DNA from: Alphaproteobacteria bacterium
GTDB taxonomy: Bacteria; Pseudomonadota; Alphaproteobacteria; Rickettsiales; SXRF01
Direction: 5' to 3'
DNA: 64,000 nucleotides
NCBI GenBank assembly: GCA_025360605.1
Contig: JANYBV010000009.1
Location: 62,001 to 126,000, forward strand
Shown here piece after piece: positions 1 to 64,000 of this stretch (position 1 is its first letter; each line of letters begins with the position of its first letter). The notes below the pieces were generated by a model that was not told the origin of the DNA, searched no databases, and saw only the letters and a list, made by a program, of their open reading frames with translations. The translations under genes were made by a program, and so were the position numbers.

Positions 1-864
1 CAGGGATAAATTACCAGTAGTTGAGCCGGAGACGGCATTGTTCATAATGGAATTTGTACCATTCGCGCCGTTGGCTAAAACATGACCATTGCCGCCATTG
101 CCACCCACTTGATACCCCGATACGGTTACATTCGCGCCATTGGTTGCAATACCACTGGCTTGGGCAGTCCCTGTTCCACCGGCTCCGCTTGAGTTGGTAC
201 CGTCACCCCCATTACCGCCTCTCCCATCCGCATACACTGTAAGAGTATGACCAGCGGTGGCAGAAGTTGTACCATCCGCAATACCACTACCATTGCCACC
301 GAAAGAGCCATTTTCTCCGCTGCTATTAGTATTTGTTGAACCACCAACCCCACCATAGCCACCAGCAGTAACATTCCCATCACCAACCATTGAAATAGTC
401 GCCTGCGCATTACCGTTACCAGCTACGCCATTATTTGCGGTATCCGCATTACCACTGTTTCCGCCAACTCCAACGATAACAGCGTTTATAGTCGCAGCGG
501 TGGTATCTGAATAATTAAGAAAGGAACTGCCAAAACCACCATTGCCGCCTGCAGTTGAACCATTGCCGCCGTTTCCGCCATTAGCAATTTGGCGCGAGTA
601 AAGAGTACCACCCAGCGCGGTGTTCGCATCCGAAGCAATCGTGTTGGGCAGTACTATATTCTGACCATTGCCACCTGCACCGGCATTATTGTCGGTGCCA
701 TTGTTGCCAGTAATCTCTATTGTCGTTGCGTATGCTGCAGAGGTTGCTGACAAAGCAGCCATAGCAATCATAAATGTTGTGGTGTTTGACACCAAAAAAG
801 CGTTAAACGATTGTGCGTATTTTTTTCTGGCGGTTACATTGCTTTTTGTAGTTGCTGCTTTCAT
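1..864 (-). CDS. Gly/Asn-rich exported surface protein (N-terminal part, runs off the left edge)
   Basis: An uninterrupted minus-strand frame of 288 codons runs from an ATG at 864 to the window edge, so the C-terminus is not visible. A GGAG ribosome-binding site lies about 7 bases upstream. The N-terminus is a long signal peptide: roughly 25 polar or basic residues, a hydrophobic core, and an AYA cleavage site near residue 46. The rest is low-complexity Gly/Asn/Ala/Thr with many GGNGGNG motifs between short beta-type stretches. This is typical of exported adhesin or autotransporter passenger domains, but no specific family is recognised and a C-terminal barrel would lie outside the window. 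Export is well supported; the adhesin role is inference. Confidence 0.75.
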   Translation of the reverse strand, partial: MKAATTKSNVTARKKYAQSFNAFLVSNTTTFMIAMAALSATSAAYATTIEITGNNGTDNNAGAGGNGQNIVLPNTIASDANTALGGTLYSRQIANGGNGGNGSTAGGNGGFGSSFLNYSDTTAATINAVIVGVGGNSGNADTANNGVAGNGNAQATISMVGDGNVTAGGYGGVGGSTNTNSSGENGSFGGNGSGIADGTTSATAGHTLTVYADGRGGNGGDGTNSSGAGGTGTAQASGIATNGANVTVSGYQVGGNGGNGHVLANGANGTNSIMNNAVSGSTTGNLSL

Positions 865-1092
865 GAGAACTCCGCATGAATAAAATTAATATTTATTAAT
901 AAATAAACATTATAAGCATGTACCTTGACCTTAAAGTCAAAGGAATACTCCCCACAACTTCATAATCAAAAAATCAGGTTATTTAACAATGTCTTGTATA
1001 ATAAATATGGGATAGGCCGAATGAACATGCCCCTTATTGACATGCAGGGCGCTGGCCTCACCATCTGAATAAATAGCCACATCGCATTATCT

Positions 1093-1344
1093 TCATGGCT
1101 TCTGGCATCCTCGATAAAAGATGATGGTTACACCTGCAATTAAAATTCCCATGATTATCGTTCCGTTAATTAGCGTCCATGCTGCGCCTAAAGACGGCCA
1201 TATAACCCAGCCATAATTCAGCACACCTAATATCAGCAGTACGATAATCAGGAATGCCTGAGAATCTACAAAGCGGCTCAGTGCAGATGTTTCTGTTGTT
1301 CTCGCATTGTCAGGTCGTTTATTGCATTCATTATGGACAGCCAT
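1093..1344 (-). CDS. Small two-helix membrane protein, unknown function
   Basis: An 83-residue ORF with two hydrophobic stretches, about residues 31-50 and 54-76, and a short polar N-terminus. It overlaps the end of the upstream small ORF (1278-1475) by 67 bases in another frame, so either the true start lies further in or the two are translationally coupled. I recognise no family. The hydrophobic pattern is convincing for a small inner-membrane protein, but the overlap and lack of a clear ribosome-binding site keep confidence moderate. Confidence 0.45.
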   Translation of the reverse strand: MAVHNECNKRPDNARTTETSALSRFVDSQAFLIIVLLILGVLNYGWVIWPSLGAAWTLINGTIIMGILIAGVTIIFYRGCQKP

Positions 1345-1475
1345 ACGGACGCACCTTTCACATCATCACGCTGTGTATAGAGAAGCATTTTTTCCATCGC
1401 AACATCCTCAGCATTACTACCATGCTGCTTTATAAGCAACTTCGCTGAAGCGTATATGTCTCTATCATTTACCAT
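1278..1475 (-). CDS. Small DUF6961-like protein
   Basis: A 65-residue protein beginning MVNDRDIYASAKLLIKQHG, with a central acidic helix and a W-x-x-I-x-N-A-I motif near residues 44-51. This order (a D-R-D-I/W start, a small-residue helix, W..I..AI near the end) is the pattern I associate with the short alphaproteobacterial DUF6961 family, whose function is unknown. The stop lies inside the downstream membrane-protein ORF. Family assignment is from memory of the motif and not confirmed by a search. Confidence 0.55.
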   Translation of the reverse strand: MVNDRDIYASAKLLIKQHGSNAEDVAMEKMLLYTQRDDVKGASVWLSIMNAINDLTMREQQKHLH

Positions 1476-1589
1476 TTGTGCAGAATAGTAGGGATTATAT
1501 TTTTCTGGAAGTGGTAAGTATCATTGTTTTGGCCAATAATCCCACAACTACGCGCGCGCGAAGCCTTTGGCAATTACCCTGATGGATGA

Positions 1590-1606
1590 TATCCTTACAA
1601 AGGATA
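1590..1606. promoter_or_regulatory. 17-bp inverted repeat upstream of the zinc-ribbon gene
   Basis: The sequence TATCCTT-ACA-AAGGATA is a perfect 7-bp dyad with a 3-base centre, about 110 bases upstream of the start at 1716. It could be an operator half-site pair or a small hairpin. No regulator can be assigned. Confidence 0.3.
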
Positions 1607-1715
1607 ACATTGCGAGGTAATGGTATGGCTACGCAGGCAAAAACAAAGCCCATGGAAATAACCCCAAGGTATGGTATAGTTGCCTAATGATTTCGGTAAA
1701 AAGCTGGGAGCAAAA

Positions 1716-2333
1716 ATGGGCGGTTGTGGTTCAGGGCAGTATTGCAGGTATAGCAGCAAATCCACGAATGAGAACTTTCACCGCTTCAGCATATCGCGTT
1801 TAAAGGAGTTTGGCCTTATCGGGAAACCGTTGATAACGTCCGGCAGTTGGCAATGGACATGTAACGATAGAGTGATTAGCAGCATAAGCTACGATATACG
1901 CACTCTGTATGATGAAGTGCCACATTTGCGCGTATACTATACCAACAAAAACAGCGGCAAGGATTACGATTACAAGATATACCTGACGACAACAACGCCT
2001 CCTTACGGTGGTGTCCGTTGGTGGTTTAAATGCCCAGCCGCTAATTGTGGCAGACGCGTTGGGGTGCTGTACTTGGGCAGTATTTTTGCCTGTAGGAAAT
2101 GCCACAATATGGCTTACGCATCCCAAAGGCAGCAGATGTATGACCGGATGAATGATAAAGCCTTTAAGATTGCGCGGCAGCTTGGGCATGATGGTAATGT
2201 CATTGATGGATTTTGGGGAAAGAAACCCAAGGGCATGCACTGGAAAACCTATAACCGCAAAGTAGCATTTATGAATAACGCAGCAGCCATATCACTGGCT
2301 GGTGCGCTGTCTAGGTTTGGCAATATATTTTAG
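1716..2333 (+). CDS. Zinc-ribbon protein of the MGG-x-GSG family, unknown function
   Basis: I start this gene at the ATG at 1716, not the in-frame TTG at 1680, because GGGAG sits 7 bases upstream and because the resulting N-terminus (MGGCGSGQY) matches the Met-Gly-Gly-x-Gly-Ser-Gly start common to a family of orphan proteins on mobile or phage-like DNA. The 205-residue product has an SRLKEFGLI segment near residue 28 and a zinc-ribbon-like Cys pattern in the middle (C-P-x3-C, then C-x2-C about 20 residues later). The last third is basic. Nucleic-acid binding is plausible from the zinc ribbon but is inference. The stop overlaps a GTG that could start the next ORF. Confidence 0.75.
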   Translation: MGGCGSGQYCRYSSKSTNENFHRFSISRLKEFGLIGKPLITSGSWQWTCNDRVISSISYDIRTLYDEVPHLRVYYTNKNSGKDYDYKIYLTTTTPPYGGVRWWFKCPAANCGRRVGVLYLGSIFACRKCHNMAYASQRQQMYDRMNDKAFKIARQLGHDGNVIDGFWGKKPKGMHWKTYNRKVAFMNNAAAISLAGALSRFGNIF

Positions 2334-2584
2334 TGAGTTGCTGCATAGACCTTTACAAACGCAATTGCTTTATCCTAGAGGCCAAGCAATCCGCCAAACG
2401 TGGCCTGACCAGATACAATCCTGACCAGCATGAACTGATACCGGAAGATAGAACGAGCATTAAATCCGGCACAGCCAAGCGCGGTACGCGCAACTGGGAT
2501 GGTGCTGCAAACCCTCGTTTCTACCGGCGCAGCGCAAGAAGCTGCCAAAGGCCGCTATTTTATTCCGAAACAGTAATGTCTTAA
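2333..2584 (+). CDS. Doubtful small basic ORF, possibly a gene remnant
   Basis: An 83-codon frame begins at a GTG overlapping the previous stop (TAGTG) and is rich in Lys/Arg. I recognise no family. The +1 frame over the last third (about 2463-2580) reads as a plausible protein end (...AAKGRYFIPKQ-stop), which suggests this stretch is the decayed or frameshifted end of a gene. If it is not coding, 2334-2666 contains no other gene that I can support. Confidence 0.25.
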   Translation: MSCCIDLYKRNCFILEAKQSAKRGLTRYNPDQHELIPEDRTSIKSGTAKRGTRNWDGAANPRFYRRSARSCQRPLFYSETVMS

Positions 2585-2666
2585 TTCCGTAACAAAATCT
2601 TCATTCGTATTTTGGATGGGTAATTGTATTTTGGCTGCTGATGAGAACCGCCACAAAGGGAAAACT

Positions 2667-3278
2667 ATGGCAAGGCAATTTGAAATATCCGCAGGATGGA
2701 GAGATGTTAATTTGATAGTGGGATGGGATCCAGCTTTAGGAACCTTTTACGCACAAATCTATGACAGCGACCCTGATGATGTTTTGTTTGTATTGCCCCC
2801 AGAACCATCGGGCATACAAGATGTCGATACACTCGAAGCCTACATAAACGAGGTTGTAAAAGACGAATTGCCCCCAGTAAAATTTAATAAAGTTTTACGC
2901 CTCAATCTGGAAAGGGATAAACTGGCAGAGGGTGGATACCATAATAACATTGAAGCAAAAAAGGATTTAGGCGTTATGCCCCCTTCTGTTAGCAGTTCTG
3001 GTATCGTATTTAGCTACAGGGAGGGAGATATTGCAGAATATTGCATTGAAGACATCAAGGATTGGTTTTTTGATAATTATAAAGATGCCTTACAGCACTC
3101 GAACGAAGATACGCAGAATGAAGCCACTTTATACCGAGTAAGGGATGAAGTTTTGAAATACTGGGCTGGTGAATATCCAGATGCTATCCTAAACGCAGCT
3201 ATTAAGGCTATAGAGGATACAGGAACTTTAAATTGGGTAGCGGCATCTTGGCGTTTTGATGTCCTAGAGCATTCATAA
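2667..3278 (+). CDS. Orphan protein with a WDP-LGTFYAQI N-terminal motif
   Basis: The start is placed at the ATG at 2667, with AAGGG 7 bases upstream; an in-frame extension to 2616 has no ribosome-binding site. The 203-residue acidic protein opens with a beta-rich segment (NLIVGWDPALGTFYAQIYD, about residues 14-32) of a kind seen in short uncharacterised proteins of mobile DNA. The C-terminal half is helical and acidic. No signal peptide, membrane segment or catalytic motif is evident. Base composition is more AT-rich than in the metabolic genes further right, consistent with acquired DNA. Confidence 0.6.
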   Translation: MARQFEISAGWRDVNLIVGWDPALGTFYAQIYDSDPDDVLFVLPPEPSGIQDVDTLEAYINEVVKDELPPVKFNKVLRLNLERDKLAEGGYHNNIEAKKDLGVMPPSVSSSGIVFSYREGDIAEYCIEDIKDWFFDNYKDALQHSNEDTQNEATLYRVRDEVLKYWAGEYPDAILNAAIKAIEDTGTLNWVAASWRFDVLEHS

Positions 3279-3507
3279 AAATGCGCTAGTAGCCAGCCCA
3301 TTCGCGAGTAGAAATGCGAGTAGATTTTTTGGTTTATTTTTAGAAAATGGCTGTGGATAATGGGTGCGGAGCATAGTTAGACAGACGCCCTGCCGCCATT
3401 TTACAGCCGGTATTTTGAGGCTGGCTCTTATCCTTGCCTTCAGAAGGTTCGCAAAAACGCTGTTTTTTGCATATAAATCTCTATGATGTTGATAAGCCAA
3501 GCATTTG

Positions 3508-3520
3508 TGAGTTCGAATCC
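3508..3520. repeat. tRNA T-arm-like fragment, copy 1
   Basis: TGAGTTCGAATCC resembles the 3' part of a tRNA T-arm, but the flanking stem pairs at only about 3 of 5 positions and no complete tRNA is present. The first ten bases recur at 4280-4289. It may be a relic of integration at a tRNA end, or chance. Confidence 0.2.
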
Positions 3521-3558
3521 CAAGTGCGTTTTTGCTCGCAACTAAACAGGAGAAATTT

Positions 3559-3705
3559 ATGAAACCAGCAAAGAAGCAAGAATATGAGCCTACGCCTGCG
3601 TACGATAAACTCGTTGACCTTATGCGCCAACGCGCCATTGAAGGCGGGCTTAATATGTCGGACACAGAGCTTCATAGAAGCGCACGCAATTTGATGGCTA
3701 TGTAG
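3559..3705 (+). CDS. 48-residue small protein upstream of the HEPN-like gene
   Basis: The ORF starts at an ATG with a strong AGGAGA ribosome-binding site 6 bases upstream and encodes 48 residues: a charged N-terminus (MKPAKKQEYEPTPAYDKL) followed by helix-forming sequence ending RNLMAM. It stops 18 bases before the HEPN-like gene, so the two are probably co-transcribed. No family is recognised. Its size and position would fit an antitoxin-like partner, but nothing in the sequence proves that. Confidence 0.6.
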   Translation: MKPAKKQEYEPTPAYDKLVDLMRQRAIEGGLNMSDTELHRSARNLMAM

Positions 3706-3723
3706 AGTTTATGATAAGACAGG

Positions 3724-4200
3724 ATGCTAAGAATAATGAAAAGTGAAGAGGAAGAAAATGATAATATTGTAACGGCAAGCAATTATCGTCTTGCTGCGGT
3801 TTCTTTTTGGCAAAGTGCTAAAATCCTATATGACAACCGCACCCTTACAAAGGATGGCAAGACTAGTATTACAACCGTGTCACCATTTTATTATCTTGTC
3901 TCTCATGCATGCGAACTCTTTTTAAAGAGCGCTCTTTTAAAAAGAGGAGTGACAGAAGCTGAATTAAAAAAACATAACATAAGGCATAATCTAACTAACC
4001 TATTAGAATACTTAGAATCAAAAAGCGTACATGTGACACCTAATACTAAATCAGTTTTACATTCACTCAATCAGGTGCATGAGAAACATATGCTAAGATA
4101 CAATCTTCTGGTTTCAAGCAGTGCATTTAAACTTGAAGCAGCGACTATTTACGAAGCGCTTGAAGAGTTGCTCATGACAACGAGGCTTAGAATAGACTAA
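3724..4200 (+). CDS. HEPN-like helical protein
   Basis: A 158-residue all-helical protein. The segment at about residues 57-95 (HACELFLKSALLKRG, then KHNIRHNLTNLLEYLE) has the layout of HEPN-type domains: an ACELxLKxxL helix followed by H(N/D)L..LL. HEPN proteins include RNase toxins and nucleotidyltransferase partners. The strict R-x4-6-H RNase motif is not clearly present; KHNIRHNL is the closest candidate. Two ATGs (3724 and 3739) are possible starts. It follows the 48-residue ORF closely. The fold is a moderately confident call; the toxin role is inference. Confidence 0.6.
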   Translation: MLRIMKSEEEENDNIVTASNYRLAAVSFWQSAKILYDNRTLTKDGKTSITTVSPFYYLVSHACELFLKSALLKRGVTEAELKKHNIRHNLTNLLEYLESKSVHVTPNTKSVLHSLNQVHEKHMLRYNLLVSSSAFKLEAATIYEALEELLMTTRLRID

Positions 4201-4272
4201 TCATGCAACTAAGCTTTGTATGAAGCGGCTATTTGTATAATTAATTTTGTGCTTTATTATCAGCAGACAATC

Positions 4273-4308
4273 CGGCGCATGAGTTCGAAATCCGTTCGCT
4301 ACGCGCCG
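4273..4308. repeat. Inverted repeat enclosing a second T-arm-like fragment
   Basis: CGGCGC at 4273-4278 pairs with GCGCCG at 4303-4308, enclosing TGAGTTCGAAATCC, which shares its first ten bases with the element at 3508. It lies just after the HEPN-like gene, so the two fragments bracket the small-protein/HEPN pair. Function unknown; it may be an att-like scar. Confidence 0.25.
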
Positions 4309-4364
4309 CCATTTATTGATTGAGTGGCATCTCCTGCTGTATTAAGTAAACTTTGATTGGTTAT

Positions 4365-4574
4365 TTAATAATGCGGCGGGGGTGGTTCGGGGCTTTTGTC
4401 TTGAGGGCCGTCGGCAGCTTCAGAGAGAGTTCTGAAGCGGTCAATCAGCACAGCCATTTGCTTTTTAAGAGTATTAATCTCTTTTTGTTGGGCATAGAGT
4501 TCCTTGCTCAAGCTGGCAATTTCTTCCTCCTGATGCCCCACAATCGTCTGTAATCTGATCATCATCTCATCCAT
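4365..4574 (-). CDS. slyX: SlyX family protein
   Basis: A 69-residue coiled-coil protein with the full SlyX pattern: an N-terminal helix with a Q-E-E-E-I-A-S-L-S-K-E-L-Y run, then A-Q-Q-K-E-I-N-x-L-K-x-Q, and the diagnostic PPPPHY C-terminus. AGGA stands just upstream of the ATG. SlyX proteins are small, cytoplasmic and of unknown function. It is transcribed divergently from the gene at 4744. Confidence 0.92.
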   Translation of the reverse strand: MDEMMIRLQTIVGHQEEEIASLSKELYAQQKEINTLKKQMAVLIDRFRTLSEAADGPQDKSPEPPPPHY

Positions 4575-4680
4575 AGTCCTGCTATAGTGAAAATGGATGG
4601 AAAAGCCAAGATTATTACCAATTTTTCTTAAATATGATTATAAAACAATGCCTTTTTTGAGGGAACCGGTCTTTACCTAA

Positions 4681-4695
4681 AGCACATTTTGTGCT
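4681..4695. promoter_or_regulatory. 15-bp inverted repeat in the slyX/4744 divergent region
   Basis: AGCACA-TTT-TGTGCT is a perfect 6-bp dyad about 50 bases before the ATG at 4744, between two divergent genes. A candidate operator; no regulator is assigned. Confidence 0.3.
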
Positions 4696-4743
4696 AGTCT
4701 AAACCGTTGTTTTTATATGCATCTTCATAAATAAGGAGCCGTT

Positions 4744-5370
4744 ATGAGTGATCTTAAAACCGCTAGGGAAACTTTCCTCAAAGCTAAAGAAGCGTTGCGT
4801 AATAAAATTGATTCGGACGAAGTAAGGGCGCAACTGCACACGGCTAAAGTTGCCTCATCGCGTAACGTGGAAGGTATGCTGGTGGACGGATTGGAACATG
4901 GTGTCTTTTTATCTGGCGCCACGCTTCCCCCGAAACAGGAAGAGGTTGTGGTTGCTTTTCTCAAGCAACATGCACCCAAAGAATTAGAGGATTACCAACA
5001 GGCGGTGGCGGCATATGAAGGAGCAGCCAAAGAGCGTAGTGGGCAATTTATGGAGCGCGTCCAAAAAGCAGTGGGGAATTCGGTGGAGCCGTCAAGACTA
5101 AGCCACCATTTCGCTAATCTGGATGATGAGAAGGCAATGGCATTAGGCGCCGCCATTCAAGCGGCAAGCGGAGATCTCAATCCGCTTATTGCTGCCCGTA
5201 ACGAAGCCCAGACAGGCATTGAAGATCGGGTTTCGGCTCTTAAAGCAAGTATTGTCGAAAAGGGGCTGCTTCCGGAAGGCAGGGCGCAAGAGTTGGCAGA
5301 GGATGTACTCAAGCAACTGGAGGTTCGCGCTACCTCGCAACAGCAAAAAGTTACTGCCAAGAGTGCGTAG
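4744..5370 (+). CDS. Orphan cytoplasmic alpha-helical protein
   Basis: A 208-residue protein with AGGAG spaced 8 bases before the ATG. It is Ala/Glu/Lys-rich and predicted almost wholly helical, with no signal peptide, membrane segment or recognised motif. The central part contains a short hydrophobic loop (GVFLSGATLPP, about residues 53-63). It faces slyX across a divergent promoter region and converges on the autotransporter gene. No function can be assigned. Confidence 0.65.
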   Translation: MSDLKTARETFLKAKEALRNKIDSDEVRAQLHTAKVASSRNVEGMLVDGLEHGVFLSGATLPPKQEEVVVAFLKQHAPKELEDYQQAVAAYEGAAKERSGQFMERVQKAVGNSVEPSRLSHHFANLDDEKAMALGAAIQAASGDLNPLIAARNEAQTGIEDRVSALKASIVEKGLLPEGRAQELAEDVLKQLEVRATSQQQKVTAKSA

Positions 5371-5414
5371 CACGCCTCGCTCACGACGGCTTGATACCAA
5401 TCTTTTTTGATAAC

Positions 5415-7778
5415 CTAAAACCGGATCTTCGTGCCTATCAGTATGTCGGCATCGTTATTGCCGGCAATGTTATCGACATTGCGGCGGGCATCAACCGACA
5501 CATTCCAGCTCATGTTTTCCGCCACCGGCGCAGCGTAAGTAACGCCAAAATCCAGTTCGTTTCCGCTGGGGGTGAGACCTACACGTTGTGTCCCAATGAC
5601 AGGATTACCATTGCCGTCTACTGACGATGTGGCAAGCGTTGCCGAGCCTGAGAACACTCGTAAAGGCGAACGCACCGAGAGAGACAGGTTGTCGCCGTTG
5701 CCGATTGCATCACGCTCTACCAGTGCCGCACCAAAGCTGCGCGCATAGAGGGGTGAAATGCTGGTAATGACGCCATCGCCTTGCGCACCATTGCTACGAA
5801 CTACCGCTGCATCCACCAGCAATTCACGTTTGTCGCCAAGGGTAAAGACCGAAGACAGCCCCATCGACATGCTGTGGTTCGTATTGCCAAGACTAAGCGG
5901 GCCGTTTACGGCATAGGTCGTGCCGAGAAGTCCTGATTGCTCATTGAGCATGCCGAACGTTACGCCGCCTTTCCAGTTGTCGGAAAGTTGCGTAGAGATG
6001 CCACTGCCAAAAGACGTGGCATCCGGTTTTGTCCAGTCGCTGGTGGTGCCTGAATCGGATTGTGTATTCGACCACGATAACGCCATACGCGTATTGCCGC
6101 TGAGCTGGTTGCCGAAGGCTACAAAATTACCGCCCTGCGTCAGGTTTAACAGCGGCTCGGATATACTTGCAGATAGTGGGGTATCGTTACCCCACATGGC
6201 ACCGGCAAACGAAGCGGAAGCCGATACGCCTGAACCCGCTGCCATGGTGGTACCGGCAGCGTCGGTGAAGGAAACAAACCAACCCTTCGTATCGTTGTTG
6301 TTAGCGGGATGATCGATCATCGGGCTGTCGCTGCTGATATTACCGAAGGAAAGGCTGCTACCATCGGCAAAATGGGTGGCACTACTGGACAGGCTTGGCG
6401 CGCCGACACTCTGGCTGACCGGAGAGGATGAATGCTTGGTGGAGACCAGACCGGAGAGGTTGACGGCAAAATCACGCTGGAAGCTGTCGAAGGCGGTGAA
6501 ATTGCTTAAGGCGGTGCTGAGTTTGGACATTGAACCCAGCGCGCCACTGGTTAGCACTGTGCTGGTCACGCCACCAACGGATACATAGGTTCCACCGTTA
6601 TTGATGACAGACAAACCGCCGACCGGCTGGAACGCCTGCGCCAGATTGATAAAGCCATTGCCGTAAAACGTATTGCCGAAGACGTGCCCGTTGTTAATGG
6701 TGCTAAGCGGCGTTGCCGTTTGCTCCAAAATGGTGGCGATGGTGCCTTTGGTGATCAGTTGCGGCCAGCGGGCTGCCAGCAACGCTGCTGCTCCGGCTCC
6801 TTGCGGGGCGGCCATGGACGTACCGGCGGAAAGCTTCAGGTAACTGGCATTCACCACATTAGGGGCGCCAACGATACAATCAATGCATTGGCCGTTGCCC
6901 GTAATTCCGCCGCCGTCAGCCATCAGCCACATGCTCTTATAAGCATAAAATTTACCGGTGCCGGAATAAAATCCGGCACTTCCCGGTACGGCGCTATACC
7001 AGTTCCATACTTCCTGAGAATTGGTGGAACCCATAAAAAACATTCTTTGCAACGCTGCATCGGTAAACAGGTTGGGGGCGTTTTTCTGCGTAGAGCTGCC
7101 GATATTGGCACCGCCAACGAAGGCATTGCCACTGTTGCCGCCTGCAAACACGATCACTGCGTTTTTAGAGGCGGCGTAATTAATGGCTGATGCCAAAGAA
7201 TTGTAGAAAGCGACCTGCTGTGCCGGTGTGCCTGTTGGTCCAAGACTCAGGTTGATGACCTGCGCACCATTATTTACTGCATACTTAATGCCGTTGGCGA
7301 CATCGTTGGAATTACCGGATCCTTGTGCATCAAGCACCTTGACCGCCATCAGGTTGGCAAGGGGCGCGACCCCGAGCATGCCGTTGCCGCCATTGAATTG
7401 TACGCCACCGACAATTTCGCTGGCGACAAAGGTGCCATGGCCGTTGTCATCACTATTCGCAATAGTTGGCGCGCACGCATTATTTAGACAGCTGATGCTG
7501 GAAATGTTTAAACCTCCGAAGCCAACCCACGAGGATTCAACGCCGGTATCCATGGTCGCTACTGTTATGTTCTGCCCATAATTTGCGCTCTGTTGAAGCG
7601 TCTGGGTGGCTCCGATCAGGAGATTTTGAGAAGAGTAATAATCCCATCCTGCTGGGCCGGGGGCAAAGCCCAGTCCCGCCATTGCATCGGTGCTGCTGGT
7701 TACTGTGGCTACAGCAAGTGCTGAAGTCAGTAATATGCGCTTCAGAGACATCGGGAATAAGGCGGTTTGAGCGGGCAT
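5415..7778 (-). CDS. Subtilisin-like (S8) autotransporter serine protease
   Basis: A 787-residue exported protease. AAGGAG lies 7 bases before the ATG at 7778. A signal peptide ends near residue 34 (TDAMAG). The S8 catalytic triad is complete: Asp77 in ATMDTGVES, His114 in NGHGTFVAS and Ser321 in AGTSMAAP, with Asn215 (AGGNSG) as the likely oxyanion residue. The last roughly 280 residues alternate short polar and hydrophobic strands and end in Phe (GTKIRF), as in an autotransporter beta-barrel that inserts in the outer membrane. The protease domain would then sit at the cell surface or be released. Substrate unknown. Confidence 0.9.
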   Translation of the reverse strand: MPAQTALFPMSLKRILLTSALAVATVTSSTDAMAGLGFAPGPAGWDYYSSQNLLIGATQTLQQSANYGQNITVATMDTGVESSWVGFGGLNISSISCLNNACAPTIANSDDNGHGTFVASEIVGGVQFNGGNGMLGVAPLANLMAVKVLDAQGSGNSNDVANGIKYAVNNGAQVINLSLGPTGTPAQQVAFYNSLASAINYAASKNAVIVFAGGNSGNAFVGGANIGSSTQKNAPNLFTDAALQRMFFMGSTNSQEVWNWYSAVPGSAGFYSGTGKFYAYKSMWLMADGGGITGNGQCIDCIVGAPNVVNASYLKLSAGTSMAAPQGAGAAALLAARWPQLITKGTIATILEQTATPLSTINNGHVFGNTFYGNGFINLAQAFQPVGGLSVINNGGTYVSVGGVTSTVLTSGALGSMSKLSTALSNFTAFDSFQRDFAVNLSGLVSTKHSSSPVSQSVGAPSLSSSATHFADGSSLSFGNISSDSPMIDHPANNNDTKGWFVSFTDAAGTTMAAGSGVSASASFAGAMWGNDTPLSASISEPLLNLTQGGNFVAFGNQLSGNTRMALSWSNTQSDSGTTSDWTKPDATSFGSGISTQLSDNWKGGVTFGMLNEQSGLLGTTYAVNGPLSLGNTNHSMSMGLSSVFTLGDKRELLVDAAVVRSNGAQGDGVITSISPLYARSFGAALVERDAIGNGDNLSLSVRSPLRVFSGSATLATSSVDGNGNPVIGTQRVGLTPSGNELDFGVTYAAPVAENMSWNVSVDARRNVDNIAGNNDADILIGTKIRF

Positions 7779-8186
7779 TGAACGACTCCTTCATGCGGGA
7801 TGAATGTGTGAGTTATCACCCCACATTTTAGGAAGGCATACCAAAGAAGCAATGTAAAACTCTATGAAAAACTGTAAATATATTTTAATTACAATTAGTA
7901 GGTAGGCCGCATGATGGCAGGGTTTTTCTTTTAAACCAGCGAATAGGCAAAAAGCATTCACCACCATTGGCACGGGGCGGAATTAATGTAAAAATAATAT
8001 TATAAAACAATATGTTTTAGAGTTTTGGTTGATAGAAGGTCGGGCTTGGATAGCTATAAAAGCCATTCATCGCGAGGTCGTAACAATTACTTAATATTAA
8101 TAACTTTGCAAAATCACCGAGACCCATTACAAGGGTAAGCGAGTTTATTAATTCCAGTAACCATCGATTGGTATGAGCGTAAAATT
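7779..8186. other. 408-bp AT-rich divergent intergenic region
   Basis: This lies between the autotransporter (minus) and the AAA+ gene (plus) and must contain both promoters. It has several AT runs (for example around 7986-8020 and 8093-8106) but no clear dyad, RNA element or credible small gene. The minus-strand frame at 7791-7973 has no supporting features. Confidence 0.5.
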
Positions 8187-10739
8187 ATGAGCAAAGCCCA
8201 AGAGCAAAAACGCGATGATAGTGATAATATTGCTGAGGGTTATGGCGCTCATCTCGACGAGTTGATTCTTGGTGATGATGGCGGGAAGCATTTGCGTGCG
8301 CTGGCATGTTCCCATGTGTCTAAATTTTTAGATTCAGTGCCGAGGGATAGCCAGCTGGCACTGGCAATTTGCCGTATGGTGGAACCCAATAAGATTGGGC
8401 TTCCGGAATTGGCTGATAAGTTTCCTGCAGGTAAAAAGACATTCCATGACACGTTGGAATCTGAAAAAGAGCGAAAAAAACCGGTCGTTGATCTGCAGAA
8501 AAAGCTGGCAGATGAAAGAAAGAAACTTCAGGACGAAAAAGGGGGCGATACTGATAGAAAAGAGCGGTTGAGCCAGATAAAACAAGAGCTCAAACAGATA
8601 GATAAAGATCTGGCGGAGTTCACAGAGATTAAATATACGCCACGCTATCCGGATGATTCCAAGGGGGTGGGATCTGTTAATGCGAATACGGTTGAGGAGC
8701 AGGACTGGAAGATTTTATGTGACTGGTTTAAAGATAATTCCAAGGAGCTGGTGGATTCACAGCCGGGGCATATATTCAAAAATCTGGAGATGATCAGTAA
8801 AGAATTAGGGCTCACAGAAGCGCAGGTCAATGTATTGACTCTTCTGGTCGTTCATGAACATATCGGGTTTTTTGAGAGTATTTTTGACGAATTACATCTC
8901 AAAAATCAAAAGCAATATAATGCGCTGATCGCAAAAATGCTGGGCGTGAAAACCGAAGAAGTATCCGAACTGTTTCGTTCTGATTCACCATTGGTGCAAT
9001 ATGGTTTGATCGATATTTCCAGAAACCCTGATGTTCCAAGTACCAGCGGATATTTGGATGCGTTGCTTTCAGAACCCGATGTGACCGTGGATGGTCTTAA
9101 AAAGCGCCTTATGGGGCATAGCATTCCCAGCGAGCTGGATTGGGAAAAAGATTTCAAAGGTTTGGGTGAAGATGGTACCAGAATGGTGCGGCTGATCGAG
9201 GCCACCATTGCTAAAAGGCAAACGGATCCAAAGGCTGAAGGACACGCCTTCTTTTTAGCGGGGCCACCCGATACGGGTAAGACTTCTGCCGTTGCGGCGT
9301 TGGCCCAGCATTTAAAGAAAACCCATCCGGATCTTGAATTGCGCGTGATTGGAGAAAATCCCGTGGAACGTGTTGTCGGGAATCATGATGATGAAGGGGG
9401 TTATTACGAGGAGCGGAAAGTTTCAGATAGCGCACCGCTTACCCCTCATGACAGGTTGGCGCAGATCAAAATGGCATTGGCTTTAGGTGGGAGTAATCCC
9501 AACATGATTTTTCTTATCGAAGAGCCCGACCGTCTGATGCCGCGTAATAAATTGACGGATGAGACCGATGAGAGCATTGATCGTGTTGTTATCCAAAGGT
9601 TGATTGAAAAACATGGCTCTACCGCCCTGATTTTTACGACCAATAACTGGTGGGATATTCATCCGGCGGCGCGCCGTCGTGTGAAGCAATGTATTGAGTT
9701 TGATGTGCCTGATGCTGCGGCACGCAAGGGGATATTGGATCGTTTATGCGAAACCAACAAAATAACCCTACCTGAGGCAGATCGTGAACGCCTTGCCAAC
9801 ACCTATGAAATTCCAGCAGGTAAATGGGCTTCCGCAGTAAAAAATGCAGCAATCACGGCTAAGGGGCCGGAGGATATTGCGCCTGAAATTGAATACTGGA
9901 TTAAAAATCAGGCTAAACGGGATTTGGGAAGCGTCAATGCCGTGACCACCAAACGGGTTAAGCCGTTGCAGCCGTATGATTTCCAATTGCTCAATCCGGT
10001 GAATCCATCGATACCGCTGGATAAACTGTTTGATCGTGTAAAAAAAATGCCGGCGGGAAACCAGAGTTTTCGTATGTGCCTCGAAGGTTGGCCAGGAACG
10101 GGCAAGAGCGAATTCGTATGGCATCTTGCCGAGATGATGGGCAAAGAAGTGATTCATGCCAAAGCATCTGAGATATTGGATAAATACGTCGGTGGCACCG
10201 AGCAGAATATAGCCCGATTCTTTGAAGAAGCTCAGGAAAAGGGAGCTATTCTGCTGATCGACGAAGTGGACAGTATTCTGCGGGACCGCAGGGAAGCGAA
10301 GCAAAGCTGGGAGGTGTCACAAGTGAATCAGTTCCTGACCAGTCTGGAGCATTATAAAGGCATGGTGGCTGTTACGACCAATAATTTTGAAAGTATTGAT
10401 GCCGCATCTAAAAGGCGCTTTGACTTCACCATGGGATTTGATTTTCTAACGCAGGAACAAAATACCCATGCGTTTAAAAAGTTTTTTGGCTTGGACAAAC
10501 CGCAAGACTTCACCGCGCCAGACAATATGACTCCGGCGGATTATGCCAGAGTGTATAAACAGGCGGCTTTCATGGGAGAGCTTGAGAATACGGATTTCAT
10601 TACCAGCCAGCTTAAGGCTGCCAGCAAGGAAAAACCCAAGGAAGATGTGCCAAGGTTGGCTCCGCCAAAACGGATGGGGTTTGGCGGACACGTAGAGGCC
10701 GTGGCTAAACGTGCTAGTGTCGCGCTTGTTGATCAATAA
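8187..10739 (+). CDS. Tandem AAA+ ATPase (COG0464/SpoVK-like)
   Basis: An 850-residue cytoplasmic protein. Residues 92-148 are a charged coiled coil; about 195-260 are a helical domain including LGLTEAQVNVLTLL. AAA module 1 has Walker A GPPDTGKT (359-366) and an altered Walker B region (LIEEPDR, 443-449). AAA module 2 has Walker A GWPGTGKS (634-641), TEQNIARFFEEA (671-682), Walker B LLIDEVDS (689-696), SWEVSQVNQFLTSLE (707-721) and the RRFDF arginine segment near 743. The second module matches a bacterial tandem AAA family recognisable by the TEQNIA and SWEV-x-QVN motifs. These act as ATP-driven remodelling machines, but the client here is unknown. No strong ribosome-binding site is seen. Confidence 0.88.
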   Translation: MSKAQEQKRDDSDNIAEGYGAHLDELILGDDGGKHLRALACSHVSKFLDSVPRDSQLALAICRMVEPNKIGLPELADKFPAGKKTFHDTLESEKERKKPVVDLQKKLADERKKLQDEKGGDTDRKERLSQIKQELKQIDKDLAEFTEIKYTPRYPDDSKGVGSVNANTVEEQDWKILCDWFKDNSKELVDSQPGHIFKNLEMISKELGLTEAQVNVLTLLVVHEHIGFFESIFDELHLKNQKQYNALIAKMLGVKTEEVSELFRSDSPLVQYGLIDISRNPDVPSTSGYLDALLSEPDVTVDGLKKRLMGHSIPSELDWEKDFKGLGEDGTRMVRLIEATIAKRQTDPKAEGHAFFLAGPPDTGKTSAVAALAQHLKKTHPDLELRVIGENPVERVVGNHDDEGGYYEERKVSDSAPLTPHDRLAQIKMALALGGSNPNMIFLIEEPDRLMPRNKLTDETDESIDRVVIQRLIEKHGSTALIFTTNNWWDIHPAARRRVKQCIEFDVPDAAARKGILDRLCETNKITLPEADRERLANTYEIPAGKWASAVKNAAITAKGPEDIAPEIEYWIKNQAKRDLGSVNAVTTKRVKPLQPYDFQLLNPVNPSIPLDKLFDRVKKMPAGNQSFRMCLEGWPGTGKSEFVWHLAEMMGKEVIHAKASEILDKYVGGTEQNIARFFEEAQEKGAILLIDEVDSILRDRREAKQSWEVSQVNQFLTSLEHYKGMVAVTTNNFESIDAASKRRFDFTMGFDFLTQEQNTHAFKKFFGLDKPQDFTAPDNMTPADYARVYKQAAFMGELENTDFITSQLKAASKEKPKEDVPRLAPPKRMGFGGHVEAVAKRASVALVDQ

Positions 10740-10793
10740 GACTCAATAAGTTAACATTTTTGGCGGCATTGTTAATAATATATTAATATAAAA

Positions 10794-10818
10794 AGGCATA
10801 TAATTAACTTATATGCCT
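10794..10818 (+). terminator. Hairpin after the AAA+ gene
   Basis: AGGCATATAA and TTATATGCCT form a perfect 10-bp stem with a 5-base loop 55 bases after the AAA+ stop codon. The T-rich run that would make it a classic intrinsic terminator begins only about 12 bases later, so it may be a terminator or a regulatory dyad. Confidence 0.4.
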
Positions 10819-10905
10819 GCTATTGAGTACTTTTTAGGTATAAATATCTGTTGTTTATACCGAGGCTCATGTGGCGGGTAACGCTCACATGGTTTCTGAA
10901 TTGCT

Positions 10906-11787
10906 ATGTACGCAATACCTAAAAAAGTTAATCATCGCTATGCGTATGTGTTTCGCATCGCCCTGCTGACGTACTTGCTGATTTGCTGCGGTATGTGGAC
11001 CTTCCAGCGCTATATGCTGTATCATCCGAAAGTCGAGAGGGAAACTCCTGCCAATTATGGCCTTGAAAACTATCAAAGCATTTGGCTTGTCAGTAACGAT
11101 ACGACCCATGTTCAGGTCTGGTATCATCGGGCGCGTGCCGGTTATCCCACCATTGTCTATTTCCATGGAAACAAGGGAGACCTCGGCGAGGAAGCACCCT
11201 TTTTCAGGCTGCTCACGGATTCTGGTTTTGGCGTGCTTGGCCTGAACTATCGTGGCTTTGGCGCGAGCGAAGGTGTGCCTTCAGAAGAAGGCTTTTATGA
11301 CGATGCCCGCAGTACCATGAAATATGCTCTGAAGGTATTATCCCTGAATCCGCAGCATGTAATTATTTACGGTGAATCGCTGGGTACGGGGGTAGCGGTG
11401 CAAATGGCGACCGAATACCATGTTGCGGCACTGGTGCTGCAATCACCCTTCATATCCTTGCAGGCGCGCGTGCAGGCGGCTTGTCCATGGCTGCCTGTAA
11501 GTTTGCTGCTCAAAGACCATTTTGATTCTTTAAGCAAGATAGCGCAGATTCATACTAGGCTTCTTTTGATTCATGGGGAAGATGATGATGTGGTACCGGT
11601 AGCGGAAGGAAAGACGATTTTTGAACACGCCAATGAACCGAAAGAAGCGTTGTATTTCTCGCATCGCGGACATGACGATTTTGATGATGAGCAACTGGAT
11701 GAAACACTGGTCGCCTTTAGTCATAAATACCATCTGATTGATTACCACTCCACAGGCTATGTAACGCCTGTTTCCGGCCATGGCTGA
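10906..11787 (+). CDS. Membrane-anchored alpha/beta hydrolase (ABHD17/BEM46-like)
   Basis: A 293-residue protein with an N-terminal membrane anchor (about residues 14-33) and an alpha/beta hydrolase fold. Visible landmarks are the HGN oxyanion segment (YFHGNKGDLG), LNYRGFGASEG, the nucleophile elbow GESLGTG, the acid in HGEDDDVVP and the catalytic His in HRGHDDF. This order is typical of BEM46/ABHD17-type serine hydrolases, which act as esterases or thioesterases; the natural substrate is unknown. The ribosome-binding site is weak, so the start is approximate. An inverted repeat follows the gene. Confidence 0.82.
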   Translation: MYAIPKKVNHRYAYVFRIALLTYLLICCGMWTFQRYMLYHPKVERETPANYGLENYQSIWLVSNDTTHVQVWYHRARAGYPTIVYFHGNKGDLGEEAPFFRLLTDSGFGVLGLNYRGFGASEGVPSEEGFYDDARSTMKYALKVLSLNPQHVIIYGESLGTGVAVQMATEYHVAALVLQSPFISLQARVQAACPWLPVSLLLKDHFDSLSKIAQIHTRLLLIHGEDDDVVPVAEGKTIFEHANEPKEALYFSHRGHDDFDDEQLDETLVAFSHKYHLIDYHSTGYVTPVSGHG

Positions 11788-11856
11788 ATTCGCCTGATGC
11801 CACAGCCAATCGCTCCAAATTTTTAATAAATCAATTAAAATCAATGGTTTGATATT

Positions 11857-11881
11857 TTCCCGCCTTTCGTCTGGGCGGGAA
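11857..11881. terminator. Inverted repeat after the alpha/beta hydrolase gene
   Basis: TTCCCGCC pairs with GGCGGGAA around a 9-base loop, 70 bases after the hydrolase stop. GC-rich stem in AT-rich surroundings; no strong T-tract follows on the plus strand. Probable terminator. Confidence 0.45.
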
Positions 11882-11963
11882 TATTAACACAACCGTCATA
11901 CACTTACCGTATGATTAGGTTAAGATAATTGCTCAATAAAACCATATATAGCATGTATTTCCT

Positions 11964-14948
11964 ATGGCTCAAAAAAATGCCAATCCGTTTTTAGATCCCG
12001 AATTCGTTATCGCAATGGAGATGCGTTACGAAGATGTGGTCTGGAAAGAATTTGATACGCAAACAGAACGAAGCGGGCCCGGCTTCCCTGGCCATACACC
12101 GATCTATCCCACGGAAGATAGTTTTCTGCACATGTTCAGCCAGCTATGTACCGAACTCAAGCAACCTGATCTGACTAAAGCAGATGGAGGAGATGAGGAT
12201 TTTTCTCCGAAATCTCCTATGGAACTTTTTTCTCTGATTGATGACGACGGGATAAAGCGCAATCACGCTATGATTATGGCGGTGATGCTGGGGCTGAATG
12301 AAAAGGAATGTAAGCAGTTCGTAGCTGCATCCTATGAAGATTATAAGGAAAGATACCCCAAGATAAGCCAGCATGCCAGATGGGGGCTGCATCAGCAATT
12401 AGCCTATGAGGAAGTAAAAAAAGCGTGGGAAGAAAAGATAGGGGCGCTTACACCAAATTATGACGAGGTTCTTGGCCATAAAAAAGATGACGTGCCCGAG
12501 CCCGCATTCGTTGAGCCTGTCGTGGAGCATGATGATCTCGAACCGGAAAAACCACAAGAGCCAGCACGAGATATCGCACACGTTGCCGCAGAGCCAGAGA
12601 AGTTGCCTACCATCTTGGGAGTCGTTCCGCAGATAGTGAAACAAACCAGAACCCAAAGCAGTAAAAAACGCAAACCACCTAAGGCGCCTGCGTTTCCCGA
12701 TGCACCTGCATTAGATAAACCGGTAGCGGAAGCCAAGGTAGAGAAACTCGTTATTGCAGTTACTCCATCCGTTAGTCCTGATGTGCAACCGGACAATATT
12801 GTTATCAACCGGATTCCTTTTTCGCATGAGCGCCAAGCCTTTGATGAAAAAATTGAAGCCGCCGTTGCAGCTGCAACAGGTGAGGGGGAGGACAAAAATT
12901 TTCCTAATCAGGGAAGTGTATTACGTGCTTTGTTTAAGATGGCGCGCAGCCAGCCCGATACAGATGTCAACGTGATGCACTTACTTAATCCTGTGATGGG
13001 GCTCACACGAAATGAAGCCATTGTATTGGCCGTTACTATCGGTCTTAAACATGAAGAAAAAAGCCAGTATATGCGTGAAGCACAAGCGGCGTTTGCGGAG
13101 GCGGGCGGTGATGTGGAGAAGCATTGGCGTCATGTTGAAAATCCCGTGAATGAGGAGTTGCTGATTAATGTGCGCCCGATTTTAGTGGCCGATGCCATTA
13201 ATGAGGAGCGCAAGGGTATTGCGATTAATTATTCTGAAATCAGTCCGAAACCACCTCAAAAACCAAAACCTTCTGTTACGGAAGCCGTTAATCCCGAACC
13301 CATTCGCCCAGCTGTTAAGACGCCGGTTGCAGAGGTGCCTGCTGCAGAGGTGAACCCCATTATTCCACCGGATGAACCGCCAACGCCTTTGGTTCTTACT
13401 CCTCCCTCAGAGCCGGTGTTAGCACCGAAGCCAGAGGTTACGGTTATAGCTCCTGTTATTGCCGCAGCGGTAGCTGCGACGACGCAGGAAGCCAATGTGA
13501 TTGAAACACCCGTTGATGCGCCTGCATTGCCTTCTAATAATGCTAAAACTTCAGAGGTAACTGATACATCTGCAACTGATGCACCTTCAGTAAAAAAGGC
13601 GGATATTCTGGCGCCTAAGGTTGAAAAAATACCTAAGCCAGAAAAGCCAAAAGCAGATAAACCAAAGCCAGCAAAAGATGAAGGTGAGCCGAAGCCACCG
13701 CGTCCTGCGCCCAAGCCTGCGCGCGCGGAAGAAAAAGCTCCTGTCGTGATAACAGATGATATGCGTGCAGGCCAGAAAGCCGCTATCGAAGAAGCGCGCA
13801 AACAATTTGCCGAGCTTAAGACGCATGATGAAAAAGCTATTGCAGCAATATCAACCCAGTTAATACTCCAGCTGGTTGAGCATTCGCCTTTAGGCACAGG
13901 CTATAAGGCGAAGAAGCTGCATGAAGCTGCCGCCGGCAAAATTTCCATCCCCACATTCCAGAGCTTGGTGGGGGGAGGGACCCTCAATCCGGAAAGTTTT
14001 GCCGTGGGTGGTGCGGTCGATGCTTTAGTGCCTAATCTGGTTATTGATCCATCCTATCGCGATGAAGTTACCAATTATCTGATTGGTATTCCGCTACCAC
14101 AGATGCAAGCGCCTGCGCACGATGTAGTGAACTATGTAAAAGATAAACAGGGTAATATCGCTGATGTTATGCGTCTGATGCGCCGTCATCACCGCAGGGA
14201 CATTGAGCATTTTTGTAGCGACGTGCTGCATTTTAAAAAAGATGCATTTACGCGGTTAACGATGGGTAAGTGCCAGCGCTCAATAGGTGAGACGGATATT
14301 GTCGCTACGGCAATAACCAATCTTGGGCTTGAGGCGGAAGACGACCAGCTTATCTTCCGTAAGATGGCATTGCTTATTCCACTGGATACCACGCAGGAGG
14401 CGCTTCGGGAATGTTTTACCCCGCCACCCATTACTCCGGTTACGGATGAAATAGATGCTATAGAGACGAAGAAAAAACACTACTTTGTGAATGCCGATGC
14501 GACGGAGCCTGTTGACCGTGCCGTTGCCCTTAGCCGTTTTTACGAGTTGCTCCGGATGGTGCATGGTAAGCGCGACTTTGATGAGCTGGCAGAGGCTGTT
14601 GCTGCTAAAAGTGGTAGGGGCAGCGCGGTGCAGGAAGAGATCAGCCGTGGTATGAATAATTCTGGCGGGCGTGGCGGGTTTGATCCCGAAAAAGAAGAAA
14701 AAATCAAAGAAAAGAGCAACAGGAAGCTGAATATCGATATTGCAAAAGCGGTAGCGGATTTTGCATTCCCCGATCCGGCAGATACGACATTGCGCGACCA
14801 GTGCATCGAGTTTCTCGGTTCGGAGGAAAAATACCGGCTCTCACAAAGTGCGGCATTGGACAAAGCATGGGTTACGCGTAGAGCGGCGAGTGGTGGCGGG
14901 GTGGTAGGTGCTAGGGATGATGATGAACCGCCAGCCAGCCAACGCTAG
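11964..14948 (+). CDS. 994-residue orphan with repeated helical modules and Pro/Lys-rich linkers
   Basis: A large cytoplasmic-looking protein without signal peptide or membrane segments. Globular parts at about residues 50-160, 285-410 and 600-960 are separated by low-complexity linkers; the one at about 425-600 is rich in Pro, Lys, Ala and Glu. The modules share a pattern: a start like SxLxxLFxxx, a turn, then (I/T)(K/R)N(H/E)A(M/I)(I/V)(M/L)AV(M/T)(L/I)GL followed by (E/K)(E/C)(K)xx(F/Y). Compare residues 98-120 with 347-370; a third, more diverged copy is at about 732-802. The spacing recalls degenerate helix-turn-helix repeats, but that is inference. The ribosome-binding site is weak. No family is recognised. 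Confidence 0.7.
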   Translation: MAQKNANPFLDPEFVIAMEMRYEDVVWKEFDTQTERSGPGFPGHTPIYPTEDSFLHMFSQLCTELKQPDLTKADGGDEDFSPKSPMELFSLIDDDGIKRNHAMIMAVMLGLNEKECKQFVAASYEDYKERYPKISQHARWGLHQQLAYEEVKKAWEEKIGALTPNYDEVLGHKKDDVPEPAFVEPVVEHDDLEPEKPQEPARDIAHVAAEPEKLPTILGVVPQIVKQTRTQSSKKRKPPKAPAFPDAPALDKPVAEAKVEKLVIAVTPSVSPDVQPDNIVINRIPFSHERQAFDEKIEAAVAAATGEGEDKNFPNQGSVLRALFKMARSQPDTDVNVMHLLNPVMGLTRNEAIVLAVTIGLKHEEKSQYMREAQAAFAEAGGDVEKHWRHVENPVNEELLINVRPILVADAINEERKGIAINYSEISPKPPQKPKPSVTEAVNPEPIRPAVKTPVAEVPAAEVNPIIPPDEPPTPLVLTPPSEPVLAPKPEVTVIAPVIAAAVAATTQEANVIETPVDAPALPSNNAKTSEVTDTSATDAPSVKKADILAPKVEKIPKPEKPKADKPKPAKDEGEPKPPRPAPKPARAEEKAPVVITDDMRAGQKAAIEEARKQFAELKTHDEKAIAAISTQLILQLVEHSPLGTGYKAKKLHEAAAGKISIPTFQSLVGGGTLNPESFAVGGAVDALVPNLVIDPSYRDEVTNYLIGIPLPQMQAPAHDVVNYVKDKQGNIADVMRLMRRHHRRDIEHFCSDVLHFKKDAFTRLTMGKCQRSIGETDIVATAITNLGLEAEDDQLIFRKMALLIPLDTTQEALRECFTPPPITPVTDEIDAIETKKKHYFVNADATEPVDRAVALSRFYELLRMVHGKRDFDELAEAVAAKSGRGSAVQEEISRGMNNSGGRGGFDPEKEEKIKEKSNRKLNIDIAKAVADFAFPDPADTTLRDQCIEFLGSEEKYRLSQSAALDKAWVTRRAASGGGVVGARDDDEPPASQR

Positions 14949-14968
14949 AGAACTAGCCGTGGCTGGCT
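14933..14968. terminator. Two-part hairpin between convergent genes
   Basis: AGCCAGCC (14933-14940) pairs with GGCTGGCT (14961-14968), and inside it GCTAG-agaa-CTAGC forms a second stem. It spans the end of the 994-residue gene and the gap before the convergent SDR gene, so it could stop transcription from either side. There is no T-tract. Confidence 0.4.
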
Positions 14969-14983
14969 TGGACGGCCTTGTTG

Positions 14984-15700
14984 CTACATGGAAGAGAACT
15001 GACGTTCTAATTCCTTTGGGTTTTTAGCCCACAATTCACTGAGCTGCGCTGACATTGGATCAGGAAATATATCTTCTTTTCCAGCGGACAAGCCATCAAG
15101 AATATTTTCTGCGGTGACTTGCGGGCTGGTTTTATTCATTTCAAACCCTTTGGCCATATCCGTATCAATGGGACCAGGGAAAATACCGTGGACAGTGATT
15201 TTTTTTGCTTTCAGTTCGGAGCGCATCGCTTGCGTAGCCGAAAAAAGCGCTGCCTTTGACGCGCTGTAGCCACCGATTCCAGCCATGGATGCCAATCCAA
15301 CGATGGAAATAACATTGGCAATGGCGCCCCCGCCATTTTTTTCAATCAGAGGTGCAAAGCTATGCACCATGCTGAGTGTACCAAAATAATTCACTTCCAT
15401 ATCGCGCAACAGCATTGCACGGTCTCCGCTGAGTACTCCGGCGGGTGACAAAACCCCCGCGTTGTTTATAAGCACATCAACATCCTGAGCGGACTCCACC
15501 GCTTTTTCAATCTGGGTGCGGTTGGTTATATCCAGTCCCACAGCAACCACGCGTGGGTCAGAAAACGTAGGAAGTTCGCTGGTTTTTCGGGCTGCGGCAT
15601 AAATCTTTTTTACGTTTCTTTTCAGCAACGCTTCTACAATAGCTTTACCAATGCCACGGTTTGCTCCACTGACAAAGATGGTTTTGCTATCTAGCTTCAT
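14984..15700 (-). CDS. Short-chain dehydrogenase/reductase (SDR)
   Basis: A classical SDR of about 238 residues. It has the nucleotide-binding motif SGANRGIG, NNAG (INNAGVL), and the active-site YSASK with an upstream Ser. The ATG at 15700 is preferred over 15706 because AGGAGA then lies 6 bases upstream. It reduces or oxidises a small carbonyl or alcohol with NAD(P)H; the substrate cannot be predicted. It ends the minus-strand group that begins with the TetR gene and follows the NTF2-like gene by 21 bases, so those two are probably co-transcribed. Confidence 0.88.
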   Translation of the reverse strand: MKLDSKTIFVSGANRGIGKAIVEALLKRNVKKIYAAARKTSELPTFSDPRVVAVGLDITNRTQIEKAVESAQDVDVLINNAGVLSPAGVLSGDRAMLLRDMEVNYFGTLSMVHSFAPLIEKNGGGAIANVISIVGLASMAGIGGYSASKAALFSATQAMRSELKAKKITVHGIFPGPIDTDMAKGFEMNKTSPQVTAENILDGLSAGKEDIFPDPMSAQLSELWAKNPKELERQFSSM

Positions 15701-15721
15701 GTTCATTCTCCTGTAAGTGGA

Positions 15722-16111
15722 TTATTTTGGTTCAGTTAAAACATCATTGATGCTGGCGGTACGTTTTTTCATCCGGCCGTCATCAGCAAATTCCCAATGC
15801 TCTAATCCGTATGATCTAAACCATTGCCCATTGTGATCATGCCAAACATATTCAAACTGGACAGCAATTTTTTCACCTGAAAAAATAAATAACTCCTTCT
15901 TTAGCTTATAGTCCACTTCCTTTTGCCATTTACGGGTGAGAAAAGCTTCAATTTCGGTGTGCCCCTGCAAAAATTCGTTACGGTTCCGCCATACACAATC
16001 TTCCGTATACGCTTTGGCTACTTTTTGTGGGTCGCGCGTATTCCACAAATCCTCAGCAATCTGAACTTTCTGTCGTGCGGATGCTTCAGTGAACGGCGGG
16101 GTAATCGACAT
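15722..16111 (-). CDS. NTF2-like protein (DUF1348 family)
   Basis: A 129-residue single-domain protein with the DUF1348/SnoaL-like pattern: AxxLWNTRDPxKVAxxYTxDxxWRNRxEFLxG, then FLxRKWxxExDYxLxKELxxF, then an IAVxFxYxWHDxxGxWFRSYGxExWxF core. AAAGGA lies about 8 bases before the ATG. NTF2-fold proteins bind small hydrophobic ligands or act as simple isomerases or hydrolases; the function of this family is not established. It sits between an AhpD-like gene and an SDR gene and probably serves the same stress or detoxification response. Confidence 0.85.
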   Translation of the reverse strand: MSITPPFTEASARQKVQIAEDLWNTRDPQKVAKAYTEDCVWRNRNEFLQGHTEIEAFLTRKWQKEVDYKLKKELFIFSGEKIAVQFEYVWHDHNGQWFRSYGLEHWEFADDGRMKKRTASINDVLTEPK

Positions 16112-16137
16112 ATCATCTATCCTTTAAATGAGAAGGC

Positions 16138-16167
16138 AAAAAGGGAAGAGTAAATCGTACTCTCCCC
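16138..16167 (-). terminator. Intrinsic terminator after the AhpD-like gene
   Basis: Read on the minus strand, a 10-bp stem (GGGGAGAGTA/TACTCTTCCC, one mismatch) with a 5-base loop is followed at once by TTTTT. It stands 11 bases after the AhpD-like stop, so that gene is likely its own transcription unit or is partly attenuated before the NTF2-like gene. Confidence 0.75.
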
Positions 16168-16177
16168 CTCTTTATTA

Positions 16178-16729
16178 TTAAGCTGCCTTGGAGACGTTTG
16201 CCGTTGAGACTTTTGGGAAATCGATCTCAGTTGCGGCTACATGATTAAAATAATTGGTGAAGATGTTGAAGCTAACCACTGCGACAATCTCAACGATTTC
16301 TGTATCGTTAAAACCAGACGCACGTACGGCTTTAACATCAGCTTCGGATACATGGCCACGTAACGTTACAATCTTGCTGGCAAAAGTGAGAGCCGCTTGT
16401 GTTTTAACATCAGACGACTTGCCATTTAAATTTTGCGTCAATTCACTATCTGCAATTTTTTGCATTTTGCCAAGTGTGGTATGAGCCGATGCGCAGTAGT
16501 CACAAGAATTAACACCAGCAACCGTCAGTGCAATTTGCTCACGAAGAGCTGAAGAAATACTGGTGGTGCTAAGTGCCTCGGCACCGCCCAGAAAAAAGCC
16601 AAGCGTGGCAGAAGAGTGCGCCATGGTGGTAAAAATATTTGGAGTTCCGCCAAGCATTTTTTTAACGGATTCTAATTGCTCTTTGGCTTTTGCGTTAGGG
16701 GTGGTGTTGGGTTGTATACGTGTTGTCAT
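16178..16729 (-). CDS. AhpD-like carboxymuconolactone decarboxylase family protein
   Basis: The start is set at 16729, where CAGGAG lies 7-8 bases upstream; the in-frame extension to 16789 lacks one. The 183-residue protein has the CMD/AhpD core: EQIALTVAGVNSCDYCASAHT with the redox pair Cys-x2-Cys and the following His, then a helix leading to AALTFASKI. Such proteins are peroxidase-linked thiol-disulfide proteins or related enzymes. It is the first gene downstream of the TetR gene and has a candidate TetR operator in its leader, so it is the likely main target. Confidence 0.87.
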   Translation of the reverse strand: MTTRIQPNTTPNAKAKEQLESVKKMLGGTPNIFTTMAHSSATLGFFLGGAEALSTTSISSALREQIALTVAGVNSCDYCASAHTTLGKMQKIADSELTQNLNGKSSDVKTQAALTFASKIVTLRGHVSEADVKAVRASGFNDTEIVEIVAVVSFNIFTNYFNHVAATEIDFPKVSTANVSKAA

Positions 16730-16847
16730 GGTAGTGCTCCTGGATTTGAAACTTATATCATCAGAAATATTTGACGATGTGGTTATCACTCTCGTCCGGT
16801 CATTTCTGCTAAGACCGTTTACCGGTACTTAATACCGGTTTCTCTTT

Positions 16848-16879
16848 CTTGTATATACCTATCAATAGATAGACACAAG
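16848..16879. promoter_or_regulatory. Candidate TetR operator upstream of the AhpD-like gene
   Basis: A 32-bp imperfect dyad (12 of 16 pairs), with CTTGT at one end, ACAAG at the other and CTAT/ATAG inside. It lies in the leader between the TetR gene and the AhpD-like gene. On the minus strand it contains TCTATCTA, which also occurs beside the palindrome in front of the TetR gene. Confidence 0.5.
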
Positions 16880-16900
16880 TATAAAATTTTTACCCTCTCA

Positions 16901-17470
16901 CTATGCTCTCAAGCGCGCCAATACGATATCAAGAGTTTCTTCAAGATAGCGCTCATCATTCCGTGCGCGGGCAATCAGCATTGCTCCTTCAACGGCTGCG
17001 ACAATTTCCATCGCAGAACTTTTAGGTCGGATTGTGTTGTGGACGGATCCATCAGCGGCACCTTCTTTCAGCAATTGTTCAATCCCATTTTCAAATAGTG
17101 TAAAAAAGTGATTTAGTTTAGTCTTCCCTGATGCCTTTACCGCGTGTATATCGGCTGATAGCATGCCGCAAAGGCAGAAATTTTTATCTTTTCCGGAGAC
17201 GGTACGAAGCGTTTTGAATAGCGATTTAATCCGCCCCAGCCCATCGGTTTTAAGTGCCGTGATGGAAGCAAAAATATCTGAAAATATGAGCGTGTAGCGG
17301 TCAACAAGCGCTGCAGCCAGATCTGCTTTGGTTGGAAAATGATAATGAATGCTGGAGGTTTTAATTCCAATTTCATCTGATATATCCCGATAGCTGAAGG
17401 CATCAAAGCCTTTTAGCTGCGTCATCCGCTCGGCGCTTTCCAGTATCTGTGTTTTGGTGTCCATAGTCAT
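16901..17470 (-). CDS. TetR/AcrR family transcriptional regulator
   Basis: A 189-residue repressor-type protein. Residues 1-60 form the TetR DNA-binding domain (KTQILESAERMTQLKGFDAFSYRDI, then SSIHYHFPTKADL). The C-terminal ligand domain contains a CLCGML segment, as in regulators such as those of the AcrR type that sense small electrophiles or organics. It starts at 17470, or at the second Met two codons later. A palindrome stands just upstream and a related dyad lies before the downstream AhpD-like gene, consistent with autoregulation and control of the cluster (inference). Confidence 0.9.
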   Translation of the reverse strand: MTMDTKTQILESAERMTQLKGFDAFSYRDISDEIGIKTSSIHYHFPTKADLAAALVDRYTLIFSDIFASITALKTDGLGRIKSLFKTLRTVSGKDKNFCLCGMLSADIHAVKASGKTKLNHFFTLFENGIEQLLKEGAADGSVHNTIRPKSSAMEIVAAVEGAMLIARARNDERYLEETLDIVLARLRA

Positions 17471-17479
17471 ATTCTATCT

Positions 17480-17493
17480 ATCTACTAGTAGAT
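17480..17493. promoter_or_regulatory. Palindrome before the TetR gene
   Basis: ATCTACTAGTAGAT is a perfect 14-bp palindrome 10 bases before the TetR start codon, flanked by TCTATCT. Likely the autoregulatory operator. Confidence 0.55.
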
Positions 17494-17552
17494 TTGTATC
17501 ATGTGCCCCACAAACATGCAAACGATATTTTTCCAAGAGAAAATGTATATTG

Positions 17553-18470
17553 TTAATTATCAATCAAAGATTTTTTTATAATACTCCTGATCTGTGGCCA
17601 TGCCTCTGATTTAGGAGAAATAAACTCAATATGACCGGTATTATGCAAGACGATTGACTCAGCCTTATCACCAGCGGCCGTAGCTGCATTTGCGTAATTA
17701 ATGCCGAAACGTTCCGGCACAATCATATCAAGGTCACCGGATATAATAACCTGCGGCACGTGCAGCGGAAGCATGGCAGCAGGAGAGGTATCGGCATACA
17801 CATCTTCACCGGTGCGGTGCGGAGCATCAATCAGCGCATCAATCAGTGGCGGTGTTACACAAGAGGACGGGCCATTTTTACGGTAATCAGCCAAGTCATT
17901 AATACCAGCCAATGAAATAACGGCCTTGATAGGTAGCGGGTCGTTCGCATGGAGTGGGCTCTGTCGATTTATACCACTGCGTCCGGCAGCCCAGAGTGCC
18001 AGTTGCCCACCCGCAGAATGTCCGACAATGACAACATGCGAAAGATCCAGATTATTGTCAGTGGCAATATCGCGCAGTTTGTCTATGGCGTGCGCTACAT
18101 CCAGAAAAGTAGCAGGGTATCCGGCATCTTTTGTTCCTAACCGGCGGTATTCAATATTCCAGACGGCGATATCATAATGACGCAGATCTTCCGCGATATA
18201 ATTCATGATGTCTAACCCTGGCAAGGATTCTAGCCAGCAACCGCCATGTATCAAAATGAGAACTGGATGAATACCATCCGAGTCAGGAAGCCATAATTCA
18301 CCGAATTGATCTGTCTGGTCGCCGTAAGAAATATGTCTGTTTGCTTTAGGTTTTGGCAGAGCCAGCAGCTCATGGAAATCCATGGTTGCTTTGGTGTCCT
18401 GATTGAACAGCATCATGCCTGCTACTAAAACGGATGTGGCAATAACTCTGAATAGTAAAGTATTTTTCAT
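17553..18470 (-). CDS. Exported alpha/beta hydrolase (BD-FAE/esterase-lipase type)
   Basis: A 305-residue protein with an N-terminal hydrophobic signal (about residues 8-24). It carries the HGG oxyanion motif (LIHGGCW), the nucleophile elbow GHSAGG, the acid in GDLDMIVP and a catalytic His in NTGHIEF. This order fits the esterase/lipase and kynurenine-formamidase-like branch. It is probably periplasmic; the substrate is unknown. It lies upstream of the TetR gene on the same strand and is followed by about 80 bases, so it may be a separate unit. Confidence 0.85.
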   Translation of the reverse strand: MKNTLLFRVIATSVLVAGMMLFNQDTKATMDFHELLALPKPKANRHISYGDQTDQFGELWLPDSDGIHPVLILIHGGCWLESLPGLDIMNYIAEDLRHYDIAVWNIEYRRLGTKDAGYPATFLDVAHAIDKLRDIATDNNLDLSHVVIVGHSAGGQLALWAAGRSGINRQSPLHANDPLPIKAVISLAGINDLADYRKNGPSSCVTPPLIDALIDAPHRTGEDVYADTSPAAMLPLHVPQVIISGDLDMIVPERFGINYANAATAAGDKAESIVLHNTGHIEFISPKSEAWPQIRSIIKKSLIDN

Positions 18471-18613
18471 TGCGGGTGTGTAGCAAAAATATCATTCATT
18501 ATGCGATATAACATTAATATCTCTTTATAATAATACCTACAATAACTATTGAAAAATAATTGTACATTTAACCACTGTATGGTTGTGTAAAGCAAATTTA
18601 AGGGGATCAATCC

Positions 18614-19894
18614 ATGGTCAATGTTCGCAAGAAAATCTACACATGTACCACTATGACAGCTTTGGTTGCATTAACCATGTTAAGCTCGGTTGCATGGGCG
18701 GATGATCCTGCTCCGGCACCGTTTGACGATAAGCTTCTTGGGGATGTGGGCGGAGAGCGTCAGAAACTCAGTGATGCGGGGGTTGATGTTACACTCGAAT
18801 ATAAAGGTGATTTCTGGTCGGTGCCTTCCGGTGGCATTAAGCACGGTGGAAATTACAATGATAATCTGGATATCAAATTTGATTTTGACGGCGAAAAACT
18901 TTTCGGCATCAAAGGCAATAAAGCACGTTTCTGGGTTTTAAATAATTTTGGGGGCACCCCGAACGTATCGCGCGTGGGAAGTCTGCAGGCGATTGATAAT
19001 ATTGAAGTGAAAAAGAACTCATTCAGGCTGTATGAAGCATGGGTGGAGCAAACTCTATGTGATGACAAGCTTTCGCTCCTTGTTGGGGTTCATGACCTTA
19101 ACTCGGAATTTGATGTGACCGACATGAGCGCTAATTTTATCAAGCCCACTTTCCAGATCGGGCAGGCGTTTGCAGGTACCGGCAAGAACGGACCCGCCGT
19201 ATTTCCTCATCCGTCACTGGCATTTCGCGCAACACTCAAGCCAATCGAAGACACCTATGTTTCGGCAGGTGTTTTTGATGCGGTGCCTGATAGCCTGACC
19301 GATCCGCGCGGAACACATCTGCATTTGAGTTCAGGCGATGGGATGTTGTTGGTTGCAGAAGCTGGATACACTCCTAAAGCGCCTGATCAACCTGATTCTA
19401 CACCTAACAAAGTTGCTGTAGGTGCTTGGATGTACAGCAAGGAAACGGGTGATTTATCCGATGTTGATGGTGCGGGTAATCCGGTGCAGCGTCGTCTTGC
19501 CGGTGCGTATTTTCTTTCCACCTACCAGTTCTATCATGATAAGGCGGCTGGGGAGGATATTGGTGTATTCTTCCGTTCTGGCATTGCCAACGGTGACGCC
19601 ACGCAGGCGGACTGGGATTATGAAGTGGGATTCGTCGGCAATGGCTGGATCCCGACACGCCCTGACGATGAAATTGGTATCGGTTTATCGCAGGCTCATA
19701 ACTCCAATCATTACATGACGTCTGTGGCCAATGCTGCGGATCGCAATGAATATGGATTTGAACTTTATTACCGTGACAAAGTCATGAAAGGCGTAACGTT
19801 GCAGCCTGATTTGCAGTATATCATCAATCACGGAACCAGCAATCGTACCAAAAATACGACTGTGATCGGATTGCGTCTGGACATCAATTTCTAG
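18614..19894 (+). CDS. oprB: OprB-family carbohydrate-selective porin
   Basis: A 426-residue outer-membrane protein. AAGGGG lies 8 bases before the ATG, and a signal peptide ends near residue 29 (AWA-DD). The body matches OprB porins: LLGDVGGxRxxLxxxGVDxxLEYKGDF, then GKxxGNYxDNLDIKFDFDGEKLFGI, an RLYEAWVEQ segment, and HDLNSEFDVTD in the constriction region. It ends in a strand finishing LDINF. OprB-type porins admit sugars through the outer membrane. It is the only obvious transport gene in its immediate area, so its substrate cannot be inferred from neighbours. Confidence 0.9.
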   Translation: MVNVRKKIYTCTTMTALVALTMLSSVAWADDPAPAPFDDKLLGDVGGERQKLSDAGVDVTLEYKGDFWSVPSGGIKHGGNYNDNLDIKFDFDGEKLFGIKGNKARFWVLNNFGGTPNVSRVGSLQAIDNIEVKKNSFRLYEAWVEQTLCDDKLSLLVGVHDLNSEFDVTDMSANFIKPTFQIGQAFAGTGKNGPAVFPHPSLAFRATLKPIEDTYVSAGVFDAVPDSLTDPRGTHLHLSSGDGMLLVAEAGYTPKAPDQPDSTPNKVAVGAWMYSKETGDLSDVDGAGNPVQRRLAGAYFLSTYQFYHDKAAGEDIGVFFRSGIANGDATQADWDYEVGFVGNGWIPTRPDDEIGIGLSQAHNSNHYMTSVANAADRNEYGFELYYRDKVMKGVTLQPDLQYIINHGTSNRTKNTTVIGLRLDINF

Positions 19895-20241
19895 GTTTGG
19901 GGGGTGTCCGCTGCTATTTTTAAGAAAAAACGGGTCTGCGGACGCGCTCTGGCAGTTAAAAATACAAATCAATTATAATACAGTGGGTTGGTTTATTTCT
20001 GTATTGAACAGAAAAAATAAGCAATTTAAGCGCTGCAATACAGATGGCATCGGAATTGTATTTGATTAAGTCTTTGATTTATCTGTGGATGGCTTTTTCA
20101 GTTTACTGATAAATAAGCATTAAATTCAACGCGGGTGTTGCTGTAAATGATGGTAACCCCCTTGTTTATTTTACATCTTCACCTTGTAAAACCGTCGGAT
20201 TTATTTTGGAGTAGGGGCCTGTTTCGTGGTATATTTCGCAC
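19895..20241. other. 347-bp intergenic region after the porin
   Basis: It contains two weak inverted repeats: GTCCGC/GCGGAC (19906-19943), a possible porin terminator with a long loop, and TTTCTG/CAGAAA (19996-20014). The remainder is AT-rich and presumably includes the promoter for the gene at 20242. I see no small gene or RNA. Confidence 0.45.
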
Positions 20242-21288
20242 ATGAATCAGTCCCTTCCATATGTGGACGATGCCGCGACCCCGTCAAACGGAGTGGAAAT
20301 CGGAACAACTAAAGATGTACCTGCCAAAGACACTGCAGCTACGTCCTTTTCTGCGATGTCTGAAAAGGTGCTGACAGAAAAAAGACGCACTCCCGGCTTA
20401 AAGCTTTTCGATTTTTTACTTTACCCTGTATTCACCAACATCGGTGTATTCGGGATTTCTGTTGCCGCTACCTACCTAACCACACGTGGGGGTGACCGCG
20501 ACGCAGCAGGCAAACTTATCTATGGAAAGACCGGAGAGTTTTTCCAGAAGCGCGGCGAATGGATGATCGATAAATTCAAGTCCATGGGCCTGACGCATTC
20601 TCAGGCGGACATGGGGAAAATGGTGTTTTTTTCCTTTCTGGACGGATCGCTTTTAGCGCCATTTGTGAAAATGCTGGAAGACCGCCGCGAACGCATTGCC
20701 ATGAAGATTGACGAAACGCTCGGTACCAAACCGGATGATGTATCCATCTACACTGCCGAACCCAAACAGACGTGGCTGAGCGTACTGGGCGGCCGATTTG
20801 CGACCGCAGCCATTGTTGTTCCCACTGCCGTTGCACTCGATAAAACCGGACTGAACGACAAGCTGTTCAATAAACCAGGTGAACAAGTGGGGGCATGGCT
20901 TTCAAAAAAGCCGGGCGTAAAGAAATTTTTCGGCAAGCTTGATGTCAAAGAATTATCGCGCATTGCATTTTTTGAGGCGTTTTATACATCCGTCTGCACG
21001 GCGGGACTTTATTTTTCCAGCCGATTTCTGGCAAGGCGTACAGGCGGTAAAAATGAGGATAAACCTGTAGCCGAAACTGCGGTTCAAGCGCAGCAGCCTG
21101 TCGTTACCTCATCAGAAACACCGATGCAGGAAGACGACAAAAGAGTCAGTTTCCGTGAACAGGTGCAATTAAAACCAAAGACCGTAGAATCTCGAAAAAC
21201 CCCGAGCGCGGTTCGCACAACATTCGACACTCACCGTGAAAAATACCTTGAAGATCGCTCGCATCAGGCGGCGGTGTTAGCGGTATAG
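20242..21288 (+). CDS. Orphan membrane-associated protein
   Basis: A 348-residue protein of no recognised family. After a polar N-terminus there are hydrophobic segments at about residues 56-79, 127-143, 184-199 and 240-260, separated by charged stretches, and a long polar Gln/Lys/Thr-rich tail from about 270. It may be an inner-membrane protein with a cytoplasmic tail, although some segments are short. No ribosome-binding site is obvious. Neighbours (porin, Kup) give no functional clue. Confidence 0.65.
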   Translation: MNQSLPYVDDAATPSNGVEIGTTKDVPAKDTAATSFSAMSEKVLTEKRRTPGLKLFDFLLYPVFTNIGVFGISVAATYLTTRGGDRDAAGKLIYGKTGEFFQKRGEWMIDKFKSMGLTHSQADMGKMVFFSFLDGSLLAPFVKMLEDRRERIAMKIDETLGTKPDDVSIYTAEPKQTWLSVLGGRFATAAIVVPTAVALDKTGLNDKLFNKPGEQVGAWLSKKPGVKKFFGKLDVKELSRIAFFEAFYTSVCTAGLYFSSRFLARRTGGKNEDKPVAETAVQAQQPVVTSSETPMQEDDKRVSFREQVQLKPKTVESRKTPSAVRTTFDTHREKYLEDRSHQAAVLAV

Positions 21289-21367
21289 GCACATATCGCG
21301 GGTGTTAGGTGAATTTTAACATACCTCCGCTATGTATCTGGTATGTCAACATGTGCCGTAGTAATCC

Positions 21368-23251
21368 ATGAACGCTGATTCCGATAATCACAAGCCGCCT
21401 TCGCGGGCAAGCCTGTATGCCATGAGTCTGGCATCGCTGGGCATTGTCTTTGGTGACATTGGCACCAGCCCGCTTTATGCGCTTAAAATTGTTTTGTCGC
21501 TAGCAGGTGAAAATCCTGATCCGTCGGCCATCATGGGGGTGCTATCGCTGATACTCTGGACGCTCATACTGGTGACATCGCTGAAATATGTGACCCTCGC
21601 CATGCGTGTCGATAACGACGGCGAGGGGGGCATTCTGGCGTTGATGTCGCTGCTGGGAGTAAAGCTCAGGCCTCGGCCGGTAATTATTGCGCTGGGATTA
21701 ATGGGGGCGGCCCTGATTTATGGTGATGGTGCTATAACACCTGCCATTTCTGTCTTATCTGCTCTGGAGGGGCTTGAAATAGCCATTCCCAATGTACAGC
21801 CCTATATCCTGCCGATGGCGGTGGTCATATTGCTTTTGCTTTTTGCCCTGCAGCCCAAAGGTACCGCGCATATAGGAAGGCTCTTTGGTCCGGTGATGTT
21901 GCTGTGGTTTATCATATTGGCAGTGCTTGGGTTGTTGGGGGTCATGCAGCATCCGTCGGTGCTGCTGGCGATCAATCCGCAATATGCCATCAGTTACCTG
22001 CTGGCTAATGGTTTGAAGGGATTAGCTTTGCTTAGTGGCGTTTTCCTCTGTGTAACGGGTGCTGAGGCGCTTTATGCTGACATGGGGCATTTTGGTGCAA
22101 AGCCGATACGTTTTAGCTGGGCCGTTATTGTATTTCCAAGCCTGTTGTTAAACTATGCCGGACAGGCCGCTTTGGTGCTTAGCGGAGCATCTGCCAATGA
22201 CAGCATCTTCTTTCGCCTGTGTCCGGCTTCACTGATGATTCCGTTAGTTATTTTAGCAACGGCTGCCACCATTATCGCCAGCCAGTCGATCATTACCGGT
22301 GCTTTTTCTATGACACGTCAGGCCATTCAACTGGGGTGGTTACCGCGTCTGGAAATCAGGCAAACTTCGGCGGAAGGATATGGCCAGATTTATGTGGGAG
22401 CGGTGAACTGGTTGTTGATGGTGGTCACTGTTAGTTTGACTATAATCTTTAAAAAATCGGATAACCTTGCATCGGCTTACGGCATTGCTGTATCGGCTAC
22501 CATGTTGGCTACCTCTGTGCTTCTGTTCATTGCTATGCGCGAAATCTGGCACTGGAGTCGCTTAAAGGCAGGGTCGGTAGCGCTGGTATTCCTGACGATA
22601 GATAGTACGTTTTTTATCTCCAATCTGGCGAAGTTTGCGGATGGTGGGTATATCCCCGTCATGTTGGCCGCTGTGATTTACGGGGCTATGATGATCTGGC
22701 ACCGTGGGGTCGAAATTGTCTCGGAAAACAATCAGCAAACTGTGGTTCCCATTGGTAAATTCATGGCGGGACTGGAGGAGCAGAAGATTGCGCGTGTTAC
22801 GGGTACAGCCGTATTTCTGACTCGCACGCTCACTGATGCGCCGCCGGTTATGGTCTGGCATGTGAAACATAACCGCGCGCTGCATGAGCGTTTATTTGTT
22901 CTCACCGTCATTACGGAATCGGTGCCGTGGGTGAAAAGCGGCACACGGTTGAGCTTACAGGAAATTGCCCCGCATTTCTGGCGGGCAACGGCGCGTTACG
23001 GTTTTATGGAGCGGCCTGATATTCCGGAACTTCTAAAACAATCATGTAAACTTGGGTGCACTATCGGACTTAATGACGTGACGTATTATGTTGGTCATGA
23101 AACCATACTCGCTACCGATAATAACAGAGGCATGCCCTACTGGATGGAGCTTGTGTTTGTCACCATGCAGCGCAATTCCTCGCATGTCAGTGATTATTTC
23201 GGGCTCCCCACCGACTCACTCGTTGAGGTGGGGCGGCAGATCGTTATATAA
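21368..23251 (+). CDS. kup: Kup-type potassium uptake protein
   Basis: A 627-residue polytopic transporter with the hallmark Kup N-terminus SLGIVFGDIGTSPLYALK (about residues 24-41), YGDGAITPAISVLSA in helix 3, TGAEALYADMGHFG, and the cytoplasmic C-terminal domain expected for the family. Kup proteins import K+ with protons and matter at low pH or under osmotic stress. Length matches the family. No clear ribosome-binding site is present before the ATG. Confidence 0.96.
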   Translation: MNADSDNHKPPSRASLYAMSLASLGIVFGDIGTSPLYALKIVLSLAGENPDPSAIMGVLSLILWTLILVTSLKYVTLAMRVDNDGEGGILALMSLLGVKLRPRPVIIALGLMGAALIYGDGAITPAISVLSALEGLEIAIPNVQPYILPMAVVILLLLFALQPKGTAHIGRLFGPVMLLWFIILAVLGLLGVMQHPSVLLAINPQYAISYLLANGLKGLALLSGVFLCVTGAEALYADMGHFGAKPIRFSWAVIVFPSLLLNYAGQAALVLSGASANDSIFFRLCPASLMIPLVILATAATIIASQSIITGAFSMTRQAIQLGWLPRLEIRQTSAEGYGQIYVGAVNWLLMVVTVSLTIIFKKSDNLASAYGIAVSATMLATSVLLFIAMREIWHWSRLKAGSVALVFLTIDSTFFISNLAKFADGGYIPVMLAAVIYGAMMIWHRGVEIVSENNQQTVVPIGKFMAGLEEQKIARVTGTAVFLTRTLTDAPPVMVWHVKHNRALHERLFVLTVITESVPWVKSGTRLSLQEIAPHFWRATARYGFMERPDIPELLKQSCKLGCTIGLNDVTYYVGHETILATDNNRGMPYWMELVFVTMQRNSSHVSDYFGLPTDSLVEVGRQIVI

Positions 23252-23325
23252 CGAATTGAGCTGACGTTACCGCAAGCTGTGCTATGGTCGCTAGCAGATC
23301 TCAACTGTTTTATTGCTAACATTAC

Positions 23326-24075
23326 ATGCCGCCTGTTCTTTCTGTTTCTGATGTGGGTAAAACCTATGGTAACACCGTTGCGGTAGACGGTATTTCCTTT
23401 GCCGTTGAAGCAGGCGAGATTGTCGGGTTGCTTGGACCAAACGGAGCAGGAAAGACCACCACGATTAATATGGTCTTGGGCGTGCTGATACCCAGTTCCG
23501 GCAGCATTGTCATTGACGGAATCGATATCAGTAAGCATCGTTCGCAGGCACTTTCACGCACCAATTTTGCGGCGGTGTATGCCCCCTTGCCAGGAAACCT
23601 TACGGTCGTACAAAACCTTCGGGTTTTCGGTATGCTGTACCGTGTGAAAGAGCTATCCAAGCGCATCGAGGAGTTGCTCGTGCAGTTTGATTTGCTGCCA
23701 TTCCGCAACAGCAAATGCGGGGTGTTATCATCGGGCGAGCAGACGCGTGTGTGTCTGGCAAAAGCGATGTTGAACCGCCCGCAATTACTGCTGCTGGATG
23801 AGCCGACGGCTTCGATTGATCCTTCCAAAGCGCAGGAAATCAGGGCCCATGTCCGCCGCTTTGCCGAAGGTAATGTTGGCATATTGTGGACCTCCCATAA
23901 CATGCAGGAAGTAGAGGAAGTCTGTGACCGCGTGTTGTTTATGTCCAAAGGAAAAATACTGCTGGCAGGCAACCCCAAAACCTTGCCGCGGGAGCATGGC
24001 AAGGAAACGCTGGAGGAATTGTTTATCGCGGTGGCGCGTGAACCTCTGACGCTGAAGGGAACCTATGCAGCCTGA
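23326..24075 (+). CDS. ABC transporter ATP-binding protein
   Basis: A 249-residue ABC ATPase with Walker A GPNGAGKTT, a slightly altered signature (LSSGEQTR), Walker B LLLLDEPTASIDP and the switch His in TSHNMQEVEE. It is of the NodI/DrrA type that pairs with ABC-2 permeases in export. Its stop overlaps the permease start by 11 bases. The exported compound is unknown. Confidence 0.93.
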   Translation: MPPVLSVSDVGKTYGNTVAVDGISFAVEAGEIVGLLGPNGAGKTTTINMVLGVLIPSSGSIVIDGIDISKHRSQALSRTNFAAVYAPLPGNLTVVQNLRVFGMLYRVKELSKRIEELLVQFDLLPFRNSKCGVLSSGEQTRVCLAKAMLNRPQLLLLDEPTASIDPSKAQEIRAHVRRFAEGNVGILWTSHNMQEVEEVCDRVLFMSKGKILLAGNPKTLPREHGKETLEELFIAVAREPLTLKGTYAA

Positions 24076-24868
24076 GAGGATTTTTGCCATCGTGCTGCGC
24101 CAGTGGTATCTGACCAGCGGCAGTTTAACCCGCATCATTCCGATGTTTATCTGGTTTGGGATCGATATCGTGTTGTGGGGATTTATCACCCGCTATTTCA
24201 ATAGCGTAAATGCTGCGAGTGGCGATTATGTGCCGGTTCTTTTAGGCACGATATTGCTGTGGGATCTTCTGGTCCGTGTGATGCAGGGAACAACGATGGC
24301 GTTTATGGAAGATACGTGGTCACGCAATTTTCTCAATCTTTTTGCCACGCCTATGAACACCTATGAATATCTCAGTGGCCTTGTTCTTTCGAGCATCCTG
24401 ACGAGTTGTCTGGTTGTGGTGTTCATGTTGTTACTGGCGACTTCGGTGTTCGGATTATCGTATATGGCCTATGGCATGATGATGGTTCCTTTTGTCATGG
24501 CACTGTTTTTATTTGGCATTTCTCTTGGCGTGTTGGGTTGCGCCGTGATGCTCCGGCTGGGGCCGGCAGCGGAATGGTTTGTCTGGCCAATTCCCGCGTT
24601 AATTTCTCCCTTTGCCTGCGTGTTTTACCCCAAGGCTATTTTACCGCACTGGATGCAGGTGGTGTCCTCGGTGTTTCCGCCTTCCTATGTGTTTGAGGGT
24701 ATGCGCACGATCACGGCGGGTGGGCAGGTGGATGCAGCCGGCATGTATACCGCCGTTGGCTTGGCGTTTGGTTATATTCTGCTGGCGTGCCTGTTGTTTG
24801 CGCGGGTGTATTATCACGCGCTCAAGTCTGGCCTTATCGCCCGCTATAGTGCTGAAACGGTGAGCTAA
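24065..24868 (+). CDS. ABC-2 type permease
   Basis: A 267-residue inner-membrane protein with about six hydrophobic helices. It includes IPMFIWFGIDIVLWGF near the N-terminus and the ABC-2 region FVWPIPALISPFACVFYPKAILP, followed by PPSYVFEGMR. It overlaps the ATPase gene and together they form an exporter. The photolyase gene follows after only 4 bases, so all three are likely one transcript. Confidence 0.9.
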   Translation: MQPERIFAIVLRQWYLTSGSLTRIIPMFIWFGIDIVLWGFITRYFNSVNAASGDYVPVLLGTILLWDLLVRVMQGTTMAFMEDTWSRNFLNLFATPMNTYEYLSGLVLSSILTSCLVVVFMLLLATSVFGLSYMAYGMMMVPFVMALFLFGISLGVLGCAVMLRLGPAAEWFVWPIPALISPFACVFYPKAILPHWMQVVSSVFPPSYVFEGMRTITAGGQVDAAGMYTAVGLAFGYILLACLLFARVYYHALKSGLIARYSAETVS

Positions 24869-24872
24869 GTTT

Positions 24873-26294
24873 ATGGTGTTATCCGCAATAAATATAGTGT
24901 GGATGCGCCGTGATTTACGGTTGCACGATCATGCGGCACTGTATCACGCCCTTCAGGCGCAAGGTTCTGTGCAGCCAGTATTTATTTTTGATACCGAGAT
25001 TTTAGCGCATTTCCCTCACCGTAATGACCGCCGCCTTAGTTTTATTGTCAGTGCGCTGTGCGATATCGACAGGGAATTACAAAAGCGGGGAGGGCGACTC
25101 TTGGTATTGCACGGCAACGCCAAAGAGATCATTCCCACGCTTGCGCAGGCGCTGGGAGTTGGAAATATTTATGCCGCCGAGGATTATGAGCCCGAAGCGA
25201 TGAAACGCGACGCTGCGGTGGCGGCACAGTTAGAAGGCACGGCAAAGATTACCTTTGTCAAAGATCAGGTCATTTTTTCACCTAAAGAAATTTTGCTGGA
25301 GAGTGGCGCGGCCTATAAAGTGTTTACGCCGTATTCCAATAATTGGCGCAGCCGCATCACTCCCTTATCCTCCATGCCGTATGAGTATAATGATAAAGGC
25401 CGCTATGCCGCATTTGACGGGGTGATGCAGCGCATACAGGCTTGTGGGCTTCAATATATCGATCTGTCAGCAGGGCCGGAAGCAGCGCTTGAGGCGGTAG
25501 AATACGATTATAACAAGGATACACTGTGGCCGACGCAAGGTGCGGTTGCACGGCTTCAGGAATTCATATCTGAGAAATCAAAAAACTACGAATTCAGCCG
25601 TGATGCCATGGCGGTGCATGGCACCAGCCGCCTGTCGCCTTACCTGCGTTTTGGGCTGGTTTCGGTGCGTGAGTGCGTCCATCGTGCCATGGAAGCGGGA
25701 GCGATCAAATGGCTTACCGAACTGATATGGCGCGAGTTTTATGCGATGACGTTATTTCATGTGCCTGAATCCGCCCATGTGGAATGGAATCCCAAATACC
25801 GTGGCAGGTTGGACTGGTCGCACAATGAGGGTCATCTGGCAGCGTGGCAGCAGGGCAAGACCGGTTATCCCGTGGTGGATGCAGCGATGCGCCAGTTGCT
25901 TACCGAAGGCTGGATGCATAACCGCGCACGCATGATCGTTGCTAGTTTTCTGACCAAGCATTTACGCATTAGCTGGACGAAGGGCGAAGAGCATTTCGCT
26001 CAGTATTTAATGGATTACGACATGGCTTCCAACGTGGGGGGATGGCAATGGGCGGCGTCCACCGGAACCGACGCACAACCCTATTTCCGTGTGTTCAACC
26101 CCAGCCTGCAAAGCGAGAAATTTGACCCGAAAGGTGAGTATATCCGCCGCTATGTGCCGGAATTACAACGCGCTCCCGCGGACACGCTGCATGCGCCGTG
26201 GAAGCATCCGTTGCTGATGAATTATTATCCCCCGATTGTCGATCATGCTACCGCCCGCGATCAGGCGCTCGCCATGTTCAAAAAGCTGGCTTAG
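24873..26294 (+). CDS. phrB: Deoxyribodipyrimidine photolyase
   Basis: A 473-residue light-driven DNA repair enzyme. The N-terminal antenna domain opens with VWMRRDLRLHDH. The C-terminal FAD domain has the TSRLSPYLRFG, ELIWREFYAM and GYPVVDAAMRQL motifs and the long NVGGWQWAASTGTDAQPYFR stretch that binds FAD and DNA. It repairs cyclobutane pyrimidine dimers. It is the third gene of the ABC-2 group; co-transcription with an exporter is likely but the functional link is not clear. Confidence 0.95.
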   Translation: MVLSAINIVWMRRDLRLHDHAALYHALQAQGSVQPVFIFDTEILAHFPHRNDRRLSFIVSALCDIDRELQKRGGRLLVLHGNAKEIIPTLAQALGVGNIYAAEDYEPEAMKRDAAVAAQLEGTAKITFVKDQVIFSPKEILLESGAAYKVFTPYSNNWRSRITPLSSMPYEYNDKGRYAAFDGVMQRIQACGLQYIDLSAGPEAALEAVEYDYNKDTLWPTQGAVARLQEFISEKSKNYEFSRDAMAVHGTSRLSPYLRFGLVSVRECVHRAMEAGAIKWLTELIWREFYAMTLFHVPESAHVEWNPKYRGRLDWSHNEGHLAAWQQGKTGYPVVDAAMRQLLTEGWMHNRARMIVASFLTKHLRISWTKGEEHFAQYLMDYDMASNVGGWQWAASTGTDAQPYFRVFNPSLQSEKFDPKGEYIRRYVPELQRAPADTLHAPWKHPLLMNYYPPIVDHATARDQALAMFKKLA

Positions 26295-26341
26295 AGTCGC
26301 GGCGTCATTGTGGGCTTGCCAGCGTGTTATTTTGCCCTTAT

Positions 26342-26355
26342 TTGTTAATTAACAA
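26342..26355. promoter_or_regulatory. Palindrome upstream of the methyltransferase gene
   Basis: TTGTTAATTAACAA is a perfect 14-bp palindrome 31 bases before the ATG at 26386. It could be an operator, although AT-rich palindromes of this size can also arise by chance. Confidence 0.35.
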
Positions 26356-26385
26356 TACAAAACAACACTATTTACGGATTGGCCT

Positions 26386-28002
26386 ATGGCGAATACCAAC
26401 ACCCAATTATGGCAATCTGAAAAACTTCAGTCAGCTGCCTACGATGAAATCGTCTACACCAGCTTCCCTTTTCCGCAGACCAGTCCGTTGCTGATGCAGA
26501 GCAATGCGCGCTTGTTTGGATTTATAGCGCCATCCCCGCACAAAGCCCGCATTCTGGAAATTGGCTGTGCTTCCGGCGGGAATATCATGTCGATCGCATC
26601 ATGCTTTCCGGAAAGCCACTGCGTGGGCATTGACTATTCGGTGCGGCAAATCGCATTGGGAATGAGTGATATCAAAGCGGCAGGTATCAGCAATCTTGAG
26701 CTGTTGCATATGTCGGTGATGGACATCACCAAAGATTTTGGCCAGTTCGATTATATTATTGCACATGGTATTTTTTCATGGGTTTCACCCGAGGTGCAGG
26801 AAAAGATACTCAGCGTGTGCAACGTGAACCTTGCCCCAAACGGTATCGCGTACGTCAGCTACAACACATTGCCCGGATGGAATAATCTCAAAAGCCTGCG
26901 TGATGTGATGATGTATCATGCTGCTGGTTTTCAACGCCCCGCCGAACGGATCCAGCAGGCGCGCTGGGTGCTAAAATTTATGAATGATAGCACAAAAGGG
27001 GATTCGAGCCTGATCGCTACGGCAGTTGAGCGCGAAATACAAAATCTGGAAGGGCAGCCCGATTACTATCTTTTCCATGAGTATTTAGAAGAACATAATC
27101 AGCCGCTGTATTTCCATGAATTTATGCTTCGGGCTAAAAATCACCAGCTGCAATATCTGGGTGATGTGTCCATCGAAACGATGTACTCCGGCAATTTACC
27201 CGAAGAAACATCACTAATACTGGCGACCAGCAATGATATTGTCCGCACCGAGCAATTCATGGATTTCATTAACGACCGACGCTTCCGCCAGACGCTTTTG
27301 TGTCATGATGAATCAGATCTCAGCTGGAACGTTCCCCATTCCGTGTTGCAGGAAGGCTGGTTTGTCTCCAAATTTTCCTTTCCGGAAGGATTCGCCCAGC
27401 ACAACATCATCAGTGGACAAAAACTGAATTTCACCGGCGCTCTTAACTTGAGGCTGAGTGTCGAAGACCCGATGATTCTTGCCATGTTGCAGGTTTTCCA
27501 CGGGTTAAAAAAACAGGCCATACGTTCGGGGCAGTTAACGGCACTAGCGGCTGATAAATTACAGAAATTAAATTTCCGCCTTAAACCGGAACAAGTGGCC
27601 GCTCTTGAAGAAAAACTGCTTAACACGATTGTGCGCTATATTTTTATGGGCGGGGTTGCCTTCTACATCGACCAGTTTCCTCATGCCACCAGTGTGTCTG
27701 CAAAACCTAAAGCGTCAAAACTGGTGCGCTATCAGGCCAGCGTTGGTGAGTATGTCAGCAACCAGCGGCAGGAGTCTATCTCCGTCAGTTATTTCCAGCG
27801 GTTGTTGTTACAGTCGATGGATGGTACGCGTGATCTGGCGGCGCTGATTCAGGTCATGATACAAAATTTTGAAGACAAGAAAGTGATGATGAACGACACG
27901 AATGGCCAGCCGCTTGAGCTGGAAGAGGTCAAGCGGCGGTTGCCTAAAATGGTGCCGGATACGCTAAGTGCGCTGTGTGAGTATGCGCTGCTTGTAGCCT
28001 GA
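26386..28002 (+). CDS. SAM methyltransferase with methyltransferase-regulatory domain
   Basis: A 538-residue cytoplasmic protein. Residues 50-165 form a class I SAM-binding domain (motif I ILEIGCASGG, 56-64; VGIDYS; DYIIAHGIFSWV). The rest matches the regulatory domain that usually follows such methyltransferases (PF10119 type), with NTLPGWN between them and a C-terminal helical part. The target is not established for the family. Its stop overlaps the ATG of the lipoprotein gene, so the two are coupled. Confidence 0.9.
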   Translation: MANTNTQLWQSEKLQSAAYDEIVYTSFPFPQTSPLLMQSNARLFGFIAPSPHKARILEIGCASGGNIMSIASCFPESHCVGIDYSVRQIALGMSDIKAAGISNLELLHMSVMDITKDFGQFDYIIAHGIFSWVSPEVQEKILSVCNVNLAPNGIAYVSYNTLPGWNNLKSLRDVMMYHAAGFQRPAERIQQARWVLKFMNDSTKGDSSLIATAVEREIQNLEGQPDYYLFHEYLEEHNQPLYFHEFMLRAKNHQLQYLGDVSIETMYSGNLPEETSLILATSNDIVRTEQFMDFINDRRFRQTLLCHDESDLSWNVPHSVLQEGWFVSKFSFPEGFAQHNIISGQKLNFTGALNLRLSVEDPMILAMLQVFHGLKKQAIRSGQLTALAADKLQKLNFRLKPEQVAALEEKLLNTIVRYIFMGGVAFYIDQFPHATSVSAKPKASKLVRYQASVGEYVSNQRQESISVSYFQRLLLQSMDGTRDLAALIQVMIQNFEDKKVMMNDTNGQPLELEEVKRRLPKMVPDTLSALCEYALLVA

Positions 28003-28817
28003 TGCGGCCCTATATCCTTCCTTTGCTTCTGTTGGTTATGTTGTCCTCGTGTGCCACGAGGAACGAACGCCTGAAACAGCAGTCGGATTCCCTTGCCGCC
28101 AAAGCCGGTATGCATCGCGCCAATGTCTATGCCGGCGATGTTCCATTACTGGCCTATGAACGGCTGGGAAGCCCGCTGGCAACGCTGCATATCTATATTG
28201 AAGGTGATGATAATGGCTGGCTGAACGGCAATACATTTTCAGACAACACGCCTTCCGTTCCTGTGGCGTTGCAGCTTGCGGTGGCCGATCCTTCGCCCAA
28301 TGTCGTGTATATGGCACGTATGTGCCAGTTCGGCATGAGTGCTGTGTGTGAGCGTACATCCGAACCATTCAGTGACGCTGCCATTGCTGCCTATCAGCAG
28401 GCAATGAATCGCTGGAAAGGCTACCCGATGGAGCTGACCGGATATTCGGGTGGGGCGGCAGTAGCGTTGCTGGTAGCTGCCCGTCGTCAGGACGTGGTGG
28501 CTATCCGGACGGTAGCGGGTGTAGTAGATACAGATGCTCTGGCGGTGCTGCATCAGGTGCATCCGTTAACCGGATCACTGAATCCTGCATCGGTGATTGC
28601 CCGAACTGCTACCATTCCGCAACGTCATTTTGTATCGGATAAAGACTATGACGTACCGCCTCCGGTGGTGGCAGGGTATCAGGGGCAGATGCCAGCAGGG
28701 CATTGTAGTGCCTATAACGTGATAACATCGGTAACGCAGCCATCGGACTGGCGGGATATCTGGCCGGTGTTGTTGAACCAGCCGTTACCTTGCATGGGTG
28801 CGGGTGATGTGCGCTGA
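28002..28817 (+). CDS. Lipoprotein with alpha/beta hydrolase signature
   Basis: A 271-residue exported lipoprotein. Its signal has lipobox LSSC (Cys17). The mature part has an alpha/beta hydrolase layout: a GYSGGAA nucleophile elbow (about residues 148-154) and a candidate acid and His near the end. It overlaps the methyltransferase gene by one base. Such proteins are usually annotated as hypothetical; hydrolase activity is inferred from the elbow only. A probable terminator covers its stop codon. Confidence 0.75.
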   Translation: MRPYILPLLLLVMLSSCATRNERLKQQSDSLAAKAGMHRANVYAGDVPLLAYERLGSPLATLHIYIEGDDNGWLNGNTFSDNTPSVPVALQLAVADPSPNVVYMARMCQFGMSAVCERTSEPFSDAAIAAYQQAMNRWKGYPMELTGYSGGAAVALLVAARRQDVVAIRTVAGVVDTDALAVLHQVHPLTGSLNPASVIARTATIPQRHFVSDKDYDVPPPVVAGYQGQMPAGHCSAYNVITSVTQPSDWRDIWPVLLNQPLPCMGAGDVR

Positions 28818-28839
28818 TGTCAGCGCGGGAGGTTTTTTT
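28811..28839 (+). terminator. Hairpin and T-run between convergent genes
   Basis: GCGCTG-atgt-CAGCGC (28811-28826) is followed six bases later by seven T residues. It covers the stop codon of the lipoprotein gene and abuts that of the glycosyltransferase on the other strand. Confidence 0.45.
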
Positions 28840-29632
28840 CCCGTTCGGCTTCCCAGTATTTGATCAGGCGGGCGAAACGGCTGAACCCGTAATTCACTGA
28901 ATTGATAAAACCGTAAAAACCTTTGAGAAAATAGCCGCGCAGTATATAGGCTTTGAAAAAACTAATGGGGAATTCAAGGACAATACGTAAACCCAGCAAT
29001 ATGGGGCGTGCGTTGCGTGCCAGCATATTATCGGCCTGCATGGTGGAATAGCGGTTGATTTTGGCGATGCTGTGGGTGAATCCGCGTGAGGAACGATGCT
29101 CAACGATATGGTGTAGCATCCCTACGGATCCTTTGTGCATATGTACAGAATCATGTACGGTGCTGGCATCAAAGCGCCCGCAGCGCCGGTCATACAGGCG
29201 GATGGCGTTGACTTTATGGGCGAACCATCCGGGCATAGTTTCCCACGGAAGTATTTCCACGATATCCATCGTGTAACCGGAATCCGCCGGAATGCCTGTT
29301 GCAAAAAGCGCGCCTATTTCTTCTGCCAATGCGGCGCTGATGACCTCATCGGCATCGATATTTAACAGCCAGTCGTTGCGGCACTGGTCTTCACCAAAGC
29401 GCTTTTGTTCGCCGTATCCGGGCCATGCGTTATAGATCACACGTGCCCCCGCACTGGCGCTGACCTGAACGGTATCATCCTTGCTGCCGCTGTCGATAAC
29501 AATGACTTCATCGGCCCAGTCGCGGACACTTTCAATAGTTCGGGCAATGCGGTCGCCTTCGTCAACGGCGATAACAAATACCGATACAGGGATTTTAGGC
29601 CGTGTGTTTGCTTGGTTATTCAGGTTTGACAC
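28820..29632 (-). CDS. Family 2 glycosyltransferase (WaaE/KdtX-like)
   Basis: I start this gene at the GTG at 29632, which overlaps the upstream stop and has AGGGG about 7 bases before it. The frame is open to 29764, but the extra 44 residues would overlap the upstream gene and do not look like protein. The 270-residue product has the GT2 nucleotide-sugar core: EADEVIVIDSGSxDDT, WLLNIDADEVIS (DxD) and a later WRDRR-like segment, here IRLYDRR. The C-terminal half is amphipathic, as in LPS-core transferases of the WaaE/KdtX type. The sugar is unknown. Confidence 0.88.
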   Translation of the reverse strand: MSNLNNQANTRPKIPVSVFVIAVDEGDRIARTIESVRDWADEVIVIDSGSKDDTVQVSASAGARVIYNAWPGYGEQKRFGEDQCRNDWLLNIDADEVISAALAEEIGALFATGIPADSGYTMDIVEILPWETMPGWFAHKVNAIRLYDRRCGRFDASTVHDSVHMHKGSVGMLHHIVEHRSSRGFTHSIAKINRYSTMQADNMLARNARPILLGLRIVLEFPISFFKAYILRGYFLKGFYGFINSVNYGFSRFARLIKYWEAEREKNLPR

Positions 29633-30560
29633 GGAGCACCCCTGTGAGCTGGAGGAAAAACTGGTTGGTTGCATCGAGCCATGGCCTGTCCACCGGCAAT
29701 AACCGCCATTTGGACTGTACATAACGGGCGAAAATAGGGCTGAACAGTAACGGTAACCAGCCATGCATCCGGCGCTGTTGTTTCCAGAACGAAGAAACGC
29801 AACGGCGGTAGAGTTGCCTGCGGGCTGTTTCGTTCAGGTCAGGGAATTGCGTAATCATATGGTAATTCGCCAGAAACCGGTCGTGATTGAGCTGAAATAC
29901 GTTGCGTGATAACTCGCCCTCCAGTGCCGGTATGAAGATGACAGGTGCATCGAGCCAGATAAAGCGTTTAGCCACCCGTGCCAGTCGCAGTCCCAGCGAT
30001 TCATCCTGAATAAAGACTTTTTCATCGCTGCCGCCTGCTTCGAGGAACGTTTCACGGCGCACCATCTGGCACATGCGGCGGATGCGTTCCTTGAACACAA
30101 ACTCCAGTGGTGCATCGCTGACTTTATAGGGGGCATTATCATTCAGCCGACGTCCTACCAGTTTGGCGCTTTTGATGCCGGTTTTGTCCCAGCTTCCATG
30201 CACCACGTCGGCATTATATTGTTCGATCAGGCGTAGCATAACGGCTGTGGCGTTGGCGGCCATAATATCATCGGAATCAATAAACTGGATATATTTTCCT
30301 TTTGCCAGCCTTGCTCCCTGATTCAGCCGCACGCTTGGGCCGCGGTTGACCGAATTTTTAACAACCGTAACGTTGGCGACACCACGGGTGGCTTCCGCGA
30401 TCACCTCAAGCGAACGGTCGCTCGATACGTCGTCCACGAAGATATATTCGCTGGGGATGTGGCCTTCTTGTGTCAGCAGCGAGGCAACCGTGTAGCCGAT
30501 ATACGGCTCTTTATTATACACGGTAACCACATAGCTGACGACAATGTCACTGTCTTGCAT
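29616..30560 (-). CDS. Family 2 glycosyltransferase
   Basis: A 314-residue GT-A enzyme with VSYVVTVYNKEPYI at the N-terminus, EYIFVDDVSSD, and the metal-binding IQFIDSDD motif (about residues 93-100). It probably adds a sugar during surface polysaccharide assembly. The next gene on this strand starts inside its last codons, so the two are coupled. The C-terminal third is basic and may touch the membrane. Confidence 0.9.
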   Translation of the reverse strand: MQDSDIVVSYVVTVYNKEPYIGYTVASLLTQEGHIPSEYIFVDDVSSDRSLEVIAEATRGVANVTVVKNSVNRGPSVRLNQGARLAKGKYIQFIDSDDIMAANATAVMLRLIEQYNADVVHGSWDKTGIKSAKLVGRRLNDNAPYKVSDAPLEFVFKERIRRMCQMVRRETFLEAGGSDEKVFIQDESLGLRLARVAKRFIWLDAPVIFIPALEGELSRNVFQLNHDRFLANYHMITQFPDLNETARRQLYRRCVSSFWKQQRRMHGWLPLLFSPIFARYVQSKWRLLPVDRPWLDATNQFFLQLTGVLRVKPE

Positions 30561-30605
30561 CGTTTGCTTCCATCAAAATAAAGGCTATTGATAGCTCTAT
30601 CGGAT

Positions 30606-32150
30606 TCAGCGCGCAAGCTGTAGATAGATATGGATAAAAGAGAATAGGTTATACTCTGCCAGCAGCGCCAGACCTAGCCCGTAAACGGCCTTATAGCCTT
30701 TCTTTTCCCACTGTTGCAATAGGCCAAGATAGACAACCAGAAAGAAAACCACCACGGGATAGACGTAGCGCACATCCGCCCAAAAGTAAGAAAGTTCAGG
30801 GAACAGCGCTTTGGCGCAGGCGAGGGCGGCCACGCTATAAAATAGAAAAACGGCACTATAGCCACAGCCTTCAGGCATGTGTTTTTTGCGGATGCGCCAA
30901 TAATATATTGATATCCCAAGGAACAACCATTGACACAGTAGTAATATATTCAGCACCACGGCTTGGTAGGAACTATTCCATGTATGCTGGCCGAACGACA
31001 TGCTACGCAGTAAATATCCCCAGAATTGCATGTTGATAAGATGCTGTGCTGAATTAATAACGATATAGGGATGAGTAAGATATTGTTTAAGGCTGAATGT
31101 GAAATAGAGTGAGGGGACGAAAGAGGTTGCACCGGCATAGGTTCCAAAGATGACCGAGACCTGATCGTTTTGCAGATAATTATAGAAATTCCGCCCATAC
31201 CCAAGGATAATACCAACACATAATACAATCATGCCACTCAGCAGCGGCTTCATCAGCATGGTGTCAGGGCGGGAGGTGGTGGCCATTGTCATAAAGATGT
31301 TTGGCCATTGCCGCATCGGGTAACGGTTGCCATGCTGGTACAAACTCAACGTGACAAATGACGCAAGCAGAATGGCCGCGCTTGTTTGCGTGCCAAAAGC
31401 AATCCCCATCCAGAGTAACGCACGGTTAAGCTGTTTAAGATCGGCCTCCTCAAACCATGCAAGCAGATGGTAGGCGCAACCGGCAAAGGTTAGGTAGATC
31501 AATATATTATTGCTGATCCTGCCACAGTGTAGGAGGTTGGCGGGCCAGAACATTAACGCACACACGCCCATCGTGACCAGAAACGGCGAACGGATGGTGC
31601 GCTGTATAATCATGACGCCGTAGAGCAGGAACAAGGCAAACATTCCAAAGCTGAAGGCCTGAAGTAACAGCCAGAGGTCTGTACTATTCGAATCCCATAT
31701 CATCGACCCAAGTTTGTAAATGCCGCCGGCAATTTCATAATATAAGGGAGCCTGATGCGCTTCCAGCAGCTCGTTATGGACGGGTAGTTTAATAGAGTTG
31801 GCATAGTATTGAATGGCGCTAATATTTTGCAGCCAGTCATATTGGTTATCGGGGATGGGATGATTGAAAATATACACAAACATTACCCATAGACCCGCCG
31901 CTGAAATAAAGAAAAGATGCGGCGTTTTTTGCAATACCTTCCCATAGCAGGCAAGGCCGAGCAGTAGCATCAGTGGCGTAGCCCAGATGGTGCCTTGTTC
32001 GCGCTGTTTCAACGGGGCAAGTCCCACTATATCAGGAGTCATTGGCAGGTAGGCAAAGACGAAGAGTGCTGCCATTAACACTATAAACACGGATGTATGG
32101 CGCGTGCGTAGCCGTAGCGGCATAATGTTGTTTAACTGGATGGTCTGCAT
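30606..32150 (-). CDS. Polytopic GT-like membrane protein (paralogue of 59640-61190)
   Basis: A 514-residue protein with about eleven hydrophobic helices. The first periplasmic loop carries HQAPLYYEIAGG, and the middle has FWPANLLHCGRISNN, MGIAFGTQTSAAILL and a late DVRYVYPVV. The layout is that of GT39/ArnT-like or PMT-like transferases that use polyprenyl-phosphate sugars in the periplasm. The protein at 59640-61190 shares FWPANLLH, RISN(N/D)IL(I/L)YL and AFGT in the same order. Donor and acceptor are unknown. Confidence 0.75.
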   Translation of the reverse strand: MQTIQLNNIMPLRLRTRHTSVFIVLMAALFVFAYLPMTPDIVGLAPLKQREQGTIWATPLMLLLGLACYGKVLQKTPHLFFISAAGLWVMFVYIFNHPIPDNQYDWLQNISAIQYYANSIKLPVHNELLEAHQAPLYYEIAGGIYKLGSMIWDSNSTDLWLLLQAFSFGMFALFLLYGVMIIQRTIRSPFLVTMGVCALMFWPANLLHCGRISNNILIYLTFAGCAYHLLAWFEEADLKQLNRALLWMGIAFGTQTSAAILLASFVTLSLYQHGNRYPMRQWPNIFMTMATTSRPDTMLMKPLLSGMIVLCVGIILGYGRNFYNYLQNDQVSVIFGTYAGATSFVPSLYFTFSLKQYLTHPYIVINSAQHLINMQFWGYLLRSMSFGQHTWNSSYQAVVLNILLLCQWLFLGISIYYWRIRKKHMPEGCGYSAVFLFYSVAALACAKALFPELSYFWADVRYVYPVVVFFLVVYLGLLQQWEKKGYKAVYGLGLALLAEYNLFSFIHIYLQLAR

Positions 32151-32278
32151 AGCGGAACTTTACAAGAGCAATACCGGTAAACTACTATACCGGCGAATGA
32201 ACTTCCAGCTCAATACGCCTTCGTCTGGGCAGGTGATTCTTGATTGACATGCAAAACCCGATATGTAAGAGCTAGTTA

Positions 32279-33523
32279 ATGAACCGACCACATGACGCTA
32301 TTAAAACGAGTATGAACATGGTGCAACCTGCTTCCCTGAGAGTCCCTTATGCAATGAGTGTCCACGGTGAGGAGGAAATCAGCGCTGTTTTAGATGTGCT
32401 GAGAACCACCACGCAAATGGGTCGGCATGTAAAAGAATTTGAATCCAAGATTGCGCAGTTGTTTTCCAAGCGTCATGGCATCATGGTGAATTCCGGCAGT
32501 TCAGCCTTGCAACTGGCGCTGGAGGCACCGTCATTACCGGTCGGCAGTGAAGTGATTACCCCGTGCCTCACCTTTGCCACGACGGTGGCAGCCATTCTTA
32601 AAAACGGGCTGGTGCCTGTCTTCATCGATGTCGAGCCGGGCACGTATTGCATTAATGCCAGCAAGGTGGAAGAAGCCATTAATGAAAACACCAGTGCGAT
32701 CGTGGCGCCTGACCTGATGGGCAACCTGCCGGACTGGCCAGCGCTTTCCTCTTTGGCTAAAAAACACAATTTACTGGTGGTGGAAGACTCTGCCGATACG
32801 CTCGGAGCTACATTGAACGGCAACTCGTCAGGAACCTATTCCGATATCAGCATCACCAGCTTTTACGGGTCGCATATTATTAATTGTGCTGGCAACGGCG
32901 GGATGCTGTGTGTGAACGATGACGAACATGACCGCCGTGCGCGCCTGTTGCGCTCATGGGGGCGTAGTTCCTCGCTCTTTAATGATTCCGAGGCGATTGA
33001 AAACCGCTTCAACGTTGAAGTCGATGGTATTCCTTATGATACTAAATTTCTCTTTGAAGCCATTGGTTATAATTACGAGCCATCGGAATTAGGGGCGGCT
33101 TATGGGCTTGTCCAATTAGGCAGGTTACAGAAAAACATGGAAGCGCGTGCCCATCATTACAGCGTGCTGAGGGAATTTTTCTCAAAGTACAGTGAGTGGT
33201 TTATCCTTCCCGAGCAGCGTGCGGGCAGCAACACGGCGTGGCTGGCATTCCCGCTGACTATTCGTGAAAACGCGCCTTTTGACCGCCGTAGTTTCCAGAT
33301 CTTTTTTGAAAAACGCAACATACAAACCCGCGTGGTCTTCACCGGTAACGTGTTACGGCAACCTGGTTTCCGCAATATCCCGTGCGTAGTGGATACGGAT
33401 GGGTATCCGGTGGCAGATGAGGTGATGCGTGGTGGCGTACTGATGGGATGCCATCACGGCATGACACCGGAAATGCTGGCGCATATTAAGGACACGTTCG
33501 TCGAATTCACCAAAACACTGTAG
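32279..33523 (+). CDS. DegT/DnrJ-family PLP enzyme of RfbH type (Lys replaced by His)
   Basis: A 414-residue fold-type I PLP protein. The Asp that contacts the pyridine nitrogen is Asp170 (VVEDSAD). The position that normally carries the Schiff-base Lys reads SFYGSHIIN: His199. Together with the downstream RSWGR and AIGYNYEPSELGAA segments, this marks the RfbH/E1 and ColD branch, which dehydrates or deoxygenates 4-keto-6-deoxyhexoses instead of transaminating them. With rfbF and rfbG nearby it would act on CDP-4-keto-6-deoxyglucose. The associated reductase is not visible. Substrate is inference. Confidence 0.85.
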   Translation: MNRPHDAIKTSMNMVQPASLRVPYAMSVHGEEEISAVLDVLRTTTQMGRHVKEFESKIAQLFSKRHGIMVNSGSSALQLALEAPSLPVGSEVITPCLTFATTVAAILKNGLVPVFIDVEPGTYCINASKVEEAINENTSAIVAPDLMGNLPDWPALSSLAKKHNLLVVEDSADTLGATLNGNSSGTYSDISITSFYGSHIINCAGNGGMLCVNDDEHDRRARLLRSWGRSSSLFNDSEAIENRFNVEVDGIPYDTKFLFEAIGYNYEPSELGAAYGLVQLGRLQKNMEARAHHYSVLREFFSKYSEWFILPEQRAGSNTAWLAFPLTIRENAPFDRRSFQIFFEKRNIQTRVVFTGNVLRQPGFRNIPCVVDTDGYPVADEVMRGGVLMGCHHGMTPEMLAHIKDTFVEFTKTL

Positions 33524-33528
33524 ATGTA

Positions 33529-34470
33529 ATGGAACCGCTCAAGCGTATTTCAATCATTGCGCCTGCCTATAACGAAGAAGCCTGTGTTCAGGAATTTTAT
33601 CAGCGTATCGTGGATGTTTTTGCCATGCTGCCCAAATACGATTTCGAGATCATCATGGTCGAGAATGGTTCCCATGATCAGAGTTTCGACATTGCTGCCC
33701 GAATCCATCAGCAAGACCAGCGGTTTAAAGTCATTAAGCTGTCACGCAATTTTATGCCCGAGGGCGGCATTGCAGCCGGCCTGTCGCGGGCATCGGGCGA
33801 TGCTGCGGTGGTGATGTCGGCGGATCTTGAGGATCCACCGGAGCTGATTCCGCAATTCATTGCAAAGTGGGAAGAAGGATTTGAAAATGTCTACGGCGTT
33901 ATAAGGAAGCGCACGTCATCGTATTTGCGCAGCATCAATTCCAAAGCGTTCTATCATGTTATCCATCTGCTGACCGGCAAGCTTATACCCAAGGATGTGG
34001 CGGATTTCCGCCTCATTGACCGTAAGCTCTACGAGGTCATTAACCTGATGCCGGAGCGCAACCGTTTCTTGCGCGGGTTATTCGCGTGGGTTGGGTTCCG
34101 TTCGGTCGGTATTCCATTTGAGCGTGGCCGCCGCCACGGCGGCGAATCGAAGGCCAGCACGCGGGTTGTACTCAATCTGGCGTTTCGTGGGATTTTCAGT
34201 TTTTCCTACACACCTTTGCGGCTTTCCATGCTGCTTGGGTTTGTGCTTTCAGGGCTGTCATTCTTGGGCATGGTTTATTTTGTAGGAAAAATCTTACTGT
34301 TTGGCTGGCTGCCCTTCAGCGGTTTCGGCACGATCGTATGCATGAATTTATTTTTATTTGGCATGGTCTTTATTATTCTGGGCATCATGAGCGAGTATAT
34401 CGGCATGATTTTTCGTGAGGTAAAGGCGCGGCCACTCTACATTATTGATAAGGCACTCGGATGGGACTGA
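33529..34470 (+). CDS. Membrane-anchored GT2 (GtrB/ArnC-like)
   Basis: A 313-residue protein with the GT2 N-terminus SIIAPAYNEEACV, the DxD-type MSADLEDPPELI and the DFRLIDRK motif of polyprenyl-phosphate glycosyltransferases. Two C-terminal membrane helices (about 233-255 and 268-295) anchor it. It would load a sugar onto a lipid carrier. It begins 5 bases after the RfbH-type gene and its end overlaps the fusion gene by 10 bases, so these three genes form an operon. Confidence 0.88.
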   Translation: MEPLKRISIIAPAYNEEACVQEFYQRIVDVFAMLPKYDFEIIMVENGSHDQSFDIAARIHQQDQRFKVIKLSRNFMPEGGIAAGLSRASGDAAVVMSADLEDPPELIPQFIAKWEEGFENVYGVIRKRTSSYLRSINSKAFYHVIHLLTGKLIPKDVADFRLIDRKLYEVINLMPERNRFLRGLFAWVGFRSVGIPFERGRRHGGESKASTRVVLNLAFRGIFSFSYTPLRLSMLLGFVLSGLSFLGMVYFVGKILLFGWLPFSGFGTIVCMNLFLFGMVFIILGIMSEYIGMIFREVKARPLYIIDKALGWD

Positions 34471-36260
34471 AAACAACAAGCGACATGATTTTAACAGCAG
34501 GGCCTTCGATCACAGATCGGGAAATGGCTTATACGCAAGATGCCGCGCTCAATGGCTGGAACCGCCATCACAGCGATTACATTGCGCGCTTCCAGAATAA
34601 AATGAGCCAGTTTATCGGTGTGCCGCATACGATGGCAACGTCGAGCTGTACGGGTGCTATGCATCTGGCGTTGTCTGCCCTTGGCATTAAAGCGGGCGAT
34701 GAGGTGATTGTACCTGAAATCACGTGGGTGGCAACCGCCTCGGCTGTGTGCTACACGGGTGCAAAACCGGTATTTTGCGATGTGGATCCGCAAAGCTGGA
34801 CGGCCACTGCAGACACTATTGCGCGTTGCATCACACCGCGTACCAAGGCCATCATGCCTGTCCATCTGTACGGTCATCCCTGCTTAATGGCGCCAATCAT
34901 GGAGCTGGCGGCAAAGCATAATCTGGTGGTGGTGGAAGATGCGGCACAGTCGGTTGGCGGCGAATATCGCGGTAAAAAAACCGGAAGTTTTGGCGTGTTT
35001 GCCGCCTTCAGTTTTCAGGGCGCTAAAGCGTTAGTAACGGGTGAGGGGGGAATGCTGCTCGCCAATGATGCAGAGCTTTTTGCCCGCGCGCAAATTCTTG
35101 GCGACCATGGCCGTGATTTGCACAAGGCGTTATTCAATAATGAAATCGGCTATAAATATAAAATGTCCAATCTGCAGGCATCGCTCGGCCTTGCCCAGAT
35201 TGAACGTGTGGATGATATTGTAGCGCGCAAGCGCCAGATTTTCGCTTGGTATAAAGAACGCCTCGGCGATATCGAGGAAATTGCCCTTAATGCCGAACTT
35301 CCGGAATGCAAAAATATCTACTGGATGTCTTCTTTGGTGCTTGGAACTAAAATTTCCTTATCGCGCGATGAGGTGATGGCCGAGCTGAAAAAGCGGATGG
35401 TGGATACCCGCCCTATGTTCTACCCGCTTAGCAGCATGCCGATGTTTGAGCAGCAAAAGAATCCTGCTGCGTATCATGCGGGGTTGCGTGGCATCAACCT
35501 GCCAAGCGGCCACGAGCGCACGGAAGAAGAGGTGGATTACATCTGCGCTCACCTGCGTGAAGTATTAGGAAAATCGCTGAAAAATTCTAAAACAGCAGTT
35601 CCGTCTGGTTGGCTGGCGTACCGTGACGAAGTGGCTGCAACGATTAGTGATGCCAAAGAAACGGCAAACCAGAAACGTTACACCTTGCCGCTTATGGATA
35701 AAGGTAAGCAAGTGGGACAGTTGATTCCGTTCACGCAGGCGCATGCGACCGATGATGCCGTCATTCGCTTACTGGCCAAATGGCGCGACCAGTCGCAGGA
35801 TGCGTTCCCGGGCCAGTTCAAGGTCACCTTTGAAGGCACGAAGGGCTGGGCACAACGCCAGCTGATGCAGCTGCCGGACCGCATGCTGTTTCTAATCGTG
35901 GATGATAAACAGAACATGATCGGCCATATCGGCCTGTTCCGTTTTGACTTCAAGAAACGCTTCTGCGAAATCGATAATGTCGTGCGCGGCGAAGATGCTG
36001 GCAAAGGCCTGATGACGCTTGCAACCAATGCGCTGATGCAATGGGGGCGGGATGCCTTGCATGTGAAGGATTTTTATTTGCGGGTCATGTCGAATAACAC
36101 ACGTGCGTTGAATCTGTATGAGCGCACGGGTTTTAGCGAAATATTGCGGGTACCGCTGGTTCTCCTGAAGAACGCCGACGGTTCGCTATCATGGGTCAGT
36201 GCGGGGCATCATGTGTATGAAGCACCGGAACGCTATTTCGTTACGATGAAAAAAATCTGA
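34461..36260 (+). CDS. Fused DegT-type aminotransferase and GNAT acetyltransferase
   Basis: A 599-residue fusion. Residues 1-375 form a sugar aminotransferase of the DegT/DnrJ/EryC1 family with the full catalytic set: Asp160 (VVEDAAQ) and Lys189 in FSFQGAKAL. Residues 425-599 are a GNAT acetyltransferase (LFLIVDDKQNMIGHIGLF, then VVRGEDAGKGLMT as the acetyl-CoA loop, and NTRALNLYERTGF near the end). A short linker joins them. The enzyme would transaminate a keto sugar and then acetylate the new amine, as two separate proteins do in PseC/PseH-type pathways. The order of action is inference. Confidence 0.88.
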   Translation: MGLKTTSDMILTAGPSITDREMAYTQDAALNGWNRHHSDYIARFQNKMSQFIGVPHTMATSSCTGAMHLALSALGIKAGDEVIVPEITWVATASAVCYTGAKPVFCDVDPQSWTATADTIARCITPRTKAIMPVHLYGHPCLMAPIMELAAKHNLVVVEDAAQSVGGEYRGKKTGSFGVFAAFSFQGAKALVTGEGGMLLANDAELFARAQILGDHGRDLHKALFNNEIGYKYKMSNLQASLGLAQIERVDDIVARKRQIFAWYKERLGDIEEIALNAELPECKNIYWMSSLVLGTKISLSRDEVMAELKKRMVDTRPMFYPLSSMPMFEQQKNPAAYHAGLRGINLPSGHERTEEEVDYICAHLREVLGKSLKNSKTAVPSGWLAYRDEVAATISDAKETANQKRYTLPLMDKGKQVGQLIPFTQAHATDDAVIRLLAKWRDQSQDAFPGQFKVTFEGTKGWAQRQLMQLPDRMLFLIVDDKQNMIGHIGLFRFDFKKRFCEIDNVVRGEDAGKGLMTLATNALMQWGRDALHVKDFYLRVMSNNTRALNLYERTGFSEILRVPLVLLKNADGSLSWVSAGHHVYEAPERYFVTMKKI

Positions 36261-36268
36261 AACCAGCG

Positions 36269-37342
36269 CTATAATTTTCGCGTATATAACGTTAGCTGGG
36301 AGCTGCTGAACGCATCCATTTCCTCAGGATTTTTCAGATATTCGCGGTACCATTCTCCCGTAGCATGAATGGTTTCATGCGTGGTGAATTTAGGTTTCCA
36401 GCCAAGCGATTTCCGCGCTTTGTCTGAATTCAGCATAAGAGTTTTTGCTTCGTGAGCGCCGGACGGGGTATCCCGAGTAACCATAACAGGATGTGCCAGC
36501 GCCTGAACGAATAATTCCGTTAACTCACCTGCTGTCATGGCCGCTTCATCCGGTGCAAAATTGAAAGCTTCGGCAAACGCATCGCCTTTTTCACACAATG
36601 CCCGCCCCAGCAGCAGATAGCCGTGCAACACATCCAGCACATGCTGCCATGGCCGGATGCTTTCGGGATGCCGCAGGTGCAGCGGCGTATGCGAGCCTGC
36701 CGCGCGTACGGCATCGGGAATTAAGCGGTGCTGTGCGAAATCGCCACCGCCGATGACGTTACCGGCACGTGCTGTTGCCATGGCAATACCCGCCTGTTGC
36801 AAAAATGAATGGCGGTAGCTGGCCGATACGATTTCAGTGGCAGCCTTGCTGGCGGAGTAAGGGTCGCGTCCACCCAGCGGGTCGTCCTCGCGGAAGCGAG
36901 TGGCGGTTTCATTATTCTCGTAGCATTTATCGGTCGTCACGTTGACGATGGCCTTGATGCCGCTGATATTGCGTGCGCTTTCAAGCAGGTTCAGCGTGCC
37001 GATAATGTTGGTAGAAAATGTATCCATCGGCGTTTCATAAGAGGGAAGCACCAGTGCCTGCGCCGCCAGATGAAAGACCATGTCCGGTTGCGCCTTTGCC
37101 ATAGCGCGCTGTAATGCGGTAGCATCGCGAATGTCGCCGATGGTGGAATCCATCGCTTTATCCAATCCCAGCATTCGGTAAAGGTTTGGAGATGAGGCAT
37201 CCGGCGCAAGCGCATATCCGCTGACAGTGCAACCCATGGATAGCAGCCACTGGCATAGCCATGCACCTTTAAAGCCAGTATGGCCGGTGACGAGTATGCG
37301 TTTACCGCGATAGAATTCTTCGGGTGTTACCATAATTTCCAC
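36269..37342 (-). CDS. rfbG: CDP-glucose 4,6-dehydratase
   Basis: A 357-residue extended SDR. The Rossmann motif is TGHTGFKG; the active site has the YSASK tetrad, and the MVFHLAAQALVLPSYETP and HPESIRPWQHVLD segments are typical of RfbG. It converts CDP-glucose to CDP-4-keto-6-deoxyglucose. It overlaps the start of its partner rfbF by 16 bases. Starts at 37342 or at M4. Confidence 0.93.
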   Translation of the reverse strand: MEIMVTPEEFYRGKRILVTGHTGFKGAWLCQWLLSMGCTVSGYALAPDASSPNLYRMLGLDKAMDSTIGDIRDATALQRAMAKAQPDMVFHLAAQALVLPSYETPMDTFSTNIIGTLNLLESARNISGIKAIVNVTTDKCYENNETATRFREDDPLGGRDPYSASKAATEIVSASYRHSFLQQAGIAMATARAGNVIGGGDFAQHRLIPDAVRAAGSHTPLHLRHPESIRPWQHVLDVLHGYLLLGRALCEKGDAFAEAFNFAPDEAAMTAGELTELFVQALAHPVMVTRDTPSGAHEAKTLMLNSDKARKSLGWKPKFTTHETIHATGEWYREYLKNPEEMDAFSSSQLTLYTRKL

Positions 37343-38097
37343 GGTGCCTTGCCACTATCCCACATGGTTTCTGCTTGGTTTTTGTCACGCAGCGTATCGA
37401 TACAGTGCCAGAAACCGGAATGGCGATACGCCATTAATTCTCCCTGATGCGCCAATGTTGCTAATGGTTGTTTCTCCCAGCTAATGTCGTCTCCTTCGAT
37501 GTAATCAATGACTTTGGGGGAGAGGACAAAAAATCCGGCATTGATGAAGGAGCCGTCACCGATGGGCTTTTCCCTGAATTCCGATACTTTGTCGCCATTC
37601 AGGTCCAGCACGCCAAAGCTTCTGGCGGTCTGGACGGCACTTACCGTTGCCAGCTTGCCATGTTTGCGATGGAACGCGATAGAATCTGCGATGTTGATAT
37701 TGCTCAGGCCGTCACCATAGGTGAGGCAGAAACAATCATCATCTTTGACATAGTCGCGGATGCGGCGTACGCGCCCGCCGGTCATCGATTCCTCGCCGGT
37801 GTCCACCAGCGTCACCCGCCATGGCTCAGCTACGTTGCGGTGGAAGACTACGGAATTATCCGTCATGTCGTAGGTGACGTCCGATTGCAGCATGTAATAA
37901 TGCGCGAAGTAGTGTTTGATTACATGGCCTCTATAACCAAGGCAGATCACAAAATCGTTGATACCAAAATGTGAATATAATTTGATGATGTGCCACAGCA
38001 GCGGCTTGCCGCCGACTTCCACCATGGGTTTTGGTTTCAGGGTGGTTTCTTCGCTCAGGCGTGTGCCTAGCCCCCCTGCCAGAATGACTGCTTTCAT
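37327..38097 (-). CDS. rfbF: Glucose-1-phosphate cytidylyltransferase
   Basis: A 256-residue nucleotidyltransferase: MKAVILAGGLGTRLSEET, KPKPMVEVGGKPLLWHI and YGDGLSNI are diagnostic. It makes CDP-glucose from glucose-1-phosphate and CTP. It lies upstream of rfbG and downstream of the MaoC-like gene, all with overlapping ends, so the three form one operon. Confidence 0.94.
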   Translation of the reverse strand: MKAVILAGGLGTRLSEETTLKPKPMVEVGGKPLLWHIIKLYSHFGINDFVICLGYRGHVIKHYFAHYYMLQSDVTYDMTDNSVVFHRNVAEPWRVTLVDTGEESMTGGRVRRIRDYVKDDDCFCLTYGDGLSNINIADSIAFHRKHGKLATVSAVQTARSFGVLDLNGDKVSEFREKPIGDGSFINAGFFVLSPKVIDYIEGDDISWEKQPLATLAHQGELMAYRHSGFWHCIDTLRDKNQAETMWDSGKAPWKLW

Positions 38098-38570
38098 TGA
38101 GACTCTCCTTTATGACTGTTGAGGCATGGCACAAGAACGGCGGCGTCCATTTCCATGACCAGCGCATCATGCTGATTATAGGTGTCTACCCGATAGGTGA
38201 CTACACCTTTAGTCGGGCTGGATTTCGACAGACGCTTACTGGTAATGGTTATCACAATCCGTAATGTATCCTCCGGATAAACAGGCTGCGGCCATTTTAC
38301 GGATTCCAGTCCCAGTCCGATCAGCCCGCCCGACACTTTCGAGAGCGGACTGCCGATTTTCAGCCGCATGCTGACGGCGGCGGTGTACAGGCCACTGGCG
38401 GCTAGTTTGCCAAATACACTATGCTTGGCGGCTTCCTCGTCGGTGTGAAAATATTGCGGATCAAAGTCGCGGGCGAAAGCGATGGCATGTTCTTTCGTAA
38501 TCAGGTATCCGCCATTGGTAAATTGCTCGCCGATGGCTATATCTTCGAAATAAAGTGCTTTTTCCACCAT
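38094..38570 (-). CDS. MaoC-like dehydratase/hotdog protein
   Basis: The start at 38570 gives a 158-residue protein beginning MVEKALYFEDIAIGEQF; the upstream extension has no support. The hotdog fold shows the MaoC pattern: FARDFDPQYFHTDEEAA, then VFGKLAASGLYTAA with the catalytic Asp/His area. MaoC-like proteins hydrate enoyl-CoAs. Here it sits at the head of the rfbF-rfbG operon, which is unusual, and it may act on a sugar-linked or acyl substrate. The role is unclear. Confidence 0.85.
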   Translation of the reverse strand: MVEKALYFEDIAIGEQFTNGGYLITKEHAIAFARDFDPQYFHTDEEAAKHSVFGKLAASGLYTAAVSMRLKIGSPLSKVSGGLIGLGLESVKWPQPVYPEDTLRIVITITSKRLSKSSPTKGVVTYRVDTYNQHDALVMEMDAAVLVPCLNSHKGESQ

Positions 38571-38637
38571 TTTTCTTTCTTTATATAATAGGTTGCGTGG
38601 TGTACACCATAAGTAACGCAACAAAAATGTACTTCAG

Positions 38638-39558
38638 ATGAGCGAAGCCGACAACCAAAAGAGCAACCCACCGGTCAAAACACCCGCATGGGATACGTTG
38701 CTGGTGAATATCAACGTTGCCACCATGGCCGATGCCCAGAGTTATGGTATTATTGAAAACGGCGCGATTGGCATGAAGGCAGGGCGCATTATCGGCTTGG
38801 GCGCGATGAACGAGTTGCCGGACATCCCTGATAAGCTTGCGGTTGATGTCATTGATTGTGGCAATATCTGGGCAACGCCAGGGTTGATTGATTGCTATAG
38901 CCATGTAGTCAGCGTGACCGCCACCACGAATGAACAATCGCTGGCACTCAGTATCCGCTGGCTGGCGGCTTTGCTGAAAGAAGGTGTAACCACGGTTGCC
39001 AGTCTGGTGACTGCGGATTTAACGACAGACGAGAAGGTCGCCATCGCTCAGCTTGCCCGCCGTCTCGAGGATAATTATCCCCTGTATGTATATACGGATA
39101 TTCTCGATACCCAGCTTCTGTTGCTACCGGATGCTGCCGAGAAAGAAATCAAGGAAATGGTGGCGGCTAAAAAGGTTGGCGTGTTGCTGCCCGCCCGCTA
39201 TTACACAAATAAAGCATTGGCCTTACCTCCGTTGGCATTGCTGCGCGAACATAAAGCGGCCTTTGCCATCGCCAGCGACTGCGATCCGCTATCATCCCCG
39301 CCCAGCAGCCTGCTACCGTTATTAAACATGGCGTGCCAATTATTGGGGCTTACGGCTGTTGAAGCGTTGCATGGCCTGACGAGTCTGGCGGCGCGGGCCA
39401 TCGGTATTGCTGATGATATAGGCACTATTTCCTACGGCAAGGTAGCCGACATCGCGCTGTGGGATATTGACCATCCGGCGGATTTATCCTCGCATCTGGG
39501 GGGCAATCCATGCCTTGGGGTGTTTAAAGCCGGTACGCTCTATAAGGTAAAAGACTAG
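38638..39558 (+). CDS. Shortened imidazolonepropionase-like amidohydrolase, probably not metal-active
   Basis: A 306-residue protein resembling HutI at both ends: PGLIDCYSHV at residues 81-90, KEGVTTV, and in the C-terminal half AIASDCDPLSSPPSSLLPLLNMAC and YGKVADIALWDIDHPADLSSHLG. HutI proteins are about 400 residues. Here a central block of roughly 70-100 residues that carries further metal ligands is missing, and the H-x-H motif reads Tyr87-Ser-His89. Asp214 remains. It may be a non-catalytic or altered member. It sits divergent from the MaoC-rfbF-rfbG operon, with no other histidine-degradation gene nearby. Confidence 0.7.
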   Translation: MSEADNQKSNPPVKTPAWDTLLVNINVATMADAQSYGIIENGAIGMKAGRIIGLGAMNELPDIPDKLAVDVIDCGNIWATPGLIDCYSHVVSVTATTNEQSLALSIRWLAALLKEGVTTVASLVTADLTTDEKVAIAQLARRLEDNYPLYVYTDILDTQLLLLPDAAEKEIKEMVAAKKVGVLLPARYYTNKALALPPLALLREHKAAFAIASDCDPLSSPPSSLLPLLNMACQLLGLTAVEALHGLTSLAARAIGIADDIGTISYGKVADIALWDIDHPADLSSHLGGNPCLGVFKAGTLYKVKD

Positions 39559-41312
39559 GCCGCTTTCTGGCGGGTGGCGGCGTTGACGCAGTTTTCAAGC
39601 CACAACTGGCTCATCAGAATGGTGCGTAAGGAGCGTGTATGGTTATGCGTTCCGGCGACATGTTCGTCCAGCATAGCCAGTGCCGCCACTTTGTTCACAT
39701 AGGCATTGTCGATGCGCGAAAATGCCTCGCGCGTCCACTCACGTAACGTAGTTTTCATCCATTCGCCGATGGGCAGGGTAGGCATGGTTTTTTTCTTGAA
39801 AATAAGGTCATGCGACAGTTTGGTGGCGGCGTAGTTTTTTAGGTAATATTTGGTGATACCCTGCTGGAATTTTTGTTCGGCGGGCAGGCGGATAAATAAT
39901 TCGCTGACGCGGTGGTCCATCATCGGGGAGCGGTTTTCCGTCGACCAGAGCGCACCCATGCGCTCGCCCTTGAGCAGGTTGTTACCGGGTAGAAGATAGA
40001 CGCATTCATAGGCCGCCATTTGCTCAACGGGCGCAAGATGTTTCCACGGTTCCAGCATTTCAGCGAAACGCTGTGCGGGTGTTGGCGTGCTGCGCTCAAA
40101 ATCAGGATTTAACACGCGGGCGCGGGTGGCATTATCCATGTAGCATATAGCGTCCAGATATTCGGCAAGCGACACTTCTTTCTGGGCATGGCGGTGGATG
40201 AACTGACCGCCCATGGCCTCATCGGGGCCATCGCCGGTAAACATCACTACCCTGTTTTGCTCGTTGGCACGTTTTGCCAGCAAATAGAACAGGAAAAAAG
40301 AAAAATCCCCATGTGGCTGTTCCGCATGATAGACGACTTTATTGGCGATCTCGGGAATCATATCGGGGGTGATGCGGGCTTCCTGCAAATCAATGTCCAG
40401 TAGCTTTGCCACTTCTTCTGAATAACCGAATTCTGAAAAATCCTGATTGGGAAAATTGAGGCCAAAGGCTTCGAGGCGCGCATGCGGCCATTGTTTTTTC
40501 AAATGATAGGCCACGATAGAGGAATCCACACCTCCGGAAAGATAGAGGCCGCCGTCCACATCGAAGCGCATCTGGATGCGGATGGCTTCATCGGTCAGCG
40601 CTTCGAATTCTTCGAATGAGGGAGTGCGTTTTTCAGCAGAAAAAGGCCATTTCCAGTAGGATTTTTTGACGGGCTTCTTATCGCCCTCGAACAGTAAATA
40701 GCATCCGGGTTCAAGATGGGTGATGCCTTTAAAACAGGTTTGCGGCGGCGGGCAATAGTTGAATGCGAATACATCCTTCAGTCCGGAAGCATTCACCTCA
40801 CGCGGCATATCGGGAAGACTCAGGATCGCTTTCATTTCACTGGCAAAGGCGATTCCGCCTTTATAATCCGCAATGAAACAAGGTTTGATGCCCTGACGGT
40901 CGCGCACCAATATGCCGCGGTCAAGCTTGGTATCCCAGATGAAAAACGCGAACATGCCAATCAGGCGATCGAGCATTTTTTCGCCTTCTTCGCGCCATAA
41001 ATGGACAAGCACCTCGCTGTCGCTGCGCGATTTGAACTGGTAGCCTTTAGCTTTTAATTCTTCGCGCAGTTCAACGTAATTATAAATTTCACCGTTGAAT
41101 GTGACCCAGACGGTATTGTCCGTATTGGGCATCGGCTGTTTGCCATGTTCATAATCCACCACGGACAGGCGGGCATGCCCCATCACTACGCGGTTACCAA
41201 GGGTTTCAATGCCGTGGCCATCGCGTCCGCGAAACTGGATCTGGTCGATCATGGTTTTGACATGTGCGGCCAGCACTCCGTTTGCGCCTACTACTCCTGC
41301 AATGCCACACAT
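39555..41312 (-). CDS. asnB: Asparagine synthase (glutamine-hydrolysing)
   Basis: A 585-residue AsnB. The N-terminal glutaminase begins MCGIAGVVG with Cys2 as nucleophile; the C-terminal ATP-pyrophosphatase domain has YLSGGVDSS. It makes asparagine from aspartate and glutamine with ATP. In polysaccharide clusters AsnB homologues often amidate sugar acids, so it could modify a surface sugar. It converges on the HutI-like gene with a 4-base overlap. Confidence 0.95.
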   Translation of the reverse strand: MCGIAGVVGANGVLAAHVKTMIDQIQFRGRDGHGIETLGNRVVMGHARLSVVDYEHGKQPMPNTDNTVWVTFNGEIYNYVELREELKAKGYQFKSRSDSEVLVHLWREEGEKMLDRLIGMFAFFIWDTKLDRGILVRDRQGIKPCFIADYKGGIAFASEMKAILSLPDMPREVNASGLKDVFAFNYCPPPQTCFKGITHLEPGCYLLFEGDKKPVKKSYWKWPFSAEKRTPSFEEFEALTDEAIRIQMRFDVDGGLYLSGGVDSSIVAYHLKKQWPHARLEAFGLNFPNQDFSEFGYSEEVAKLLDIDLQEARITPDMIPEIANKVVYHAEQPHGDFSFFLFYLLAKRANEQNRVVMFTGDGPDEAMGGQFIHRHAQKEVSLAEYLDAICYMDNATRARVLNPDFERSTPTPAQRFAEMLEPWKHLAPVEQMAAYECVYLLPGNNLLKGERMGALWSTENRSPMMDHRVSELFIRLPAEQKFQQGITKYYLKNYAATKLSHDLIFKKKTMPTLPIGEWMKTTLREWTREAFSRIDNAYVNKVAALAMLDEHVAGTHNHTRSLRTILMSQLWLENCVNAATRQKAA

Positions 41313-41484
41313 AGTATTAATTTCCTTAAATCACTGTGAATATTTAATAATATTTGCCTGATGCGTCAAGCGTGAATCCCTGCGCAGTCGTAATAATGGC
41401 TGTAGCGAGTGGCGGGTTGTTATGCTAAAACAAGCTATCTCGTTATAACCCTATCCAAACAACGTCCGCCGTGAGTTAATTATC

Positions 41485-42318
41485 ATGATAAAAACCATAC
41501 TTATGACCAATGATCCCGAGATTGCCATGGACGCGCAGGCGGCTGGCGTATCGCGCATCATGGTCGATCTTGAAACCATGGGAAAAAAAGAGCGCCAAGC
41601 TACGCGCAACACTTTCATTAGCACCCACACCAGTCAGGATGTTGCCAAAATTCGTGCCGTGGTCAAAGACTCTGAATTCATGGTGCGCATCAACCCAATG
41701 CATTTCGGTTCGGAAGACGAGATCAACCGTGTAGTGGATGACGGCGCTGATATCATCATGTTGCCGATGATTACGCGCATGGTTCAGCTTGACGATTTCC
41801 TGCACCTGCTGGCGGGGCGTGCCAAGCCTTTGCCGTTGCTGGAAACCGCCTATTCTATGGCGCATATCAGCGACATCGTGTTTGACCAGAGGATTGAAGA
41901 GGTGTTTTTCGGCCTGAACGATTTGCATCTGTCGCTGGGGTTAGATTTCCTGTTTGAGCCACTGGCACTTGGCATCATCGACTGGATGGCCGGTATGACG
42001 GCCGCATGCGGAAAGTCTTTTGGCTTTGGCGGCATGGCGGCCATTGGCCACGGCGAATTACCTGCCGAACGTATTTTAGGCGAGCATATGCGCATGGGTT
42101 CCTCCTGCGTTATTTTATCGTCACGTTTTTGTAAGGATGTAGCCATAGACGAACCCAAGGGGCGGCGTGAGCGCCTGACGCAGGCATTGGCGGCAATTCA
42201 CGGAGCATGGCAGCAGCTTGAAAAACGTACTCCCGAGCAAGTGCAGCAGGATGCAGGGGAAACATTTGCCCGCATTCGCGCGCTGGCCGACCATGTGCGT
42301 GAAAACGGAAAAGTATAA
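41485..42318 (+). CDS. HpcH/HpaI aldolase/citrate lyase family protein
   Basis: A 277-residue TIM-barrel aldolase with IMVDLETMGKK, RINPMHFGSEDEI, IIMLPMITRM and ETAYSMAHI, the order seen in the HpcH/HpaI/CitE superfamily of metal-dependent pyruvate or acetyl-CoA aldolases. Its stop codon overlaps the start of the NeuB-type gene (TAATG), so the two are translated together. The pair may supply or trim a 2-keto sugar acid; the substrate is unknown. Confidence 0.85.
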   Translation: MIKTILMTNDPEIAMDAQAAGVSRIMVDLETMGKKERQATRNTFISTHTSQDVAKIRAVVKDSEFMVRINPMHFGSEDEINRVVDDGADIIMLPMITRMVQLDDFLHLLAGRAKPLPLLETAYSMAHISDIVFDQRIEEVFFGLNDLHLSLGLDFLFEPLALGIIDWMAGMTAACGKSFGFGGMAAIGHGELPAERILGEHMRMGSSCVILSSRFCKDVAIDEPKGRRERLTQALAAIHGAWQQLEKRTPEQVQQDAGETFARIRALADHVRENGKV

Positions 42319-43397
42319 TGAATGAGGTTTACATCATAGCCGAAGCCGGTGTGAACCATGACGGCAGTGAAAAAAAAGCCTTCGAGCTGATTGATATTGC
42401 TGCCGATTGTGGTGCTGATGCGGTCAAATTCCAGTTATTCAGGCCCGAAGCGCTTGTCGCCGGATTGTCCACCCAAGCTGAACACCAGACGCGGAACCTG
42501 AAAAGTTCTCCTAAATCCGAACGCCAGATCATGGAAATGCTGGCACTGTCACCCGACATCATGTCGCATCTGGCACAACATTGCGCCCTGCGTAAAATTG
42601 ACTTTCTGTGTACGGCCTTTGATACGGAAAGTCTGGACTATCTGGTCAGCAATACGCGTATGCCATATATCAAACTTGCCTCCGGCGACATTACCAATGG
42701 CCCATTGCTGGTTGCGGCGGCGCGCACAAGTTTGCCTATTATCCTGTCGACGGGCATGTCGGATATGGAAGAAATTTCTACGGCATTATGCCTGCTGCAT
42801 TTCGGGTATACGCGTTCGTCCGGTCATCCGACCAAGCTGTCGCACCCAACCCCCCTGATGCTAAAATTCCTGCGTGAAAAAGTGGTGCTGATGCACTCAG
42901 TCAGCCATTACCCTGCGCCCGCGCACAGCATTCATTTACTCGCTATGGATACGCTGGCCAACACGTTTGGCTTGCCGGTAGGATTTTCCGATCACAGCCT
43001 TGGGCTTTCGCTGCCGATTGCAGCAGCAGCGCGTGGTGCGGTAGCGATTGAAAAACATTTTACCCATGATGTGAAGGCCAAAGGCTCCGACCACGCGGCA
43101 TCGCTGGGGCCAGACATGTTGAAGGCCATGGTGTTGGGATTGCGTGAGGTGACGCAGGCGATGGGTGGATACGATAAGTTGTGCCAGCCGGAAGAAGCAG
43201 ACAGCCGTGTCAGCCTTCGCCGCAGTCTTGTTGCGGCTTGTCCGATTATTGCAGGGGATGTTTTCAGTGAGCAAAATCTGGCGTGCAAACGTCCGGCAAT
43301 GGGGCTTCCGCCCAATACGCTGTGGGAACTGCTGGGTAAAACGGCAAAGCGCGACTATGATGCCGATGAATGTATTGATGAGCGTGAACTGGATTAA
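42318..43397 (+). CDS. NeuB-family sialic-acid-type synthase
   Basis: A 359-residue protein. The barrel opens with YIIAEAGVNHDGS and GADAVKFQLFRPEAL, continues with FLCTAFDTESLDYL and FSDHSLGLSLPIAAAARGA, and includes EKHFTHD with the catalytic His. The C-terminal part (about residues 295-355) looks like the SAF antifreeze-like domain. Such enzymes condense PEP with an N-acyl hexosamine to make nonulosonates. No neu-type activation gene (CMP-transferase) is visible in the window. Confidence 0.88.
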   Translation: MNEVYIIAEAGVNHDGSEKKAFELIDIAADCGADAVKFQLFRPEALVAGLSTQAEHQTRNLKSSPKSERQIMEMLALSPDIMSHLAQHCALRKIDFLCTAFDTESLDYLVSNTRMPYIKLASGDITNGPLLVAAARTSLPIILSTGMSDMEEISTALCLLHFGYTRSSGHPTKLSHPTPLMLKFLREKVVLMHSVSHYPAPAHSIHLLAMDTLANTFGLPVGFSDHSLGLSLPIAAAARGAVAIEKHFTHDVKAKGSDHAASLGPDMLKAMVLGLREVTQAMGGYDKLCQPEEADSRVSLRRSLVAACPIIAGDVFSEQNLACKRPAMGLPPNTLWELLGKTAKRDYDADECIDERELD

Positions 43398-43408
43398 TTA
43401 GCAAGCGA

Positions 43409-43567
43409 TCAGGTGAGAATATCCACCTTGTGACCAGACGCAGGTTTGCTGCGTTCTGCCGGTTTTGCTTCTTGCTGTTTCGGTTGTTCCGTCTTGGGAG
43501 CGGTTTCCCGCTTGCTCTGGATGACGGGGGGTGGAGGTGTTGCCCCTGTGCCTGATACATTAGCCAT
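43409..43567 (-). CDS. 52-residue Pro-rich small protein
   Basis: An ORF of 52 codons starting at an ATG with AGAGG 5 bases upstream. It has a PPPPV stretch near the N-terminus, many Lys, Glu and Gln, and a conserved-looking end GHKVDILT. It follows the YciA-like gene by about 110 bases on the same strand and converges on the NeuB gene. It is likely intrinsically disordered. I recognise no family. Confidence 0.55.
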   Translation of the reverse strand: MANVSGTGATPPPPVIQSKRETAPKTEQPKQQEAKPAERSKPASGHKVDILT

Positions 43568-43676
43568 AGAACCTCTCGGCGCGATCACTCGCCTAAACTG
43601 TTAAATTGTATTAATTATATCAGGATAGGCGCAGTGCAGCAAGGTTAAAGCCGAAAATAAAATTACATAATCAATA

Positions 43677-44063
43677 TCAGGTGGTTGTGTCGTTGATAAT
43701 AGGTACGGGTTTACGGTCTTTGCCGATAGCCACGAATACAAAGCGGCCTTCCGTCACCTTTTCGCGGTCGAGGCTATCCTTGCGTTCGACATAGGTTTCC
43801 ACTTTCACGGTGACGCTGGTGCGGCCGGTTTTCTCCACTTCGGCATAACATTCAAGGCAGTCGCCAACGAAGACCGGTTTATGAAAGGTGATTTCGTCCA
43901 TTGCCACGGTGACGAGGCGTTTTTTTGCTAGTTTGCGTGCTGGCATGTAGGCCGCTAAATCCATCATGCTGATAATCCAGCCACCGAACATATCGCCGTC
44001 AGCGTTAGAATCTTTTGGCATGGCGATCACTTTAATGGCAGGGATTTTATTCGTGATATTCAT
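43677..44063 (-). CDS. YciA-type acyl-CoA thioesterase
   Basis: A 128-residue hotdog thioesterase with the YciA signature: MPKDSNADGDMFGGWIISMMDLAA and VTVAMDEITFHKPVFVGD. It hydrolyses acyl-CoAs and fits the catabolic operon, where it could release CoA from excess short-chain intermediates. Its start lies 8 bases after the SDR stop. Confidence 0.92.
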   Translation of the reverse strand: MNITNKIPAIKVIAMPKDSNADGDMFGGWIISMMDLAAYMPARKLAKKRLVTVAMDEITFHKPVFVGDCLECYAEVEKTGRTSVTVKVETYVERKDSLDREKVTEGRFVFVAIGKDRKPVPIINDTTT

Positions 44064-44071
44064 ACAATTCC

Positions 44072-44818
44072 TTATTTTGGCGACATGCGCAGCGCACCGT
44101 CAAGGCGCACCACTTCACCGTTGATGGCAACATTCTCTATCATATGCAGTGCAAGTGCTGCAAATTCTTCCGGTTTAATCAGGCGCGGCGGGAAAGGGAC
44201 GGTGGCTTCCAGACTTTCGCGTACCTCCGGTGTCATGCCTGCTACCATCGGTGTATCCACCGGACCAGGGGCAATGGCGTTCACGCGGATGCCGAATTTT
44301 GCCAGCTCGCGTGCAGCCGGCAGCGTCAGGCTTACGATCGCACCCTTCGATGCGGCATAGGCTACTTGTCCGATCTGTCCTTCATAGGCGGCAATCGATG
44401 CGGTGTTAATAATGATGCCGCGCTCGCTGGAATCGCCCAGCGGTTCCAATGTACTCATCGCTTCTGTGGCAAGGCGCATGACGTTGAACGTGCCACCCAC
44501 ATTTACGCGCAGCACCTGCTCGAACGTATCGAGTTTCATCGGCCCTTCGCGTGAGAGAATCCGTCCTGCACCCAAAACACCCGCACAGTTAATAACGATG
44601 CGCGCCGCACCATGCGCCTTCGTTGCTTTGTCCATTGCAGCCTTGACGCTGGATTCACTGGTCACGTCACACTCGCAGAAAAGCCCCATAGCTTCCTTTG
44701 GTGCTTGGCGGTCGAACAATACTACCTTCGCACCGGCTTTGGACAATGCTCGTGCGGTGGCGGCGCCGAGGCCGGATGCCCCGCCGGTAATGATTGCTGA
44801 AATATCTTTAGTCTGCAT
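44072..44818 (-). CDS. SDR of HSD10 type (3-hydroxyacyl-CoA dehydrogenase)
   Basis: The start at 44818 has AGGG about 6 bases upstream; the frame open to 44986 lies inside the previous gene and is not used. The 248-residue protein carries TGGASGLG, INCAGV, and the YAASK active site, and the RVNAIAPGPVDTPM and GEVVRLDGALRM end typical of HSD10. HSD10-type enzymes oxidise 2-methyl-3-hydroxybutyryl-CoA, which would place it in isoleucine degradation. It overlaps the acyl-CoA dehydrogenase gene by 11 bases. Confidence 0.9.
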   Translation of the reverse strand: MQTKDISAIITGGASGLGAATARALSKAGAKVVLFDRQAPKEAMGLFCECDVTSESSVKAAMDKATKAHGAARIVINCAGVLGAGRILSREGPMKLDTFEQVLRVNVGGTFNVMRLATEAMSTLEPLGDSSERGIIINTASIAAYEGQIGQVAYAASKGAIVSLTLPAARELAKFGIRVNAIAPGPVDTPMVAGMTPEVRESLEATVPFPPRLIKPEEFAALALHMIENVAINGEVVRLDGALRMSPK

Positions 44819-45944
44819 GTATTTCCCTGCTGATGATGAGGCGTTGGATATCGCTGGTTCCTTCGTAAATTTGTGCCACGCGCACGTCGCGGCAGATGCG
44901 TTCGATGGGAAAATCACGCAAATAGCCGTAGCCGCCGAGGGTTTGCATCGCTGCCGAACACACGCGCTCTGCCATTTCCGAGGCAAAGAGTTTGGCCATG
45001 CACGCTTCTTTCAGGCATGGTAAACCTGCATCGCGCAGTGAAGCCGCATGCAGCAGCAATTGTCGCGCCGCTTCAATGTCAGTGCCCATATCGGCAAGGC
45101 GGAACGCCACGGCCTGATGCTGGTTAATAGGTTTTCCAAAACTTTCACGTTCCTTGCCATACGCCAGTGCCGCTTCATAGGCTGCACGCGCCATGCCGAT
45201 GGATTGTGCGCCAATGCCGATGCGGCCGCCCTCTAAATTCGATAGAGCGATTTTATAGCCTTCACCTTCTGCACCCAAACGGTGCGTGGCGGGAATTCGC
45301 ATATCTTCAAAGGCTAACGAGGCTGTATCCGATGAGGTTTGCCCCATCTTGTGTTCAATTTTAGTAACGCTGTAGCCTTTGGTTTGGGTGGGCACGATAA
45401 ACGCCGAGATGCCTTTTTTTCCTGCGGATTTATCGGTGACGGCAAACACCAGTGTCACGTCGGCATGTTTACCAGAGGTGATGAACTGTTTGCTGCCATT
45501 GAGAATATAATCTTCGCCGTCACGCACCGCACTACAGCGCAGTGCTGCGGCATCCGATCCGGCTTGCGATTCGGTGAGTGCAAAGGCTCCAAGCCACTGC
45601 CCGCGCGCCAGTGGGTTTAAAAAATGCTCTTTCTGCCAGTCGTTGCCGTGTTTCAATAACGCCGGACCTACCAGTGAATTTTGCACACTCATAATGGTGG
45701 AGCATGCGCCGTCCGCAGCAGCAATTTCTTCAATCGCCAGTGCCATCGACACGTAATCCGCGCCGCATCCGCCGTAATTTTCCGGTATCAGCATACCCAT
45801 CAAACCGAGCTTGCCCATTTCGGCAATTTCATCCTTGGGAAATAACGATTGCTCATCACGCAGAGCCGCTTGCGGCGCTAAACGCTCACGCGCAAAATTA
45901 TGTGCCATTTCCTGAATCATTGCCTGCGTTTCGCTGGGTATCAT
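44808..45944 (-). CDS. Acyl-CoA dehydrogenase (short/branched-chain type)
   Basis: A 378-residue flavoenzyme. The ATG at 45944 overlaps the thiolase stop (ATGA), which fixes the start. It contains FALTESQAGSDAA, the FITSGKHAD segment and the C-terminal QTLGGYGYLRDFPIERICRDVRVAQIYEGTSDIQ motif. It oxidises an acyl-CoA with electron-transfer flavoprotein as acceptor. Beside an HSD10-type SDR and a thiolase, a 2-methylbutyryl-CoA substrate is likely (inference). Confidence 0.92.
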   Translation of the reverse strand: MIPSETQAMIQEMAHNFARERLAPQAALRDEQSLFPKDEIAEMGKLGLMGMLIPENYGGCGADYVSMALAIEEIAAADGACSTIMSVQNSLVGPALLKHGNDWQKEHFLNPLARGQWLGAFALTESQAGSDAAALRCSAVRDGEDYILNGSKQFITSGKHADVTLVFAVTDKSAGKKGISAFIVPTQTKGYSVTKIEHKMGQTSSDTASLAFEDMRIPATHRLGAEGEGYKIALSNLEGGRIGIGAQSIGMARAAYEAALAYGKERESFGKPINQHQAVAFRLADMGTDIEAARQLLLHAASLRDAGLPCLKEACMAKLFASEMAERVCSAAMQTLGGYGYLRDFPIERICRDVRVAQIYEGTSDIQRLIISREIHAD

Positions 45945-47125
45945 GCCATTGTCTCCACTGCCATTGCCACGGCTTCGCCACCGCCGATGCATAAACTTGC
46001 CATACCGCGTTTGAGTTTATGTTGCTTCATGGCTGAAAGCAATGTCACTAAAATCCGTGCGCCTGATGCGCCGATCGGGTGCCCCATCGCGCACGCACCG
46101 CCGTGGATATTGACCTTCTCGTGCGGCAGTTTCAACTCCTGCATCGCCGCCATGACCACCACGGCAAACGCCTCGTTGATTTCAAACAGATCTACGTCCT
46201 TTAAAGCCCAGCCGGTTTTTTCTGATAATTGGGTGAGAGCGGACACGGGTGCGGTGGCAAACCATGCGGGTTCCTGAGCATGGCTGGCGTGCGCGATGAT
46301 ACGCGCCAGTGGCGTGAGGCCACGTTTTTCCGCTTCGGACAAGCGCATGAGCATCAGTGCTGCCGCACCGTCGGATATAGAGCTGGCATTGGCGGCCGTT
46401 ACCGTGCCATTTTTGTCGAAGGCGGGTTTGAGCGTCGGAATTTTTTCCGGCATGGCTTTTTGCGGTTGCTCATCGATGCTGATGAACACATCGCCTTTTT
46501 TGCCTTTGATGGTGACGGGGGTTATTTCATCGGCAAAGCGCCCATCCGCAGTCGCTTTTTTTGCACGCTCGAGGGAGGCGATGGCGTAAGCGTCTTGCGC
46601 CTCGCGCGTAAATTTAAAATGGCTCGCACAATTTTCAGCGAATACACCCATGAGTTTTCCTGCCTCATAGGCATCCTGCAGGCCGTCCAAAAACATGTGG
46701 TCTTGCAGTGCCACATTGCCCATCTTGTGACCGTGGCGTGCTTTAAGCAGCAGGTGAGGGGCATTCGTCATGCTTTCCATGCCGCCGGCAATAATCCTGC
46801 TTGCCGACCCTGCCACTATCGCATCATGCGCCAGCATCACGGCTTTCAGCCCCGAGCCGCACACCTTGCTGACGGTGGTGCAGGCCGTTGCCTGATGCAA
46901 TCCGGCACCCAGCGCTGCTTGCCTTGCAGGCGCTTGCCCAAGTCCGGCGGCAAGTACGCAGCCCATGTACACTTCATCAATAGCATCTGTGCCAATGCTG
47001 CCGCGCTCGAGTGCTGCTTTGATAGCCACCGCGCCCAGTTGTGTGGCACTGACATCTTTAAAATCACCCAGCAATCCGCCAATCGGCGTGCGTGCGGCGG
47101 AGACAATCACCACAGGGTCGGTCAT
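45941..47125 (-). CDS. Acetyl-CoA acyltransferase (thiolase)
   Basis: A 394-residue thiolase with the acylation Cys in KVCGSGLKAV, the HGGACAMGHPIGASGARI motif, and the C-terminal ASLCIGGGEAVAMA with the second Cys. It splits 3-ketoacyl-CoA into acetyl-CoA and a shorter acyl-CoA, or works in reverse. In this operon it would cleave 2-methylacetoacetyl-CoA or acetoacetyl-CoA. Its start overlaps the stop of the upstream ligase gene. Confidence 0.94.
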   Translation of the reverse strand: MTDPVVIVSAARTPIGGLLGDFKDVSATQLGAVAIKAALERGSIGTDAIDEVYMGCVLAAGLGQAPARQAALGAGLHQATACTTVSKVCGSGLKAVMLAHDAIVAGSASRIIAGGMESMTNAPHLLLKARHGHKMGNVALQDHMFLDGLQDAYEAGKLMGVFAENCASHFKFTREAQDAYAIASLERAKKATADGRFADEITPVTIKGKKGDVFISIDEQPQKAMPEKIPTLKPAFDKNGTVTAANASSISDGAAALMLMRLSEAEKRGLTPLARIIAHASHAQEPAWFATAPVSALTQLSEKTGWALKDVDLFEINEAFAVVVMAAMQELKLPHEKVNIHGGACAMGHPIGASGARILVTLLSAMKQHKLKRGMASLCIGGGEAVAMAVETMA

Positions 47126-48756
47126 ACTAATTTTGCTTTCTCGCGTAATAAAAATTTCTGGATTTTACCGGTGGGCGTTTTTTCGAGCGGGCCGAACACG
47201 ACTTTTTTCGGGCATTTGAAATGCGCCATGCGCTCGCGGCAGTGGGCTATGATTTCCGCTTCAGTGATGCTCGCCCCATTTTTCAGTTCAATAAACGCAC
47301 ACGGCACTTCGCCCCAATGATCGTCCGGTTTGGCGACCACTGCCGCTTCCAGCACCGCCGGATGACGGTAAAGGACGCTTTCGATTTCAATCGTGGAAAT
47401 ATTTTCCGCACCGGAAATAATGATGTCCTTCAGCCGGTCTTTCACTTCGATATAGCCGTCCGGATGGCGCACAGCCAGATCGCCGGTGTGATACCACCCC
47501 TTCCGAAACGTTGCCTCGGTGGTTTTTGGGTTTTTGAGATAGCCTTTCATCACCACGTTGCCGCGCATCAGCACTTCACCGATGGACGTTCCGTCACGCG
47601 GCAGTTCTTCCATGGTATCTACATCGGCTACCTGCATCATCTCCAGCGACGTGTAACGCACGCCTTGGCGCGCTTTCAGCTGCGCCTGTTCCTCTTTCGG
47701 CAGTGCGTTCCATTCAGGGTGCCATGCGCACGACATGTTCGGGCCAAACACTTCCGTCCCGCCAAACACATGTGTCACATTAAAATTCATGCGCTCCATT
47801 GCTTCGAGTAGCACCGCAGGGGGAGCCGACCCCGCCGTCATTACCTCGATCGTATGTTTGAAGCTGCGCTTGATGTGTTCGGGCGCATGTACCAGCATAT
47901 TCAGCACCACCGGCGCGGCGGTGAAATGGGTGACGTTATGTTTTTCAATGGATTTAAAGATGGCTTCCGCTTCTACTTTGCGCAAGCATACATGTGTGCC
48001 CGCCAATGCCGTCACTGTCCACGGGAAGCACCAGCCACTGGCATGGAACATCGGTAGCGTCCAGAGATATACGGGGTGTGCAGGCATGGAATTAAAGGCC
48101 AGCGCATTGCCAATCGCATTCAGATACGCGCCGCGGTGGTGATAGACCACGCCTTTGGGGTCGCCTGTGGTGCCCGATGTATAATTCAGGCTAATCGCAT
48201 CCCATTCGTCTTTAGGCCAACTCCACGCAAAATCGGCATCACCCTCATCAAGCAGGGCTTCGTAGTTTTTTTCACCCAGTAGTTCACCGCCTTCATAGGT
48301 GGGGTCGTCAATGTCGATAACGGTAGGGCGGTCGGCCTTATCCATCAGCTGCAATGCCGGATAGATGATGTGTGAATACTGGCGGTCGGCAATCAGTAGT
48401 TTGGTTTCGCTGTGCTTCAGCATAAACGCCACGGCGGCACTATCCAGTCGTGTGTTGAGGCCATTCGCCACCGCGCCCGCCATTGGCGCACCGAAATAGA
48501 TTTCAAAATGCGCCGGAACGTTCGGGGCCATGATGGATATGGTGTTACCTTCGCCGATGCCGCGTTTAGAAAGTGCATGTGCCAGTTTTTTGCACCGAGT
48601 ATACACATCCTGCCATGTGTAGTGGATGTGGCCATGTACCAGCGCCACGCGGTCAGGGTAGACATCGGCGCTACGTTCTAAAAACCCCAGCGGTGTCAGC
48701 GGCATGTGGTTTGCTGCACATTTATCCAGATCAAGGTTATAGATATTGCGCTTCAT
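47122..48756 (-). CDS. AMP-dependent acyl-CoA synthetase
   Basis: A 544-residue ANL-superfamily ligase. P-loop-like YTSGTTGDPKGV, the VFGGTEVFGP region, GWYHTGDLAVRHPDGYIEVKDRLKD and the C-terminal PTGKIQKF Lys are all present. It resembles the medium-chain and methylmercaptopropionate ligase group. It activates a short or branched carboxylic acid to its CoA ester. Overlaps the HMG-CoA lyase stop by 4 bases. Confidence 0.92.
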   Translation of the reverse strand: MKRNIYNLDLDKCAANHMPLTPLGFLERSADVYPDRVALVHGHIHYTWQDVYTRCKKLAHALSKRGIGEGNTISIMAPNVPAHFEIYFGAPMAGAVANGLNTRLDSAAVAFMLKHSETKLLIADRQYSHIIYPALQLMDKADRPTVIDIDDPTYEGGELLGEKNYEALLDEGDADFAWSWPKDEWDAISLNYTSGTTGDPKGVVYHHRGAYLNAIGNALAFNSMPAHPVYLWTLPMFHASGWCFPWTVTALAGTHVCLRKVEAEAIFKSIEKHNVTHFTAAPVVLNMLVHAPEHIKRSFKHTIEVMTAGSAPPAVLLEAMERMNFNVTHVFGGTEVFGPNMSCAWHPEWNALPKEEQAQLKARQGVRYTSLEMMQVADVDTMEELPRDGTSIGEVLMRGNVVMKGYLKNPKTTEATFRKGWYHTGDLAVRHPDGYIEVKDRLKDIIISGAENISTIEIESVLYRHPAVLEAAVVAKPDDHWGEVPCAFIELKNGASITEAEIIAHCRERMAHFKCPKKVVFGPLEKTPTGKIQKFLLREKAKLV

Positions 48757-49631
48757 GGTGATGGTTTACCCAGCTGCTGCAGGATGAATTGCTTAGCGCT
48801 GTAGAGTGCATCGGGGTTGGTGACGGGCGAGCTATGCCCATGCACGCGGCACCACTGCACCAGATCTTCCATGGCAAGGTTGCCCTTTGGGCTGTTGGCA
48901 TAGGGGCAGCCGCCCAAGCCTCCGGTGGAGGCATCAAACGTGCGGATGCCAAAATCATACGCGGTTTCGACATTCTGTATCGCTTTGCCATAGGTGTCAT
49001 GAAAATGCAGCGCCACCTGATGCAGCGCAACGGAATGCACCCTGAGGGTAGAGACCAGCGTAGCGACCGTGTCCGGTGTGGCGATTGCGGTGGTATCCCC
49101 CAGCGACACCTCGTAACAGCCCATGTTTAGCAATTGCTGGCTGCGATAGGCAACGACATCGGGGTTAAATTCAAGATCGCTGTAGCCAAACACATTCGAC
49201 ACATACCCGCGCACGCGCATACCCGCCGTGCGCGCTTCGTCAATCACCGGCTGGATGTCGATGAACGACTGGTCGACCGATGCGTTGATATTAGCTCTGG
49301 AGAATTGTTCGGAAAGGCCGAGGAAAATAGCAATTTCCTTTGCGCCAATGGCTTTCGCGCGCTCCAGACCTTTGAGATTCGGCACGAGATAAGAAAAAAT
49401 AATATCGGGATTCGCTTCCTGCAAAGGCAAAAGCGCTCTTGCCACGGCTTCTGAATTCGCCATGGCCGGAACAGCGGCAGCCCTCACAAAACTTCCCGCT
49501 TCTATGCGTTTAAGCCCTGATCGCATCAGCAGTGAAATATATTCAACCTTCGCATCGACCGAAAGCGATGCTGCATTAGGTTCGTTCTGCAAGCCATCAC
49601 GGGCGCTGACATCAACGATCTGAATGTCCAT
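48753..49631 (-). CDS. liuE: Hydroxymethylglutaryl-CoA lyase
   Basis: A 292-residue DRE-TIM metallolyase. It has VSARDGLQNEP near the N-terminus, VSLGDTTAIATP, HFHDTYGKA with metal-binding His residues, and GGLGGCPYANSPKGN carrying the catalytic Cys. It cleaves HMG-CoA to acetyl-CoA and acetoacetate, the last step of leucine breakdown. Confidence 0.94.
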   Translation of the reverse strand: MDIQIVDVSARDGLQNEPNAASLSVDAKVEYISLLMRSGLKRIEAGSFVRAAAVPAMANSEAVARALLPLQEANPDIIFSYLVPNLKGLERAKAIGAKEIAIFLGLSEQFSRANINASVDQSFIDIQPVIDEARTAGMRVRGYVSNVFGYSDLEFNPDVVAYRSQQLLNMGCYEVSLGDTTAIATPDTVATLVSTLRVHSVALHQVALHFHDTYGKAIQNVETAYDFGIRTFDASTGGLGGCPYANSPKGNLAMEDLVQWCRVHGHSSPVTNPDALYSAKQFILQQLGKPSP

Positions 49632-49637
49632 ATTGCC

Positions 49638-50147
49638 TCACTTTTTTGCTATGAGTGTCACCAGTTCCGCACCTTCGGAAACCATATCGCCCACTTTTAC
49701 CAGCACAGCGCTAACGATAGCATCCCCACCAGCGGCAAGGCTAAGCTGTAATTTCATCGCCTCGATCACCACCAGTGCCTGCCCATTACTTACCTTGTCG
49801 CCTTTTTTTACCAGCACCTGACGCACAAGTCCGGGCATCGGAGCTACCGGCGATAAAGCCGAAATTTGTGCACTAGCAGCGGCACTGTGTGCGGCGTTAG
49901 AAATTCTCGCCTCGAGTGCGCCGATCTGGACTGTTTTTAGGTTTTTACCACTTTGCCACATGCCGCCTGTGGTTGCCTGCCACACGCCTTCAGCCAGTTC
50001 CTCTTCCAGTACATACGCACCATTTTCAGTGCGCTGGGCGCGGAAATGATAACATTTTCCATTAAGTTCAAAGCATATGCTACCGGCTTTGTGTTCCACA
50101 TGCTCCAGTGAGATGGCGTTGCCGTTTATCTGAAAAACCTTGTTCAT
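49638..50147 (-). CDS. Biotin carboxyl carrier part of methylcrotonyl-CoA carboxylase alpha subunit (split)
   Basis: A 169-residue protein corresponding to the C-terminal end of an MccA-type alpha subunit. The biotinyl domain has MPGLVRQVLVKKGDKV and the EAMKL motif with the biotinylated Lys132; the first 90 residues match the BT-like part that precedes it. Its ATG overlaps the stop of the biotin carboxylase ORF (ATGA). A single extra base at the junction would read through as ...GFR-MN..., so the two ORFs look like one ancestral gene interrupted by a one-base shift. Confidence 0.88.
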   Translation of the reverse strand: MNKVFQINGNAISLEHVEHKAGSICFELNGKCYHFRAQRTENGAYVLEEELAEGVWQATTGGMWQSGKNLKTVQIGALEARISNAAHSAAASAQISALSPVAPMPGLVRQVLVKKGDKVSNGQALVVIEAMKLQLSLAAGGDAIVSAVLVKVGDMVSEGAELVTLIAKK

Positions 50148-51634
50148 CGGAAGCCTGCCAATGCGCTGTGCGTCCATGCCGAATGTTCGCTGGCGCTTGC
50201 TGTTGCGGTTGATGCTTTGGCATTGAACAACAGGTAGGCAGCCGCCAGCCGTGCCACTTCCGCATCGGTCAGTGTATTCTCAAACAACGCTTCTTTGTGA
50301 CGGGGGATGAAATCCGTCGTTGTTTTTCCTGCACGAAATTGTGGGTGTTCAAGCACCCGCATTAAAAACGTCCTGTTGCTGGTCGCACCGAGTATGCGTG
50401 TTTCACAAAGTGCCTGCAGTAACCGCGCAATCGCTTCATCACGTGTATTGCCAAATGCTGCTATTTTTGCCAGCATCGGATCATACCGCCCCGATACTTT
50501 ATTGCTGCTGCGGTAGCCATTTTCACAGCGCACCAGCGGCAAATGCGGCAGTTCAAAACATGTCAGCTCTCCGGGTGCGGGAAGGAAATCCTTTTGCGGG
50601 TCTTCGGCATAAAGCCGCACCTCAATCGCATGTCCGGTCTGCTTTACATCCTTTTGCGTAATGCTCAGTGGCAAGCCTTGTGCCACTTCCAGCTGCATTT
50701 TCACAAGGTCGAGGCCAGTCACCATTTCTGTCACCGGATGTTCGACCTGCAGGCGAGTATTCATCTCAAGGAAGTAAAAATTTCCGGTGTTATCGACAAT
50801 AAATTCCACCGTTCCCGCACCGACATACCCGATATGTTTGGTGATTTTCACCGCGCACTCAAACATTTTCTGGCGCGTTTTATCCGGCAGATTTGTCGCC
50901 GGACTTTCCTCCACAATCTTCTGGTGGCGGCGCTGGATAGAGCATTCGCGCTCGAACAGATGAAGATGATTGCCATGCGTGTCGGAAAACACCTGCACCT
51001 CAATATGGCGCGGTTGCAGCAAATATTTTTCCAGCAATAGTTGCCCGTTGCCAAAGGCGCTCCCAGCTTCCGAACGTGCCGATTCCAGCGCGGCGATTAG
51101 GTCCTTTTCCTTTTCAACAATCCGCATGCCCTTGCCGCCACCGCCCGCTGCTGCTTTCACCAGTACAGGAAAGCCAATGGTTTTTGCGGCTTTCGAGAGT
51201 GCGGCGTTATCCTGTGCCTTCCCATGATACCCGGGAACGACAGGCACACCGATGGCTTCACATAATTTGCGCGAGGCCGCTTTGTCACCCATATCGGCGA
51301 TGATTTTGGCGGGCGGGCCCACGAATACCAGTCCGGCTTTGGTTACGGCTTCAGCAAAGCGTGCATTTTCGGATAAAAACCCATACCCCGGATGAATGGC
51401 ATCGGCTTTCGCTCGTTTGGCAACGGCAATCAGTTGATCTATATTGAGGTAGGTTTCGGCAAGCGTATCACCTGTGAGCGGGCAGGAAAAATCCCCGATG
51501 GATGCGTGGGGTAGGGCAGCATCATCAGCAGCGTAGACAGTCACGGTTTCAATTCCAAGCAACCGGCAACTCGCCACAATGCGCCCAACGATTTCACCGC
51601 GATTGGCAATGAGTACCCGTCTGATAGGCTTCAT
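50144..51634 (-). CDS. liuD: Biotin carboxylase part of methylcrotonyl-CoA carboxylase alpha subunit
   Basis: A 496-residue biotin carboxylase. It shows the N-terminal IANRGEIVGRI, HPGYGFLSENA, the ATP-grasp Gly loop KAAAGGGGKGMR, ERECSIQRRHQK, and EMNTRLQVEHPVTE with the catalytic residues. With the following 169-residue ORF it makes about 665 residues, the usual MccA length. It carboxylates biotin with ATP and bicarbonate for the MccB partner at 52437-54053. Its start overlaps the hydratase stop by 4 bases. Confidence 0.93.
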   Translation of the reverse strand: MKPIRRVLIANRGEIVGRIVASCRLLGIETVTVYAADDAALPHASIGDFSCPLTGDTLAETYLNIDQLIAVAKRAKADAIHPGYGFLSENARFAEAVTKAGLVFVGPPAKIIADMGDKAASRKLCEAIGVPVVPGYHGKAQDNAALSKAAKTIGFPVLVKAAAGGGGKGMRIVEKEKDLIAALESARSEAGSAFGNGQLLLEKYLLQPRHIEVQVFSDTHGNHLHLFERECSIQRRHQKIVEESPATNLPDKTRQKMFECAVKITKHIGYVGAGTVEFIVDNTGNFYFLEMNTRLQVEHPVTEMVTGLDLVKMQLEVAQGLPLSITQKDVKQTGHAIEVRLYAEDPQKDFLPAPGELTCFELPHLPLVRCENGYRSSNKVSGRYDPMLAKIAAFGNTRDEAIARLLQALCETRILGATSNRTFLMRVLEHPQFRAGKTTTDFIPRHKEALFENTLTDAEVARLAAAYLLFNAKASTATASASEHSAWTHSALAGFR

Positions 51635-52434
51635 CCGCTATTCCATTTAGGTTTACGTTTTTCCAGCAACGCGCCCATGCCTTCCTGCGCTTCGGGGCTG
51701 GTGCGGATATGGGCGATAGAGCTGACGGTGTATCCGGTCAGTTCCTGCCGCGATTCATGTTTGGATAAGCGCACCACCTCACGCACCAGCGCCTTGGCTT
51801 TCCGGCTGGCAATAGGGGCAGCTTTTAAAAATTCTCCGATCACTTCAATGGTTGCATTTTGCAACGATGATTCAGGGACAATTTGATGTACCAGCCCGAT
51901 TTCTTTGGCGGTTTTTGCACTAAAAGGCGCACCGGAAATAAAATGGGCGAGCGCAGCGGATGCGCCTATTTTTTCCATCACAAATGGTGCAATGGTGGCA
52001 GGTATCAACCCGATTTTTGTCTCGGTAAAGCCGAATATGGCGGTATCAGCGGCAAGTACATAATCGCACACCGATACCAGCCCCGAACCGCCGCCGAAAG
52101 CAAAGCCATGTACCACGCCGATGAGTGGTTTGGTGAAATCATGGATGGTAGAAAACATGCGTGCCAGATGCTGGCTGTCGGTCATGTTTTCGGCTTCGGT
52201 GAAATTTTTCATCGCCTTCATCCAGTTGATGTCGCCGCCGGTACAAAACGATTTTCCATTGCCGGACAATACGGCCAACCGCACCGCAGCATTAGCATCC
52301 AGATCATGAAACACGCGGGTGAGTTCAACAATCAACGCCTCGTTAAAGGCGTTATGTACCTCGGGGCGGTTAAGTGTGACACTGGCAACGCCGCGTGGAT
52401 CAATTTCAACAGTAAGCAATACATATTCGGTCAT
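51631..52434 (-). CDS. liuC: Enoyl-CoA hydratase (methylglutaconyl-CoA hydratase)
   Basis: A 267-residue crotonase with the LNRPEVHNAFNEAL N-terminus, SFCTGGDINWMKA, and GFAFGGGSGLVSVCDYVLA forming the oxyanion hole, followed by FTETKIGLIPA. It hydrates 3-methylglutaconyl-CoA to HMG-CoA, as its place between MccB and MccA indicates; a role in isoleucine degradation is also possible. Starts 2 bases after the MccB stop. Confidence 0.92.
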   Translation of the reverse strand: MTEYVLLTVEIDPRGVASVTLNRPEVHNAFNEALIVELTRVFHDLDANAAVRLAVLSGNGKSFCTGGDINWMKAMKNFTEAENMTDSQHLARMFSTIHDFTKPLIGVVHGFAFGGGSGLVSVCDYVLAADTAIFGFTETKIGLIPATIAPFVMEKIGASAALAHFISGAPFSAKTAKEIGLVHQIVPESSLQNATIEVIGEFLKAAPIASRKAKALVREVVRLSKHESRQELTGYTVSSIAHIRTSPEAQEGMGALLEKRKPKWNSG

Positions 52435-52436
52435 AA

Positions 52437-54053
52437 CTACATCCTGAACACGCCGAATTTCGTTTCGGCAATGGGGGCATTGAGGCTGGCGGCAAGGGCA
52501 AGGCCGAGTACATCGCGGGTGCTGGCAGGGTCGATCACCCCGTCATCCCATAATCGCGCCGAGCTGTAATAGCAGCTGCCTTCGGTTTCATATTTGGCTA
52601 AAATGGGGCTGCGGAAATCTTCCAGCTCTTTGCCTTTCATCGGCTTCTTTCCTTTTTTTTCGAGCGCATCCTGCTTCACACGGGTCAGCACGTCGGCGGC
52701 TTGCAACCCACCCATCACCGAGATACGGGCATTCGGCCACATCCACAGGAAGCGCGGGTCATAAGCGCGGCCACACATGCCGTAATTGCCTGCACCATAA
52801 GAGCCACCGATAATCACGGTGAATTTAGGCACCTTAGCGTTAGAAACGGCCATCACGAGTTTGGCACCGTGGCGCGCGATACCTTCGGCTTCGTATTTTT
52901 TCCCGACCATGAATCCGGTAATGTTTTGTAAAAACACCAGTGGGATTTTACGCTGGCAGCACAGCTCGACAAAGTGCGTGGCTTTGATCGCTGATTCGGA
53001 AAATAAAATACCGTTATTGGCGATAATGCCGACCGGAACGCCGTGAATCTGTGCAAACCCGCACACAATCGTCGTGCCGTAGCGTTTTTTGAATTCGTGG
53101 AATTTAGAACCATCGACGATACGTGCAATCATCTCACGCACATCAAACGGCGTGCGTGTGGTGTCCTGTGGCAACAACCCGTATATGTCATCCGCCGGAT
53201 AGAGGGGTTCGTCGTAGGGCGTGGTGGTTGCCGGAGCGTGTTTCCAGTTCAGGTTTTCAACAATATCACGCACCAGCGCTAGTGCCTGTTCTTCGTTTTC
53301 GGCAAAATGATCGGCCACGCCCGATTGGGTGGTGTGGACTTCCGCACCTCCAAGTGCTTCGGCGGTCACATCTTCTCCAGTGGCGGCTTTCACCAGCGGC
53401 GGACCTGCCAGAAAAATGGTGCCGTTGCCTTTGACAATCACGCTTTCATCGCACATGGCAGGCACATAAGCCCCACCAGCGGTGCATGAACCGACGACGG
53501 CGGCGATCTGCGGGATGCCCGCTGCCGACATTTGCGCCTGATTGAAGAAAATGCGGCCAAAATGGTCGCGGTCGGGGAATACTTCATCCTGCATCGGCAG
53601 GTACGCCCCGCCGGAATCAACGATATAAATACACGGCAAATTATTTTGCAGGGCGATGTCCTGCGCGCGCAGATGTTTCTTTACGGTCATGGGAAAATAC
53701 GTGCCGCCCTTGACGGTGGCATCATTGGCCACCAGCATGCACTCGCGCCCCATCACCCGCCCTATACCGGTGACAATCCCCGCCGATGGCACGCTACCTT
53801 CCTGCGGATATAAATCCCATGCTGCCAATGCCGAGAGTTCTAAAAACGGAGAGCCTGCATCCAGCACACGGTCAATACGTTCACGCGGCAGCAGCTTGCC
53901 GCGCTGGCGATGGCGTTCCACCGCTTTTTTTCCACCGCCTTCTTTGGCCGTATCCAACCGTTTATTCAGCTCCGCCAGCAACGTACGATGGTAGGCGCTA
54001 TTGTCCTTAAAACCCTTCGATTCTGCGTTCACAAGACTGGAAAGAATACTCAT
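52437..54053 (-). CDS. liuB: Methylcrotonyl-CoA carboxylase carboxyltransferase (beta) subunit
   Basis: A 538-residue carboxyltransferase. It has [18 protein letters not shown], the acyl-CoA site [32 protein letters not shown], and the C-terminal [24 protein letters not shown] of the biotin site. It transfers CO2 from biotin to 3-methylcrotonyl-CoA in leucine breakdown. Its alpha partner is encoded by the two ORFs at 49638-51634. Starts 2 bases after the aldehyde dehydrogenase stop. Confidence 0.95.
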
Positions 54054-54055
54054 GC

Positions 54056-55576
54056 TCAGAAGAACCCTAACGCTTTGGTACCGTAGCTCACTAGCATGTT
54101 TTTCGTCTGCTGGAAATGCGACAGCATCATGTGGTGGTTTTCACGGCCAATGCCCGATTGTTTATAGCCGCCAAAGGCTGCATGGGTGGGGTAGAGGTGG
54201 TAGGCGTTGACCCATACGCGTCCGGCCTTGATGGCGCGCACGGCATTGTAAGATGTGTTGAGGTCACGCGTCCATACGCCCGCTGTCAACCCATAGGTTG
54301 AGTCGTTGGCAATGCGGATGGCATCATCGAAATCCTTGAATTTCGTTACCGACACCACAGGGCCAAAAATTTCCTCGCGGAACACACGCATCGAGTTGTC
54401 GCCTTCAAACACGGTCGGGGTCATGAAATAGCCTTCCTTTAGGTCGCCCGTGAGGTTGGCTTTGGCGCCGCCTGTGAGTAATTTTGCGCCTTCCTTATTG
54501 CCAATATCGACGTAAGAAAGCACTTTTTCGAATTGTTCTTTCGATGCCTGCGGCCCCATCATGGTGGTCAGTTCCAGCGGGTTGCCGACGGTGATTTTCT
54601 TCACGCGCGCAACAGCCTTTTCCATGAATTTATCGTAGATACTTTCATGCACGAGCGCACGCGTCGGCGAGGTGCAAACTTCACCTTTGTTGAGGGCAAA
54701 CATGGTGAATCCTTCCATGCATTTATCGGCGTAGTCATCGTCCTTGTCGAAAATATCGGGGAAGAAAATATTGGGTGATTTGCCGCCGAGTTCCAGCGTG
54801 ACCGGAACAATATTCTGCGACGCATATTGCATGATGAGTTTGCCGGTTGAGGTTTCACCCGTAAACGTCAGCTTGCCGACGCGTGGAGAGGTGGCGAGTG
54901 GCTTGCCTGCTTCCGGCCCGTAGCCATGCACCACATTGATCACGCCCGCCGGAATGAGATCGGCAATAAGTTCCATAAATACCATGATGGAAAGCGGGGA
55001 CTGTTCGGCGGGTTTGATGACGATGGTATTGCCTGCCGCGAGTGCAGGTGCGGTTTTCCACGAGGTGAGGGTGAGGGGAAAGTTCCACGGGATGATAGCA
55101 CCCACCACGCCCACAGGCTCGTGGAAATGGTACGCCACGGTGGTTTCGTCGATCTGCGAAATGGTGCTTTCGTTGGTGCGGCACGCCGCGGCGAAATAGC
55201 GGAAATGGTCAATCACCATCGGCATGTCGCCTGCCATCGCTTCACGTAGGGGCTTACCCATATCCCACGATTCGGCATAAGATAATTTTTCGATATTTTG
55301 TTCCACGCGGTCGGCTATTTTGTTGAGTATCACCGCGCGTGCGGCTGGTGCCATCGCCGCCCATGCGGGTGCGGCGGCGTGGGCGGCATCGAGAGCGCGT
55401 TCCACGTCTTTTTCATTGGAGCGCGCGGCCTGTGTATAGACCTTGCCGGTAACAGGCGTGGAGCAGTCAAAATACTGGCCATCAACAGGCTCCACCATTT
55501 TGCCATTAATCCAGTTGCCGTATTTTTTCTTGAGTCCAACCTTGCTGTTGACGAGTTCCAAGAGTCCTGTGGTCAT
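54056..55576 (-). CDS. NAD(P)-dependent aldehyde dehydrogenase
   Basis: A 506-residue ALDH. Catalytic Cys is in [13 protein letters not shown], the general base Glu in [11 protein letters not shown], and the cofactor loop in [11 protein letters not shown]; the C-terminal [13 protein letters not shown] is typical of acetaldehyde dehydrogenases of the ExaC/AldB group. In this operon it may oxidise a branched aldehyde to the acid used by a neighbouring CoA ligase. It is 2 bases from the MccB gene. Confidence 0.94.
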
Positions 55577-55606
55577 AACATCTCCCCTTATTTTTTAAGT
55601 ATATTA

Positions 55607-56761
55607 TTACTCGGCACAACCAATAGCACGCGAAATAATTAATCGCTGGATTTCCGACGTGCCTTCGCCGATACGCAGCAGACGGTGGTCGCGCCAGAAA
55701 CGCTCGACATCGTATTCTTCCATGAGGCCATAGCCGCCGTGAATCTGCACCGCCATGTCGGTCACTTCCCCCGCGATTTCGCTGGCGTACAGCTTCGCCA
55801 TCGCCGCTTCTTTGGTGAAGGGCTTGTGGGCATCGGCCAGCGCGCATACCTTATATAAATAGGTGCGGGCGAGTTCGATTTTCATGTACATGTCAGCGAG
55901 CGCGAAGCCAATCGACTGGAAGCCGGAAATGGCTTTGCCGAACTGTTTACGCTCGTTGGCGTAGGCGAGGGCTTTTTCATAAGCTCCCTGCGCGCAGCCC
56001 ACGCCCATCGCGGCGATACCGATTTTGCCACGGTCGAGCGTGGCGAGCATTTGTTTGGAACCGTCCCCTTGTTTGCCGAGTAAATTGGCATCGGGCACAA
56101 ACACGTCGTCGAAATACAGTTCCGAGGTGTCGGACGAACGCCACATCAGTTTTCCGTGCATGGGCTTGGCGGTAAATCCCTTTGTTCCGGCTTCGACGAT
56201 AAAGCATGACAATTCCGGTCTGCCTTCGCCTTTGGAACCCGTCACTGCCTGTACGGTCACGCCTGCATTCATGCGGCTGGCACCGTTGGTGATAAAAATC
56301 TTGGAGCCGTTGATTGTCCAGCCGCCATCGACTTTTTTTGCCATGGTTTTGCTGCCGCGCGAGTCGGAACCGGCGGCGGGTTCGGTGAGGCCGAACGCCC
56401 AGAGTTTGTCACCGGTACAAAGCTGCGGCAGGGTGCGTTTACGTTGTTCCTCGTTGCCGAAATAATACAGTGGCCCTGCGCCCAGCGAGTTATGGGCGGT
56501 GATGGTGGCAGCCTGTGAACCGTCCACACGGGAAATTTCCTCGCAGGCAATGGCATAGGCCAGATAATCCATGCCGTGCCCGCCGTATGCTTCCGGCACG
56601 ATGATGCCGAATAACCCCAGCTGGCCCATTTTGCGCGTGAGGTCTTCGGAGAATTGTTCTTTTTTATCCAGCTCGCGGATGACGGGGGCAATTTCACCTT
56701 CAGCAAACGCACGCACGGAGTCGCGCAGCATCTGGTGGGTTTCGGGGAGGTCGTAGTTCAT
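55607..56761 (-). CDS. liuA: Isovaleryl-CoA dehydrogenase
   Basis: I start this at the ATG at 56761 (AGGA 8 bases upstream), giving 384 residues; the longer frame has no ribosome-binding site. It has FGLTEPAAGSDSRG, FITNGASRMN, and the C-terminal IHGGYGLMEEYDVERFWRDHRLLRIGEGTSEIQ. The context with MccA, MccB, the hydratase and HMG-CoA lyase makes isovaleryl-CoA the probable substrate. Electrons pass to ETF. Confidence 0.92.
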   Translation of the reverse strand: MNYDLPETHQMLRDSVRAFAEGEIAPVIRELDKKEQFSEDLTRKMGQLGLFGIIVPEAYGGHGMDYLAYAIACEEISRVDGSQAATITAHNSLGAGPLYYFGNEEQRKRTLPQLCTGDKLWAFGLTEPAAGSDSRGSKTMAKKVDGGWTINGSKIFITNGASRMNAGVTVQAVTGSKGEGRPELSCFIVEAGTKGFTAKPMHGKLMWRSSDTSELYFDDVFVPDANLLGKQGDGSKQMLATLDRGKIGIAAMGVGCAQGAYEKALAYANERKQFGKAISGFQSIGFALADMYMKIELARTYLYKVCALADAHKPFTKEAAMAKLYASEIAGEVTDMAVQIHGGYGLMEEYDVERFWRDHRLLRIGEGTSEIQRLIISRAIGCAE

Positions 56762-56772
56762 AGGATATTCCT

Positions 56773-58443
56773 TTAAGCCGTTTCGTTTTCTTGCAATTTC
56801 AATTCGATACACATCATCTCGCGCATTTTGAATTTCTGTATTTTGCCACTGACGGTGGTGGGGAAACTGTCCACAAATTTGACGTAGCGCGGCACTTTGT
56901 AATGGGCGAGGCTACGTTTGCAGAATTCACGCACTTCCTGCGGGCTGAGGGCGATATGATGGTGCAGCTGAACCCACGTGCAGAGTTCCTCGCCGTATTT
57001 GGGGTCGGGCACGCCGAACACTGCGGCTTGCGCAATCGCCGGATGGGTGAATAAAAACTCCTCGATTTCACGCGGGTAGATATTTTCACCGCCGCGAATC
57101 ACCATGTCTTTCAACCGTCCGGTGATGCGGAAACACCCATCGGGGCGTTTGATGGCGAGGTCGCCGGTATGTACGAAACCCTTGTCGTCAAGCACAGCGT
57201 CCGTGGCTTCGGGGTTTTTATAATAGCCTAGCATGGTGCCGTGGCCACGGGCGCAGAGTTCGCCTTGCTGCCCATCGGGCACGTCCTGACCAGAATTAGG
57301 ATCGACGATTTTGATATCCACGCCCGTGAGCGCGCGGCCCACCGTTTCCACCCGCAGTTCAATTGGGTCGGAGGTCGCGCTTTGGGTGGTGACGGGTGAG
57401 GTTTCGGTCTGGCCGTAGGCAATGGTGATCTGGCGGCAGCCCATGACATCGATCACTTTTTTCATCACTTCAATCGGACAGGGGCTTCCCGCCATGATAC
57501 CGCTGCGAAGCGAGGACAGGTCGCGCCTCTCAAAACCTTCATCATCAAGCATGGCGACAAACATGGTCGGCACGCCGTAAAGTATCGTGCAATGTTCCTG
57601 CTCGATGGCGATTAGCGAGGCCGATGGATTGAAATGCTCGGCAGGAATGACCATCGCCGCACCGCGCACGACGCTGCCCAAGCTACCCATCACACAACCG
57701 AAACAATGGTAAAACGGCACCTGCACGCAGATGCGGTCATTTTCGGTGATGTCCTGACAACCGGTGACGTACCATGCGTTCATCAGGATATTGCGGTGGG
57801 TGAGCATGGCGGCTTTGGGGAATCCGGTCGTGCCAGAGGTATATTGGATATTGATGCAGTCGGAGGCTTTCAGGCTTTCGGAAATGGTTTTTAGCTGGTG
57901 GTCGGCAACTGTCTTGCCTCCTGCCATCATCGCTTCCCAGCCTAAAAAGCCTTTGGGGGCATCGGGTTTAAACGCCACCACATGCCGTAGTTTGGGAAAA
58001 GCAGCGCAGGAAACTTTCCCTTCGGTAGCGGCTGATATATCAGGGCAGACTTCGTTGAAGATGGCGTAATAATCCGATGATTTAAAGCGATCGGTCAGAA
58101 AAAGTGCCACGATGTCGCTCTGTTCGATGGTGTAGGAGAGTTCAAATGGGCGGTAGGCCGGATTGATGGTCACCAGCACCACACCGATGCTGGCAGCGGC
58201 ATATTGCAAAATGAGCCATTGCGGGACGTTGGTGGCCCACACGCCGACATGCTCCTTCGGCTTTATGCCCAGCGCGAGCATTCCCTTGGCGGCATTTTTT
58301 ACCGCATGGTGAAACTCACCGTAGGTCATGCGTACATTATTCTGAGGGAACACCAGCGCATCGCGCGCACCAAAGCGCCCTGCCTGATGCGCCAGCACAT
58401 CTCCTATCGTAAGCCCGTCTACCCATGGGGGTATTGCCGACAT
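56773..58443 (-). CDS. AMP-dependent acyl-CoA synthetase (first gene of the operon)
   Basis: A 556-residue ANL ligase with YTSGTTGFPKAAM, the AYGQTETSP segment, GFVHTGDLAIKRPDGCFRITGRLKD, and the conserved C-terminal Lys in TVSGKIQKF. It is the first gene of the 15-kb catabolic operon and divergent from the GT2 gene at 58575. It probably activates branched or short-chain acids. It is a different enzyme from the ligase at 47122-48756, with which it shares only family motifs. Confidence 0.93.
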   Translation of the reverse strand: MSAIPPWVDGLTIGDVLAHQAGRFGARDALVFPQNNVRMTYGEFHHAVKNAAKGMLALGIKPKEHVGVWATNVPQWLILQYAAASIGVVLVTINPAYRPFELSYTIEQSDIVALFLTDRFKSSDYYAIFNEVCPDISAATEGKVSCAAFPKLRHVVAFKPDAPKGFLGWEAMMAGGKTVADHQLKTISESLKASDCINIQYTSGTTGFPKAAMLTHRNILMNAWYVTGCQDITENDRICVQVPFYHCFGCVMGSLGSVVRGAAMVIPAEHFNPSASLIAIEQEHCTILYGVPTMFVAMLDDEGFERRDLSSLRSGIMAGSPCPIEVMKKVIDVMGCRQITIAYGQTETSPVTTQSATSDPIELRVETVGRALTGVDIKIVDPNSGQDVPDGQQGELCARGHGTMLGYYKNPEATDAVLDDKGFVHTGDLAIKRPDGCFRITGRLKDMVIRGGENIYPREIEEFLFTHPAIAQAAVFGVPDPKYGEELCTWVQLHHHIALSPQEVREFCKRSLAHYKVPRYVKFVDSFPTTVSGKIQKFKMREMMCIELKLQENETA

Positions 58444-58574
58444 GCGAGACCCTCTGTAAACCTGTTATATTTTTTTAACGATCATAGCGATTTGAATGAT
58501 TTATGCAATCGCAGGATGTGCTATGATATGGTTTAAGTGTAAGAAATGACGGATAAAAATTGTGCAGAGCAGCA

Positions 58575-59258
58575 ATGAAATCGAAAAATGTTTGGGTAGT
58601 CATACCCGCATATAATGAGATCACCACGATTGCAGAAGTGATTCGTGATGTCACGGCATCAGGCTATCGCGTGGTGGTGGTCGATGACGCTTCGAAGGAC
58701 GGAACATCTATTGCGGCGCAGCAAAAAGGTGCGGCGGTGGTGGTGCATCCGGTCAATCTCGGGCAGGGGGCTGCCTTGCAGACGGGGATTGATTATGCGT
58801 TAATCTGTAATGCTGAATACATTGTAACTTATGATGCCGATGGCCAGCATAGGGTTAGTGATATTGCCGTTTTGCTCGCGGCATTGAACGAACACAACGC
58901 CGACATCGCGCTCGGGTCACGGTTTCTTGGCAAGGCGGTGGACATGCACTGGTCGAGGCGTTGCTTGCTGCGTTGCTCGGGGTGGCTAAGCCGCATGACC
59001 ACCGGACTGGTCTTAAGCGATACGCAAAACGGCCTGCGTGCCATAACAGCCCAGGCCGCGCGCACTATCCGTATCCGCCAGAACCGTTTCGCGCATGCGC
59101 TTGAGATTATTGCCCAGATCAGTAGCCACCACTTGCGATATGTTGAGGTTCCGGTGACAGTGGTGTATACGTCTTATTCACGTAGCAAAGGTCAATCCGT
59201 GTGGTCGTCGTTGCCCATCATGGCGGACCTTTTTTTGGGAAAGCTTGACAAATGGTGA
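58575..59258 (+). CDS. Family 2 glycosyltransferase (dolichol-phosphate mannosyltransferase-like)
   Basis: A 227-residue GT2 beginning MKSKNVWVVIPAYNE. VVVVDDASKDGT, GQGAALQTGIDYAL, and TYDADGQHR form the DxD core and are typical of DPM-type enzymes. An in-frame GTG at 58560 is an alternative start. The following DUF2304 gene overlaps by 7 bases; this gene pair recurs in polysaccharide clusters. Confidence 0.9.
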   Translation: MKSKNVWVVIPAYNEITTIAEVIRDVTASGYRVVVVDDASKDGTSIAAQQKGAAVVVHPVNLGQGAALQTGIDYALICNAEYIVTYDADGQHRVSDIAVLLAALNEHNADIALGSRFLGKAVDMHWSRRCLLRCSGWLSRMTTGLVLSDTQNGLRAITAQAARTIRIRQNRFAHALEIIAQISSHHLRYVEVPVTVVYTSYSRSKGQSVWSSLPIMADLFLGKLDKW

Positions 59259-59617
59259 TTCGTATCTTGTTGATACTGGCACTTATAGTGACCATCGCGT
59301 ATGCCGTGCGCAACCGTAAGCACACGCCGCTAGTGAGTATGGCAACATTGGTGTTTGGGCTGGTGGGTATTTTCTGCGTGGCCATGCCTGACATCACTAC
59401 TGCGATGGCGCATCTTTTGGGGGTTGGCCGTGGTGCGGATTTACTGCTCTATTGTTTTATCATCAGCAGCGTGCTGATGATCCTCAATCTTCATTTGCGG
59501 CTCTTGCGCCTGCAAGGCACGCTAACCGATGTGGTGCGTGAATTTGCCTTGTCTAAATCCCCGCCTGCAGATGTTCACGAGCCTGCGTATATTAAAATTG
59601 GCAATGATTTTTCGTAG
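59252..59617 (+). CDS. DUF2304 family membrane protein
   Basis: A 121-residue protein with three hydrophobic segments (about 3-17, 30-47, 66-83) and the DUF2304 features: a short first helix, MATLVFGLVGIFCV, and GRGADLLLYCF, followed by a coiled region. Members pair with GT2 enzymes and their function is unknown. It overlaps the GT2 stop. Confidence 0.85.
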   Translation: MVIRILLILALIVTIAYAVRNRKHTPLVSMATLVFGLVGIFCVAMPDITTAMAHLLGVGRGADLLLYCFIISSVLMILNLHLRLLRLQGTLTDVVREFALSKSPPADVHEPAYIKIGNDFS

Positions 59618-59639
59618 ATAATTGCACGGCGATTACTCA

Positions 59640-61190
59640 TTATAACCCGTACCCACAGAAGCCACGGTCTGCTAAAATAGCATTCCAAGTAAACATAATT
59701 GGCAATGACCTACCATAGGTTAACTGTAATACTGTATGTTCCACAGAACTTAGGGTGTGGCCTAGTAATATAAAAATACCAACCCAATAAAGTGGTTTGC
59801 AGTATGTCTGAAGTGATTCGGTAATGGTTAGGTAATAAACCAGAAATAAAGTCACTACCATATACAGGTGTCGTGCATCCGACCAAGCCTCAAAACCATG
59901 AGCGTACATACGCATCAGAGCCGTAGCTACTATACACTCCAAAGCAAAAACGCCGTAAATCAATGTACAAGTGCTTACCCTTTGTTTAAAGGCTAGAATA
60001 CCACACATTAATGTTGTATACTCAAACATTCCCAATAGAAAAAGATTAAGTAGGCTGGCGTTATCTACACCATTCCAGCAATATTCACCAAAATGCATGC
60101 TGCGCAGGTGCATATTCCAGAAGAGTGTATCCATACCTTTGGGAGTATAAGTGAACGGAAATTCACGAAAAGCTTGATAATCAAATTCGATGAGGGCAGG
60201 GCTGTAGATAAAGGTAGATGGGGCTCCATATTTTCCCTCAAAGGCACTGGCATTACCTTGCGTGTAGGCATTATACACATTGCGGCCAAGCCCCACTGAC
60301 ATCATCAGCAGGAGTGCCATTAATGGCCAGCAGAGTTTTGTCCATGGCAGGGCCTTTTTTTCGTAGAAAAATGCGCGAACTATCAGCGGTACAATCATGA
60401 TGGGCAGCAGCAAGGCGCTATTTTTGGTGCCGAAAGCAACCGCCATCCAGAGAATACTGCGCTGCAAATCTTTTGTGGTGTTAATTTTAGTCCAGCGAAG
60501 AAAATGGAATATACAACCTGAAAAGGAAAGATAAAGCAGGATGTCGTTACTTATGCGGAAGCTGTGCAGCAGGTTGGCAGGCCAGAATATTAGCGCGCCA
60601 ATACCCAGCCATTTAAGCAGAGGTGTTTTGATGTTATCCATGATCATGCGGATGCCATACAGCGTAAACATGGAGAATAGGAAAAAATTCAGGCCACCAA
60701 GACTGATGAGAGCATCAGTCTCTTTTTGCATCTGGAATAGGTTGGTAAACCAATACACCGCTCCAGCAAGTGCGTAATACAGTGGTGGCTGATGTGACTC
60801 CCCACCCATTGCGATGGGTTGTAGTGAAAAATGTTGTGCAAAATAATTGATTGTCGACAGATGCGCTCCAATATCATAGGTATACCCCTGCGGCTGTTGC
60901 TGAAGCAGGAATATAAATTGGGCAATCGTAGATAGGCTTACCAATGCAAAAAGCCGTATTTCATTGCCCAGCACTTTGTAATTAATAAAAATTGCACCAG
61001 CGAATGCAAAGAAAGTTAGCACGTAAGAAATATCTAGTACTTTAGGATGAGATATAAAATTATGGCTAACTGTCCAAACCAGTGCCAGATACCATAGTAC
61101 TAGGAAGGGGACTGTCTTTTTAATGGTTGGAAAGTATTGTTGCAATTTGTGCCAGAGTGCCTTGCCGGAAGTGAAGTTAGAATGAAACAT
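59640..61190 (-). CDS. Polytopic GT-like membrane protein (paralogue of 30606-32150)
   Basis: A 516-residue multi-helix protein with a HQPPLYYALAGAVY loop, FWPANLLHSFRISND, MAVAFGTKNSALLLP and DARHLYMVV. Each of these matches the protein at 30606-32150 in sequence and order, so the two are paralogues. Like GT39 enzymes it probably uses a lipid-linked sugar on the periplasmic side. It converges on the GT2-DUF2304 pair. Confidence 0.78.
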   Translation of the reverse strand: MFHSNFTSGKALWHKLQQYFPTIKKTVPFLVLWYLALVWTVSHNFISHPKVLDISYVLTFFAFAGAIFINYKVLGNEIRLFALVSLSTIAQFIFLLQQQPQGYTYDIGAHLSTINYFAQHFSLQPIAMGGESHQPPLYYALAGAVYWFTNLFQMQKETDALISLGGLNFFLFSMFTLYGIRMIMDNIKTPLLKWLGIGALIFWPANLLHSFRISNDILLYLSFSGCIFHFLRWTKINTTKDLQRSILWMAVAFGTKNSALLLPIMIVPLIVRAFFYEKKALPWTKLCWPLMALLLMMSVGLGRNVYNAYTQGNASAFEGKYGAPSTFIYSPALIEFDYQAFREFPFTYTPKGMDTLFWNMHLRSMHFGEYCWNGVDNASLLNLFLLGMFEYTTLMCGILAFKQRVSTCTLIYGVFALECIVATALMRMYAHGFEAWSDARHLYMVVTLFLVYYLTITESLQTYCKPLYWVGIFILLGHTLSSVEHTVLQLTYGRSLPIMFTWNAILADRGFCGYGL

Positions 61191-61406
61191 GAACCCCTCA
61201 GTACTTTAAAAATAAGCTCTGAATATACAAGCGTATTGCTTTTAGCTTCAAGATAAACCATGTATTTGCTAGTATAGCGGTGTTAATAAAAAATTAATAG
61301 TAGTGCAGTGCTGTTTACGAATTAGTAAGGGCGCTATGCTATAAATGTGTAATCACGTCCTGTATCTGTAGTATATTTTCAACCAGTTAACCAATTGAGA
61401 CTCATT

Positions 61407-62078
61407 GTGCGTAAACGTTTTTTAATGCTTCTGACTATGATGATGCCGCTTTTATTGGCGGTAGATGATTGCCGTGCGGATGGTGCGGATAATTTGGGTT
61501 CGCTACAGGACGCAAAATCCCATACACGGGAAGAATTTGTGCATGGTATGGCATCGATGACGTTGGCAATTTTACAGGATCAGAAAAAAACATACGGCGA
61601 ACGCAAAGTGGTTTTGCGCCGTGCTTTCAACAACGTGGTAGATATTGACTGGATTGCCAAATTTGTGCTGGGGCATGCGTGGAACAGTGCGAACGATGTG
61701 GAAAAGCAAAGCTACACCGAACAGTATCGTACATTCCTGACGGAAAGTTATGTATCTAATTTTGCTGAAAATCCCGATAAGCGCATCAAGGATATTAAAA
61801 TTCTTGGCATTCAGGACACAGAAGATAATGCTTTTATTGTAAACACCAATATGCAGTTAGCTGACAGAGAAGAGATACGGGTGGATTACCGTGTCAGCGA
61901 TCACAACGATAAATACAAGGTGATTGATATCGTCATTGAAAATGTGAGTCTGTTAGCGACGCATCGTGCACAGTTCAGTGAACTTGCAGCCAATCGTGGT
62001 ATCGATGGGGTGATCATGCGCCTGAAGGCGATGAACGAGAGCCCGAAAGTTGATGCTATCAATGTGTCGATGCAGTAG
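61407..62078 (+). CDS. MlaC/Ttg2-like periplasmic lipid-binding protein
   Basis: A GTG at 61407 with GAG 8 bases upstream is the preferred start, with a TTG at 61395 as the alternative. The exported protein has a signal peptide (MLLTMMMPLLLAVDDCRADG) and a body typical of MlaC/Ttg2D: RRAFNNVVDIDWIAKFVLGHAWNSA, YTEQYRTFLTESYVSNFAE, and VDYRVSDHNDKYKVIDIVIENVSL. MlaC carries phospholipids between the outer and inner membranes; related HpnM proteins work with hopanoids. No other mla genes are in the window. Confidence 0.85.
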   Translation: MRKRFLMLLTMMMPLLLAVDDCRADGADNLGSLQDAKSHTREEFVHGMASMTLAILQDQKKTYGERKVVLRRAFNNVVDIDWIAKFVLGHAWNSANDVEKQSYTEQYRTFLTESYVSNFAENPDKRIKDIKILGIQDTEDNAFIVNTNMQLADREEIRVDYRVSDHNDKYKVIDIVIENVSLLATHRAQFSELAANRGIDGVIMRLKAMNESPKVDAINVSMQ

Positions 62079-62179
62079 TTTTTTCCCATAGATTAATTAT
62101 ACATTGATGAACTTTCTTTGAAATGGTACATAATTGCCGTACGCATGGATCATTAATGATGTAGTCGGAGAAACTGAAC

Positions 62180-63844
62180 GTGATTAAAAATAATGCCTCC
62201 ATTTCGTTTGCATCGGAAATGCAATCGTTGCAGATGGGCTATGTTGATCAGCTCAAATCCATGTTTCCTGAAATTATTCAGCTCAAAAATGCACTAACGC
62301 AAAAGAATTCCGATCCTGCTAAAACCGAGCGCCTTTCGCGGCTGGTGCACACATTATCTGGTCTTGGTACTACCGTTGGGTTTCCCATGGTTAGTGAAAG
62401 CGGGCGTAAACTATCGGGATTATTGCTTGCAGGCGAAAAATCTCCGGCAGGCGATAATGATGCCAGACATCAAGAGCTGGTCCGGTATCTGGAAGAATTT
62501 GAAAAAGCCTGTCATCAGGTCATACTAAATGAGACTACGTCCGACAAAGGGAACCATGCTATGGAAACGACAAGCACATCATCAGAGAGCCAATCCAAGA
62601 TCGTATGTATTCTGGCGAAAGAGGGTAGGCCACTACATGACATTGACAAGCAATTGCAGCATTTTGGATATGTTGTTTCCTGCACGTCCAACGTAGAGGA
62701 ATTCAAGGCTTCGGTGGCGCACCTGAATCCTCATGCAATTATTGCTTACAGTGATATGTCAGCTGTGGATGTGGAAATGCTCAAAGATCTTCCGCAGTCG
62801 GAAAACAAGCGCTCTTATCCGCCGCAAATCATCATTATCTCTTCGCAGGATAATTTTCATGCGCGCCTTGCCGGTGTTCGCCTTGGCGCACACGGATTCT
62901 TCCCCGAGAACACGGATGTCATTCAGATTGTCGATAAAATTGAGCATCTGGTGGCCAAGTTCAGCATTCCTCCTACCTACCATGTGCTTGTCGTCGATGA
63001 CGATGATGTGCAGGTGCGTTTTTATACGCATGTACTGCAAACATCCGGCATTATGACCACGGTGATTGGTGAGCCGCACGAAGCGTTGGAAGTGATTGCT
63101 AACCAGTCTGTAGATCTGGTGCTTATGGATTTTATCATGCCGGAGTGTAATGGGCAGGAACTCGCCACCATTATCCGCCAGCATGAAAAATACGTCAGCC
63201 TTCCGATTATTTTTCTTTCCGCGCGTGACGATCTGGAACAATTGCTGATCAATACCGGACTCGGGATTGATGACTTTCTTGTGAAACCCGTTACAGGCGA
63301 CCAGCTGGTGTCTGTGGTGAAAAGTCGTGCGCAACGTTCGGCTGAACTTCAGGTGCTGATGGCGCGCGATAGTTTCACCGGCCTGCACAACCATGCACAT
63401 TTCATGGATATGCTGGCGATGGAACTAGGGCAGGTGAAACGCTTCAAAACTAGCACGGCGTATGCCAGCATCGACATCGACCATTTCAAAAATATCAACG
63501 ACACTTATGGCCACGTAGCTGGCGACCATGTGATTAAGAGTCTGTCGCGCATGTTGCAGCAGCGCTTGCGCCGCAGCGATATTATTGGCCGTTGTGGCGG
63601 TGAGGAATTCGGGATTATCATGCCGGATTGTACACTTGAAAACGCATCGCTGATTATTGAATCCATGCGGTTACAGTTTGCTGAGATGGCATTTAAAATG
63701 GATAATGCAGATGTGCGGGTGACTTTCAGTGCCGGACTCACGGCTCTTGCCCAGTTTGATAAGCTCGATGATCTGATCAAGGCGGCAGACAAGGCACTTT
63801 ACAGTGCAAAAAATCAGGGACGCAACCGTTTGGTTGTTGTCTAG
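62180..63844 (+). CDS. Hpt-pseudoreceiver-receiver-GGDEF diguanylate cyclase (PleD-like)
   Basis: A 554-residue signalling protein starting at a GTG with GGAGA about 9 bases upstream. Residues 1-115: Hpt-like domain with His57 in [13 protein letters not shown]. Residues 138-262: a receiver-like domain lacking the phospho-Asp (Tyr190 stands there). Residues 265-385: a full receiver with Asp317 (VLMDFIMPE) and Lys369. Residues 396-554: GGDEF domain with GGEEF (473-477) and an RRSD inhibitory site (464-467). It should make cyclic-di-GMP under phosphorylation control, with product feedback. No partner kinase is in the window. Confidence 0.92.
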
Positions 63845-63846
63845 AC

Positions 63847-64000
63847 ATGCATTATCTGGTGACGGGTGGCTGCGGCTTTATCGGCCTGCATTTAATAAGG
63901 CGGTTACTGTCAGAAGGCCACAGCGTCACCATCATCGACGACCTTTCCAATTCCACGAAAGACAATGTTCCGCCGCAAGCCAAGCTGATCGTACAGGATA
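63847..64000 (+). CDS. NAD-dependent sugar epimerase/dehydratase (N-terminus, runs off the right edge)
   Basis: The frame opens with [16 protein letters not shown], the Rossmann GGxGFIG motif of extended SDRs, and continues with [13 protein letters not shown], which matches UDP-glucose 4-epimerase-like enzymes. Only 51 codons are visible, so the exact activity is not known. It follows the diguanylate cyclase stop by 2 bases and may be co-transcribed. Confidence 0.82.

Follow-up and report, generated by a model that had tools for sequence, protein, structure and literature searches.

Does a single polypeptide that joins an aminotransferase to an acyltransferase carry out one pathway segment, and if so, on which sugar? 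The question is raised by a gene at 34461-36260 (plus strand) of the window, by which we mean the whole stretch of 64,000 nucleotides analysed here. It encodes one 599-residue protein without internal stops, in which profile searches place a DegT-type aminotransferase (Pfam PF01041, DegT_DnrJ_EryC1, residues 16-365, E 6e-107, 358 bits against a cut-off of 19.8) ahead of a GNAT domain (PF13302, Acetyltransf_3, residues 431-558, E 3e-13, 51 bits against a cut-off of 25.4). Lys189 aligns with the lysine mutated (K186A) in the Caulobacter GDP-perosamine synthase of PDB 3dr4, and it is invariant across seven aligned fusions. The original prediction of a DegT-type aminotransferase with intact Lys189 and a GNAT domain in one chain was thus borne out by the unbroken frame, the Pfam matches and the lysine alignment, and a search for a stop or frameshift at the linker found the frame open throughout.

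Table 1 Features of the fusion gene and its neighbours, in coordinates of the window.
Feature	Position	Strand	Basis
RfbH/E1-like PMP-type C3-dehydrase	32279..33523	+	alignment with E1 3bcx, motif table over 20 homologues
GT2 glycosyltransferase resembling PgfS/ArnC	33529..34470	+	Pfam PF00535
Aminotransferase part of the fusion, residues 1-372	34461..35576	+	DegT/DnrJ/EryC1/StrS fold, Pfam PF01041, PLP lysine Lys189
Linker, about residues 373-414	35577..35702	+	least conserved part, alignment of five fusions
GNAT N-acyltransferase part, about residues 415-599, with stop codon	35703..36260	+	Pfam PF13302
CDP-glucose 4,6-dehydratase RfbG	36269..37342	-	TIGR02622, 437 bits vs cut-off 278
Glucose-1-phosphate cytidylyltransferase RfbF	37327..38097	-	TIGR02623, 427 bits vs cut-off 300
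MaoC-domain hydratase	38094..38624	-	Pfam PF01575, E 5e-16

Conservation was followed in one close pair of fusions (L045 and L051), in which linker identity was 0.62, against 0.89 and 0.80 on its two sides. NG86 estimates for this pair were dN 0.063 and dS 1.78 in the aminotransferase domain and dN 0.114 and dS 1.05 in the GNAT domain, with dS near saturation in both; as far as this one pair goes, both domains look selected. A pseudogene, a frameshift or a chance join was ruled out by the open frame, by the same architecture in relatives and by the low dN relative to dS in L045/L051. The acyl-CoA pyrophosphate loop of GNAT enzymes carries the motif [Q/R]xxGx[G/A]; the loop of the fusion reads R509-GEDAGKG516, and the first glycine of the motif varies among relatives.

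The full-length structure model was weak (pLDDT 67, pTM 0.61, built with seven sequences), so that contact between the two halves could not be read from it, and its VIA-align comparisons cover residues 6-374. Over this part, in a model of modest confidence, the aminotransferase matched 3dr4 with Z 26.6 and rmsd 3.2 over 291 aligned residues. The GNAT part, modelled separately (pLDDT 92.5, pTM 0.87), matched known GNATs at Z of about 17-18, including FdhC (5ktc, Z 17.0, with CoA and an (R)-3-hydroxybutanoylamino sugar bound) and, about equally, PseH (4ri1, Z 16.9, crystallised with acetyl-CoA). FdhC and PseH are GNATs for nucleotide-linked amino sugars, and the amine they acylate has been installed by a DegT aminotransferase; they share the fold of the fused GNAT but are stand-alone proteins, with 13-16% identity to its model in structural alignments.

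We then asked how far the arrangement extends beyond this genome. Relatives of the fusion at 54-57% identity exist, and the same-order fusion occurs in 4 of 261 other genomes sampled in the order Rickettsiales (matches better than 1e-60 were considered in the order sample, and better than 1e-90 in both the class and the phylum samples). A single-sequence scan of genome contigs returned no relative, and a profile scan was therefore used; among plasmid (72,556) and phage (50,697) records, no place covered 80% of the fusion query. A pattern scan of public genomes gave seven same-order records (one ending at a contig end, three matching genomes already in the order sample), five reverse-order records and four with separate genes. 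A fusion peculiar to the window genome was thereby ruled out, and the earlier description of it as uncommon stands as regards rarity but has to be joined by recurrence, since full-length fusions of the same order were found when searched for. Both the separate genes and the fusions occur in either order, and since each fusion order forms its own supported clade in the aminotransferase tree, the pair was probably fused twice, in opposite orders; the GNAT tree was poorly resolved and unusable for comparing histories.

The neighbouring genes point to the nucleotide. The RfbH-type gene, the GT2 gene and the fusion lie on one strand, separated by a 5-base gap and then a 10-base overlap, and this tight co-directional run agrees with the operon originally proposed, but the RfbH identity of its first member does not hold. 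That protein scores 304 bits against the curated RfbH model NF011936 (cut-off 423), and it has A, S, L and I where E1 (3bcx) has cysteines 193, 251, 253 and 261, which we take to be the four [2Fe-2S] ligands. The sub-cut-off score and the loss of these cysteines rule out a true RfbH. Histidine replaces the PLP lysine (SFYGSH aligned with SFYPAH). The 251/253/261 cysteine motif is missing in 9 of 20 aligned RfbH-type homologues and gapped in one, and an Fe-S-free dehydrase is present in 9 of the 19 cassettes with an RfbH-type gene; this dehydrase would be a further solution to C3-deoxygenation of CDP sugars. The GT2 neighbour calls for a second correction, as it scores under the cut-offs of the best named NCBIfam models (PgfS 245 bits, ArnC 158 bits); homologues occur in several relatives' cassettes, and the enzyme likely moves the finished sugar onto polyprenyl phosphate. 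A promoter and terminator scan was uninformative (14 promoter-like sites against 8.0 expected, 7 terminator-like sites against 7.4).

Cassettes of the relatives contain CDP-glucose genes, a C3-dehydrase and mostly a ThDP C-C ligase. Counts rest on a six-frame search, greedy gene calling having hidden RfbG, RfbH and the transketolase N-part (TK-N) of L061. Left out before counting were duplicate contigs (L052, L053, L055, L093), near copies (L056, L075), loci matched over about 110 residues only (L085-L089) and viral matches (L100-L169, 70 of the best 80 of 311). RfbF or RfbG homologues were found in 17 of 21 aminotransferase-clade loci, window included; compared with curated cut-offs in L059 and L068, the RfbF of L068 fell below its own (271 vs 300 bits). 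A ThDP C-C ligase was present in 15 of 18 GNAT-linked loci, some having a split transketolase and others an acetolactate-synthase-like enzyme, which belongs to a different ThDP family; a ThDP enzyme was present in 17/21 aminotransferase-clade loci against 1/22 tree loci outside the clade (Fisher p 2e-7, the rows not being independent). The Vibrio cassette (L059) runs Fer2/FAD/NAD reductase (E3-like by architecture), RfbF, RfbG, a true RfbH (765 bits, cut-off 423), TK-N, TK-C, GNAT and aminotransferase. In L066 and L069 an N-formyltransferase adjoins the aminotransferase, the transketolase pair is present and the GNAT is absent; thus the cap changes while ligase and aminotransferase stay. L090 has both formyltransferase and GNAT, so the caps are not always alternatives. 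Gene content varies further. Within 21 kb, L066 encodes the ligase, the aminotransferase and the formyltransferase, yet neither a CDP gene nor RfbH. Two loci found after the tree was built are outside the 21 and 22 loci: L222 has a ThDP gene and no GNAT, and in L223 an aminotransferase is paired with a GNAT while neither a CDP nor a ThDP gene lies within 19 kb. The window cassette itself lacks the ligase, for which no match was found in the 64 kb; the genome carries a split transketolase on another contig (C15), and its orphan TK-N shares 62% identity with the counterpart in the L063 cassette (support 94/95). The probable CDP nucleotide, the ThDP ligase adjoining the pair in relatives and the departure of the dehydrase from true RfbH are points that the original prediction had missed.

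Taken together, these data suggest that the fusion makes an N-acylated branch amine on a CDP-linked deoxysugar that is branched at C4 by a ThDP enzyme, a scheme to which we give a probability of about 0.48. The sequence supplies the domains, the intact catalytic lysine and the neighbours with their recurrence; the chemistry of each step, the identity of the substrate, the place of the branch and the nature of the acyl group are inferred. RfbF and RfbG would make CDP-4-keto-6-deoxyglucose, from which the RfbH-like enzyme would remove the hydroxyl at C3 to give CDP-4-keto-3,6-dideoxyglucose, probably in the manner of ColD and without an Fe-S cluster. A ThDP enzyme, encoded in the cassette in most relatives and probably by the split transketolase of contig C15 in the window genome, would attach a two-carbon unit at C4 and leave a branch ketone; the aminotransferase half would aminate this ketone, the GNAT half would acylate the amine, most simply with acetyl-CoA, and the GT2 would transfer the sugar to polyprenyl phosphate for a surface glycan. 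The parts of this scheme differ in strength. That aminotransferase and N-acyltransferase act in sequence is very probable, because the two also occur as neighbouring genes and in a reversed fusion; the original idea that one chain turns a keto sugar into an N-acetyl amino sugar is to this extent well supported for an N-acyl product, with two coupled steps in place of the single step proposed. A CDP-linked substrate is likely. For amination at the branch ketone the odds are even: since the C4 ketone can be used once and the only new ketone would lie in the branch, an aminotransferase linked to a ligase would fit the branch ketone, and the occurrence of two ThDP families is as expected if the step, not the gene, is conserved. 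The absence of a ThDP gene from the window cassette means that branching in this organism would rest on the unlinked gene pair.

The main rival to branch amination is direct amination of the C4 ring ketone followed by GNAT acetylation, which would yield CDP-4-acetamido-3,4,6-trideoxyhexose (or a 4,6-dideoxy sugar if the fusion acts before the RfbH-like enzyme) and leave the relatives' ThDP enzymes to make a different sugar, perhaps one that belongs to the same glycan. The window cassette without a ThDP gene is consistent with it, and so are the closest solved enzymes, the GDP-perosamine synthases of Caulobacter crescentus (3bn1/3dr4/3dr7), which share the aminotransferase fold, about 40% identity and the catalytic lysine, and in which GDP-3-deoxyperosamine bound to 3dr7 indicates that C4 amination is possible on a 4-keto sugar lacking the C3 hydroxyl. 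They have no fused acyltransferase, however, and aminate a GDP sugar at C4, whereas the neighbours of the fusion indicate a CDP sugar. Two cousin aminotransferases (L224, L225) adjoin RfbF and RfbG with no ThDP enzyme or RfbH within 19.5 kb, an arrangement suggesting that the ancestral enzyme aminated C4. Against this rival stand the concentration of ThDP enzymes of two families in the clade and the Vibrio cassette, which places its ThDP enzyme between RfbH and the GNAT-aminotransferase pair, and we regard direct C4 amination as a serious but somewhat doubtful possibility.

A second alternative keeps the branch-amine scheme and changes the acyl group to (R)-3-hydroxybutyryl or another 3-hydroxyacyl, supplied through the MaoC hydratase. 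The MaoC reading frame shares 4 bases with that of RfbF and may, speculatively, point to a 3-hydroxyacyl-CoA donor, and the FdhC ligand is of this kind; nevertheless, at E 1e-5 MaoC went unmatched in the other loci tested, and PseH fits about as well, which makes this donor unlikely. That the fused GNAT ignores the aminotransferase product and is merely tethered to another enzyme of the same glycan pathway would accord with the activities of both halves being predictions, but it is very improbable given a pair split and fused in both orders, two separate fusion clades and the N-formyltransferase in place of the GNAT in L066 and L069.

The branch-amine scheme has partial precedents. The available text of a review of branched sugars (PMC12247030) describes the yersiniose A pathway (RfbF/RfbG/E1/E3/YerE), which shares the CDP-4-keto-3,6-dideoxyglucose hub and in which YerE adds acetaldehyde to CDP-3,6-dideoxy-4-keto-glucose; it also notes that split transketolases have been put forward as enzymes adding hydroxyacetyl to keto sugars, and that the branch ketone is "transaminated (kibdelomycin)". 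According to the consulted part of PMC10055692, the amycolose of kibdelomycin/amycolamicin is, like the sugar proposed here, a branched 3,6-dideoxyhexose whose alpha-aminoethyl branch is N-acylated. It is an antibiotic sugar, however, and receives its branch at C3 from a ThDP enzyme of the alpha-keto acid dehydrogenase type; the text consulted mentions no aminotransferase-GNAT fusion. Mimivirus L136 with L142 also pairs an aminotransferase and an acetyltransferase sequentially, but as far as the accessible text goes (PMC9614988) the fusion partner of the acetyltransferase is a glycosyltransferase instead of the aminotransferase, and the sugar is UDP-linked. Compared with yersiniose A, a ThDP C-C ligase is shared with the cassettes of the fusion relatives, but these have an aminotransferase with a GNAT and many use a split transketolase; in the case of the window, the dehydrase is Fe-S-free and the ligase is encoded away from the cassette. 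In the YerE-type pathway the branch ketone is reduced by a YerF-type reductase.

Literature searches, covering titles and abstract openings with few subscription papers, returned no ThDP-branched sugar with an aminotransferase, no branch-amino sugar system and no aminotransferase-acetyltransferase fusion for nucleotide sugars; as far as these searches show, the proposed branched amino sugar pathway is undescribed. Tentatively, and with a little more doubt than hope, the loci may together define a widespread, multi-phylum surface-sugar pathway, present on at least one phage contig too, to CDP-3,6-dideoxy-4-C-(1-acylamido-alkyl) hexoses, with the nitrogen in the branch, twice-fused end enzymes and ThDP enzymes of two families. 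According to the available part of PMC12247030, a survey put forward 13 split transketolases as acting on ketones; every one of them is from a streptomycete, and no in vitro characterisation exists for any of the 13 (Krug et al. 2024 being cited there as a survey of such gene clusters). The cassettes would place split-transketolase candidates, together with a proposed acceptor, in Vibrio, Chromobacterium, an actinobacterium, several candidate phyla and a phage; cultured carriers include Vibrio sp. MEBiC08052 and Chromobacterium subtsugae. If true, the scheme would give genetic handles on branched amino sugars of surface glycans and natural biocatalysts able to aminate and cap, in one chain, a ketone adjoining a tertiary alcohol, and the opposite fusions of one pair form a natural experiment on how substrate passes from one half to the other.

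The fusion gene runs as a frame without a stop (translation), and, as the original prediction had held of an aminotransferase and a GNAT domain on a single chain, both domains of the 599-residue product scored above their Pfam cut-offs; the PLP-binding lysine, Lys189, was present and invariant across seven aligned fusions. The proposed shared unit with an RfbH-type enzyme and a GT2 held for gene arrangement, with a 5-base gap from the RfbH-like gene to the GT2 gene and a 10-base overlap between the GT2 and fusion genes, but less well for the enzyme type, the RfbH-like protein having a histidine at the aminotransferases' lysine position and none of the four E1 cysteines. Among 20 aligned RfbH/E1-like homologues, nine were without the Fe-S cysteine motif (those of the window, L045-L048, L051, L057, L058 and L064, the L-numbers denoting loci with relatives), ten had cysteines 251/253/261, and that of L070 was gapped there. 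According to the part of one source consulted (PMC8987622), a mechanism of the ColD type, which relies on glutamate and hydrolysis, would dispense with Fe-S; we infer that the RfbH-like enzyme may work in this manner, and the motif-free family would possibly represent Fe-S-free C3-deoxygenation of CDP sugars. The L064 RfbH-like gene and the L046 RfbG gene are each split over two open frames, reflecting either sequencing error or decay.

The GNAT domain, modelled alone with 17 sequences, gave a confident structure (pLDDT 92.5, pTM 0.87) that matched known GNATs at Z 17-18, including FdhC (Z 17.0, rmsd 2.1, 156 aligned) and PseH (Z 16.9, rmsd 2.8, 165 aligned). Since polyamine and ribosomal-protein acetyltransferases were as near or nearer, the fold does not single out a substrate. 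The positions at which all 17 GNATs agree (domain numbering + 393) included Trp441, Arg442, Thr460, Trp463, Arg474, Gly488, His489, Gly491, Glu503, Asp505, Asn506, Asn546 and Tyr553.

The fusion, expected to be uncommon, was found at full length and in the same order in 4 of 261 other genomes of the order sample (55-57% identity), and is not unique. The class sample (384 other genomes) gave eight aminotransferase matches at E 1e-90 or better, with the fusion's GNAT type absent from the 4-kb loci of all eight and from longer stretches for seven of them; the phylum sample (397 other genomes) gave 14, one shared with the class sample, and within 4-kb loci a single one (genome G699) had the GNAT, encoded next door by a gene of its own. 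In 72,556 plasmid and 50,697 phage records, no region covered 80% of the query, a measure that a reverse-order fusion may escape. Scanning the contigs of public genomes with a profile yielded 39 loci, a lower bound as only two short peptide patterns were used; organisms are named as in the records, several of which are metagenome bins that may be mislabelled. The fusions of L051 and L056 (titled Rhizobium sp. Q54) and of L057 (Flavobacteriales), bins open to such mislabelling, fall among the fusions that share the window's domain order.

When a GNAT profile was made from the fusions and run iteratively over the loci, it detected 22 open frames, every one in or adjoining aminotransferase relatives; these reduced to 18 loci once duplicate contigs and L056, a near copy, were removed. 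Eight were aminotransferase-first fusions (window, L045-L048, L051, L054 and L057, the last cut by a contig end), five were GNAT-first (L061 Chromobacterium subtsugae, L062, L064 Legionella sp., L067 and L068 Actinobacteria IMCC25003) and five had two separate genes (L058, L059 Vibrio, L060, L063 and L090). In the aminotransferase tree (46 rows), the aminotransferase-first fusions formed one clade (100/99) and the GNAT-first ones another (96/95), around which the split forms sat inside a 21-row clade (92/96, just under the tool's star). Two fusions in opposite orders, out of neighbouring genes, would be the simplest history; the GNAT tree was too poorly resolved to check it.

Homology searches on the loci of the 21-row clade detected RfbF or RfbG homologues in 17 and an RfbH-type gene in 19. 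A thiamine diphosphate (ThDP) enzyme was found in 17/21 clade loci versus 1/22 tree loci outside it (Fisher p 2e-7, for loci that are non-independent and of unequal length); in the lone outside locus, L077, it adjoins another aminotransferase. Fifteen of the 18 GNAT loci had a ThDP enzyme, as transketolase parts in ten (L045, with one half at the contig end, L047, L051, L054, L058, L059, L061, L063, L068 and L090, the last with short halves of only 28-31% identity) or as an acetolactate-synthase-like enzyme in five (L046, L048, L060, L062 and L064); it was missing from the window, from L057, whose contig is 3.2 kb long, and from L067, where the fusion lies at the end of its contig. An alignment of 12 transketolase halves kept a GDG, SDG or SDA motif, which we take to be the acidic cofactor motif, and EQ, presumably the catalytic glutamate region. 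Outside these counts, L222 has an aminotransferase adjoining a ThDP enzyme with GNAT absent, and L223 has the aminotransferase-GNAT pair with no ThDP or CDP gene within 19 kb. The gene order in L059 is reductase, RfbF, RfbG, RfbH, transketolase N half, transketolase C half, GNAT and aminotransferase. Its RfbF (476 bits, cut-off 300), RfbG (508, cut-off 278) and RfbH (765, cut-off 423) passed; curated cut-offs were applied to relatives' RfbF and RfbG in L059 and L068 only, where three of four passed, the L068 RfbF falling below (271 versus 300). The L059 reductase, with Fer2, FAD and NAD domains, has an E3-like architecture; the named models that it matches best are of other reductases, and these matches are below cut-off. 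Judged by its genes, L059 combines the established route to CDP-4-keto-3,6-dideoxyglucose with a ligase and, after that, the GNAT-aminotransferase pair.

The ligase would consume the sugar's C4 ketone, which a C4-acting aminotransferase would also need; for the two to work on a single sugar, the ligase would have to come first and the aminotransferase would act on the ketone left in the branch. In the portions of the literature consulted, YerE adds acetaldehyde to CDP-3,6-dideoxy-4-keto-glucose, hydroxyacetyl transfer to keto sugars is the proposed role of split transketolases, the branch ketone of the kibdelomycin sugar is transaminated (PMC12247030), and kibdelomycin's amycolose carries an N-acylated alpha-aminoethyl branch (PMC10055692). 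These precedents, with the ligase-first argument, favour branch amination, and we give the whole scheme, a sequence-based reading, a probability of 0.48. Direct amination at C4 of the ring, a possible but less probable course, agrees with the nearest structures being GDP-perosamine synthases, one holding GDP-3-deoxyperosamine, and with cousin aminotransferases beside RfbF and RfbG in L224 and L225, which have no ligase or RfbH within 19.5 kb.

No ThDP enzyme match was present anywhere in the 64-kb window. Contig C15 of the same genome carries an orphan split transketolase adjoining a DUF6065 gene. The N half of this transketolase shares 62% identity with its counterpart in the L063 cassette (support 94/95). 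Short split-type frames (E 1e-30) occurred in 5 of 54 other genomes searched and in neither of two same-genus genomes; a sixth, in genome G036, lies at a contig edge and may be a cut core enzyme. A 30% acetolactate-synthase match in the window's genome is probably a housekeeping enzyme.

L066 and L069 have a transketolase pair but no GNAT, and an N-formyltransferase adjoins the aminotransferase, so that the amine seems, from gene content, to be capped by either enzyme; related N-formyltransferase genes also occur in the L061, L090, L092 and L094 loci. Counter to a simple swap, the L090 phage contig has both caps, and L066 has no CDP gene or RfbH within 21 kb. The L090 sugar genes are flanked by portal, head-morphogenesis and head-protease genes, and this phage likely changes the surface sugar of its host.

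Coordinates of features in the window and in related loci
Sequence	Position	Feature
Window	30606-32150	~515-residue protein, adjoins cassette
Window	32279-33523	RfbH-like protein
Window	34461-36260 (+)	Fusion
Fusion	residues 16-365	DegT/DnrJ/EryC1/StrS family
Fusion	residues 431-558	GNAT family
Window	38094-38624	MaoC-domain hydratase, 4-base overlap with RfbF
Window	38638-39558	306-residue amidohydrolase, imidazolonepropionase-like
Window	41485-43397	HpcH/HpaI-type gene, NeuB-SAF nonulosonate synthase directly after
Window	44808-58443	Thiolase, acyl-CoA dehydrogenases, biotin carboxylase, carboxyltransferase, HMGL-like lyase, AMP-binding enzymes
Window	59640-61190	~515-residue protein
L046	12395-13464	RfbG gene
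L064	8083-9310	RfbH-like gene
L066	11127-11879	N-formyltransferase
L069	11110-11916	N-formyltransferase
L090 (IMGVR_UViG_3300031566_011949)	6008-10937	RfbH-like, N-formyltransferase, GNAT, aminotransferase, reduced-length transketolase-like halves
L177 (contig C15)	4870-6620	Split transketolase

Elsewhere in the window, the MaoC hydratase matched nothing in the other loci that were tested, and the two ~515-residue proteins, 32% identical to each other, had no Pfam match. The amidohydrolase is shorter than its model, which it matches below cut-off and in two stretches, and is possibly a degenerate copy. The HpcH/HpaI-type and NeuB-SAF genes perhaps belong to a second sugar pathway, and the acyl-CoA cluster looks like branched-chain acyl-CoA breakdown.
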